Source: an uncultured Anaerolineae bacterium (GTDB lineage Bacteria > Chloroflexota > Anaerolineae > CG2-30-64-16). Taken from it: a stretch of DNA of 36,674 nucleotides. Where the stretch lies: NCBI GenBank assembly GCA_937124585.1, contig CAKZKT010000011.1, positions 1 through 36,674 on the forward strand. Direction: 5' to 3'. Below, piece after piece: positions 1 through 36,674 of the stretch. The notes under the pieces are model-generated. The model saw only the letters and a list, made by a program, of their open reading frames with translations. It was not told where the DNA came from and ran no database searches. Each line of letters starts with the position of its first letter. The stretch's first letter is position 1. The position numbers were made by a program, and so were the translations under genes.

Positions 1-30
1 GTGCCAGGCACTCTGCAAGATGCCTGGCAC
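1..30. repeat. GTGCCAGGCAC hairpin repeat, copy 1
   Basis: Ten-base arms GTGCCAGGCA and TGCCTGGCAC enclose a 10-base loop. The same sequence recurs 45 bases further on, and related hairpins lie in several other gene gaps of the window. It is probably a REP-like dispersed palindrome. The window edge may cut its left flank. Confidence 0.85.
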
Positions 31-42
31 GTCTGGGCCATC

Positions 43-76
43 ACGTGCCAGGCACTCTGCAAGATGCCTGGCACGT
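43..76. repeat. GTGCCAGGCAC hairpin repeat, copy 2
   Basis: Arms ACGTGCCAGGCA and TGCCTGGCACGT enclose the same loop as copy 1, so the two form a tandem pair with a 45-base period. It lies just upstream of the RACo start and would form a stem in the leader if transcription starts further upstream. Confidence 0.88.
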
Positions 77-109
77 CGGCTGTGGTTTAGCGTCCGGCAG
101 CGATAAGCG

Positions 110-2128
110 ATGAGTATCTACACCGTTCATTTTCAGCCTGGCGATAAAGTCGTGCAGGTGCCTGGTGGCACGATGCTGGCCGATGCCGCGCGGCTGGCTG
201 GATTTGACCTGAATCAGCCGTGCGGCGGCCAGGGTCGCTGTGGCCGTTGCGCGGTGATCGTAGATGAGACCCGCTCGGCCGTGCGGCGCCGCTCGACCAT
301 GCGCCTGTCCGCGGAGGATGTGGCGGCCGGCTACGCGCTGGCCTGCCAAACGGTGATCGAGGGCGATGCCTGGGTCACCGTGCCGCCCCAGCAGGCCATC
401 GAGCGCCGGCTGACCACGCACAAAGCCGCGGCCCGTATCGAGGCACCGTTCGACTATCAGCCGCGACGCCACCAGCCGATCCAGCGTTACTACCTGCGCC
501 TGCCGCCGCCCGACCTTTCCGACCAGACCGATGACTGGTCGCGCGTCGTGCGCGAGCTGGCTCGCTTCGGCGTGGAAAACCCGCAGGTTAGCCTGGCCGT
601 CCTGCGCGAGATGCCGCGCATCCTGCGCGCCATTTCACCAGAGGAGAAGAGCGACGCACAGCCGTCGGCGGATGAAGAGGTGCCCGAGCTCTGGCGCGCT
701 GCCGCCGAGCCGTGGCAGGTGACGGCGGTTGTCGCCCTGGACACCTGGGATCGGCCGCATGGCCCGCCGCAGCTGCTGGCACTTTTGCCCGGCGATCGCA
801 CCGACCGCAACCTCGGCGCGGCAATTGACATCGGCACCACCACGGTGACCGTGTGGCTGGTGGATCTGGAAAGCGGCGAGGTGATCGCGCAGGCCAGCGA
901 CTACAACGGTCAGATCGCCCGCGGGGAAGACGTCATCTCGCGCATCATCTACGCCCGGAAGCCGGGCCACCTGGTCGAGCTGCAAGATCTGGTCGTCGGG
1001 ACGGTGAATCGCCTGCTCCAGGCGGTTTGCCAGCAGGTGCACGCGACGCCGGACGAGATCATGAAGTTGACGATCGCCGGCAACACGACTATGATCCATT
1101 TGTTGCTGGCGATTCCGCCGGAGTCTATCCGGCTGGCGCCGTTCATCCCGGTGGTCAACTGTCCGCCGACGCTCTCGGCCGGCGAGCTGGGCTTGATCGT
1201 ACATCCGCAGGCTGTGGTGGATATCTTGCCCGGCGTGGCCAGCTACGTCGGTGCCGACATCAGCGCGGGCGTGCTCAGCGCGCGCATGGACGAGACACCA
1301 GAGCTGACCCTCTTCATTGACGTCGGCACCAACGGCGAGACGGTGCTCGGCAATGCCGATTGGCTGGTCACCTGCGCGTGTTCGGCCGGGCCGGCGTTTG
1401 AGGGCGCCGGCGTGGAACACGGCATGCGGGCCACGGTGGGCGCAATCGAAGAGGTGTGGATCAACAACGAAACCATCGAACCGACCTATCGCGTGATCGG
1501 CCGCGAGGGCGAAAAGCCGCGCGGCATTTGCGGCTCTGGCCTGCTGTCTCTGCTCGCCGAGATGTTCGTGACCGGTGTGATAGACAAGGCCGGCAATTTG
1601 CAGATGGGTGCCTCTCCGCGCATCCGCGAGGGCCGTCACGGGCCGGAGTATGTGGTCGCCTGGGGCCATGAGACGGCCACCGGCGAAGACATCACGATCA
1701 CCAAAGTGGACATTGACAACCTGATGCGCGCCAAGGCCGCCATCTATGCCGGCTTTACCGTGATGGCGCAGAGCGTCGGCGTGGATCTGGCCGATGTGTC
1801 CACGATGTTGATCGGCGGCTCGTTCGGCCAGTACATCAACGTGGAGAAGGCGGTGCAGATCGGCCTCCTGCCCGATCTGCCTGCGCCGCCCGGCAGCGCG
1901 TCGCCGTGGGATCGCTTCAAATTCCTGGGCAACACGGCCATTCGCGGTGCCTATATGGCGCTCCTGCGCCGCGATGTGCGCGCCCATCTGAACGATGTGG
2001 CCCGCATGATGACTTACCTGGAGCTGTCTGCTGACAACACCTTCTACGACGCATTCATGTCGGCCATGTTCTTGCCCCACACCGATATCAGACAATTCCC
2101 GACGGTGGAGGCGATCCTGAAGCGGTGA
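110..2128 (+). CDS. RACo: reductive activator of the corrinoid protein (ferredoxin + DUF4445 ASKHA ATPase)
   Basis: The 672-residue protein has an N-terminal plant-type [2Fe-2S] domain with Cys38, Cys44, Cys47 and Cys79 (CGGQGRCGRC motif, then LACQ). A linker leads to a C-terminal actin-like ATP-binding domain that begins at AIDIGTTTVTVWL near residue 238 and carries glycine-rich phosphate loops (DVGTNGE, GGSFGQ). RACo proteins use ATP hydrolysis to drive reduction of inactive Co(II) corrinoid protein to Co(I) so that it can again accept a methyl group. Length and domain order fit the acetogen RACo/AcsV family. The cluster with CooC and AcsE supports service of the CoFeSP of the acetyl-CoA pathway rather than of an O-demethylase system, though related activators in demethylase systems look alike. 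Confidence 0.88.
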   Translation: MSIYTVHFQPGDKVVQVPGGTMLADAARLAGFDLNQPCGGQGRCGRCAVIVDETRSAVRRRSTMRLSAEDVAAGYALACQTVIEGDAWVTVPPQQAIERRLTTHKAAARIEAPFDYQPRRHQPIQRYYLRLPPPDLSDQTDDWSRVVRELARFGVENPQVSLAVLREMPRILRAISPEEKSDAQPSADEEVPELWRAAAEPWQVTAVVALDTWDRPHGPPQLLALLPGDRTDRNLGAAIDIGTTTVTVWLVDLESGEVIAQASDYNGQIARGEDVISRIIYARKPGHLVELQDLVVGTVNRLLQAVCQQVHATPDEIMKLTIAGNTTMIHLLLAIPPESIRLAPFIPVVNCPPTLSAGELGLIVHPQAVVDILPGVASYVGADISAGVLSARMDETPELTLFIDVGTNGETVLGNADWLVTCACSAGPAFEGAGVEHGMRATVGAIEEVWINNETIEPTYRVIGREGEKPRGICGSGLLSLLAEMFVTGVIDKAGNLQMGASPRIREGRHGPEYVVAWGHETATGEDITITKVDIDNLMRAKAAIYAGFTVMAQSVGVDLADVSTMLIGGSFGQYINVEKAVQIGLLPDLPAPPGSASPWDRFKFLGNTAIRGAYMALLRRDVRAHLNDVARMMTYLELSADNTFYDAFMSAMFLPHTDIRQFPTVEAILKR

Positions 2129-2148
2129 CCGATCAGTGAGGAGGTAAT

Positions 2149-2730
2149 ATGGCTGCCGCTACCCTGCCAGTCGAACAATTGACCAGCTATCGTCACCTGA
2201 TCACGCTGCCTGATGGGATGCGTGTGTTGTTGCGGCCGCTGGTACCCAAAGATCGTGACGCGTTGGTGGCGCTTTTTGCCGGCCTGGCGCCTTCTGAGAC
2301 GCAGTATTTCCGCAGCAACATCGCAGATCCGCAGGTCGTGGCCTTGTGGGCCGAGAAGCCGGATTATACCAGCGTCTTTCCGCTCGTGGCGGTGGTCGGC
2401 GATCGCATTGTCGGCAATGCAACCCTCCACTTCGGTAAAGGCTATACCCGACATATCGCCGAGATCCGCATCTTTCTCATGAAAGAGTATCGCCGCCACG
2501 GCATCGGCACGGCCATGATCCGCGCGCAGGTAGAGATTGCGCGCAAGCTCGGCCTCCATCAGCTGATCGCCGAGGTGGTCGAGAGCCAGCCGCAGGTGAT
2601 CCATGCCTTCGAACGGCTCGGCTTCGAGCGTCAATTCGCCTGGAAAGACATGTTCATGACGCCCGATGGCGAAACGCTGGACATGGTTGTGCTCGTGTAC
2701 TATTTGAAGCGGCCGACCGATAGCTTTTGA
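2149..2730 (+). CDS. GNAT-family N-acetyltransferase
   Basis: The 193-residue protein has a GNAT fold. The acetyl-CoA pyrophosphate loop is seen as EYRRHGIGTAMI (about residues 115-126), preceded by a beta strand (AEIRIFLM) and followed by FERLGFERQ near the C terminus. A strong Shine-Dalgarno GAGGAGG at 2138-2144 fixes the ATG start, 20 bases after the RACo stop, and CooC follows 12 bases later, so it is cotranscribed with carbonyl-branch maintenance genes. The substrate cannot be read from the sequence. A role in protein acetylation that responds to acetyl-CoA is only a guess from position. Confidence 0.8.
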   Translation: MAAATLPVEQLTSYRHLITLPDGMRVLLRPLVPKDRDALVALFAGLAPSETQYFRSNIADPQVVALWAEKPDYTSVFPLVAVVGDRIVGNATLHFGKGYTRHIAEIRIFLMKEYRRHGIGTAMIRAQVEIARKLGLHQLIAEVVESQPQVIHAFERLGFERQFAWKDMFMTPDGETLDMVVLVYYLKRPTDSF

Positions 2731-2742
2731 ACGGAGCACTGC

Positions 2743-3492
2743 ATGACAGTCACCATCGCGGTCGCCGGCAAGGGCGGGACGGGAAAAACGACCCTGGCCG
2801 GCTTGCTTGTACGCTATCTGATTCGGAATCGGCCCGGCAAGAAGGTGTTGGCCATTGACGCCGATCCGAGCAGCAACCTCCATCTCGTGCTCGGCCTGCC
2901 CCTGACGCAGACCGTCGGCGATATCCGCGAGGAGTCGCGGACGGGTGTTGGGCCTGGCCAATCGCGCACCGAGTGGCTCAACTATGCGGTGCGCATGGCC
3001 GTGGAAGAGGGGGATGATTGCGATCTGCTGGCCATGGGCCGGCCCGAGGGCCAGGGCTGTTACTGCGCGGCAAACCACATGCTGCGCAGCATCATGGATG
3101 GCATTGCCGCCAGCTACGATTACGTGGTGATGGACAACGAGGCCGGCATGGAGCATCTCAGCCGGCGCACCACGCGCGACGTGGATCACCTGCTGCTGGT
3201 GAGCGATGCCAGCTTGCGCGGCATGGCCGCAGCCGAGGCCATGGTCGGCCTCAGCCGAGAGCTGGAGATCAACGTCCGCAACATCTACCTGGTGATCAAC
3301 CGCGTGATCGGCGAAATGCCGCCCACGCTCAGGGCGAAGACCGAGACGCTGAGCATACCGTTGCTGGCGGTGTTGCCCTACGACCCGCTGCTGGTGGAAT
3401 TCGATGGCCAGGGCCGGCCGCTGGTGGAATTGCCCGATGATGCGCCGATCAGCGAGGCTGTGGCGAGCGTAGCGCAGCGCCTGCTTGCCTGA
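2743..3492 (+). CDS. cooC: CooC-type nickel-insertion ATPase for CODH/ACS
   Basis: The 249-residue MinD/ParA-like ATPase has a deviant Walker A, GKGGTGKTT, at residues 9-17 (Lys10 and Lys15) and a switch region DADPSSN at 39-45. The family-specific CxC motif is present as Cys106-Tyr-Cys108 followed by AANHMLR. In CooC the CxC cysteines of two subunits bind metal at the dimer interface, and ATP-driven dimerisation is coupled to nickel delivery to carbon monoxide dehydrogenase or acetyl-CoA synthase. The gene lies between RACo/GNAT and a HEAT-repeat gene with short gaps. The CODH/ACS genes it would serve are not in this window. Confidence 0.88.
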   Translation: MTVTIAVAGKGGTGKTTLAGLLVRYLIRNRPGKKVLAIDADPSSNLHLVLGLPLTQTVGDIREESRTGVGPGQSRTEWLNYAVRMAVEEGDDCDLLAMGRPEGQGCYCAANHMLRSIMDGIAASYDYVVMDNEAGMEHLSRRTTRDVDHLLLVSDASLRGMAAAEAMVGLSRELEINVRNIYLVINRVIGEMPPTLRAKTETLSIPLLAVLPYDPLLVEFDGQGRPLVELPDDAPISEAVASVAQRLLA

Positions 3493-3509
3493 CAGGCCCG
3501 GAGGTGACC

Positions 3510-4316
3510 ATGTCCGAAGAAACCTATCGCACGATTCGCGAGCTGCTGGCCAGTCATGACCCGGCCGACCTGCAGCGCGGGCTGGCTCTGGTTCGCGAGG
3601 CGGCCCGCGAGGCCGGACCGGAGCTGTGTGGCCAGTTGTGCGACATGATCCTGCCGCTTTTCTACATTGACCCACTGGATCATCCAGAACACATGCCGGT
3701 GATCGAAGAGGCGATTCATGTCGTGGCCGGCCTGGGCGAGGCAGTCATCTCGACCCTGATCCAGAACCTGGAGATGGGCGATGTCAAGGCGCAGATGGCG
3801 ATTGCGTCCGCGTTGGGCTGGATGGGCGCGCGAGCGATTGATCCTCTGCTTGTCGAATATACGTCCACCTGCCCCGAGCCGTCGTGTCGTGCCTTCTTGC
3901 TCTATGCGCTGGGCAAGATCAAATCGCCGGAGATCGTCAAGGCCGTACCGATCGCGATCGCGGCGGCGCGTTCGGCCGAGCTGGAACTGCGCGATACGGC
4001 CACCCGGGCCCTGGGGAAGTTCGTGGAATCCATTCCGCCGGGCGGCCTGGCCGAAGATGTGCGCCAGGCCATGCTGGAGGTGCTGTTGCACAACCTGGGC
4101 GATTATAGCCCCGGCGTGCGCGCCAAAGCGGTGCGCAGCTTGGGCAAGATGGCTCGCTACGGTCATCTGACAGGCCGCGAGCGTTGGGAGCTGGCCGCCC
4201 GACTGCGTCGGATTCTGGGGCTGGACGAACAGTTCGAGTGGGACCGCGCGTACGTGGTGCGCAAGGAGGCACAGGAAGCACTGTTGCACGCAGACCCCTC
4301 GGGCTTCCGTGGCTGA
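3510..4316 (+). CDS. HEAT-repeat protein in the acetyl-CoA pathway cluster
   Basis: The 268-residue protein consists almost wholly of alternating short helices in HEAT/PBS-lyase style. Examples are the helical pair around AQMAIASALGWMGARAI, the segment ALGKIKSPEIVKAVPIAI, and SPGVRAKAVRSLGKMARYG. No catalytic motif, signal peptide or membrane segment is visible. I chose ATG 3510 because the Shine-Dalgarno GGAGGTG lies at 3500-3506, although a GTG at 3504 is in frame. Such repeats usually make protein-binding scaffolds. Its place between CooC and AcsE suggests it assists assembly or docking of corrinoid or CODH/ACS proteins, which is inference only. Confidence 0.8.
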   Translation: MSEETYRTIRELLASHDPADLQRGLALVREAAREAGPELCGQLCDMILPLFYIDPLDHPEHMPVIEEAIHVVAGLGEAVISTLIQNLEMGDVKAQMAIASALGWMGARAIDPLLVEYTSTCPEPSCRAFLLYALGKIKSPEIVKAVPIAIAAARSAELELRDTATRALGKFVESIPPGGLAEDVRQAMLEVLLHNLGDYSPGVRAKAVRSLGKMARYGHLTGRERWELAARLRRILGLDEQFEWDRAYVVRKEAQEALLHADPSGFRG

Positions 4317-4385
4317 CCTCGAACCGCTGTTAACGCATGGAAACCCGAAGGGCCTCAATCTGCTATCCGCAAAGGGAGGAAGATC

Positions 4386-5297
4386 ATGAGAATTATCGGC
4401 GAAAACATCCATATTCTGTCGCCCAAAGTCAAAGAGGCGCTTGCCAATCGTGATCGGGCGTTTTTTCAGGATCTGGCCAGGCGTCAGGTGGCGGCCGGTG
4501 CGTGGGCGATTGATCTGAACATCGGCCCGCAGAGAAAGCTGGGCCATGAGATCCTGCCGTGGCTGGTGGATGCCGTGCAGGAAGCGGTGGATGTCCCTCT
4601 CTGTCTGGACACCACCAACCTGGCTGCCATCGAGGCCGCATGCGAGATCGTCAAACGCCAGCCGATCATCAACTCCACATCGGCGGAGGCCGAGCGGCTG
4701 GAGAAAGTGCCGCTGGTGGCCGCGAAATATCACACCAAGCTGATCGCCCTGACCATGGAGGCCGAGGGCATTCCGGTAGCGGCCGAAGCGCGCGTCAACA
4801 TCGCGCTGGAAAAGCTGATCCCGCGCTGCGAAGAGGTGGGGTTGCCGCTCGAAGACGTGTTCATTGACCCGCTGGTGCTCACGGTCAGCGGCTGTCAGCA
4901 GTACGTGCCCGAATGCATCGAGGCGGTACGCATCCTCAAGGAGACCGGCGCCGGGGTGCAGGTTGGCTTGAGCAACGTCTCGAACGCGGTACCCAACGAG
5001 ATGCGCCCATTGATCAACCGTGTCTACTGCGTCATGCTCATGGGGGCTGGACTGGACACGATGATCGCCGATCCGCTGGACAAGAAGCTGAACGAATTCA
5101 TCCGGATCGTTGAGCAACGCGATGACAGCACGCCGCTGGGCCGCCTGCTCCTGGCCCTCCACGATGCCGTCGCCGCCAATGAAGAGCTCAGCCCCGACGC
5201 TGTAGACTTCTCCGATCCCGATCAGGTCGCTGTCTGGAAGACCGTGCAAATCCTGTTGAACAAAGTGATTTACGCGGACTCGTATCTGCGGGTGTGA
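4386..5297 (+). CDS. acsE: AcsE: methyltetrahydrofolate:corrinoid/iron-sulfur protein methyltransferase
   Basis: The 303-residue TIM-barrel pterin-binding protein moves the methyl group of methyl-H4folate to Co(I) of the CoFeSP. It begins MRIIGENIHI like the Moorella enzyme. It keeps DLNIGP (43-48), the pterin-binding LCLDTTN with Asp75, INSTSAE with Asn96, FIDPL with Asp161, and GLSNVS with Asn197, the residue type that aids methyl-group protonation. It is about 40 residues longer than the 262-residue Moorella protein because of an insertion near 236-280, before the conserved end VYADSY. A Shine-Dalgarno AGGGAGGA at 4373-4380 supports the start. It links the methyl branch encoded downstream to the CODH/ACS machinery served by the upstream genes. 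Confidence 0.92.
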   Translation: MRIIGENIHILSPKVKEALANRDRAFFQDLARRQVAAGAWAIDLNIGPQRKLGHEILPWLVDAVQEAVDVPLCLDTTNLAAIEAACEIVKRQPIINSTSAEAERLEKVPLVAAKYHTKLIALTMEAEGIPVAAEARVNIALEKLIPRCEEVGLPLEDVFIDPLVLTVSGCQQYVPECIEAVRILKETGAGVQVGLSNVSNAVPNEMRPLINRVYCVMLMGAGLDTMIADPLDKKLNEFIRIVEQRDDSTPLGRLLLALHDAVAANEELSPDAVDFSDPDQVAVWKTVQILLNKVIYADSYLRV

Positions 5298-5414
5298 GTT
5301 GGAAGATTGACAGCGACGCGCATCGGGCATGCTGCGCGAGGCGCCGCATGTGATGGCGGCCGGAGCAATCGCTCGAAATGCGCAGAATGCTGATCGAACA
5401 CAGGAGTACATCGC

Positions 5415-6299
5415 ATGACTGCCAAGCTTATTGACGGAAAAGCCATCGCCGAAGCAGTGCGCCAGGAAGCGGCCGTCGAGACGGCGCGACTGAAGGCGCT
5501 CACCGGCCAGCTGCCCACCCTGGCGGCTGTGCTGGTGGGCGACAACCCGGCCTCGCAGACGTATGTCGCATCCAAGGGCAAGGCGTGTGAAGAGGCGGGC
5601 ATGGGCTCTATCACGCATCGGCTGCCCGCCACGGCCACCCAGCAGGAGGTCGAAGACCTGGTGCGGGCGCTCAACGCCGACCCGGCCGTGAACGGCATTC
5701 TGGTGCAGCTGCCGCTGCCCAAGGGCCTGAACGAGCAGGCCGTGCTCGACCTGATCAGCCTGAGCAAGGACGTGGACGGGTTCCACCCCATGAACATCGG
5801 CCAGCTGGTGATGAAGGGCCGCACGCCGCAGTTCGTCCCGTGCACGCCGGCCGGCTGCATCGAGCTGCTGGTGCGTTCCGGCATCGAGATCGCAGGCAAG
5901 GATGCGGTGGTGGTGGGCCGCAGCAACATCGTGGGCGTGCCGGTGGCCGCGCTGCTGCAAAACGCCGACGCCACGGTGACGGTCTGCCACAGCAAGACGC
6001 GTGATCTGCCGGACAAAGTGCGCCGCGCCGATATCGTGGTGGCGGCTATCGGCCGGCCCGAATATGTGCGGGGCGATTGGATCAAGCCGGGCGCGGCCGT
6101 GATTGACGTGGGCATCAACCGCATTGACGACCCGACCAAGAAGAGCGGCTTCCGCCTGGTCGGCGACGTCAACTTCGCCGAGGCGGTCGAGGTGGCCGGC
6201 TGGATCACCCCCGTTCCTGGCGGGGTGGGGCCGATGACCATCGCCATGCTGCTGACGAACACAGTGCGCGCGTTCAAGTTGCAGCACGGGTTGGCGTGA
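5415..6299 (+). CDS. folD: FolD: methylenetetrahydrofolate dehydrogenase / methenyltetrahydrofolate cyclohydrolase
   Basis: The 294-residue bifunctional enzyme interconverts 10-formyl-, 5,10-methenyl- and 5,10-methylene-H4folate using NAD(P). The active-site YVASKGKACEEAGM segment carries the family lysine. QLPLPKGLNE, DVDGFHPMN and PCTPAGC follow in the usual order. The Rossmann segment VVVGRSNIVGVPVA and the C-terminal PVPGGVGPMTIAML signature complete the protein. Length is typical (about 285-300). It supplies methylene-H4folate to the MetF proteins downstream. The 117-base gap before it shows no clear promoter or hairpin. Formate-H4folate ligase, the preceding step, is not in the window. 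Confidence 0.96.
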   Translation: MTAKLIDGKAIAEAVRQEAAVETARLKALTGQLPTLAAVLVGDNPASQTYVASKGKACEEAGMGSITHRLPATATQQEVEDLVRALNADPAVNGILVQLPLPKGLNEQAVLDLISLSKDVDGFHPMNIGQLVMKGRTPQFVPCTPAGCIELLVRSGIEIAGKDAVVVGRSNIVGVPVAALLQNADATVTVCHSKTRDLPDKVRRADIVVAAIGRPEYVRGDWIKPGAAVIDVGINRIDDPTKKSGFRLVGDVNFAEAVEVAGWITPVPGGVGPMTIAMLLTNTVRAFKLQHGLA

Positions 6300-6313
6300 A
6301 ACGCGCAGCCGAA

Positions 6314-6345
6314 CGTACCTGGCACCTGTTGAGGTGCCAGGTACG
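6314..6345. repeat. GTGCCAGGCAC-family hairpin repeat, copy 3 (inverted order)
   Basis: Perfect 14-base arms CGTACCTGGCACCT and AGGTGCCAGGTACG enclose a 4-base loop. It belongs to the same family as the copies at 1, 43, 9604 and 24739 but has a TACC variant at the base of the stem. It sits in the folD-hdrA1 gap and could act as a stem at the mRNA end or boundary, though no U-tract follows. Confidence 0.85.
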
Positions 6346-6409
6346 CGATGGCACGTAATACGAAATTCGAGCCCAGGTGACCGGCATCATAGCAGGTTGT
6401 TTGCGCCGG

Positions 6410-6418
6410 TGGTAGAAT
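6410..6418 (+). promoter_or_regulatory. Candidate extended -10 promoter before hdrA1
   Basis: TGG-TAGAAT resembles an extended -10 element (TGn followed by a TATAAT-like box) about 45 bases before the hdrA1 ATG. No good -35 box is seen at the proper distance. It could give the Hdr block its own transcript after the hairpin that follows folD. The evidence is weak. Confidence 0.3.
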
Positions 6419-6462
6419 AATGCAACAAACAGCACATAGTGCTTGACCGGGGGAACAACGTC

Positions 6463-9400
6463 ATGGTTGAACTGCCTCTTTCGGATGCAAGTATGCGGCG
6501 CGAGATCGGCAACGTCATGGTGATCGGCGGCGGCGTGGCCGGGATGCGCGCGGCGGTGGACCTGGCCGAGGCCGGTCTGCAGGTGTATCTGGTCGAGTCC
6601 GCCCCGGCGTTGGGCGGTCGCGTCGCCCAGCTGGGCTACATGTTCCCCACGCACGACTGCGTCCTCTGTCGCGGCACTTCGGATCACGGTTACGGCTGCA
6701 CCCGGCCCGCGATCTCGCCCGCGTTCCAGGATCATAACCTGCACCCCAATATCCGCGTCCTCACGCTGACCAACGTCATCCGCGTCGATGGGCAGGCGGG
6801 CGACTTTCGCGTGGTTTTGCGCCATGAGCCGCGCTATGTGGACCCGGCGCGCTGCATCAACTGCGACATGTGCTCGCTGGTGTGCCCGGTGACGCTGCCC
6901 AGCAGTTTTCAGCAGGAGCTAGCCACGCGCAAAGCCGCCTACAAGCTGGCGGTTCGCTCGATCCCCAATGCCTATATCATTGACCGCGGCCCGTACTGCG
7001 ACGACTGCGGCCGCTGCGTGGCGGTGTGCCCGACACAGTGCATCAACCTGAACGAAGAACCGAGGGAGTTGGAGGTGCACGTCGGCGCGATCATCATGGC
7101 GCTGGGCTACGATCTGGCCGACGCGCGCGAGTACGAGGAGTTCGGCTTCGGACGCTATCCCAACGTCATCCATAGCATGCAGTACGAGCGCCTGGCCAGC
7201 CGTTCCGGCCCCACCGAGGGGATCGTGCTCCGGCCGTCCGACGGGCAGCGGCCCAAGCGCATCGCCTGGCTGCAATGCGTCGGCTCGCGCGATCAAAAGC
7301 ATCCGTACTGCTCCTCCATCTGCTGCATGTACGCCACCAAAGAGGCGATGATCGCCAAGGAGCGGTTGCCCGGCGTCCATGCCCAGGTCTTCATGATGGA
7401 TGAGCGAGCGTTCAACAAGGAGTTCAACGCCTACTACGAGACAGCGCGGCGCAAGTTCGGCGTGGAGTACACGCGCGCCCGCATTTCGTTCATCAAGGAA
7501 GATCCGGAGACCAAGGACCTGCTCTTGCACTACCCCGGCCCCGACGGCAAGATGGTGACCGATCGGTTCGACATGGTGGTGCTGTCGCTGGGCACTGTGC
7601 CCCCGCGTTCCGCCGGAGAGCTGGCCAGGGAGCTGGGCATCGAGCTGAACCCGTACGGTTTCTGCCAGACCGACAAGTTCATGCCGCTGGAGACCAGTGT
7701 GCCCGGCGTCTACGTGTGCGGCACCTTCCTCTCGCCCAAGGAGATCTCCGAGACTTTCCTGGATGCTTCCGGCGCGGCCGGCGAGGTGATGCGCCTGCTG
7801 CGTAGCCAGCTGGGGCGCAGCCCTTCCAGCCGCCAGTATCCCTTCCTGTCGGCCGACGGCGAGTTCCCCGAGGAGCGGGATGTGAGCGGCGAACCGCCCC
7901 GGGTGGGGGTGTTCGTTTGTCGCTGCGAGCCCGCCATTGACGGCACGCTCGACACACAGGGGATCCGCGATTTTGCGCTGAAGTTGCCCGGCGTGGTTCA
8001 TGCCGAGCTGTTGGCCTATGGCTGTCAGGAACCCGATCTGCGACGCATCCGCCAGGCCGTTGTGGAGCGGAATTTGAACCGGGTGGTGATCGCGGGCTGT
8101 TCGCCGCGCACCCATGAGCCGCTCTTCCAGCGGATCGTCCGTCAGGCCGGGCTGAACCCGTATCTGCTCTCGATGGCCAACATCCGCGAACAGTGCGCCT
8201 GGGTGCACGAGGGCCAGCCCGATCTGGCGACGCGCAAGGCCAAAGAGACGGTGCGCATGGCGGTCGAGCGCGTCCGCCGGGCGCAGCCGGTGCACAGGCT
8301 CAGCGTGGCGCCGACGCGGCGGGCGCTCGTCATCGGCGGCGGCGTGGCCGGCATGCAGGCGGCCCTTTCCATTGCCGACGCAGGCTATAACGTGACGCTG
8401 GTGGAGCGCAACGCCCAATTGGGCGGCAACCTGCGCCATATCTTCTACGTGGCCGAGGGGCAGAACCCGCAGCGGCTGTTGCGCGATCTGGTCAACCGCG
8501 TGCGCGGCCATGAGCGCATCGAGGTGTTCACCCGCTCCGAGGTGAAGTCGCACACCGGCCGCACTGGCGACTTTCGCTCGGTGGTGGTGACGCACACCGG
8601 GCCGCTGGATGTGGAGACCGAGGTGCGCCACGCGGTGACCATCGTCGCCACCGGCGGCGAGGAGTGGCGCGGGGACGTCTACATGCTCGGTCAGGATGAG
8701 CGCGTCGTCACGCAGCTGGACCTGGAGGAGATCATCGTTCATCGGCCGGAGGAGATCACGCGGCTCAAGCAGGTCGTGATGATCCAGTGCGTGCATCCGC
8801 CCTCGGAGGTGGACTATTGCAGCCGGGTGTGCTGCACCAACACCATGAAGAACGCCATCCGGGTGAAGATGCTCAACCCGGGCTGCCAGGTGTACGTTCT
8901 CTACAAGGACATGATCACCTACGGTTTCCGCGAGCAGTTCTACACCGAGGCGCGGCGCCGCGGGGTGATCTTCATGCGCTACGATGAGCAGCATCTGCCG
9001 CAGGTGAGCCGGGCGGACGACGGCCGGCTCGAAGTGCGGGCCTGGGAGCAGGTTTTCGGCCGCGAGATCACCCTCACGCCCGACCTGGTGGCGCTGAGCA
9101 TGGCCGTGGTGCCCTCGCCCGGCACCGCGGAGCTGGCGAAGATCCTGGATGTGCCGCTGTCGGTGGAGGGCTTTTTCCAGGAAGCGCACCTCAAGATGCG
9201 GCCGATGGACTTCATGGACGAGGGCATCTTCATGGCGGGGATGTCCCATTATCCCAAGTTCATCGAGGAGGCGATCACCAACGCGCAGGCCGCGGCCGCG
9301 CGGGCCATCACTCTGCTGGCCAAGGAGCCGCTTTACTACGGCGGCCCCGTCGCGGTGGTGGACCAGGACAAGTGCGTCGGCTGTCTGACCTGCGTGCGCA

Positions 9401-9597
9401 CCTGCCCGTTCCAGATCCCCAAGATCCGGGCCGACTTCACCGGTGTGGGCGGGATCGTGGGCGCGGCCTACATCGAACCGGCGCTGTGTCAGGGCTGCGG
9501 CACCTGCACTGCCGAATGCCCGGCCAAGGCGATCCAGCTGATGGCGTATCTGGACGCGCAGCTGGCGGGCGAGCTGACGGGCGCGTGGGCGGCTTGA
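6463..9597 (+). CDS. HdrA1: tandem HdrA-type FAD/iron-sulfur electron-transfer subunit
   Basis: The 1044-residue protein is made of two HdrA-like halves. The first starts directly at an FAD-binding GGGVAGM (residues 22-28) and has four-Cys clusters at 131 (CINCDMCSLVCP) and 179 (CDDCGRCVAVCP). The second starts near 479 with the usual HdrA N-terminal segment (RVGVFVCRCEPAI), has its own FAD loop near 622 (VIGGGVAGMQAA), and ends in two [4Fe-4S] motifs near 971 and 1010. HdrA proteins carry the flavin of heterodisulfide reductase-type complexes and can bifurcate electrons. The first half replaces the usual PTNDC-x2-C flavin-side motif by PTHDCVLCRGTSD. I chose ATG 6463 over an upstream GTG at 6439 because GGGGGAA at 6449-6455 is well spaced. 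MvhD1 follows, implying one complex. Confidence 0.88.
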   Translation: MVELPLSDASMRREIGNVMVIGGGVAGMRAAVDLAEAGLQVYLVESAPALGGRVAQLGYMFPTHDCVLCRGTSDHGYGCTRPAISPAFQDHNLHPNIRVLTLTNVIRVDGQAGDFRVVLRHEPRYVDPARCINCDMCSLVCPVTLPSSFQQELATRKAAYKLAVRSIPNAYIIDRGPYCDDCGRCVAVCPTQCINLNEEPRELEVHVGAIIMALGYDLADAREYEEFGFGRYPNVIHSMQYERLASRSGPTEGIVLRPSDGQRPKRIAWLQCVGSRDQKHPYCSSICCMYATKEAMIAKERLPGVHAQVFMMDERAFNKEFNAYYETARRKFGVEYTRARISFIKEDPETKDLLLHYPGPDGKMVTDRFDMVVLSLGTVPPRSAGELARELGIELNPYGFCQTDKFMPLETSVPGVYVCGTFLSPKEISETFLDASGAAGEVMRLLRSQLGRSPSSRQYPFLSADGEFPEERDVSGEPPRVGVFVCRCEPAIDGTLDTQGIRDFALKLPGVVHAELLAYGCQEPDLRRIRQAVVERNLNRVVIAGCSPRTHEPLFQRIVRQAGLNPYLLSMANIREQCAWVHEGQPDLATRKAKETVRMAVERVRRAQPVHRLSVAPTRRALVIGGGVAGMQAALSIADAGYNVTLVERNAQLGGNLRHIFYVAEGQNPQRLLRDLVNRVRGHERIEVFTRSEVKSHTGRTGDFRSVVVTHTGPLDVETEVRHAVTIVATGGEEWRGDVYMLGQDERVVTQLDLEEIIVHRPEEITRLKQVVMIQCVHPPSEVDYCSRVCCTNTMKNAIRVKMLNPGCQVYVLYKDMITYGFREQFYTEARRRGVIFMRYDEQHLPQVSRADDGRLEVRAWEQVFGREITLTPDLVALSMAVVPSPGTAELAKILDVPLSVEGFFQEAHLKMRPMDFMDEGIFMAGMSHYPKFIEEAITNAQAAAARAITLLAKEPLYYGGPVAVVDQDKCVGCLTCVRTCPFQIPKIRADFTGVGGIVGAAYIEPALCQGCGTCTAECPAKAIQLMAYLDAQLAGELTGAWAA

Positions 9598-9603
9598 ACA
9601 TTC

Positions 9604-9637
9604 ACGTGCCAGGCACCCTTAAAGGTGTCTGGCACGT
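9604..9637. repeat. GTGCCAGGCAC hairpin repeat, copy 4
   Basis: ACGTGCCAGGCACC pairs with GGTGTCTGGCACGT with one mismatch. It starts seven bases after the hdrA1 stop and is followed by copy 5 with a 49-50-base period, including the shared flank AGGGGCGG. Confidence 0.82.
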
Positions 9638-9652
9638 AGGGGCGGTTCGATT

Positions 9653-9687
9653 CACGCGCCAGGTACCCTTCCAGGTGCCTGGCACGT
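9653..9687. repeat. GTGCCAGGCAC hairpin repeat, copy 5
   Basis: ACGCGCCAGGTACC pairs imperfectly with AGGTGCCTGGCACGT. It is the second member of a tandem pair in the 106-base hdrA1-mvhD1 gap. The stem ends 16 bases before the mvhD1 ATG, so it could affect translation of that gene. Confidence 0.82.
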
Positions 9688-9703
9688 AGGGGCGGCGAAT
9701 CTT

Positions 9704-10141
9704 ATGAGCGATAACGGCAACCACACCTTCGAACCCGAGATCACGGCGTTCATGTGCATCTATTGCGCGGACATGTCGGCGGATACGGCCGGCGCGCTGC
9801 ACGTGCAGTATCCGGCCAATGTCAAGCTGGTGAAGATGCCGTGCACCGGCAAGACCGATGTCAAGTACATCCTGGACGCGTTCGAACACGGTGCGGACGG
9901 CGTCTATGTCGTCGGCTGTCCTATCGGCAACTGCCACCATGTGCGGGGCAACGAGCGGGCGCGCAAGCGGATCGAGCGCGCCAAGAAGCTGCTGGACGAG
10001 ATCGGCATCGGCGGGCAGCGGCTGGACATCTTCTTCGTCTCCGGCGGCATGGGCGAGACTTTCGCGCGTTGTGCGCATGAGATGACCGAGCGCATCCGGG
10101 CGCTGGGCCCGAATCCGCTCAGGGCGAAAGAGCGAGACTGA
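9704..10141 (+). CDS. mvhD: MvhD1: [2Fe-2S] electron-transfer subunit of the HdrA1 unit
   Basis: This 145-residue MvhD/HdrD-delta family protein has Cys residues in ITAFMCIYCADMSAD, KMPCTGKTD and VVGCPIGNCHHVRGN, the set that binds a [2Fe-2S] cluster in methanogen MvhD. It also has the family ending ALGPNPLR. In methanogens MvhD passes electrons between a hydrogenase (or formate dehydrogenase) and HdrA. In Moorella it belongs to the MetFV-HdrABC-MvhD complex. No hydrogenase genes are nearby. It follows hdrA1 with only the hairpin pair between them. It is a paralogue of the gene at 16106. Confidence 0.9.
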   Translation: MSDNGNHTFEPEITAFMCIYCADMSADTAGALHVQYPANVKLVKMPCTGKTDVKYILDAFEHGADGVYVVGCPIGNCHHVRGNERARKRIERAKKLLDEIGIGGQRLDIFFVSGGMGETFARCAHEMTERIRALGPNPLRAKERD

Positions 10142-10178
10142 TAGTTTCTTGTGATAGGCTGCACCGGAGCGCCAGGTG

Positions 10179-10415
10179 ATGCCAACGGTAGGTCACATTG
10201 GACCATACAGGTTCTTCTTTTATGCCGGCGATAGAGATGAGCCACCTCATGTTCATGTCGAACGTGAGGGCATGAAGGCCAAGTTCTGGCTTGATCCTGT
10301 ATGGCTGGCGAGGAACGTGGGATTCACCAGGACTGAGCTCAGTCGCCTGCAAAGGATTGTAGAAGAAAACCGTGAACGTTTCTTGAGGAGTTGGGATGAG
10401 TACTTTCATGATTGA
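10179..10415 (+). CDS. DUF4160 domain protein
   Basis: This 78-residue protein shows the DUF4160 pattern: an N-terminal IGPYRFFFYAGD, then EPPHVHVEREGMKAKFWLDPV, then a helical ending RIVEENRERFLRSWDEYF. Its biochemical role is unknown. The family usually sits beside DUF2442 genes, as here, and such pairs are suspected toxin-antitoxin-like modules without proof for this one. ATG 10179 and the GTG just before it are both possible starts. Base composition is visibly poorer in GC than the Hdr genes on either side, which suggests the pair was acquired. Confidence 0.8.
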   Translation: MPTVGHIGPYRFFFYAGDRDEPPHVHVEREGMKAKFWLDPVWLARNVGFTRTELSRLQRIVEENRERFLRSWDEYFHD

Positions 10416-10704
10416 AGTGGAGACACCTGCAGCCAGGCATGTTGAAGTGACTGAGGACACGCTTATCATTGACCTTGTTGATGGTCGTACGGTCTCGGTG
10501 CCTCTGGCCTGGTATCCCAGGTTGTTGTACGCTACTGTGCAGGAACGCAACAACTGGCGGCTTATCGGCCAGGGCGAAGGGATACATTGGCCTGATGTTG
10601 ACGAGGATATCAGCGTAGAGAATGTGCTGTTCGGAAAACCATCTGGCGAGAGTCGGCGTTCGTTGAAGAAATGGCTGGAGCAAAGAGGGGTTCCTCCCCG
10701 ATAG
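10396..10704 (+). CDS. DUF2442 domain protein
   Basis: The 102-residue protein carries the DUF2442 signature: VTEDTLIIDLVDGRTVSVPLAWYPRL in two strands, then WRLIGQGEGIHWPDVDEDISVENVL. The start ATG is preceded by GAGGAG at 10385-10390 and overlaps the DUF4160 gene by 20 bases, so the two are translationally coupled. Function is unknown. A partner or antitoxin-like role is inferred only from the constant pairing with DUF4160. Confidence 0.82.
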   Translation: MSTFMIEVETPAARHVEVTEDTLIIDLVDGRTVSVPLAWYPRLLYATVQERNNWRLIGQGEGIHWPDVDEDISVENVLFGKPSGESRRSLKKWLEQRGVPPR

Positions 10705-10844
10705 AACGATGTCACGAGGCTTATATCTCAGCGAGTATCTCTGAACGGCTTGATCATTTCCTGAGCGAATACTATCGGCATCGCCCGGAACGGTACCTGA
10801 CCGTCCCTCAGTACTCAGCGGCTCAATTGATGGAGGCAGGGTGA
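10671..10844 (+). CDS. Small hypothetical protein (57 residues) after DUF2442
   Basis: An open frame of 57 codons starts at ATG 10671 inside the end of the DUF2442 gene (34-base overlap) and stops at TGA 10842-10844. The product begins MAGAKRGSSPIERCHEAY and is mostly helical, with charged residues (SERLDHFLSEYYRHRPERY). I do not recognise a family. Overlap, phase and length fit a third gene of the small accessory group, but no clear Shine-Dalgarno is seen and the frame may be a degraded remnant. Confidence 0.4.
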   Translation: MAGAKRGSSPIERCHEAYISASISERLDHFLSEYYRHRPERYLTVPQYSAAQLMEAG

Positions 10845-10920
10845 CAGGTGCCAGGAGTGGACCAGGAGGCAGTCCCCGAACAGTGTGGTGGTGATTCATC
10901 TCCGCCACTGGGGAGATACG

Positions 10921-11169
10921 ATGAGGCAAGTGAGATGTAATGTCTGTGGCAGTGATCGTTACGAGGAGCGGCGGATCGAGTATCTGTATGGCCTTAAGGG
11001 GCGCTATCTTTTTGTGCCAAACACGCCTGTTGAGGTGTGCCTGAATTGTGGCACGGTTTGCTATGATGCGGCGGTTCTCAAACATATTGAGCAGCGCTTC
11101 TTTGCGATTTACGAAGAGCAACAGGAGCCGGATCGCTATGTTCGGATGCCAGAGGTGGTTTTGGCCTGA
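10921..11169 (+). CDS. YgiT-type zinc-finger protein
   Basis: The 82-residue protein has two CxxC knuckles, Cys6/Cys9 (CNVC) and Cys40/Cys43 (CLNCG), typical of the YgiT/MqsA N-terminal zinc-binding domain. The helical tail lacks the helix-turn-helix of full MqsA. Stand-alone YgiT fingers commonly lie next to a DUF4258 or similar small toxin gene. None is seen here, so the module may be an orphan, or its partner may be the small frame at 10671. The start at ATG 10921 follows GGGGAGA at 10910-10916. Confidence 0.72.
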   Translation: MRQVRCNVCGSDRYEERRIEYLYGLKGRYLFVPNTPVEVCLNCGTVCYDAAVLKHIEQRFFAIYEEQQEPDRYVRMPEVVLA

Positions 11170-11274
11170 GTTTTAGAAATCACTGGCTGTTGAACCGATT
11201 GAAAGAGTAATCAATGGTGACGTGATCCGTATCTCACGGCAGAGGTGCGTTCCAGTTGCATGGGAGGGGACAAC

Positions 11275-14200
11275 ATGCCCGGCAATGGTCGCGAGCCCAA
11301 CGAGCAGGTGGTCGGCGCGGTGATGGTCGTCGGCGGCGGCATCGCAGGGATGCAGGCCGCCCTCGATCTGGCCGAGTCCGGTTACAAGGTTTACCTGGTG
11401 GAGCAGAAATCGGCCATCGGCGGCCACATGGCGCAGCTCGACAAGACCTTCCCCACCAATGACTGCGCGATGTGTACCATCTCGCCCAAGCTGGTAGAGA
11501 CCGGCAGGCACCTTAACATCGAAATATTGACCAATACCGACGTGGCCGGCTTGCGGGGCACGGCGGGCAACTTCACCGTCACCGTGCGCACCCGGCCGCG
11601 CTACATTGACGTCCAGAAGTGCACCGGCTGCGGTGAGTGCGCCCAGGTCTGCCCGGTGGTGATCCCTTCCCACTTCGATGAAGGCCTCCGGCAACAGCGC
11701 GCGGCGCATAAGCTCTATCCGCAGGCGATCCCGAACGCCTACGCCATCGAGAAACGCGGCATCGCGCCGTGTCGCGATGCCTGTCCGGCACACCAGCGCG
11801 CACAGGGCTACATCGCGTTGATCCGCGAGGGCCGCTTCGAGGACGCGCTGCGGGTCATCAAGGAGGACAACCCCTTCCCCGGCATCTGCGGCCGCATCTG
11901 CAACCACCGCTGCGAGGATGCCTGCAACCGCGGCAAGGTGGACGACCCGGTCAACATCCACGCGCTCAAGCGGTTCGTCACCGATACGGTCTACGCCGGG
12001 CCGCGTGTGCCGGTCGAGCCGATCCCCAAACGCTACGAGGAGCGGGTGGCGATCATCGGCGCGGGGCCGTGCGGCCTGACCGCCGCGCAGGACCTGGCGA
12101 AGCTGGGCTATCCGGTCACGGTGTTCGAGGCGCTGCCGGTGGCGGGCGGCATGTTGCGGGTGGGCGTGCCCGAATACCGGCTGCCCTCCTGGATCGTGGA
12201 TCGCGAGGTGCAGGATATCCTGGACCTGGGCGTCGAGCTGCGGCTGAACACCGTCGTCAGCAACCTGGACGACATCTTCGCCGAGGGGTTCAAAGCGGTG
12301 TTGATCGCGGTCGGCGCGCACGAGGGGGTCCGGCTGCCGATCCCGGGCAACAACCTGGAGGGTGTGCTGATCAACACCCAGTTCCTGCGGGATGTGCGGC
12401 TGGCCGAGCTGAAGGACGAAGCGGCGAATCCGCGAAGCGGCGAATCAGCAAATCAGCGAATGGACGAAGCGGCGAATGGTGATCCCCGGTCCCAGATCCG
12501 GGGGAAGCGGGTGCTGGTGCTCGGCGGCGGGAATGTGGCCATTGATGTGGCGCGCACGGCCGTCCGCCTGGGCGCGGCCGAGGTGCATATGGCCTGCCTG
12601 GAGGGCCGCCAGAACATGCCCGCCCACCCGTGGGAGGTCCAGGCCGCGCTGGACGAGGGGATCGTTATCCACAACGACCGTACGTTCGTCCGCATTTTGG
12701 ATGACGGCAATAGCCGAGCTGCCGGAGTCGAGTGTCGCCGCGTGGCGCATTTCGAGTTCGACGACCAGGGCCGGCTCTCGGTGGAGACGGTGCCCGGCTC
12801 CGAGCATGTGCTGCCGGCCGACGTGGTGATCTTCTCCGTGGGCCAGCGGGCCGGCCTGGCGTTCATCCCGCCGGATGCCGGGGTGGGGCTCACCTCCAGG
12901 CGCACCATCGCCGTCAACCCGAACACCTTCGCGGCGACCCGGCCCGGCGTCTTCGCGGCGGGCGACAGCGTCAGCGGCACCGCGTTCGTGATCGAGGCGG
13001 TGGCCAGCGGCCACAAATGCGCCGAGTCCATCCACCGCTACCTGCGCGGGGAGGCGCTGGAGCCGAAGCCGAAGCCCGAGCTGCCGGTGGTCAAGCTGAC
13101 CCAGGCCGAGCTGAACGAGCGCATCCAGCGCGGGGAGGTGCATACCACCCCGCGCGTGCCCATGCCCGAGCTGCCGCCGGAACAGCGGGTCAAGGGCTTT
13201 GCGGAGGTGGAGACCGGCTACACGGCCGAGCTGGCCCAGGCCGAGGCCGCCCGCTGCCTGGCCTGCGGCGTCTGCTCCGAGTGCCTGAGCTGCTGGTACA
13301 AGTGTGGCGTTGGCGCCATTGACCACGACATGGTGGAGCAGACGCAGGAGATCAACGTCGGCGCGATCATCCTGGCCCCCGGCTACGAGGTCTACCGGGC
13401 CGAGCTGTCGGAGGAGTTCGGCTGGGGCCGCTATCCCAACGTGGTCACGGCCCTGCAGTTCGAGCGCCTGCTGAACGCCTCCGGGCCGACCATGGGGCAT
13501 GTGCAGCGGCCGTCCGACGGCCGCACGCCGAAGAAGATCGCTTTCCTGCAGTGCATCGGCTCGCGCGACCGGTCACACGACTACTGTTCGGCCGTCTGCT
13601 GCATGTACGCCACCAAGCAGGCGATCATGGCCATCGAGCACGAACGCGACACCGAAGTCCGCGTGTTCATGATGGATATGCGGGCCTTCAGCAAGGGCTA
13701 CGAGACGTACTACCGCCGGGCGATGAACCAGTACGGCATCCACTTCACCCGTTGTCGCATCTCGGCGATCAAGGAGAACCCGGCCAACGGCAATTTGATC
13801 GTGCGGTATGTAGACGAAGGGGCGAAGGGGCGAATTAGCGAATCAGCGAATCAGCGAATGGGCGAATCAGCGAAGGGGCGAATTAGCGAATCAGCGAAGC
13901 GGCGAAACGATTTGTCCATTTGCGAGGAAGAGTTCGATCTGGTCGTGCTGTCGGTCGGCATGGAGATCTCGGAGAGCGTGCGCGAGCTGGGGCGGCGGCT
14001 GGGGATCGAGCTGGACGATTATGGCTTCTGCCACACGGTGCAGTTCGACCCGCTGCAGACCAGCAAGGCCGGCATCTATGTGGTCGGCCCGTTCCGCGAG
14101 CCGAAGGACATCCCGGACACGGTGGTCGAGGCGAGCGGCGCAGCCGCGCGGGCAGCCGGTCTGTTGGCCCAGGCCCGGGGCACGTTGATCGCGCAGCCGA

Positions 14201-16095
14201 CCTATCCGCCAGAGTACGACGTCAGCGGTGAGGAGCCGCGCATCGGGGTCTTCGTCTGTCACTGCGGATCGAACATCGGCGGTTTCCTGGACGTGCCGGC
14301 CGTGGCCGAATACGCGGCAACGCTGCCCTACGTCGTTCACGCGGAGCACAACCTTTACACTTGCTCGCAGGATTCCATCCAACGGATCACCGAGCGCACG
14401 AAGGAGCTGGGGCTGAACCGGGTGGTGGTCGCCTCGTGCACCCCGCGCACCCACGAGCCGTTGTTCCAGGACAGCATCCGGCAGGCCGGCCTCAATCCAT
14501 ACCTGTTTGAGATGGCCAATATCCGCAATCAGTGTTCGTGGGTGCACTCGGACAACTGGGAGGCAGCCACCGAGAAGGCCAAAGATCTGGTGCGGATGGC
14601 CGTAAGCCGTGCGGCCCGTCTCAGCCCGCTGTACAAACAGGAGTTGCCCGTACAGCAAAGCGCGCTGGTCATCGGCGGCGGGTTGGCAGGCATGGCCGCA
14701 GCGCTCGCCCTGGCCGACCAGGGCTTTCCGGTGGACCTGGTGGAACGCAGCCATGAGTTGGGCGGCAATTTGCGGCATGTCCATTATATGCCGGATGACG
14801 TGAAGTCGGCGATGAGGGAGACGGGAACTGTTGCAGGTCTCTGCTCCTCGTTCTCCGACCCGCACGAGTACCTTAACAATCTCATCCGCCGCGTCGAGTC
14901 TAACCCGCTCATCGCCGTGCATTTGAACAGCGAAGTGGTAGAGAGCGGCGGGTTCGCAGGCAACTTCACCAGCACATTGCGGACCGCCTCCGGTCAACGG
15001 GTGAGCATCCGCCATGGTGTGACGATTGTGGCTACCGGCGGCCAGGAATATCGGGGCAAGGAATATCTCTATGGCCAGCACAAACGGGTGCTGACCGGGC
15101 AAGAGTTCGAGGCGTTGCTGAGCGAATCAGCAAATCAGCCGACACCTCCATTTGTGCCGGAGCGCGGCGCAGGTGTAAGCGTCGGCGGATCGGCGGATAA
15201 TCCGCAGCCCGCAATCCGCTATCCGCAATCGGTAGTTATGATCCTTTGCGTCGGGCCGGCCGACAAGTATTGCGGCCGGCTCTGCTGTACCACGGCCCTC
15301 AAGAACGCGCTCAAGCTCAAGGAGCTCAATCCGGTGGCCAGAGTGACGATTCTGTACAAGGACATCCGGACCTACGGCTTTAAGGAACGACTTTATACGC
15401 GGGCGCGCGAACTGGGCATCATCTTCCTGCGCTACGACGATGCACATCGGCTCCAGGTGACCGCAGATGGGGAAGCCGGCCGGACTTCAGAGGGTGCAGG
15501 GCTCAGCGTGCGGGCTTGGGAGCCGGCCTTGGGCGAGTGGGTCACGCTGCACCCCGACCTGCTGGTGTTGAGCACGCCGATGGTGCCGGCGCCAGGTGCG
15601 CGCGAGTTGGGCACGGTGCTGAAGGTGCCGGTGGACCTGAACGGCTGGTTCCTGGAGGCGCATCCCAAGCTGCGGCCGGTGGATTTTGCCTCTGACGGCA
15701 TCTACATGGCCGGCGCCGCCCATTATCCCAAGTTCATTGACGAGACCATCGCGCAGGCGCAGGCCGCTGCGGCCCGGGCGGCCACCATCCTGAGTCACAA
15801 GACGATGATGGTTGGGGGCGTGGTCGCTCAGGTGAAGCCGGAGTTGTGCGTGGGGTGTCTGACCTGTGTGCGGATCTGTCCGTATGACGTGCCGGCCATC
15901 AAGGCCACGCAGCGCGGCGTGGGAGGCATCGTCGGCGCGGCCTACATCAATCCGGCCGTGTGTCATGGCTGTGGTCTCTGCGCGGCCGAGTGCCCGGCGC
16001 GGGCCATTCAACTGATGCACTACACTAGCGACCAGGTCGAGATCAAGATCGAAGCGTTGTTCGGCCTGGAGAAGCTGGAGCGGGTCACGGTGTGA
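11275..16095 (+). CDS. HdrA2: giant HdrA with inserted GltD/NfnB-like NAD(P)H module
   Basis: This 1606-residue polypeptide has an N-terminal HdrA flavin half: GGGIAGM near 17-23, canonical PTNDCAMC near 60, and CTGCGECAQVCP at 116. An inserted glutamate-synthase small-subunit-like module occupies about 165-600, with CRDACPAHQRAQGY, GICGRICNHRCEDAC, FAD loop IIGAGPCGLTAA, VPEYRLP and NAD(P) loop VLGGGNVAIDVA. HdrA then resumes with a Cys-rich CLACGVCSECLSCWYKC at 661. A second HdrA-like half starts near 988 with CHCGSNIGG, has its FAD loop near 1130, and ends in two [4Fe-4S] motifs (about 1525 and 1563). The inserted module is expected to exchange electrons with NADH or NADPH. Start ATG 11275 follows GGGAGGGG. 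Four segments absent from HdrA1 lie at about residues 381-402, 847-878, 1175-1196 and 1283-1320. Confidence 0.88.
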   Translation: MPGNGREPNEQVVGAVMVVGGGIAGMQAALDLAESGYKVYLVEQKSAIGGHMAQLDKTFPTNDCAMCTISPKLVETGRHLNIEILTNTDVAGLRGTAGNFTVTVRTRPRYIDVQKCTGCGECAQVCPVVIPSHFDEGLRQQRAAHKLYPQAIPNAYAIEKRGIAPCRDACPAHQRAQGYIALIREGRFEDALRVIKEDNPFPGICGRICNHRCEDACNRGKVDDPVNIHALKRFVTDTVYAGPRVPVEPIPKRYEERVAIIGAGPCGLTAAQDLAKLGYPVTVFEALPVAGGMLRVGVPEYRLPSWIVDREVQDILDLGVELRLNTVVSNLDDIFAEGFKAVLIAVGAHEGVRLPIPGNNLEGVLINTQFLRDVRLAELKDEAANPRSGESANQRMDEAANGDPRSQIRGKRVLVLGGGNVAIDVARTAVRLGAAEVHMACLEGRQNMPAHPWEVQAALDEGIVIHNDRTFVRILDDGNSRAAGVECRRVAHFEFDDQGRLSVETVPGSEHVLPADVVIFSVGQRAGLAFIPPDAGVGLTSRRTIAVNPNTFAATRPGVFAAGDSVSGTAFVIEAVASGHKCAESIHRYLRGEALEPKPKPELPVVKLTQAELNERIQRGEVHTTPRVPMPELPPEQRVKGFAEVETGYTAELAQAEAARCLACGVCSECLSCWYKCGVGAIDHDMVEQTQEINVGAIILAPGYEVYRAELSEEFGWGRYPNVVTALQFERLLNASGPTMGHVQRPSDGRTPKKIAFLQCIGSRDRSHDYCSAVCCMYATKQAIMAIEHERDTEVRVFMMDMRAFSKGYETYYRRAMNQYGIHFTRCRISAIKENPANGNLIVRYVDEGAKGRISESANQRMGESAKGRISESAKRRNDLSICEEEFDLVVLSVGMEISESVRELGRRLGIELDDYGFCHTVQFDPLQTSKAGIYVVGPFREPKDIPDTVVEASGAAARAAGLLAQARGTLIAQPTYPPEYDVSGEEPRIGVFVCHCGSNIGGFLDVPAVAEYAATLPYVVHAEHNLYTCSQDSIQRITERTKELGLNRVVVASCTPRTHEPLFQDSIRQAGLNPYLFEMANIRNQCSWVHSDNWEAATEKAKDLVRMAVSRAARLSPLYKQELPVQQSALVIGGGLAGMAAALALADQGFPVDLVERSHELGGNLRHVHYMPDDVKSAMRETGTVAGLCSSFSDPHEYLNNLIRRVESNPLIAVHLNSEVVESGGFAGNFTSTLRTASGQRVSIRHGVTIVATGGQEYRGKEYLYGQHKRVLTGQEFEALLSESANQPTPPFVPERGAGVSVGGSADNPQPAIRYPQSVVMILCVGPADKYCGRLCCTTALKNALKLKELNPVARVTILYKDIRTYGFKERLYTRARELGIIFLRYDDAHRLQVTADGEAGRTSEGAGLSVRAWEPALGEWVTLHPDLLVLSTPMVPAPGARELGTVLKVPVDLNGWFLEAHPKLRPVDFASDGIYMAGAAHYPKFIDETIAQAQAAAARAATILSHKTMMVGGVVAQVKPELCVGCLTCVRICPYDVPAIKATQRGVGGIVGAAYINPAVCHGCGLCAAECPARAIQLMHYTSDQVEIKIEALFGLEKLERVTV
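12415..12478. repeat. 8-bp tandem repeat, 8 units, inside hdrA2 (insert 1)
   Basis: Eight consecutive octamers fit the pattern RRCGAAKN (for example GGCGAATC, GACGAAGC, one AGCAAATC). They lie in frame between the FAD and NAD(P) parts of the GltD-like module, just before GKRVLVLGGG. Reading an 8-base unit gives an 8-residue peptide period. The segment is rich in Ser, Ala, Asn and Glu and has no counterpart in GltD-family proteins. Confidence 0.88.
13813..13908. repeat. 8-bp tandem repeat, 12 units, inside hdrA2 (insert 2)
   Basis: Twelve consecutive octamers, mostly AGCGAATC, GGCGAATT, GGCGAAGG or AGCGAATG, run without a break in period. They encode a hydrophilic stretch with repeated SESAN/QRMGE/SAKGR units. 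HdrA1 has only a short loop (HYPGPDGKMVT) at the equivalent site, so about 28 residues were gained at a surface loop. Confidence 0.92.
14797..14859. repeat. In-frame insertion in hdrA2 (insert 4), probable repeat-derived
   Basis: About 20 codons (DVKSAMRETGTVAG and following) lie between GGNLRHVHYMPD and PHEYLNNLIRRV. The same position of HdrA1 joins directly (GGNLRHIFYVAEG to NPQRLL). A GAGAC...GTCTC inverted pair is visible inside. It is not an octamer tract, and its origin as a mobile repeat is inferred from the gap in the paralogue. Confidence 0.45.
15121..15233. repeat. In-frame repeat-derived insertion in hdrA2 (insert 3)
   Basis: The segment begins with two octamers of the same family (AGCGAATC, AGCAAATC), then a unique piece, then GGCGGATC/GGCGGATA, and ends with a 7-base motif (CCGCAAT, CCGCTAT, CCGCAAT). 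HdrA1 has only PEEITRLKQ at this site before VVMIQCV, so roughly 25 residues were added before the conserved VVMILCVGP. Confidence 0.75.
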
Positions 16096-16105
16096 GGAGA
16101 AATCC

Positions 16106-16564
16106 ATGGGCGCAGGAAATAACACACAGCCTGCCGAGTGCGGCAAGGAATTCCAGCCGGAGATTGTCGCCTTCTGCTGTAATTTCTGTGCCTATGCCGC
16201 GGCCGACCTGGCCGGCGCGCTGCGCCTGAGCTATCCGCCTAACCTCAAAATCATCCTGTTGCCCTGCACAGGGCGATTGGATATGCTGGAGGTGATGCAC
16301 GCTTTTGAGCGCGGGGCCGACGGTGTGTTGGTGGCCGGTTGCCTGGAGGGAGAGTGCCACTTCCGCACCGGCAATCTCAACGCCCGGCGCCGCGTCGAGT
16401 ATGTCCAGAAGCTGCTGGAGCAGATCGGCCTGGGTGGCCGGCGGATTCAGATGGTGAACATGTCTTCGGCGATGGGCGCGCACTTCGCCATCGCCGCGGC
16501 TGAAATCACGGCCGAGGTGCAATCCATGGGCCCCAATCCGCTGAAGATGATGGTGTTATGCTGA
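16106..16564 (+). CDS. mvhD: MvhD2: [2Fe-2S] electron-transfer subunit of the HdrA2 unit
   Basis: The 152-residue second MvhD-family protein has cluster cysteines in VAFCCNFCAYAAAD, LLPCTGRLD and VAGCLEGECHFRTGN, and the ending SMGPNPLK. It starts 10 bases after the hdrA2 stop with a GAGGAG Shine-Dalgarno (16094-16099) overlapping that stop. Its C-terminal region has SSAMGAHFAIAAAE where MvhD1 has SGGMGETFARCAHE. The strict HdrA-then-MvhD order, repeated twice in the cluster, suggests that each HdrA has its own MvhD partner. Confidence 0.9.
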   Translation: MGAGNNTQPAECGKEFQPEIVAFCCNFCAYAAADLAGALRLSYPPNLKIILLPCTGRLDMLEVMHAFERGADGVLVAGCLEGECHFRTGNLNARRRVEYVQKLLEQIGLGGRRIQMVNMSSAMGAHFAIAAAEITAEVQSMGPNPLKMMVLC

Positions 16565-16570
16565 GTACGG

Positions 16571-16602
16571 TGTGTCGGGCATCTGCGAGAGTGCCTGGCA
16601 CA
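16571..16602. repeat. Degenerate GTGCCAGGCAC-family hairpin, copy 6
   Basis: Intact right arm GTGCCTGGCAC with a decayed left arm (GTGTCGGGCA) in the 65-base mvhD2-kinase gap. The arms still pair in part. It looks like an old, eroding copy. Confidence 0.6.
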
Positions 16603-16629
16603 TAAGGCAATTGTCAGGACAGAGATGCC

Positions 16630-17883
16630 ATGGACGAGCAGATCAGAAGGCAGGCTGAGGTGCATCCCATCGCCGGTGTGACGGCCGAGCGCATGGCCGA
16701 ACTGGCCGGCCCCCTCGGCTGGGGCGATGCTTGCCGGCTGCTGAAGCTGGACGAGGCCATCGCGGCTGTGCGCCAATTCGATCTCTTTGCAGGGCTGGAT
16801 GACGCCGAGCTGGCCGAAGTGGGCAAGCTGGCCTACGAGTGCTCATGGTCGCCGGGGGTGGAATTCATCCACCAAGGAGAAGAGGCGCGCAACTTCTGCT
16901 TGTTGGTGGAGGGACAGGTCGCCCTGGAGATGGAGGTTCGGCTGGGCCCTCACAGCCCGCCGCGGCGGGCTACGGTCGAATTCCTCAATCCCGGTCACGC
17001 ACTGGGGTGGTCCAGCCTGGTGCCTCCTTTTATTTACACTAAGAGCGCCATGGCCGTCCAGCGCACCCGCGCGCTCTGCCTTGACGGCCAGGCACTGCGC
17101 AACCTGATGCAGCGTTGCCCTCGCATCGGCATGCTCGTCATGGACAAGATCGCGGCGCTTATTGCCTCTCGCCTGGAACATCAGTCCAACATGTTGCTCT
17201 ACTTCTTGAGCATCATCTCTCATGAGCTGCGGGCGCCACTGGCGGCGGTAGAGAACTATCTGCAGGTGATCTTGAGCGGCTACACCGGTCCGCTGACCAC
17301 AGACCAACAAACGATGCTGGAACGCTCGGTGCTGCGCCTGGAAGAGACGTCGAGGCTGATCACGGGGATTTTGGACCTGGCCCGCATGCAGCCCGAGCAG
17401 ATCCGCCAGGCATTCGAGCCGGTTGACCTGCACGAGGTGATCACCGAAGCGGTCGAAGACGTGCAACTGGGGTTGAAACAGAAAGAGCTGGCTTTGACCC
17501 TCGATGTGCCGCAGCAGTTGCCCCCGATCATCGCGGCGCACGGCCGGCTGCGCCAGGTGCTCACCAACCTGCTGAGCAACGCCATTAAGTTCTCGCCCGC
17601 CGGGAGCCAGGTGTGGCTCGTGGTTCGACCATGCGAGAATAAACTGCGCATAGAGGTGACTGACCAGGGCATGGGCATCCCGCGCGACGAGCTCGACCGT
17701 ATCTTTGAAGCCTTCTATCGCACGCGCGGCGCGGCCGGTACGGCCGGGCTCGGGCTGGGCCTTTCGATTGTCAAACGCATCGTGGACGCGCATCAGGGTC
17801 GCATCTGGGCTGAAAGCCCCTATCCGTCCGAAGGCAGGGGGGGCAGTCGTTTTGTGGTAGAACTTCCTCTCAATCCACAATGA
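16630..17883 (+). CDS. Sensor histidine kinase with N-terminal cyclic-nucleotide-binding-like domain
   Basis: The 417-residue soluble protein has no membrane segment. Residues about 48-165 form a Crp/cNMP-binding-type beta roll (FAGLDDAELAEVGKL, GVEFIHQGEEARNFCLLVEGQV). The HisKA helix carries the phospho-acceptor His198 in SHELRAP. The ATPase domain has an N box (LTNLLSNAIKFS), G1 box (DQGMGIP), F box and G2 box (GTAGLGLGLSIVKRI). Lying between MvhD2 and the double-receiver and MetV genes, it probably reports a cytoplasmic signal relevant to the methyl branch, such as redox state or a small ligand. The signal itself cannot be read. The receiver protein starts 56 bases later. Confidence 0.9.
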   Translation: MDEQIRRQAEVHPIAGVTAERMAELAGPLGWGDACRLLKLDEAIAAVRQFDLFAGLDDAELAEVGKLAYECSWSPGVEFIHQGEEARNFCLLVEGQVALEMEVRLGPHSPPRRATVEFLNPGHALGWSSLVPPFIYTKSAMAVQRTRALCLDGQALRNLMQRCPRIGMLVMDKIAALIASRLEHQSNMLLYFLSIISHELRAPLAAVENYLQVILSGYTGPLTTDQQTMLERSVLRLEETSRLITGILDLARMQPEQIRQAFEPVDLHEVITEAVEDVQLGLKQKELALTLDVPQQLPPIIAAHGRLRQVLTNLLSNAIKFSPAGSQVWLVVRPCENKLRIEVTDQGMGIPRDELDRIFEAFYRTRGAAGTAGLGLGLSIVKRIVDAHQGRIWAESPYPSEGRGGSRFVVELPLNPQ

Positions 17884-17939
17884 CACGGTGGCGCCGGGCC
17901 CTGTGCAAGCGCCCGGCGTCTGTAGAACAGGAGGATGCG

Positions 17940-18761
17940 ATGGCGCAAGGAGCGAAGATCTTATTGGTGGATGACGATCCCGATATCCACATCTCGCTTG
18001 GCACGGTGCTGCGGGCCGAGGGTTATCATGTCACGTCGGCGCGCGACGGCGTGGAGGCGATGAAGTTCATTTACAAGGACCGGCCTGATCTGGTGATTCT
18101 CGACTTGCTGATGCCGCGCAAAGACGGCTTTGCGGTCGTGCGTGAGATCCGAGAAGACCCGGAGTATGCCGACTTGCCCATCTTGATCCTGACAGCCGTG
18201 CGGGAAGAGGCCAGCCGACGGCGTTATGAATTGGAAACCGGTTCCGACATGGATGTGCAGGATTACATCGAGAAGCGCATCCGGCCGGCCGAGCTCCTGC
18301 GCCGCGTGCGCAAGCTGCTGCCACAGCCTGCGCCGGAAGCTGCGGCCCCGGCACCGGTTGCCCCCAAGGCAAAGGTGCTGTTGATAGATGACGATCCGGA
18401 TTTCGTGGCCGGCACGCGCGTCACCCTGGAGGCCAACGGCTATCGGGCATTGACCGCCTTGAGCGGCGCCGAAGGCTTGGCCCTGGCGCGCAGCGAAAAG
18501 CCCGACCTGATCCTGCTCGATATCATCATGCCGCACCAGGACGGCTTCATGGTGTGTGAAACCTTGAAAGCCGATGCTGAGCTGGCGAAGATCCCGGTCA
18601 TCATGTTGACTAGTTTCTCCGAGCGCCTGCGCGACACCTCGTACGCGGCGCTCCAGGGGATGATGCTGGAGGCCGAGGACTACCTCGACAAGCCTGTGCG
18701 GCCGCCGGAGCTGATCCGACGGATCGAGGCCGCCTTGAAAGCCAAAGGAGGTGGCCCATGA
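17940..18761 (+). CDS. Double-receiver response regulator without output domain
   Basis: The 273-residue protein holds two CheY-like receivers joined by a Pro/Ala linker (residues about 128-144). Receiver 1 has acidic DDD at 11-13, phospho-Asp55 (LVILDLLMP) and Lys112. Receiver 2 has DDD near 150-152, phospho-Asp194 (LILLDIIMP) and the DYLDKP lysine. No DNA-binding or enzyme domain follows, so it would act by phosphotransfer or protein binding. The start is ATG 17940 with GGAGG nearby (17930-17934). Its stop overlaps the metV1 start (ATGA), so it is translationally coupled to a methylene-H4folate reductase subunit, which is unusual for a regulator. Confidence 0.9.
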   Translation: MAQGAKILLVDDDPDIHISLGTVLRAEGYHVTSARDGVEAMKFIYKDRPDLVILDLLMPRKDGFAVVREIREDPEYADLPILILTAVREEASRRRYELETGSDMDVQDYIEKRIRPAELLRRVRKLLPQPAPEAAAPAPVAPKAKVLLIDDDPDFVAGTRVTLEANGYRALTALSGAEGLALARSEKPDLILLDIIMPHQDGFMVCETLKADAELAKIPVIMLTSFSERLRDTSYAALQGMMLEAEDYLDKPVRPPELIRRIEAALKAKGGGP

Positions 18762-19417
18762 TCATCACCGAGCAGAAACCGCTTGCCGATGTGTTGAACA
18801 TGCTCACCGGCCACCGATCGGTCTTCGTGATCGGTTGCGGTGTGTGTGCCGCCACCTGGCGGACGGGTGGTGAGCCGGAGGTGCAGACGCTGGCCGGCCA
18901 GTTGCGCGCCGCCGGCAAGCAGTGCAGCGGTTGGGTCGTCACCCAAGAGGCCTGCTGTGATGCGCGCCTCACCCGCCGCGTGCTCAGGCAATCGGAAGTC
19001 GCGCTGAGCGTCAGCGATGCCATCGTTGTCATGGCCTGCGGCGCCGGCGCGCAGACGGTGGCTGCGCTGGTCGAGCTGCCGGTCTATCCTGGCCTCAACA
19101 CCCTGGCGCTCGCGCAGGTCCAGAGCCTGAATCTGGCGTTTGAACGTTGCCGTCTGTGCGGCGACTGCATCCTGGCCGAAACCGGCGGCATCTGCCCGGT
19201 GGCGCGTTGCCCCAAGGGGCTGATGAACGGCCCCTGTGGCGGCTACCAGGACGGCAAATGCGAGGTGGACCGCACGCAGGATTGCGCCTGGGTGGCGATC
19301 TACGACCGCTTGCAGCAGTTGCAGCAGGCTGAACGCTTCGCGGCCATCCGTGAGCCGAAAGACTGGAGCCGGATGCGCAGCCCGCGCGTGATAGACAAAA
19401 AGGCTGCCGGAGGCTAA
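18758..19417 (+). CDS. metV: MetV1: Fe-S/zinc partner subunit of methylene-H4folate reductase
   Basis: The 219-residue MTHFR C-terminal (MetV) family protein has an N-terminal domain with VFVIGCGVCAAT, then the Cys-rich signature: CRLCGDCILAETGGICPVARCP, MNGPCGGYQDGKCEV and a late CAW. In Moorella and other acetogens MetV forms a complex with MetF and connects it to the electron source. The gene overlaps the receiver-protein stop by four bases (ATGA) and precedes metF1 by two bases, so the three genes are tightly coupled. Confidence 0.9.
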   Translation: MIITEQKPLADVLNMLTGHRSVFVIGCGVCAATWRTGGEPEVQTLAGQLRAAGKQCSGWVVTQEACCDARLTRRVLRQSEVALSVSDAIVVMACGAGAQTVAALVELPVYPGLNTLALAQVQSLNLAFERCRLCGDCILAETGGICPVARCPKGLMNGPCGGYQDGKCEVDRTQDCAWVAIYDRLQQLQQAERFAAIREPKDWSRMRSPRVIDKKAAGG

Positions 19418-19419
19418 CC

Positions 19420-20355
19420 ATGGAAGCGATCAGCCGCCTGGAACAGACGCTGCAGGCCGGCCGGTTCGCGATCACCGTGGAGATCGGCCCGCCCAAAGGG
19501 GTGGATGTGGGCCACCTGCTGGCGGCGGCCGAACGCCTGCGCAGCTACGTTCACGCCGTCAACGTCACCGACCAGCAGAGCTCGGTGATGATGTTGGGGT
19601 CGTTGACTGCCTGCCATCTCCTGGTGGAGCGCGGCATCGAGCCGATCTATCAGGTGACCTGCCGGGACCGCAACCGCATCGCATTGCAGTCGGACCTGTT
19701 GAGCGCCTACGCGCTGGGGATCCGCAACGTGCTTTGCCTGACCGGCGATCATGTCTCTCTGGGCGATCACCCCCACGCCAAACCGGTGTTCGACCTGGAC
19801 TCGGTGACATTGCTGCGCACCTTGCGCACCCTGGAGGACGGGCATGATCTGGTCGGCAAACCGCTGGTCGGCGCGCCGCGCTTCTTCCCGGGCGCCGTGG
19901 TCAGCCCGGCCGCCGTCCCGTTGGGGCCGCAGCTCGCCAAGATGGAGAAGAAGGTGCAGGCCGGCGCGCGTTTCTTCCAGACCCAGGCGGTCTACGATCC
20001 GGCGGTGTTCGAGCGGTTCATGCGCCGGATAGAATATCTCGGCGTGCCCGTCCTGGTCGGCATCATTCCGCTCAAATCGGCCGGTATGGCGCGCTTCATG
20101 AACCGCAATGTGGCCGGGGTGCAGGTGCCCGAATCGCTCATCGAAGAGATGACGGTGACAAGCGATCGGGTGAAAACCGGCGTGGCGATCGCGGCCCGCT
20201 TGATCCGCGCCATGATGCCCATGTGCCAGGGCGTGCACCTGATGCCGATCGGGTGGGAACAGCACGTGCCGGCCATCCTGGAAGCGGCGCTGCCTGAGCG
20301 TGATGTGGAGCCTTGCAGCGATCGAGCCGCAATCGAAGCCCAGGCTCCAACGTGA
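19420..20355 (+). CDS. metF: MetF1: methylenetetrahydrofolate reductase, divergent paralogue
   Basis: The 311-residue TIM-barrel flavoprotein reduces 5,10-methylene-H4folate to 5-methyl-H4folate. The catalytic-Glu strand is seen as VEIGPPKG near 24-31, folate/flavin segments as TCRDRNR and CLTGDH, and substrate-side segments as FFQTQAVYD. It departs from MetF2 and MetF3 at several places: VTDQQSSVMMLGS instead of TDNQ...RM.S, and FPGAVVSPAA instead of FIGA.ANPF. It also lacks their conserved ending GVAGIHIMA, having GVHLMPIGWEQ. The pairing with MetV1 is intact. The differences suggest altered partner or substrate use. Confidence 0.9.
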   Translation: MEAISRLEQTLQAGRFAITVEIGPPKGVDVGHLLAAAERLRSYVHAVNVTDQQSSVMMLGSLTACHLLVERGIEPIYQVTCRDRNRIALQSDLLSAYALGIRNVLCLTGDHVSLGDHPHAKPVFDLDSVTLLRTLRTLEDGHDLVGKPLVGAPRFFPGAVVSPAAVPLGPQLAKMEKKVQAGARFFQTQAVYDPAVFERFMRRIEYLGVPVLVGIIPLKSAGMARFMNRNVAGVQVPESLIEEMTVTSDRVKTGVAIAARLIRAMMPMCQGVHLMPIGWEQHVPAILEAALPERDVEPCSDRAAIEAQAPT

Positions 20356-20396
20356 TAGCGAACTGCATTGGCCTTAAACCCATTGGGAGGTGTTGA

Positions 20397-21074
20397 ATGA
20401 TCGTTGCTGAACAGAAGCCGCTGGCCGAGATCAAGGAGATGCTCCAGGGCTATGACCGGGTGCTCGTCGTGGGCTGCGGCACCTGCGTCACCGTCTGCCT
20501 GGCGGGCGGCGAGAAGGAGGTGGGCATCCTGGCCTCGGCGCTGCGCATGGCCACGAAACTGGACGGCCATGGGATCGCCATGGACGAAGTGACCGTCCAG
20601 CGCCAGTGCGAGTGGGAGTACATTGATCCGCTGCGCGAGCGGCTGGCCAACTACGATGCCATCCTGTCGCTGGGCTGCGGGGTCGGCGTGCAGACGCTGG
20701 CCGAACGCTTCCCAGACAAACGGGTGCTCCCCGGCCTGAACACCAGGTTCATGGGCCTGCCCACCGAGCAGGGCGTCTGGGAGGAGCGCTGCCAGGCCTG
20801 CGGCGACTGCATTTTGGATTTGACCGGCGGCATCTGCCCGATCGCGCGCTGCTCCAAGCAGCTGCTCAACGGGCCGTGTGGTGGCTCGCAGCGCGGTAAG
20901 TGCGAGGTGAACTCGGAGACCCCGTGTGCCTGGCAGCTGATCTGGGAGCGGATGACCGCGCTGGGCATGCTCGACCGGCTGCTGCAGATCCAGCCGCCCA
21001 AGGATTGGCGCACCAGCCGCGATGGCGGCCCGCGGCGGATCATCCGCGAGGATTTGCGGTTGCCGGAGGACTGA
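20397..21074 (+). CDS. metV: MetV2: Fe-S/zinc partner subunit of methylene-H4folate reductase
   Basis: The 225-residue paralogue of MetV1 has the same start (MI.AEQKPLAEI) and VLVVGCGTCVTVCLAGGEKEV. Its Cys-rich C-terminal signature is CQACGDCILDLTGGICPIARC, LNGPCGGSQRGKCEV, CAW. The N-terminal domain carries one more Cys (TCVTVC) than MetV1. The start ATG 20397 follows GGGAGG at 20384-20389 and the gene precedes metF2 by 13 bases. It probably feeds electrons from the Hdr module to MetF2. Confidence 0.9.
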   Translation: MIVAEQKPLAEIKEMLQGYDRVLVVGCGTCVTVCLAGGEKEVGILASALRMATKLDGHGIAMDEVTVQRQCEWEYIDPLRERLANYDAILSLGCGVGVQTLAERFPDKRVLPGLNTRFMGLPTEQGVWEERCQACGDCILDLTGGICPIARCSKQLLNGPCGGSQRGKCEVNSETPCAWQLIWERMTALGMLDRLLQIQPPKDWRTSRDGGPRRIIREDLRLPED

Positions 21075-21087
21075 GGAGGGTGTGATC

Positions 21088-22074
21088 ATGACCAACGTCT
21101 CAACCAACGGTTATAAGGTCGGCAGCAACCTGGAACGCGTCTTGACCAAAGGGTACTTCGCGGTGACCGGCGAGCTGGGGCCGCCCAAGAGCCACGACGC
21201 CGAGGTGATCCGCAAGAAGGCCGCGCTGCTCAAGGGGGTGGTGGATGCGGTCAATCTCACCGACAACCAGACGGCCATCGTGCGCATGAGTAGCATCGCG
21301 GCCGGCGTGTTGGTGCTGCGCGAGGGGCTAGAGCCGATCATCCAGATGACCTGCCGCGATCGCAACCGCCTGGCCATGCAGGCCGACCTGTTGGGCGCGT
21401 CTGCCCTGGGTATCAAGAATCTGCTCTGTCTTACCGGCGACCACCAGTCGTTCGGCAACCATCCTTTCGCCAAGAATGTGCACGACGTGGACTCGATCCA
21501 GCTCATCCAGATCGTGCGGGCTCTGCGCGACGAGGGCAAGTTCCAGTGCGGCGAGGAGATCAAGGGCGGCGGCCCGCGCTTCTTCATCGGCGCCGCGGCC
21601 AACCCGTTCGGCGATCCCTTCGAGTTCCGCCCCTACCGCCTGGCGAAGAAGGTCGCGGCCGGCGCGGACTTCATCCAGACCCAGCTCATCTACGATATCC
21701 CGCGCTTTCGGGAGTTCATGAAACGGGTCGTTGACCTGGGCCTGCACGAGAAGGTGAAGATCCTGGCCGGCGTCGGCCCACTCAAGAGCAGCGGCGCAGC
21801 CAGGTACATGCGCGATCAGGTGCCCGGCATGATCGTCGCGGACGAATACGTGGAGCGCATGGAAGCGGCCGTAGCCAACATCCCCAAAGAGGACAAAAAG
21901 GCCCGCGCGGCCGCCTGGCGCGAGGCCGGCATCAAGATCTGCATCGAACAGATCCAGGAGATCCGGGAGATCCCCGGCGTGGCCGGCATCCACATCATGG
22001 CCATCGAGTGGGAAGAGGCGGTCAAGCCAATCGTCGAGGGCGCCGGCCTTCTGCCGCGGCCGGTGGTAGATTGA
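21088..22074 (+). CDS. metF: MetF2: methylenetetrahydrofolate reductase
   Basis: The 328-residue MetF-family barrel has TGELGPPKS (catalytic Glu), NLTDNQTAIVRMSS, TCRDRNR, CLTGDH, FFIGAAANPFGDPFEF, IQTQLIYD and an ending GVAGIHIMAIEWEEA. I chose ATG 21088, preceded by GAGGAGGG at 21073-21080. It is closest to MetF3 in motif content, and both share the C-terminal IHIMA segment absent from MetF1. It probably catalyses the main methylene- to methyl-H4folate step feeding AcsE. The N terminus has about 14 extra residues (TNVSTNGYKVGSN). Confidence 0.92.
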   Translation: MTNVSTNGYKVGSNLERVLTKGYFAVTGELGPPKSHDAEVIRKKAALLKGVVDAVNLTDNQTAIVRMSSIAAGVLVLREGLEPIIQMTCRDRNRLAMQADLLGASALGIKNLLCLTGDHQSFGNHPFAKNVHDVDSIQLIQIVRALRDEGKFQCGEEIKGGGPRFFIGAAANPFGDPFEFRPYRLAKKVAAGADFIQTQLIYDIPRFREFMKRVVDLGLHEKVKILAGVGPLKSSGAARYMRDQVPGMIVADEYVERMEAAVANIPKEDKKARAAAWREAGIKICIEQIQEIREIPGVAGIHIMAIEWEEAVKPIVEGAGLLPRPVVD

Positions 22075-22079
22075 CCTCT

Positions 22080-22165
22080 CCCCCGGCCTTTTCCTTCACA
22101 GGGGCAGGGAGAAGTGAGGCGCAGAACGCATCTCCTCCTCCCCGCCGCGAGAAGAGGGCCGGGGG
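22080..22165. repeat. Inverted repeat CCCCCGGCC...GGCCGGGGG in the metF2-hdrCB gap
   Basis: Nine-base arms at 22080-22088 and 22157-22165 bracket a purine/pyrimidine-skewed segment in the 124-base gap. It may be a stem or a degenerate dispersed repeat. No T-tract follows, so it is not a classic terminator. Confidence 0.5.
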
Positions 22166-22198
22166 CGGTCGTGGCCTCTTGATGAAGTGAGGTACGCA

Positions 22199-23623
22199 AT
22201 GCCGACAACCAAAACTACCATTCCCGCAGCTCAGGGGACGGCCGAACCTCTCGCCGAAGCGATCCAGCGCCTGGTGGGCGAAAACGCCTACCTGTGTTAC
22301 CAGTGCTTGAAGTGCACCAGCGGCTGTCCGCTGGCCGAGCGCTTCGACCTGACCCCCAACCAGGTGATGCGCTGCGTGCAGCTGGGGGACGCGTCGGTGC
22401 TGGAGAGCCGCGCCATCTGGCTGTGCGCGTCGTGCGAGACGTGCACCACCCGCTGCCCGCAGGGCATTGACATCGCCGCGGTCATGGACGCGCTGCGCAT
22501 CGAGGCCCGGCGCCGCGGCATCCCGCCCGCCATCCCCGAGGTGGACCGCTTCGCGCGGCTCTTCCTGGCCGACGTGAAGCTGATGGGCCGGTTGCACGAA
22601 GTGGGGCTGATGGCCGGGCTGAACCTGCTCAACCGCAACCTGTTCAAAGACATGGACATGGCGGTCGAGATGCTCAAGCGGGGCAAGCTGCACCTGGTTT
22701 CGCTGCCCACGCGGCCGCCCAAGCCCGGCGCGGTCAAGCCGGTGACGCCCGCCGAGAACCAGATCGCCTACTACCCCGGCTGTTCGCTGCATTCCTCGGC
22801 CAGCGAATACCATCATACCATCGAGGCCGTCGCCGAGAAGCTCGGCCTGGAGCTGGTGGAGCCGCCCGGGTGGATCTGTTGCGGCTCCAGCCCGGCGCAC
22901 TCGACCGATCGCGTCCTGGCGACGCAGTACCCGGTCATCAACCTCTCGATCATCGAGCAGATGGGCTTCGACGAGGTGACCACGCCCTGCGCGGCCTGCT
23001 ACAGCCGATTCAAGACCGCGGCCCATGAGATGGCCCACAACGGCGAGATGGCCCGCCAGGTCAACCAGGCGATCGGCTACGAGTATCAGGGCAAGGTGCG
23101 CATCATGCACCTGGTCGAGGCGCTCATCGAGAAGGCCGGGCTGGATCGCATCGAGCAGGCGGTGGAGAAGCCGCTCAAGGGGCTGAAGGTGGCCTGCTAC
23201 TACGGCTGCTACATCACCCGGCCGGCCGAGATCACCGGCGCCGAGCATCCCGAGTATCCCATGGACATGGACTACCTCATGCGCCGGCTGGGCGCCGAAC
23301 CGGTGGCGTGGGACTACAAGACCGACTGCTGCGGCGGCTCCTTGGGCTTGACCCAGACCCCCATCGCGCATGAGATGACCGCGAAGGTGCTGCGCAATGC
23401 CAAAGCCCGCGGCGCGGATGCCGTGGTCACCGTGTGCCCGCTGTGCCACGTCAACCTGGACGGCCGGCAGGCGCAGATCAAAGACCTGGGCTTCGCCATG
23501 CCGGTGCTATATGCCACGCAGCTTGCTGCCCTGGCCTTCGGCCTGCCGGTGAAGGCGGCGCTGCTGGAGAAGAACCTGGTGGATCCCCGGCCGCTGTTGC
23601 GGGAGAAGGGGCTGGTGGATTAG
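22199..23623 (+). CDS. HdrCB: fused heterodisulfide reductase subunits C and B
   Basis: The 474-residue fusion has an HdrC part with two [4Fe-4S] motifs (CYQCLKCTSGCP near 32 and CASCETCTTRCP near 79). The HdrB part has two complete CCG domains: Cys-x31-CCG-x34-CAAC, and Cys-x39-CCG-x33-CPLC. These five-Cys sets hold the noncubane [4Fe-4S] clusters that reduce disulfides in methanogens. In acetogens the true substrate of HdrB within MetFV-Hdr complexes is unsettled. It is the only HdrB/HdrC gene in the window, so it must serve both HdrA proteins if it serves them at all. ATG 22199 is chosen for the AAGTGAGG at 22185-22192; a GTG at 22187 is also in frame. Confidence 0.9.
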   Translation: MPTTKTTIPAAQGTAEPLAEAIQRLVGENAYLCYQCLKCTSGCPLAERFDLTPNQVMRCVQLGDASVLESRAIWLCASCETCTTRCPQGIDIAAVMDALRIEARRRGIPPAIPEVDRFARLFLADVKLMGRLHEVGLMAGLNLLNRNLFKDMDMAVEMLKRGKLHLVSLPTRPPKPGAVKPVTPAENQIAYYPGCSLHSSASEYHHTIEAVAEKLGLELVEPPGWICCGSSPAHSTDRVLATQYPVINLSIIEQMGFDEVTTPCAACYSRFKTAAHEMAHNGEMARQVNQAIGYEYQGKVRIMHLVEALIEKAGLDRIEQAVEKPLKGLKVACYYGCYITRPAEITGAEHPEYPMDMDYLMRRLGAEPVAWDYKTDCCGGSLGLTQTPIAHEMTAKVLRNAKARGADAVVTVCPLCHVNLDGRQAQIKDLGFAMPVLYATQLAALAFGLPVKAALLEKNLVDPRPLLREKGLVD

Positions 23624-23632
23624 GATGCTGGC

Positions 23633-23661
23633 TTGACATCTCTCTGCCTTTCTTGTACAGT
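23633..23661 (+). promoter_or_regulatory. Promoter of the yefM-yoeB pair
   Basis: TTGACA (23633-23638), 17-base spacer, TACAGT (23656-23661). The -35 is perfect. The -10 matches four of six bases and is overlapped by the operator palindrome, as expected for an autoregulated toxin-antitoxin operon. Confidence 0.7.
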
Positions 23662-23680
23662 ATTCTTGTACAAGAAAGGC
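23646..23680. promoter_or_regulatory. YefM-type operator palindrome
   Basis: Perfect 14-base arms GCCTTTCTTGTACA (23646-23659) and TGTACAAGAAAGGC (23667-23680) with a 7-base spacer. Each arm carries the TGTACA hexamer known as the core of the E. coli YefM-YoeB operator, here 13 bases apart. It ends 12 bases before the antitoxin ATG and covers the -10 box. Confidence 0.8.
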
Positions 23681-23692
23681 CAGGGAGTTGCG

Positions 23693-23980
23693 ATGACTGT
23701 TGAGATTACCTATAGCCAGGCCCGGAACAAGCTTGCTGCGCTGTGCGACCTGGTGACGTCTGACCGTGAGATCGTGAAGATCCGGCGCCGCAATGCGGAA
23801 GATGTCGTCCTGATTGCAGCCGATGAACTCGCCAGCCTGCTGGAGACCGCTCATCTGATGCGTTCCCCGCGCAACGCCGAACGGTTGTTGGCGGCGCTCG
23901 AGCGTGCCCGACAACAGACTGTGGCGCCGCAAAGCGTCGAAGAGTTGCGTCGCGAGGTCGGACTTGACTCGGCCGCGTAG
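23693..23980 (+). CDS. YefM/Phd-family antitoxin
   Basis: The 95-residue protein has the YefM/Phd pattern: ITYSQARNKLAALCDLVTSD, then EIVKIRRRNAEDVVLIAADELASLLETAHLM, then a helical tail RLLAALERARQQ that would wrap the toxin. Start ATG 23693 follows AGGGAG at 23682-23687. Family members neutralise the toxin and, with it, repress their own promoter at TGTACA sites such as those just upstream. The downstream toxin overlaps it. Confidence 0.9.
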   Translation: MTVEITYSQARNKLAALCDLVTSDREIVKIRRRNAEDVVLIAADELASLLETAHLMRSPRNAERLLAALERARQQTVAPQSVEELRREVGLDSAA

Positions 23981-24260
23981 CACGGATGCCGAGCTGCCGG
24001 TGCATTACGCAGCGGTCTTCCAGCCCGAGTTTCGCGAGGATCTGCGATACTGGGTGGAGGTAGATCGCAAAGTGGCGCTGCGTGTGTTGCGCCTGGTGGA
24101 GGCCGTGTTGCGCGATCCGTTCAGTGGCATCGGTAAGCCTGAGCCCCTCAAATACCTGGGCGCCAATGTGTGGTCCCGTCGTTTGACCGAAGAGCATCGC
24201 CTGGTTTATCTCGTCAGCCAGGACCGTATAGATTTCTTACAGGCCCGTTATCACTATTGA
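23964..24260 (+). CDS. YoeB-family mRNA-cleaving toxin
   Basis: The protein shows the YoeB fold sequence FREDLRYWVEVDRKVALRVLRLVEAVLRDPF, GIGKPEPLKYLG, VWSRRLTEEHRLVYLV and the catalytic ending ARYHY. The Glu, Arg, His and terminal Tyr used for ribosome-dependent mRNA cleavage in YoeB are all present. There is no good ATG. TTG 23964 is preceded by GAGGT and overlaps the antitoxin end by 17 bases (98 residues). GTG 24000 would give 86 residues, closer to the 84-residue E. coli protein. metV3 begins directly after it. Confidence 0.87.
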   Translation: MTRPRSTDAELPVHYAAVFQPEFREDLRYWVEVDRKVALRVLRLVEAVLRDPFSGIGKPEPLKYLGANVWSRRLTEEHRLVYLVSQDRIDFLQARYHY

Positions 24261-24262
24261 AT

Positions 24263-24730
24263 ATGAACCTTCGACGTGCCATCCAGGATCATCCCCACTG
24301 CCTTGAGCGCCTCTGGCAGGCCATGGAGTGGGCGTTGCACCGGCTGAACCCGTTCTTCGCCCGCATCGGCTATGACCGCGCGGCGAAGATCATCCTCCCC
24401 TTCGAGGATGTGGGCAAGAAGCTGGTTTTCGACTGTCGGCTGTGCGGACAGTGCATCCTGCACTACACCGGCATGACCTGTCCCATGACCTGTCCCAAGA
24501 ACCTGCGCAACGGCCCGTGCGGCGGCGTGCGCCTGAACGGCCACTGCGAGGTCAAGCCGGAGATGCGTTGCGTTTGGTTGGACGCGTACGAGCGCAGCCA
24601 GAAGATGCCCATTTGGGGCCGGGAGCTGCTCACCGAACAGCCGCCGGTCAACTGGCAGCTCCATGGCACGTCGTCCTGGATCAACCTGCTGAAGGGCGTG
24701 GACCGGCGGCTGCGGGTGGTGAGCAAGTAG
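24263..24730 (+). CDS. MetV3: short MetV-type Fe-S/zinc protein
   Basis: This 155-residue protein keeps only the MetV Cys-rich domain: CRLCGQCILHYTGMTCPMTCP, RNGPCGGVRLNGHCEV and CVW. In place of the N-terminal domain of MetV1 and MetV2 it has a helical segment (LERLWQAMEWALHRLNPFFARIGYDRAA). The CPMTCP spacing differs slightly from CPVARCP. It starts three bases after the toxin stop without a strong ribosome site. It probably partners MetF3, which lies two genes downstream. Some stand-alone proteins of this family have unknown roles, so subunit status is inferred from context. Confidence 0.82.
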   Translation: MNLRRAIQDHPHCLERLWQAMEWALHRLNPFFARIGYDRAAKIILPFEDVGKKLVFDCRLCGQCILHYTGMTCPMTCPKNLRNGPCGGVRLNGHCEVKPEMRCVWLDAYERSQKMPIWGRELLTEQPPVNWQLHGTSSWINLLKGVDRRLRVVSK

Positions 24731-24738
24731 TGTGCGAT

Positions 24739-24774
24739 CACGTGCCAGGCACTTCTGAAAGTGCCTGGCACGTG
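24739..24774. repeat. GTGCCAGGCAC hairpin repeat, copy 7
   Basis: Perfect 16-base arms CACGTGCCAGGCACTT and AAGTGCCTGGCACGTG with a CTGA loop: the best-preserved hairpin of the family in the window. It fills the metV3-GNAT gap. Confidence 0.92.
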
Positions 24775-24792
24775 GCGGCTGAGGAGGGGCCG

Positions 24793-25563
24793 ATGAGCGA
24801 TCCGGTTGTCGTGAAGCGGGTGGAGAGCGCGGCCGAAGCCCAGCAGGCCTTCTGTTGCATGGCCGAGGTGCCCACCCCGTGGCCGGCCGCGCTGAACGTC
24901 TGTCGCGCCTGGGTGGGCCAGAACCTGGGCCGCTATGTCGAGGGCTATCACGTCCACGATGCCGACGGCGTCGTCGTCGGCCAGCTCTACTACGCGGCCT
25001 CGGAGCGCGCCCTCATCCCCTACGAGATCGAGCCGGGGGTCGCCGTGCTTTATTGCGAGTGGATACAGCGTCGCCGCCAGGGCCAGGGGTTGAGCCGTCA
25101 GCTCTTTGGGGCTTTCGAGGCCGAGGCGCGGGCGCAGGGCTGCAAAGGCATCCTGGTGGAGGCCACCACCCACGAAGACCAGATGCACTACCGCCACTAT
25201 CTGGTCCGTGGCTTCGAGGTCGTGCACGAGGCCGGCGATCGCAAGCTGCTCTACCGGCCGCTGAGCCGGCCGCGCGTGGACATCCGGCCGCTGGAGATGC
25301 GCATCCGGCCCCGCCGTGGCCTGCCGGTGGAGATCCTGATCCTGGCCGGCTACCTGTGCCCGTTCGAGACCGCGACGCAGATGCTCTTGCTGGATGTGGC
25401 GCGCGAGTTCGGAGAGCGGGTCGTCGTCCGCCATGAGGCGTTGAGCCCGGAGACGCTGCAGCGCTACGGCGTGGCCTATGGCGTGTTCATCAACGGTCGT
25501 CCGAAGCTGGGCGGCGCCACCACCGAAGAGGCGATCCGCCAGGCCATCTTGGAGGAATTCTGA
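24793..25563 (+). CDS. GNAT acetyltransferase fused to a thioredoxin-like (YoaP-type) domain
   Basis: The 256-residue protein has an N-terminal GNAT domain with the acetyl-CoA loop seen as RRRQGQGLSRQLF (about 97-109) and the strand GILVEATTHEDQMHYRHYLVRGFEVVHE. A C-terminal domain (about 175-256) follows with VEILILAGYLCPFETATQMLLLDVAREFGERVVVRHEAL and VFINGRPKLGGAT, a thioredoxin-like fold with one cysteine (CPF) rather than CxxC. This resembles the GNAT-YoaP architecture. A GAGGAGGGG (24781-24789) fixes ATG 24793. metF3 starts right after its stop using a ribosome site inside this gene. The acceptor substrate is unknown. Confidence 0.8.
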   Translation: MSDPVVVKRVESAAEAQQAFCCMAEVPTPWPAALNVCRAWVGQNLGRYVEGYHVHDADGVVVGQLYYAASERALIPYEIEPGVAVLYCEWIQRRRQGQGLSRQLFGAFEAEARAQGCKGILVEATTHEDQMHYRHYLVRGFEVVHEAGDRKLLYRPLSRPRVDIRPLEMRIRPRRGLPVEILILAGYLCPFETATQMLLLDVAREFGERVVVRHEALSPETLQRYGVAYGVFINGRPKLGGATTEEAIRQAILEEF

Positions 25564-25564
25564 T

Positions 25565-26506
25565 TTGTCCGCACCCCTCAGTCATCTGGCCGCAGTGCTT
25601 CAATCCGGTCAATTCGCTGTTGCGGCCGAACTCTCGCCCCCAAAAGGGGTAGATCTGGCGGGCATCGCCCGCGACGCGCAGACCCTCAAAAACTACGCTG
25701 ACGCCGTCAATATCACCGATAACCAGGCCGCCAGCGTGCGCATGGCCAGCATCCCGGTGGCCGCGCTGCTGTTGCGCCATGGCCTTGAGCCGGTCGGCCA
25801 GATGACCTGTCGCGATCGCAACCGGCGGGCGATCCAGGCCGATCTGTTGGGCGCCGCCGCGCTGGGCATCCGCAACCTGCTGTGTCTCAGCGGCGATCAC
25901 GGCATCTGGGGCGATCACCCCGAGGCCAAAGACGTGTACGACCTAGATTCCATCCACCTGTTGCGCATGGTGCACAACCTGTGCGCGCACGGGATCATGG
26001 ACAACGGCCGGCCCGTCTCGCCGCCGCCGCAGTTCTTCATCGGCGCAGTGGCGAACCCCTTTGCTCCGCCCTACGATTATCGCCCCCTACGCCTGGGCAA
26101 GAAGATCGCGGCCGGCGCGCGCTTCGTCCAGACCCAGCTCATCTACAACGTCGAACGCTTCAGGGACTTCATGGCCCGCGTGTGCGACCTGGGCCTGCAC
26201 GAACAGGCATATATCATGGCCGGCGTCGGGCCGATCAAGTCGGCGGGGCAGGCCAACTACATGGCGACCAAAGTCGCCGGCATGGAGGTGCCGGAGGAGA
26301 TCACCAAGCGCATGGCCAAGACGCCGAAGGCCGCGCAGCCGGAGGAAGGCATCCGCATCTGCGTGGAGATCATCGAGCAGGTGCGTCAGATCCCCGGCGT
26401 CGCCGGCATCCACATCATGGCCGTCCACTGGGCCGAGGCCGTGCCTGAGATCGTTACCCGGGCCGGACTCTATCCCCGCCCCCCTAAATTGGTTTCGTCG
26501 GAGTGA
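25565..26506 (+). CDS. metF: MetF3: methylenetetrahydrofolate reductase
   Basis: The 313-residue MetF barrel has AAELSPPKGVD (catalytic Glu), NITDNQAASVRMAS, TCRDRNR, CLSGDH, FFIGAVANPFAPP, VQTQLIYN and the ending GVAGIHIMAVHWAEA. The start is a TTG at 25565, one base after the GNAT stop, set by GGAGGA at 25551-25556, so translation is coupled to that gene. It shares most family landmarks with MetF2. CLSGDHGIWGDHPEA replaces CLTGDHQSFGNHPFA. It presumably works with MetV3. Confidence 0.9.
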   Translation: MSAPLSHLAAVLQSGQFAVAAELSPPKGVDLAGIARDAQTLKNYADAVNITDNQAASVRMASIPVAALLLRHGLEPVGQMTCRDRNRRAIQADLLGAAALGIRNLLCLSGDHGIWGDHPEAKDVYDLDSIHLLRMVHNLCAHGIMDNGRPVSPPPQFFIGAVANPFAPPYDYRPLRLGKKIAAGARFVQTQLIYNVERFRDFMARVCDLGLHEQAYIMAGVGPIKSAGQANYMATKVAGMEVPEEITKRMAKTPKAAQPEEGIRICVEIIEQVRQIPGVAGIHIMAVHWAEAVPEIVTRAGLYPRPPKLVSSE

Positions 26507-26508
26507 GT

Positions 26509-27156
26509 ATGCTCGTCAAAGACTGCATGACCTTCAACCCCATCTGCGGCCGGCCGGACATGCCCGTGGCCGAGGCCCAGGCGTTGATGCAGCAGCACAA
26601 CTTCCGCCACCTGCCGATCCTCGACCAGGACGGCAAACTGGTGGGGCTGATCACCCAGCGCTCGCTGATCCAGGCCGTTCCCTCGGGCATGAGGAGCGTC
26701 AGCCCGGCCGCGATCAACTATGCACTGGCCAAGGTCAAGGCGCGTCATATCATGGTGAAGAACGTAATCACCATTGGCGAGGATGTGGCCCTGGAAGAGG
26801 CTGCCCGCGTCATGGCCGACAAAAAGATCGGCTGTCTGCCGGTGATGCGGGGTGACCGGCTGGTGGGGATCATCAGCGACAACGACATCTTCAACGTCAT
26901 GGTGAACCTGTTGGGCGCGCGGCGTGCAGGCCTGCGCGTCACCGTCCTCCAGCCCGATCGTGCCGGCGAGGTGGCGCGCATCAGCTCGGCCATCGCCCAG
27001 CGGGGAGGCTACCTCTCGGTGTTCGTCACCTATCCGACGGCCGACCCGGCCGTCTGGGCCTCGGTGCTGAAGGTGACCAACCTGCCCTCCGACGTGCTGG
27101 TGGAGACTCTGAACAGTCTGCCCGATATTCGTGTGCAGGATGTGCGGCCAGGATAG
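26509..27156 (+). CDS. CBS-pair plus ACT-domain protein (AcuB-like)
   Basis: The 215-residue protein has two CBS motifs: residues about 1-60 (MTFNPICGRPDMPVAEAQALM, FRHLPILDQDGKLVGLITQRSL) and about 80-135 (MVKNVITIGEDVALEEAARVM, GCLPVMRGDRLVGIISDNDIF). A C-terminal ACT-like domain follows (GLRVTVLQPDRAGEVARISSAI). CBS pairs bind adenine nucleotides or S-adenosylmethionine and ACT domains bind amino acids, so it is a likely ligand sensor. It overlaps or abuts the metF3 stop (GTG 26503 is an alternative start) and is the last gene of the methyl-branch cluster. Confidence 0.88.
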   Translation: MLVKDCMTFNPICGRPDMPVAEAQALMQQHNFRHLPILDQDGKLVGLITQRSLIQAVPSGMRSVSPAAINYALAKVKARHIMVKNVITIGEDVALEEAARVMADKKIGCLPVMRGDRLVGIISDNDIFNVMVNLLGARRAGLRVTVLQPDRAGEVARISSAIAQRGGYLSVFVTYPTADPAVWASVLKVTNLPSDVLVETLNSLPDIRVQDVRPG

Positions 27157-27231
27157 TGCAGGCCCGGTTTTTTTGACAACGGAGCCGATAGCCGGGGCGC
27201 TATCGCCTGAGGATGGTGTTGGTTCGCACGA

Positions 27232-27276
27232 CCTGCGCTCTGGCCCGCTTCATCCCCTGGGCGGCCAGAGCGCAGG
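27232..27276. terminator. Large inverted repeat between convergent genes, probable two-way terminator
   Basis: Perfect 14-base arms CCTGCGCTCTGGCC (27232-27245) and GGCCAGAGCGCAGG (27263-27276) with a 17-base loop lie between the CBS gene (+) and the peptidase gene (-). There is no T-tract next to it; a T7 run lies upstream at 27168-27174. Placement supports transcription-end function for both strands. Confidence 0.5.
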
Positions 27277-27306
27277 CCAGAGCATTGCTTCGGCCCGCGC
27301 CACACC

Positions 27307-28371
27307 CTAGCGGGCCGGCAACAGCTTGAGCGGGTCGGTCAGGATGCCGAAGTCGCGCAGTTCGAAGTGCAGATGGGGGCCTGTGCTGTTTCCGTTCGAT
27401 CCGCTGACCCCGATGATCTGTCCCTTCCCCACGACTTGCCCCTTTTTCACGTAGATATCGCGCAGATGGGCGTAGAGGGTGACATAATCGTTGCCGTGAT
27501 CAATGACCACCCGAAAGCCGTAGCCCACCGGGCTCCAACCGCCCATGATCACTGTGCCGCGATCGGCGGCCTTGACGGGCGTGCCTTCCGGCACCGCGAT
27601 GTCGAGCGCCCGGTGGCCGTCGTGCGCGGCCTGCGAGATCGGCCCCTCGACGGGCCAGATGAAGCGGCCATCGCCATAGGGCCAGTCCTGGTAGGATGTG
27701 TAGGCCCATTCGTCTGACATGATGCTCACCTGGCGGTGATCGGGCCGGAGCTGCGCGTTGGGCCGGGCGCCGGGCAAGAGCACGCGCTGCCGGGGCCGGA
27801 CGAGATAGGGCGGCGCGGTGAAGCCGTTCCACGGCACCGCGACGATCACGGCCACGCTCAGGCCGTGGCGGGCTGCGATGCTCTCCAGGGTGTCGTAGGG
27901 AGTCACGGTGTAGCAGAGGTCGGACAGCGCGGGCACCGTGATCTCCTGGCCCGGAGTCAGTGTCTCCACATCGTCGCCGAGGGGTGTGGTCGCACAGGAC
28001 ATCGTGTCGAGGTCGCGGCCGAAATCGAGCGCCAGCGTCCAGAGCGTGTCGCCGGGCCTGACGACATAGGTGAAGCTGCCGACCGCCGCTTCGGTGAGCC
28101 GGTGGTCGGCCTCACGCATCACCAGCGGCAGGTAGGTGATCTGGCCGCGGCGTAATGCTCCCGGCATCAGCTGGAGTTGCTCGCGCCACGAGAGCGATTG
28201 GGCCATGGGCGCCGGCGTCGGCGTGGTGATCACCGGCCCCGACCGCTGGGCTGATGCGGTCGCTGCGTCCGCGAGCATGTAGATCACCGCCAGTATTCCC
28301 AGGAATACCGGCGCTGCTCTGAGGCCGGATCGGCCGGCACCCGTTGCCTCCTGCGATGGCATGTGAATCAT
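27307..28371 (-). CDS. LysM-LysM-M23 peptidoglycan endopeptidase
   Basis: The 354-residue exported or anchored protein has an N-terminal hydrophobic segment (residues about 20-42) ending near ATASA. LysM 1 (about 100-147, YVVRPGDTLWTLA) and LysM 2 (about 153-200, YTVTPYDTLESIA) bind cell-wall glycan. The M23 metallopeptidase domain (about 236-350) keeps the zinc ligands His253 and Asp257 (HRALD) and His335 (HLHFE), with catalytic His302 (YAHL) and His333. It should cut peptide cross-links in peptidoglycan during growth or division. ATG 28371 is preferred over a TTG upstream. It is the last gene of the leftward block. Confidence 0.9.
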   Translation of the reverse strand: MIHMPSQEATGAGRSGLRAAPVFLGILAVIYMLADAATASAQRSGPVITTPTPAPMAQSLSWREQLQLMPGALRRGQITYLPLVMREADHRLTEAAVGSFTYVVRPGDTLWTLALDFGRDLDTMSCATTPLGDDVETLTPGQEITVPALSDLCYTVTPYDTLESIAARHGLSVAVIVAVPWNGFTAPPYLVRPRQRVLLPGARPNAQLRPDHRQVSIMSDEWAYTSYQDWPYGDGRFIWPVEGPISQAAHDGHRALDIAVPEGTPVKAADRGTVIMGGWSPVGYGFRVVIDHGNDYVTLYAHLRDIYVKKGQVVGKGQIIGVSGSNGNSTGPHLHFELRDFGILTDPLKLLPAR

Positions 28372-28414
28372 GGCCCCATCATACAGCAAGATGCGGCTTC
28401 AGGCAAGGGGCCTT

Positions 28415-29347
28415 TCAGAACGGGCCGGCCAGCCGCACCTGCCGCAGTAATTGTTCGACTGTGGCGCGGTCGCCCACGTCGGTGCCTTCTTGCATGGCCG
28501 CAGCCGCGCCGCAGGCCAGCGCGCGCCGTGCTGTTTCGATGGCGTTGCATTGATCCCGCACGGCCCACATCAGTCCGGCCATGGTGGCATCACCTGCCCC
28601 GATCGGGCTCACGGGCGTGATGGGGAGGGCCGGCGCCAGCAGCAACGCCTGGTCGAGTGCCAGCACCAGCCCCTGGGCGCCGCGCGTCAAACAGACCAGC
28701 CGTGGCCCGCAGGCCTGGAGCTGCCGCGCCGCGGCCAGATGGTCTTCGTCGCTGACGAGCGGCCTGCCCAGCAGCTCGCTGGCCTCTTCGCTGTTTGGCT
28801 TGATGGCATAGGGCCGCGCGGCCAGGCCCTGGCGCAGCGCCTCGCCACTCGTATCCAGGAACGCCCGACCGCCGCGGCCCTGTACCTGGGAGATGAGCTG
28901 GGCGTAGAAATCGGCCGGCGCGCCGGGCGGCAGGCTGCCGCTGAAAACCCATAGGTCGTTCGCAGCCGCCATACGGCCGATCAACGTGCGCATGGCAGCC
29001 AGATCGGAAGGATCTACGGCCGCGCCCGGCTCATTGATCTTGGTGTAGACCCCGGTCGCCTCGTCCACGATCGTGATGTTCTGCCGCGTCTCGCCGATGA
29101 CCTGGATGAAGATCGTCTCGAAGCCTTCCTCGGTCAGGCCGTCCTGGATCGCCTTGCCCGTGCCGCCGCCCACGAAGCCCATCACGCGGCTAGGGATTTC
29201 CAGCCGACGCAACAGCCGAGACACGTTGATGCCTTTGCCGCTCAGGTCGAGGCGAACGCTGCGCGCCCGGTTCAGTTCGCCCAGGCGCAGGTTCGGCACG
29301 GTGAGCGTGCGGTCGAGAGTCGGATTGAGCGTGACAGTATAGATCAT
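28415..29347 (-). CDS. 1-phosphofructokinase/tagatose-6-phosphate kinase-type PfkB sugar kinase
   Basis: The 310-residue PfkB-family kinase opens like FruK/LacC: MIYTVTLNPTLDRTL, then GKGINVSRLLRRLE and MGFVGGGTG. The C-terminal anion-hole and catalytic-base motif is IGAGDATMAGLMW, Asp being the base. The segment KPNSEEASELLG is also typical. The family phosphorylates fructose-1-phosphate or tagatose-6-phosphate; which one cannot be decided here. The Shine-Dalgarno GAGGTCAAG lies before the ATG, and the gene starts 7 bases after the SDR stop, so the two are cotranscribed. Confidence 0.88.
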   Translation of the reverse strand: MIYTVTLNPTLDRTLTVPNLRLGELNRARSVRLDLSGKGINVSRLLRRLEIPSRVMGFVGGGTGKAIQDGLTEEGFETIFIQVIGETRQNITIVDEATGVYTKINEPGAAVDPSDLAAMRTLIGRMAAANDLWVFSGSLPPGAPADFYAQLISQVQGRGGRAFLDTSGEALRQGLAARPYAIKPNSEEASELLGRPLVSDEDHLAAARQLQACGPRLVCLTRGAQGLVLALDQALLLAPALPITPVSPIGAGDATMAGLMWAVRDQCNAIETARRALACGAAAAMQEGTDVGDRATVEQLLRQVRLAGPF

Positions 29348-29354
29348 CTTGACC

Positions 29355-30122
29355 TCACCAGTAGCCGAATGCCAGATAGCCTCCGTCCACGTAGAGCGAT
29401 TGACCGGTGATGAAATTCGCTTTGTCGGAGACGAGGAACGAGACGGCGTTGGCCACATCCTGCACGGTGGCCAAACGGCCCAGCGGGATGCGTTTTCGGA
29501 GCGCGTCGAGCTGGATGCGGCCCGAGCGGATGTGTTGGAGCGTCATTTCGGTCTCGGTGTGCGCCGGGCCGACCGCGTTCACGCGAATTTTGTGCTCGGC
29601 CCATTCGATGGCAAGCACTTTGGTGAGCATCTGCACGCCGGCTTTGGCAGCGACGTATGAGGCGCGTTGGGGGAATGCCGCTTCTGCGTTGATGGAGGTG
29701 ATGTTTACGATGACGCCGCCCCAGCCCTGTGCCACCATTTGCCGGCCGGCGGCCTGCGCGCAGAAGAAGACGCCGTTCAGCTGGATGTCAATCATACGGC
29801 GCCAGTCTTCGGCAGATACTTCCAGCGAGGGCTGCGGTTTGCTGATGCCGGCGTTGTTGACCAGCACGTCGAGCCGGCCGAAGCGTTCGACCGTGCGCTG
29901 CACCATCGCCTGACAGGCAGCCGGATCGGCCACATCGGTCTGACAGGCGGCGACCGCTGCGCCGTGCGCGGCCAGTTCGGCCGCGGTCTGGACGGCTGCC
30001 TCACCGCGGATGTCGGCGATCATGACCGCGTAGCCATCTGCGAGGAGTTGCTCGGCGATGCCACGGCCGATGCCCCGCGCCGCGCCGGTGATGAGGGCAA
30101 CTTTTGGATCTGTGAAAGTCAC
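29355..30122 (-). CDS. Short-chain dehydrogenase/reductase
   Basis: The 255-residue classical SDR has the NAD(P)-binding TGAARGIG (12-19), an acidic DIRG at the end of strand 2 that favours NAD, and NNAG (89-92). The catalytic set is Ser143, Tyr156 and Lys160 (SYVAAK). The end VDGGYLAFGYW is typical of polyol and sugar dehydrogenases. Placed between two sugar kinases and near a lyxose isomerase-like gene, it most likely oxidises a polyol or aldose. The substrate is not readable from sequence. Confidence 0.92.
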   Translation of the reverse strand: MTFTDPKVALITGAARGIGRGIAEQLLADGYAVMIADIRGEAAVQTAAELAAHGAAVAACQTDVADPAACQAMVQRTVERFGRLDVLVNNAGISKPQPSLEVSAEDWRRMIDIQLNGVFFCAQAAGRQMVAQGWGGVIVNITSINAEAAFPQRASYVAAKAGVQMLTKVLAIEWAEHKIRVNAVGPAHTETEMTLQHIRSGRIQLDALRKRIPLGRLATVQDVANAVSFLVSDKANFITGQSLYVDGGYLAFGYW

Positions 30123-30174
30123 CGGGCCTCCGGCCGATTATTCATCCTGGGGGGTGCGTCCTGTCATAACTTTT

Positions 30175-31350
30175 CTACCGTTCTCGTACCCACAACTGCT
30201 GATCGGCATCATGTCGCCAGCCCGTTGCGTCGAGGCTCAGCTCGCGGCGCGGCCAGCCCGCGGCGACGCGGCGCAGCGTCTCGTCCCACGGACGGATGCC
30301 GCTCAGCGCGTCGGCGGCCTCCACATTGCACGCGCCGACCGCCACCGCCGCGGTGAGCGCCTGGGTCGGGCCCAGGCCGCGCAACAGGCCGGCCAGGAAG
30401 CCGGCGATCGTCGCGTCGCCCGCGCCGGTGGTGCCCACGACCGTCACCTGGAAACAGGGCGCCCACAGCTCGCGGTCGGCCCAGGCCGAGGGATCGGCCG
30501 GCGCAGCGCGGCCCGCATCGGCCAGGGCTGCCTGGCCTGCCGTGCGCAGGTAAAAGCCGCGCTCGCCCAGCTTCAGCCCGACGATCCTGGCTCCCAGCGC
30601 CAGCAGCTCGGCTGCGACGTCCGACAACAGATCCGGCGTGATTCCTTGCAACAGGTCGGCGCCGTAGCGATCGTGCAACGCCTCGTAGTCCGGTCGGCGC
30701 AGCATGAAGAGGATCTCCTCGATGCTCGGCAGGAAAATGTCCACGAACGGCAGGCTGCGCCGCAGGATCGTTCGCCAGTCGGCACGGCCGGCCGGCGCAG
30801 CCGGATCGGGGAAGGTCATGTCGAGGGAAGTGGTCACCCTGCGGCTGCGCACGCGTTGCAGCAGTGCCGCCAGTTCGGCGCCGTCGTCCAGATACATCCG
30901 GCGCATGAGGGGCGGATAGCCGAAATGGAACAGCCGGGCCGACGTCACCACGTCATCGTGCACATCGGCCGCCGCAAACGTGTCGTTCGAGCCGGCATAG
31001 TGCAGGAAGATACGATCCACCTGCGGCGGATTGATGATGACCGTGTAAGACGTGCCCGCCGTCGGGTCCACGATCATGCCGTCGGCCAGGCCGGCGCCGT
31101 GCGCCTCGACCACCTGGCGTACCGCCTGGCCGAACAGGTCGGCGCCGATTTTGCCCATCAGTTGGGTGGAAATGCCCAGGCGATGCAGCGCCAGCCCCAC
31201 GTTGGAGACGGCGCCGCCTGTCGAGAGCGCGACCGGGCCGCACTCCACCAGGCGTCCAGGGGTGAACGCGCGCGAGAACGCCTCGCGGCCGATGTCGGGG
31301 AGCTGCGGGATGATGTCCAGGCAAATGTGTCCGGCGACGATGGCGGTCAT
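30175..31350 (-). CDS. PfkB-family carbohydrate kinase
   Basis: The 391-residue ribokinase-type protein has an N-terminal VAGHICLDIIP, the sugar-binding GGAVSNVGLALHRLG and GKIGADLFG. The middle PSIEEI is the family hinge toward ATP. The catalytic motif is TTGAGDATIAGFLAG with the Asp base. It is longer than ribokinase (about 310) through a C-terminal extension beyond residue 355 and an Ala-rich stretch near 280. With the SDR, the second PfkB kinase and the lyxose isomerase-like cupin it forms a sugar-catabolism operon. It starts 11 bases after the isomerase stop. Confidence 0.88.
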   Translation of the reverse strand: MTAIVAGHICLDIIPQLPDIGREAFSRAFTPGRLVECGPVALSTGGAVSNVGLALHRLGISTQLMGKIGADLFGQAVRQVVEAHGAGLADGMIVDPTAGTSYTVIINPPQVDRIFLHYAGSNDTFAAADVHDDVVTSARLFHFGYPPLMRRMYLDDGAELAALLQRVRSRRVTTSLDMTFPDPAAPAGRADWRTILRRSLPFVDIFLPSIEEILFMLRRPDYEALHDRYGADLLQGITPDLLSDVAAELLALGARIVGLKLGERGFYLRTAGQAALADAGRAAPADPSAWADRELWAPCFQVTVVGTTGAGDATIAGFLAGLLRGLGPTQALTAAVAVGACNVEAADALSGIRPWDETLRRVAAGWPRRELSLDATGWRHDADQQLWVRER

Positions 31351-31361
31351 GGCGTACCTCG

Positions 31362-32048
31362 TTAGCCCCGATAGTAGCGGGCATAGTCTTGCGTCAGCAG
31401 ATGGAGGGGCGGGACATCCTCTTCGATGGCGGGAAAACGGCCGATCGGTTCCAGGAAGCGATTGTCGCGCGCGTCATCGTTCACCAGCGATACCTCGCCG
31501 GCCAGCACGCGGCCGCGCTCGGCCCAAAACTGATGGTAGCAGTGATCCACCAATGTGATGCTCTCGCCGGGCGTTAGGACGATTTTGCCGCCGGCCGGCA
31601 CCGTGCGCAGCTCGCCGTCCACGCTGACTGTGACCGGCGTGTCGGCCAGCTGTTCGTCGGCCGTCGCGTTGTAGAGCTGGATGACCAGGTCGCCGCCTCC
31701 ACGGTTGATGATGTCCTCGGTCTTGCTCCAGTGAAAATGCATGGGGGTCACCTGGCCGACGCCCACGATCAGGAGTTTTTCGCAGTAGAGCTTGCCGCGC
31801 ATCCGTTTCAGGTTCTCGGCGCGGCCGTTACGGATGGTGAAGAGGAAGAGCCCAACCCGCGGATAGTCGCCGCTGCCGAAGTCGGTGATATCCCAGCCCA
31901 GCCCACACTCGACGATTTCGCGCACTCCGGGGCCTTTAGTGGCCCAGGTTTCCGGCGTCCAATAGGCGAAAGGCGGCAGGTGGAATCCATGCGCGCGGAT
32001 GAACGCGTCGGCGTCCTGCATGATGGCGTTGATTTCTGAGCGTTTCAT
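31362..32048 (-). CDS. D-lyxose ketol-isomerase family cupin
   Basis: The 228-residue cupin-fold protein of the D-lyxose isomerase family (PF07385) begins MKRSEINAIMQDADAFIRAHGF. Metal ligands lie in PMHFHWSKTEDIINRGG (two His and a Glu) and a later His in VDHCYHQFWAE. Family members interconvert D-lyxose and D-xylulose, and often D-mannose and D-fructose, with a divalent metal. AGGAGGGTC upstream gives a strong ribosome site for ATG 32048. It is the first gene of the leftward sugar operon and is preceded by a good promoter at 32083-32111. Confidence 0.9.
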   Translation of the reverse strand: MKRSEINAIMQDADAFIRAHGFHLPPFAYWTPETWATKGPGVREIVECGLGWDITDFGSGDYPRVGLFLFTIRNGRAENLKRMRGKLYCEKLLIVGVGQVTPMHFHWSKTEDIINRGGGDLVIQLYNATADEQLADTPVTVSVDGELRTVPAGGKIVLTPGESITLVDHCYHQFWAERGRVLAGEVSLVNDDARDNRFLEPIGRFPAIEEDVPPLHLLTQDYARYYRG

Positions 32049-32082
32049 GGCGATGACCCTCCTGAATGAAAACGACAACCTG

Positions 32083-32111
32083 ATCTTAGCAGATAAGACC
32101 GCGACGGTCAA
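32083..32111 (-). promoter_or_regulatory. Promoter of the leftward sugar operon
   Basis: On the minus strand: TTGACC (-35, 32111-32106), 17-base spacer, TAAGAT (-10, 32088-32083) with an extended TGC before the -10. It lies 35 bases before the isomerase ATG and diverges from the FdhD promoter. Confidence 0.75.
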
Positions 32112-32155
32112 AGTCGTCATCGGACGTCAGCGGAACGCGACGATGGGCGTTCGTC

Positions 32156-32185
32156 TTGCACGAACTTTCAGGTTGGGCGTATAAT
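32156..32185 (+). promoter_or_regulatory. Promoter of fdhD
   Basis: TTGCAC (32156-32161), 18-base spacer, consensus TATAAT (32180-32185). Transcription would start near 32192, almost on top of the first in-frame ATG at 32193, so the mRNA may be leaderless. Confidence 0.68.
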
Positions 32186-32192
32186 AGCGCAA

Positions 32193-33035
32193 ATGCGGAG
32201 CGATGCGCAGTCGCAATGTCCGAGAGAGGAGGAGAGGGAGGAGCAGGCGTTTTTGGAGACCGGTCAGATTCTGGACGCTCTTCGTTTTGAGGCTGGCCGA
32301 TGGCAGCCGCTGCGCAGCGCGGTGGTAGGCGAGGCTTTGGTGCGGCTGCATGTTAACGGCAGCGAACTGGTGCGGCTGATGTGCACGCCCGATCACCTGG
32401 ATTGGCTGGCGCTCGGTTTTTTGTACAGCGTGCATATCATTGCCGGGCTGGATGATGTGCGTCTGCTGAAGGTATGTCCCAGTGCGACCTGTGTGGATGT
32501 ATGGCTGCGCCGCGGTGATTTCGAGCCACCCGGCCGTTGGACGATTACCAGCGGCTGTGGCGGAGGCATTACCTTTGCGGATTTGAGTGAGGCTGAGCAG
32601 CCTCTGACTTCGTCGGTGCGGGTTCGTGCCCAGCAGCTGAGCAGGCTGATGTTGGCGCTGCAGGACACGCAGCGGACACGTGGCATCCATACTGTGGCCC
32701 TGGCTGAGGGCGATCGCCTGTTGGCTGTCGTCGAGGATGTCGGCCGACACAACGCAATAGACAAGCTCGTGGGCCGTTGTCTGGCCGAGGGCATTGCCAC
32801 GGCCGATCGCATCTTGCTGAGTACGGGGCGGATCAGCTCGGAGATGCTGCAGAAGGCCGCCCGTGCCGGGATTCCGGTCGTGGCCAGTCGGACCTCGCCA
32901 ACAACCTTATCGGTGGCGCTGGCGGCGGCCTGGAATGTGACGCTGGTAGGCTATGTTCGGCGTGATAGCCTGATCGTATATCACGACCAGGCGCGCGTCG
33001 TCACGGAGGAGGCACACTTCAATGCACACTTGTGA
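32193..33035 (+). CDS. fdhD: FdhD: sulfur carrier for formate dehydrogenase maturation
   Basis: The 280-residue FdhD-family protein passes sulfur from IscS to the molybdenum/tungsten bis-MGD cofactor of formate dehydrogenase. The signatures are RLHVNGSELVRLMC, LGFLYSVHII, TSGCGGGITF, VEDVGRHNAIDKLVG and LLSTGRISSEMLQKA. Cys122 is kept, but the second loop cysteine (CxxC in E. coli) is Gly. The acidic N-terminal EEEREEQ lies before the fold. The start is either ATG 32193, which would be leaderless, or TTG 32253 after GGAGAGGGAGGAG. It implies a formate dehydrogenase elsewhere in the genome, the first enzyme of the methyl branch. Confidence 0.92.
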   Translation: MRSDAQSQCPREEEREEQAFLETGQILDALRFEAGRWQPLRSAVVGEALVRLHVNGSELVRLMCTPDHLDWLALGFLYSVHIIAGLDDVRLLKVCPSATCVDVWLRRGDFEPPGRWTITSGCGGGITFADLSEAEQPLTSSVRVRAQQLSRLMLALQDTQRTRGIHTVALAEGDRLLAVVEDVGRHNAIDKLVGRCLAEGIATADRILLSTGRISSEMLQKAARAGIPVVASRTSPTTLSVALAAAWNVTLVGYVRRDSLIVYHDQARVVTEEAHFNAHL

Positions 33036-33507
33036 TGAGACTTGGGCCGCTCTCGACAACGGTTTCAAGGAGTTTATGGACTGTCTGGGGCAGCTGACCG
33101 AAGAGGAGCTCACATCGGCCCCGGTGGCGGGGAAGTGGACGGTTAAGGATGTCGTGGCGCACGTGTGGAGCTGGCTGGAAGAGGCCAATCAAACGGTGAG
33201 AGCCTGGCAAGGACCTCGGCCGTGGCAGGCGGGCGTCACCTATGATGACGCCTGGAACGAGGCGCAGGTCGTCAGTCGAGAGAGCCTGCCCCTGATCACC
33301 GTGGTGGATGGGATCACGGCGGCGCATCGGCGGTTAATGCACCAGCTCGAGCTGGCCGACCCGGAGGCGCTGGCGAAGGTGGGCGTCGCGCCGCGGGGCG
33401 CCCAGATGCCCCTGGTGGATTTCTTCTACGCCATGGCCGAGCATTATCTGGAGCACGTGCGCGATCTGCGGGCCTATCAGAAGCGTTGCCTAGAAGGCTG
33501 CGACTGA
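33022..33507 (+). CDS. DinB/YfiT-like four-helix metalloprotein
   Basis: The 161-residue protein has the DinB-superfamily pattern: an N-terminal helix ending in AGKWTVKDVVAHVW with His47, and a late helix FFYAMAEHYLEHVRDL with His141 and His145. Together these three His form the usual metal site. The family includes thiol transferases and proteins of unknown role. The start ATG 33022 has GAGGAGG before it and overlaps the fdhD end by 14 bases, so it is cotranscribed. The substrate is unknown. Confidence 0.82.
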   Translation: MHTCDETWAALDNGFKEFMDCLGQLTEEELTSAPVAGKWTVKDVVAHVWSWLEEANQTVRAWQGPRPWQAGVTYDDAWNEAQVVSRESLPLITVVDGITAAHRRLMHQLELADPEALAKVGVAPRGAQMPLVDFFYAMAEHYLEHVRDLRAYQKRCLEGCD

Positions 33508-33525
33508 CACCAGGCGTTAGCGGCC

Positions 33526-33580
33526 CTTCGGGTTTTCCATCGTTGTCGGCAAAGCGTGAGCGGCCACGATAAACCCGAAG
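33526..33580. repeat. Long inverted repeat after the DinB-like gene
   Basis: Arms CTTCGGGTTT (33526-33535) and AAACCCGAAG (33571-33580), with an inner ATCGT/ACGAT pair. It starts 18 bases after the stop of the rightward gene and may end that transcript, but it has no following T-run. Confidence 0.5.
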
Positions 33581-33605
33581 AGAGTGCGCAATGCAGCCAA
33601 ATAAA

Positions 33606-33642
33606 AACGCCTTGGGATAGTGCGAATTCGTCCCAAGGCGTT
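33606..33642 (-). terminator. Rho-independent terminator of the leftward tRNA transcript
   Basis: Twelve-base stem AACGCCTTGGGA / TCCCAAGGCGTT with a 13-base loop. Read on the minus strand it is followed by TTTTTATTT. It lies 38 bases past the 3' end of tRNA-Met(CAT). On the plus strand the following AATATTTT could also stop transcription arriving from fdhD. Confidence 0.85.
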
Positions 33643-33679
33643 AATATTTTGAAGAGGTCAGCATCTGCCGACCTGCTCA

Positions 33680-33751
33680 TGGCGACGCTCAGACTTGAAC
33701 TGAGGACCCAGCGATTATGAGCCGCTTGCTCTGCCACTGAGCTACGTCGCC
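33680..33751 (-). tRNA. tRNA-Met(CAT), elongator type
   Basis: Full cloverleaf on the minus strand: acceptor GGCGACG/CGTCGCC with discriminator A, D stem GCTC/GAGC, and anticodon stem AGCGG/TCGCT around loop CTCATAA (anticodon CAT). The T arm is CTCAG-TTCAAGT-CTGAG. The G1-C72 pair excludes an initiator. The sequence resembles elongator tRNA-Met. tRNA-Ile(CAT), read with lysidine, is the alternative. The 3' CCA is not encoded. Confidence 0.93.
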
Positions 33752-33762
33752 GTATCATGAAC

Positions 33763-33795
33763 AAACCTTTGAGGCATTACCGACCTCAAAGGTTT
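33763..33795. repeat. Hairpin between the two CAT tRNAs
   Basis: Perfect 12-base arms AAACCTTTGAGG (33763-33774) and CCTCAAAGGTTT (33784-33795) with a 9-base loop. On the minus strand it is followed by TTTGTT, so it may be a partial terminator or a processing signal between the tRNAs. Confidence 0.65.
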
Positions 33796-33801
33796 TTCAG
33801 G

Positions 33802-33873
33802 TAGCGGGGGCAGGATTCGAACCTGCGGCCTTTGGGTTATGAGCCCAACGAGCTGCCACTGCTCCACCCCGCA
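33802..33873 (-). tRNA. Initiator tRNA-fMet(CAT) with a T1:T72 mismatch
   Basis: Minus-strand cloverleaf: acceptor TGCGGGG/CCCCGCT, so positions 2-7 pair but 1:72 is T:T. D arm GAGC-AGTGGCA-GCTC, anticodon stem TTGGG/CCCAA with the three G:C pairs diagnostic of initiators, loop CTCATAA, T arm GCAGG-TTCGAAT-CCTGC, discriminator A. The unpaired 1:72 position is the feature transformylase needs; bacteria usually have C1:A72. CCA is not fully encoded. Confidence 0.92.
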
Positions 33874-33884
33874 GCACATTTATT

Positions 33885-33912
33885 ATTCTACGCACTTCGG
33901 CGATTTTGTCAA
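33885..33912 (-). promoter_or_regulatory. Promoter of the tRNA-fMet/tRNA-Met unit
   Basis: Minus strand: TTGACA (33912-33907), 16-base spacer, TAGAAT (33890-33885), 11 bases before the initiator tRNA. The TGA stop of the upstream protein gene lies inside the -35 hexamer. Confidence 0.72.
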
Positions 33913-34295
33913 GGTTTGGCCAGCTGTTGCCACCAGTTGCCCCAGAATGGCGGCCCGTCAGGACGGCCGGCAGTTTTGTCGGCCGCTTGTGTCTGTCGTA
34001 CCGGTTTGATCAAGATCGTGGTCACTCCGGGAGCCGTCTGCCCGAAATAGTCATACGCTTTGGGTGCGATGTGCGCTCCCTGCTGGGCATCGGCCAATGC
34101 CTGAATCAAGCGGGCTTTTTGCTGTTCTGCTTCGGCCAGTTGCCGATGAGCCGCCTGATTCACAGCCAACGCAGCGCTGCGTTTGATCCCCAGGCCGACG
34201 AAGCTTACACCCGCCACCAGTCCAATCACTGCGATCACCAGCAGCATGATCTGCATGCGATCCGGTACAAACCATCGTCCGCCGGGTTGGATCAT
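33909..34295 (-). CDS. Small membrane protein with coiled coil (FtsB/DivIC-like topology)
   Basis: The 128-residue protein has a short N-terminal cytoplasmic piece, one membrane helix (about residues 15-37, IMLLVIAVIGLVAGVSFVGLGI), and a Gln/Ala/Glu-rich coiled coil (about 42-72). The tail is polar and proline-rich and ends PPFWGNWWQQLAKP. The single-pass plus coiled-coil layout resembles septum-formation initiator proteins, but I see no decisive motif. ATG 34295 follows AGGAG with 8-base spacing; ATG 34358 is an alternative start adding 21 residues. It lies between two tRNA genes on the same strand. Confidence 0.7.
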   Translation of the reverse strand: MIQPGGRWFVPDRMQIMLLVIAVIGLVAGVSFVGLGIKRSAALAVNQAAHRQLAEAEQQKARLIQALADAQQGAHIAPKAYDYFGQTAPGVTTILIKPVRQTQAADKTAGRPDGPPFWGNWWQQLAKP

Positions 34296-34374
34296 GAACA
34301 GCGCTCCTGACAAATTGATCAGGGCTTGAGGCACAGAATCCCACGGCGAAAACACCATGGGATCCTGCCTGTGA

Positions 34375-34458
34375 TGCCGAAGGAGGGAGTTGAACCCTCA
34401 CGAGGTCTATCCTCACTAGGTCCTGAACCTAGCGCGTCTGCCATTCCGCCACTTCGGC
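34375..34458 (-). tRNA. tRNA-Leu(CAG)
   Basis: An 84-base minus-strand tRNA with acceptor GCCGAAG/CTTCGGC and discriminator A. The anticodon stem CTAGG/CCTAG encloses loop TTCAGGA (anticodon CAG). The long type II variable arm and T arm GAGGG-TTCAACT-CCCTC fit leucine. CCA is not encoded. Confidence 0.94.
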
Positions 34459-34481
34459 ATGAGTTATTCAACTGATGTCAA

Positions 34482-34510
34482 TATATACCACTATTGGGCT
34501 GCCCTGTCAA
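34482..34510 (-). promoter_or_regulatory. Promoter of tRNA-Leu
   Basis: Minus strand: TTGACA (34510-34505), 17-base spacer, TATATA (34487-34482), 23 bases before the tRNA. The -35 lies within the last codons of the solute-binding protein gene. Confidence 0.78.
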
Positions 34511-36161
34511 GTTTGGGAGCCTGGCTTCCGACCGTGATGCGTTTCGTAACGATGTACCATTCAGCGACATTGCGGAAGCGGTCGTGCGGTGCGTTGAGGG
34601 GGCCGATCTGCACGCCTCGCACTTTGTCCCGCACGCCGTAGGCATAGACAGGGTAGTAGAGCAGCAGCGCGGGCGCTTCACTGGCGAAGATGCGCTGGAA
34701 CGCGCTGTAGTGCTGTTTGCGCACGGCCGGATCAACGGTGGCGCGCGCCTGTTCGATGGCTTCATCCGTGGCCCGGTCGTTCCAGCCCGCGTAATTTTGG
34801 CCGTCTTTGATCTGCGTCGAATGCCACAGAGGATACGGATCCGGGTCGCCGGCCAGTTCCCAATGCACGACCGCCGCGTCGAAGCTGCGCGGAGCCAGGA
34901 AATCGGCGGTCAGGCCGGCCAGTGTGACGGGCTGCACGGTCGCTTCGACGCCGACCGCAGCCCAGGCCCGCGCGATGGCTTCCAGGAGCTGGGGGTCGTC
35001 GCCCACGAGGATGAACGCGAGCTTCTTGCCCTCTTTCTCGCGAATGTTGCCCGTTTCGGGGACAACCCAGCCGGCTTCGTCGAGCAGGCGCCGCGCTTTT
35101 TCGGGATCGAAGGCGTATTTCGGCGTGTCCGGGTCATAGGCCCAGGTGCCGGGCAGCAGCGGCGAATGGGCGACCACGCCCTGGCCATGCAATACGGTGT
35201 CAATCAGGTTTTGCCGGTCGAGCGCATAGAGGAGGGCCTGGCGCACGGCCGTGTCCTGAAAGAAGGGCACGTTGGGGTTGGCCAGGTTCAGATAAATGAG
35301 CGTATAGCCAGAGAGGGGCGCGGAAAAGATCTGCAGGTCGGGTCGCCGCGCCGCTTCGGCGATTTCGTCGGGCCAGAGCACGCTGATGCCATCTATTTCC
35401 TTGCGGTCATATGCGGGCATCAGGCTCTGATGGTCGGGATAGAAGCGGAAGGTCAGGCCGGCCAGATAGGGCGCAGCGCCGGCGAAGCGCGGATTGGCCG
35501 TCAGCTCGGCGCGCGTGGCCACGAGCCGGGCCAGCTGCCACATGCCGGTGCCGACCGGTCGTGTATTGAGCTGTGAGTTCTCCATCTCCGCGGCGGGCAC
35601 CCGCGCCCACAGGTGGGCCGGCAACAGGCCGATGGTGGTGTAGTCCAGGAAGGAGGGCAGCGGTTGCTCCAGCGTGAAGCGGATCGTCCGGCCTTCGGGG
35701 CCGTCAGGGGCCTCGACTTTAACCGCTTTCCAGAGGGTATGCAGCCAGGGGACGCCGGGGAAGTCGTCGGCCTGCATGGCGCCCACCGTGTACAGGACAT
35801 CGGCCGCGGTGACCGGCGCGCCGTCGTGCCATGTCAGACCGCTGCGCAGCCGAAAGTCGTATATCAGGCCGTCCGCGCTGATCTCCCAGCCCGCGGCGAG
35901 ATCGGGAACGACGTTGCCCTGCTCGTCCAGCCGGGTCAGGCCGTTGAAGAGGAGGGAGACGAGCAGGGCATCTACCTGATTGTAATGGCTCAACAGGGGG
36001 TTCACGTACTGCGCGCTGCCGGCCACGCCCTCCACGTAGATCCCGCCCCGGTCGGGCACGGTGATCGTGGTGAAGTTGTAGGCGGCATACCGCAGTAACG
36101 CGACCAGCAGGGCGATTCCCAACAGGGCAATCGCGGCCTGCCATCGGAGATATCTGCCCAA
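34491..36161 (-). CDS. Family-5 extracellular solute-binding protein (peptide/nickel ABC type)
   Basis: The 556-residue SBP_bac_5 protein has an N-terminal membrane segment (about residues 6-25, AAIALLGIALLVALLRYAAY) without a lipobox cysteine. The family landmarks follow: YVNPLLSHYNQVDALLVSLLFNGLTRLD, WHDGAPVTAADVLYT, then VRQALLYALDRQNLI, FDPEKARRLLDEAGW and YAGWNDRATDEAIEQA. It binds a peptide, opine or other solute for an ABC importer; the permease genes are not adjacent. No ATG fits. TTG 36161, two bases after the secG stop, is the best start but is tentative. Cotranscription with secG is implied. Confidence 0.85.
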   Translation of the reverse strand: MGRYLRWQAAIALLGIALLVALLRYAAYNFTTITVPDRGGIYVEGVAGSAQYVNPLLSHYNQVDALLVSLLFNGLTRLDEQGNVVPDLAAGWEISADGLIYDFRLRSGLTWHDGAPVTAADVLYTVGAMQADDFPGVPWLHTLWKAVKVEAPDGPEGRTIRFTLEQPLPSFLDYTTIGLLPAHLWARVPAAEMENSQLNTRPVGTGMWQLARLVATRAELTANPRFAGAAPYLAGLTFRFYPDHQSLMPAYDRKEIDGISVLWPDEIAEAARRPDLQIFSAPLSGYTLIYLNLANPNVPFFQDTAVRQALLYALDRQNLIDTVLHGQGVVAHSPLLPGTWAYDPDTPKYAFDPEKARRLLDEAGWVVPETGNIREKEGKKLAFILVGDDPQLLEAIARAWAAVGVEATVQPVTLAGLTADFLAPRSFDAAVVHWELAGDPDPYPLWHSTQIKDGQNYAGWNDRATDEAIEQARATVDPAVRKQHYSAFQRIFASEAPALLLYYPVYAYGVRDKVRGVQIGPLNAPHDRFRNVAEWYIVTKRITVGSQAPKLDRAAQ

Positions 36162-36163
36162 CT

Positions 36164-36388
36164 TCAGCCCGCAATGCGTACCGTGACGATCGCCAACAGG
36201 ACGAACAGGACGCCGAGGGCGATCGTGGCCTGGAAGAGGGTCTTTTCGACGCCGCGGCGGGTGCGTCCCACGCCCAGATCGCTGCCGCCGAACATCTGGC
36301 TCAGGCCGGCGTCTTTGGCTTGCACGGTGACCAGCACAATCAGCGCCGCGGCCAGAACGATTTGCGCCAGAAATAGATAGGTTTTCAC
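36164..36388 (-). CDS. secG: SecG: protein-export channel subunit
   Basis: The 74-residue protein has two membrane helices (about 5-24, FLAQIVLAAALIVLVTVQ, and about 51-71, FQATIALGVLFVLLAIVTV) joined by a Gly-rich loop. The SecG signature QAKDAGLSQMFGG and a following RTRRGVEKTLF are present. It is the small accessory subunit of SecYEG that aids SecA-driven export. The start codon is GTG (36388) with GGAGG about 11 bases upstream. Confidence 0.9.
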   Translation of the reverse strand: MKTYLFLAQIVLAAALIVLVTVQAKDAGLSQMFGGSDLGVGRTRRGVEKTLFQATIALGVLFVLLAIVTVRIAG

Positions 36389-36449
36389 GGAAAACTACGC
36401 CTCCATCTTGATTGCGCGCTGGCGCGTGCGCCAGCCTGACAAGCAAAAG

Positions 36450-36478
36450 ATTATATCATGTCCAGCGCAGGGAGGCAA
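36450..36478 (-). promoter_or_regulatory. Promoter of secG and the solute-binding protein gene
   Basis: Minus strand: TTGCCT (36478-36473), 17-base spacer, consensus TATAAT (36455-36450). An 8-base GC-rich palindrome (GCTGGCGC/GCGCCAGC, 36418-36435) lies in the leader before the secG ribosome site. Confidence 0.72.
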
Positions 36479-36496
36479 AAACCCAACCAAATCCTT

Positions 36497-36674
36497 TCAG
36501 GCCAGTTTGCGGCGCAGCACCGCCTGCAGCGACACCGAGACGACGATGATCAGCCCGTAGATGAGCTGCGTCCAATACGCAGTCCAGCCGGCGGCCACGA
36601 TGCCCGGGTTGATGATCGCGATGATGAAGGCGGCAACGAAAGTGCCGAACACGGTGCCTGTTCCGCCGAAGACC
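36497..36674 (-). CDS. ABC sugar permease, RbsC/BPD_transp_2 type (C-terminal fragment)
   Basis: Only the last 59 codons are inside the window; the gene runs off the right edge. The visible part reads VFGGTGTVFGTFVAAFIIAI, a second hydrophobic helix QLIYGLIIVVSVSLQAVL and a basic end RRKLA. This matches the C terminus of ribose/xylose-type permeases (GG.GT..GT..GA, then two helices). The tail stops 19 bases from the -35 box of secG. The sugar operon around 28.4-32.0 kb could use such an importer, but that link is a guess. Confidence 0.75.
   Translation of the reverse strand, partial: VFGGTGTVFGTFVAAFIIAIINPGIVAAGWTAYWTQLIYGLIIVVSVSLQAVLRRKLA

What the first reader, a model, noticed from the sequence alone, without database searches (positions are those of the whole stretch)
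18758..20355. MetV1-MetF1 pair is the outlier of the three reductase sets
MetF1 differs from MetF2/MetF3 at blocks those two share (TDNQ...RM.S, FIGA.ANPF, GVAGIHIMA). MetF2 and MetF3 therefore look like a recent pair and MetF1 like an older or specialised paralogue, perhaps using another pterin, partner or direction.
Basis: partly seen in the sequence, partly recalled or inferred. Interest (0 to 1): 0.5.

Follow-up and report, generated by a model that had tools for sequence, protein, structure and literature searches.

The report
Ancient second type of folate reductase
One gene cluster of a carbon-fixing Chloroflexota-like bacterium holds three versions of the same folate-reducing enzyme from different old branches of its family; the odd one out looks like a complete enzyme, probably fed by a different electron source, and sits next to a pair of signalling genes.

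Summary
In detail: MetF1 differs from MetF2/MetF3 in the three named blocks (41% and 43% identity; MetF2-MetF3 57%). MetF1 is an old separate lineage, not a decayed copy. In trees of MetFs from several phyla it falls in clade A, with rnfC2-linked and plain metVF genes of unnamed Clostridia-class genomes; MetF2 and MetF3 fall in clade B. MetF2 belongs to an Hdr/MvhD-linked (type IV-like) group; MetF3 is a sublineage whose MetV lacks the N-terminal cysteines. One expansion, and MetF2+MetF3 as sisters, are both rejected (AU test). Key catalytic residues are present in all three, so another pterin is unsupported. A different electron partner is the likeliest meaning: MetV1 is of a type rarely beside HdrA, and no RnfC2 was detected. 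Against this, MetV1F1 shares its gene row with HdrA/MvhD. Two metVF lineages plus two-component genes were already reported in the Chloroflexi single cell DscP3 (2017). Added here: the third lineage, a MetV cysteine-spacing marker, and a kinase-receiver-MetF cassette recurring in Chloroflexota, Armatimonadota and, with another kinase, Desulfobacteraceae. By MetV and context, MetV3-MetF3 is the odder set.

The parts
16630..17883 (+). histidine kinase with N-terminal cNMP-binding domain
   Evidence: Pfam cNMP_binding, HisKA, HATPase_c; similar kinases near MetF1/MetF2b genes in other loci (Pfam of three such)
17880..18761 (+). double receiver protein REC1-REC2, no other Pfam domain found; its stop overlaps the MetV1 start
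   Evidence: Pfam Response_reg, 2 stretches; each half groups with one of two separate receiver genes near MetF in other loci (SH-aLRT 92 each)
18758..19417 (+). MetV1, MetF partner; type VA cysteine spacing in the N-domain (C27, C30, C94 invariant in a 27-row alignment)
   Evidence: PF12225; MetV alignment, tree and Cys columns; AlphaFold model mean pLDDT 82.8
19420..20355 (+). MetF1, methylenetetrahydrofolate reductase of clade A, key catalytic residues present
   Evidence: PF02219 138.6 bits; residues; trees; model pLDDT 89.2, fold match to Thermus MTHFR Z 29.6
20397..21074 (+). MetV2, Hdr-type (VB) MetV
   Evidence: PF12225; MetV tree and Cys spacing
21088..22074 (+). MetF2, clade B, Hdr-associated (type IV-like) MTHFR
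   Evidence: PF02219; trees; context of relatives
22187..23623 (+). HdrC-HdrB fusion
   Evidence: Pfam CCG and Fer4; NCBIfam HdrB/HdrC models, below curated cut-offs
24263..24730 (+). MetV3, short MetV with only the 8-Cys C-terminal domain (start codon inferred from the ORF)
   Evidence: PF12225; N-domain cysteines absent in 15 of 15 MetVs of B3 loci
25478..26506 (+). MetF3, clade B sublineage B3 (exact start uncertain; overlaps the preceding ORF)
   Evidence: PF02219 133 bits; trees
6439..9597 (+). HdrA1
   Evidence: Pfam Pyr_redox_2, Fer4; name by recall and context
9704..10141 (+). MvhD1
   Evidence: Pfam FlpD
11245..16095 (+). HdrA2 with an inserted Fer4_20 + Pyr_redox_2 (NfnB/GltD-like) module
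   Evidence: Pfam; name by recall and context
16106..16564 (+). MvhD2
   Evidence: Pfam FlpD
4386..5297 (+). AcsE-like methyltetrahydrofolate methyltransferase
   Evidence: NCBIfam CODH_ACS_meth and PRK07535, below curated cut-offs
5415..6299 (+). FolD
   Evidence: NCBIfam PRK14188 above cut-off

Best explanation
MetV1-MetF1 is a complete methylene-tetrahydrofolate reductase of an old lineage separate from MetF2/MetF3. [quoted passage not shown] MetF1 would do the usual flavin-dependent reduction of methylene-H4F to methyl-H4F (residues shown, activity inferred). MetV1 would bring electrons from a soluble low-potential donor, most likely ferredoxin as in type II enzymes (inferred), whereas MetV2-MetF2 would work through HdrA-MvhD-HdrCB (inferred from gene linkage). 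The neighbouring kinase and double receiver would tune the choice, perhaps by protein contact since no DNA-binding domain was found in the receiver (inferred, weakest step). MetV3-MetF3 is a third lineage with a truncated MetV, found in relatives without HdrA nearby and in part near AcsE/FolD genes.
For: Deep split of MetF1 from MetF2/MetF3 with strong support. Clade-B loci of the same class (L183-L186) have HdrA, MvhD and HdrCB. Catalytic residues present. All 45 VB rows, MetV2 among them, have the third N-domain cysteine at one alignment column, and all 29 VA rows, MetV1 among them, at another. HdrA within 7 kb on the same strand: VB 30 of 32; VA rows with an N-domain 1 of 13, the one being L197. 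With types set by a spacing script and longer loci: VB 32 of 34, VA 0 of 18, or 1 of 19 with L197, which the script failed to type. No RnfC2 detected: the query matched the three window MetVs and three weak partial places. AcsB/CdhC and FTHFS present. Published parallel: DscP3 has a Moorella-like MetF_1 and an A. woodii-like MetF_2, with 'phoBR' flanking metF_1 (PMC5736913, passages).
Against: MetV1F1 lies in the same gene row as HdrA2 (2.7 kb upstream) and HdrCB; the window's own pair was not in the context counts for lack of flank in its locus. In L017, L021 and L031 HdrA is also in the row, about 7.4 kb upstream, just outside the 7 kb limit. So co-use of the Hdr complex is not excluded. The MetV type/HdrA link rests on few independent events: 4 supported pairs, same direction in 1.7 on average, not significant. 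Ten A-clade MetFs pair with VB-type MetVs, all ten with HdrA, and four pair with short MetVs, two of these with HdrA, so MetF lineage by itself does not decide the partner. The kinase-receiver link is not special to MetF1: 6 of 6 B2b rows have it, only 11 of 38 clade-A rows do, in part from the same loci, and L090 has it with a MetF2b and shows no MetF1. No biochemical data; no named A. woodii, Moorella or DscP3 sequence was compared here.
Confidence: 0.5

Rival explanations
1. MetV1F1 and MetV2F2 are two catalytic modules of one Hdr-MvhD megacomplex, or interchangeable subunits that plug into the same HdrABC-MvhD core.
For: Same gene row with two HdrA and two MvhD genes. MetF1-type and MetF2b-type genes sit in one locus with a kinase and two receivers in L009, L015, L017, L019, L021, L023, L029, L031 and L097, and with one receiver in L098. 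In L023 and L029 no MetV gene lies directly before MetF1. Ten MetF1-type MetFs pair with Hdr-type MetVs. S. ovata MetVF and Hdr/MvhD-like proteins interact in pull-downs (PMC9430772, passages).
Against: MetV1 is of the type rarely beside HdrA; the eight clade-A metVF loci L182 and L187-L193 of the Oscillospiraceae class show no Hdr gene within 6 kb.
Confidence: 0.27
2. Directional split: one MetVF runs the Wood-Ljungdahl methyl branch reductively, the other oxidatively (acetate or methyl-group oxidation), switched by the two-component pair.
For: Both lineages occur in two Desulfobacteraceae MAGs (L026; L027 with L129 of the same genome G208), a group known for complete acetate oxidation (recalled); kinase-receiver genes recur beside the MetF genes.
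Against: Nothing in the sequence tells direction; purified A. woodii (type III) and S. ovata MetVF enzymes run both ways in vitro (PMC8760232; PMC9430772).
Confidence: 0.1
3. Specialisation for another pterin (for example H4MPT) or another C1 carrier.
For: Residue changes at positions aligned with E. coli 152, 168 and 224 (S, K, N in MetF1; N, R, R/A in MetF2/MetF3) set MetF1 apart.
Against: Glu28, Asp120 and Gln183 equivalents are present, the residues reported to protonate or bind methylene-H4F in E. coli MTHFR (PMC11094777, passages); the genome has FTHFS and FolD. The fold scores do not separate pterins.
Confidence: 0.03
4. Redundant, perhaps horizontally acquired copy without a distinct role.
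For: MetF1-type is patchy in the class: at least 63% identity in 13 of 298 genomes searched (own included), 52-54% in 4 more; same-family genome G112 has HdrA1-MvhD1-HdrA2-MvhD2-MetV2-MetF2-HdrCB without kinase, receiver, MetV1 and MetF1 (L066).
Against: Catalytic residues present; kinase-receiver-MetF cassettes recur in several phyla.
Confidence: 0.1

Closest known systems
DscP3 double metVF in hdrABC-mvhD-metVF cluster (Sewell, Kaster and Spormann 2017, PMC5736913; passages seen; author names recalled)
   Same: Chloroflexi grouped with Anaerolineae; two divergent metVF sets, one Moorella-like and one A. woodii-like; HdrC-HdrB fusion; two-component genes beside a metF
   Different: The window has a third metVF set (short MetV3), a fused REC1-REC2 protein, and kinase-receiver before MetV1F1 rather than flanking the Moorella-like metF
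Type IV MTHFR (Moorella thermoacetica, Sporomusa ovata: HdrCBA-MvhD-MetVF; PMC8760232 sections, PMC9430772 passages)
   Same: MetV2F2 lies with HdrA, MvhD and HdrCB genes
   Different: two HdrA and two MvhD; an extra MetVF of another lineage in the same row
Type II MTHFR (MetVF alone; Clostridium ljungdahlii, PMC8760232)
   Same: MetV1F1 is a MetV-MetF pair of the clade that holds Hdr-free loci of the Oscillospiraceae class; no RnfC2 detected
   Different: co-encoded with Hdr genes and a two-component pair
Type III MTHFR (Acetobacterium woodii, RnfC2-MetV-MetF; PMC8760232)
   Different: no RnfC2 detected in this genome

Membership tests
MTHFR family (PF02219) | match above Pfam cut-off over the whole domain | tested here: met
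   MetF1 138.6 bits over profile 1-285 of 287, cut-off 24
MTHFR family (PF02219) | catalytic Glu28, Asp120, Gln183 (E. coli numbering) | tested here: met
   E, D, Q in MetF1, MetF2 and MetF3; roles from PMC11094777 passages
MetV-dependent MTHFR (MetVF) | MetV gene next to metF | tested here: met
   MetV1 PF12225 121 bits, ending 2 nt before the MetF1 ATG
Type II MTHFR | MetVF without RnfC2 or HdrCBA-MvhD partner genes | tested here: inconclusive
   no RnfC2 detected, but Hdr/MvhD genes lie in the same row
Type II MTHFR | reduces methylene-H4F with ferredoxin, not NAD(P)H | not testable with these tools
   needs enzyme assay
Type III MTHFR | rnfC2 next to metVF | tested here: not met
   own-genome search with the RnfC2-like protein of L191 matched the three window MetVs and three weak partial places of 85-99 residues on other contigs
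Type IV MTHFR (for MetV2F2) | hdrA, mvhD and hdrCB genes with metVF | tested here: met
   HdrA 11, MvhD 12, HdrCB 12 of 16 B2a rows with room
Type IV MTHFR (for MetV1F1) | physical complex with Hdr/MvhD | not testable with these tools
   shared gene row only
DscP3-like double metVF arrangement | one Moorella-like and one A. woodii-like MetF with two-component genes | tested here: inconclusive
   two clades and kinase-receiver genes found, but no named A. woodii, Moorella or DscP3 sequence was compared here

The most novel reading that the evidence does not exclude
The MetV subunit, not MetF, sets the electron source of an MTHFR (readable from the spacing of its third N-domain cysteine), and a kinase plus two free receivers form a conserved protein-level switch between a ferredoxin-fed and an Hdr-fed reductase in one operon: a gear change between fast and energy-saving carbon fixation.
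Probability: 0.12. Interest if true: 0.65.

Novelty: new member of a known kind. Interest (0 to 1): 0.36.

Why it matters
How MetVF-type reductases get their electrons is an open question of acetogen energetics (PMC8760232, PMC13040438). A bacterium that keeps two or three types side by side, with signalling genes recurring beside them in several phyla, is a natural system to ask what each type is for. The MetV cysteine spacing is a simple sequence marker that could help sort metagenomic MTHFRs by likely partner, if it holds up on independent lineages.

Tried and rejected
Lineage-specific expansion of the three copies: rejected. MetF2/MetF3 as a recent pair: rejected. Degenerate MetF1: not supported, key residues present. 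RnfC2 partner: not detected. A solved relative of MetV by sequence: a search with MetV2 gave four poor hits (E 0.16-0.33) to kinases only. The MetV1 model gave only generic Rossmann-like matches (best Z 10.8, about 100 residues; periplasmic binding proteins, Dph2, dehydrogenases), so no functional reading was taken. Independent-pair test of MetV type against HdrA linkage: too few events to be significant. Receiver tree: the REC1 and REC2 groups have SH-aLRT 92 each, below the star, and receivers near MetF are not all one clade (5 changes of the near/far label). PHROGs, PADLOC and Rfam were not searched.

A correction made on re-checking: the class I first called VA held four short MetVs (L011, L012, L098, L100) that lack the N-domain cysteines and group with the MetV3 lineage (SH-aLRT 99); so one search's 3 of 17 for VA is 1 of 13 for true VA rows (L197) and 2 of 4 for those four. 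The spacing script put L197 among rows without a cluster, as its last cysteine is not followed by glycine (inferred from its letters). In one search rows typed as without a cluster had HdrA in 3 of 5 (clade A), 1 of 1 (B2a) and 0 of 12 (B3), and one clade-A row was left untyped. The Fisher p of 1e-7 belongs to the uncorrected 30 of 32 against 3 of 17 and ignores relatedness.

Rows dropped: 213 MetF ORFs cut to 146 non-redundant, plus 5 outgroup rows, two of them proteins already in the set, = 151. The careful tree used 80 hand-picked of these 151, without the E. coli-type outgroups and without 9 of the 11 rows flagged long. In the 151-row quick tree clade A has SH-aLRT 83, the Methanolobus row falls outside A and B, and the outgroup rows are not one side of a branch. 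MetV rows with under 8 kb of flank were left out of the context counts (12 of 44 VB, 15 of 32 others with a clade-A MetF, 3 of 15 of B3). The window's own MetV1 and MetV2 each appear twice among the MetV rows. Context counts used 38 of 62 (A), 16 of 21 (B2a), 6 of 13 (B2b), 15 of 23 (B3) and 10 of 12 (other B) rows. One search listed only part of its matches, so the MetF sample from the class is not complete.
Full report
What is there. The window is a Wood-Ljungdahl methyl-branch cluster on contig C11 of genome G000 (4.83 Mb, completeness 99.8%). The closest named relatives of MetF1 are Chloroflexota/Anaerolineae MAGs. On the + strand lie a RACo-like gene, a CooC-like ATPase (named by context and recall), an AcsE-like methyltransferase, FolD, HdrA1, MvhD1, HdrA2 with a GltD/NfnB-like insert, MvhD2, a cNMP-domain histidine kinase, a double receiver, MetV1, MetF1, MetV2, MetF2, an HdrC-HdrB fusion, a YefM-type antitoxin gene, MetV3, a GNAT protein, MetF3 and a CBS protein. 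The genome has a fourth MTHFR domain in a 655-aa open frame on C77, one AcsB/CdhC and one formyltetrahydrofolate synthetase, so a working Wood-Ljungdahl pathway is likely. The receiver stop overlaps the MetV1 start (18758-18761), and MetF1 starts 2 nt after MetV1.

The observation. Over 299 shared columns MetF2 and MetF3 share 60 residues that MetF1 lacks, against 23 and 20 for the other two pairings. Identities are 41, 43 and 57%.

Phylogeny. MTHFR domains were collected from 48 named loci, from a search of 199 genomes of the class, from 20 genomes behind named loci and from loci of the class of an Oscillospiraceae MAG, with regions fetched: 213 ORFs, 146 non-redundant. A quick tree of 151 rows and a careful tree of 80 chosen rows agree on the main split. 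In the careful tree clade A (33 rows, 99/93) holds MetF1 with MetFs of Chloroflexota, Armatimonadota, Symbiobacterium, Omnitrophota, Bipolaricaulota, Desulfobacteraceae and the Oscillospiraceae class; clade B (41 rows, 100/93) holds MetF2 and MetF3. In the quick tree clade A has only SH-aLRT 83. MetF1's nearest rows are L008 (74% identity) and L009. MetF3's nearest row outside its own group is at path 1.07. Path lengths are 2.34 (F1-F2), 2.92 (F1-F3) and 1.14 (F2-F3); depths from the A/B split are 1.45, 0.90 and 1.47. Holding all three window copies together is rejected (p-AU 1.8e-38) and so is MetF2+MetF3 as sisters (8.7e-120). So MetF1 is an ancient separate lineage, and MetF2/MetF3 are no recent pair. 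The MTHFR domains of nine long frames (620-738 aa), the genome's own C77 copy among them, branch outside A and B in the quick tree; six of them served as outgroup in the careful one. By size and recall they are bifunctional homocysteine methyltransferase/MTHFRs, which was not tested on them.

Active site. Mapped on E. coli MetF, the equivalents of Glu28, Thr59, Asp120, Lys172 and Gln183 are present in all three; Phe223 is Met in all three. The roles of Glu28, Asp120, Gln183 and Phe223 are from PMC11094777 (passages); those of Thr59 and Lys172 are recalled. The MetF1 model (pLDDT 89.2) matches Thermus MTHFR (Z 29.6, 276 residues, 2.9 A) and E. coli MTHFR (Z 27.8); flavin-independent and Sphingobium H4F reductases score 19-21 and H4MPT-type Mer 17-18, so the fold does not decide the pterin. 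Nothing found supports another pterin.

Partner subunits. MetV has an N-domain with four cysteines and a C-domain with eight. MetV3 and 15 of 15 MetVs of B3 loci lack the N-domain cysteines. In the others the third N-domain cysteine lies at one of two places: one in 45 of 45 VB rows (with MetV2), the other in 29 of 29 VA rows (with MetV1); four short MetVs beside MetF1-type genes lack the cluster and group with the MetV3 lineage. HdrA within 7 kb on the same strand occurs in 30 of 32 VB rows, 1 of 13 VA rows, 2 of those 4 short ones, and 0 of 12 B3 rows. With a spacing script and longer loci it is 32 of 34 VB and 0 of 18 VA, or 1 of 19 with L197, which the script missed. Ten clade-A MetFs pair with VB-type MetVs and all ten have HdrA nearby, so MetV type follows HdrA better than MetF type does. 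PMC6085437 (passages) reports two lineages of putatively bifurcating MetF interspersed with others, which fits. Caveats: only 4 supported independent pairs, not significant; and in tandem loci, the window included, MetV1F1 shares the gene row with Hdr genes even where HdrA lies outside 7 kb.

Signalling genes. In L009, L015, L017, L019, L021, L031 and L097 a kinase, MetF2b, two receivers, MetV1 and MetF1 follow in that order. L023 and L029 have MetV2-MetF2b-receiver-receiver-MetF1-kinase, and L026 (Desulfobacteraceae) MetV2-MetF2b-receiver-receiver-kinase-HdrA-MetV2-MetF1. L098 and L100 show one receiver. Four receivers (L017, L009) were scanned: each has a receiver domain and nothing else above cut-off. 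Four kinases were scanned: cNMP-HisKA-HATPase in L017, L009 and L023, receiver-PAS-HisKA-HATPase in L026. The window's two receiver halves group with the two separate receivers (SH-aLRT 92 each, below the star). Kinase and receiver within 6 kb, either strand: 11 of 38 clade-A rows, 6 of 6 B2b, 1 of 16 B2a, 1 of 10 other B, 2 of 15 B3 (none of the B3 on the MetF strand); tandem loci count in both A and B2b. The link is therefore at least as close for MetF2b as for MetF1.

What is known. PMC8760232 (abstract, first part of the Introduction and one results section seen) defines types I-IV. PMC5736913 (passages) already describes in DscP3 two metVF sets, one Moorella-like and one A. woodii-like, with phoBR flanking metF_1. 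The window is therefore a further member of that arrangement. The searches with kinase or two-component terms (open-licence PMC only; listings and abstract openings seen) showed no other paper plainly about such a link; no search was made for the MetV cysteine marker beyond.

Verdict. MetF1 is an old, apparently intact, A-clade MTHFR; the best reading is a different electron partner (0.5), the main rival a second module on the same Hdr complex (0.27). Interest is moderate, because the core arrangement is in print; the MetV marker, the third lineage and the recurring cassette are the additions.

Noticed in passing
window 12414-12477 and 13822-13906 (inside HdrA2 11245-16095): Octanucleotide arrays (GCGAATCA-like, 8-nt unit) inside the hdrA2 reading frame; six aligned relatives' HdrA2 proteins lack a comparable stretch at the first place, five of six at the second. 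An 8-nt unit in coding DNA would shift the frame if its copy number changed by one, so hdrA2 might be phase-variable.
   Followed up: partly
window 1-33, 45-77, 9606-9638, 9656-9688, 24742-24774; degenerate at 16572-16601: Intergenic palindrome GTGCCAGGCA-N(6-14)-TGCCTGGCAC with 285 exact-arm places in the genome and 0 for the reversed control. A degenerate copy lies between MvhD2 and the kinase, the left edge of the kinase-receiver-MetV1-MetF1 block that relative L066 lacks.
   Followed up: partly
L017:2978-5468: NiFe hydrogenase small and large subunit genes between MetV2 and the kinase, in a row with HdrA, MvhD, both MetFs and HdrCB.
   Followed up: partly
L168, L176, L179-L181: Open frames of 506-541 aa, in genomes of the Oscillospiraceae class, that hold both a MetF domain and a DUF5981 (MetV C-terminal) domain, apparently MetF-MetV fusions.
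   Followed up: no
L011, L012, L098, L100: MetF1-type genes paired with short MetVs (171-214 aa frames) that lack the N-domain cysteines and group with the MetV3 lineage in the MetV tree (SH-aLRT 99): MetV partners seem to have been exchanged.
   Followed up: partly
L052 (Halomonas sp. 25-S5): Short MetV, MetF of the MetF3-like lineage, an AcsE-like gene and a RACo-like gene in a row in a genus known as aerobic (recalled): maybe a corrinoid demethylation pathway.
   Followed up: no
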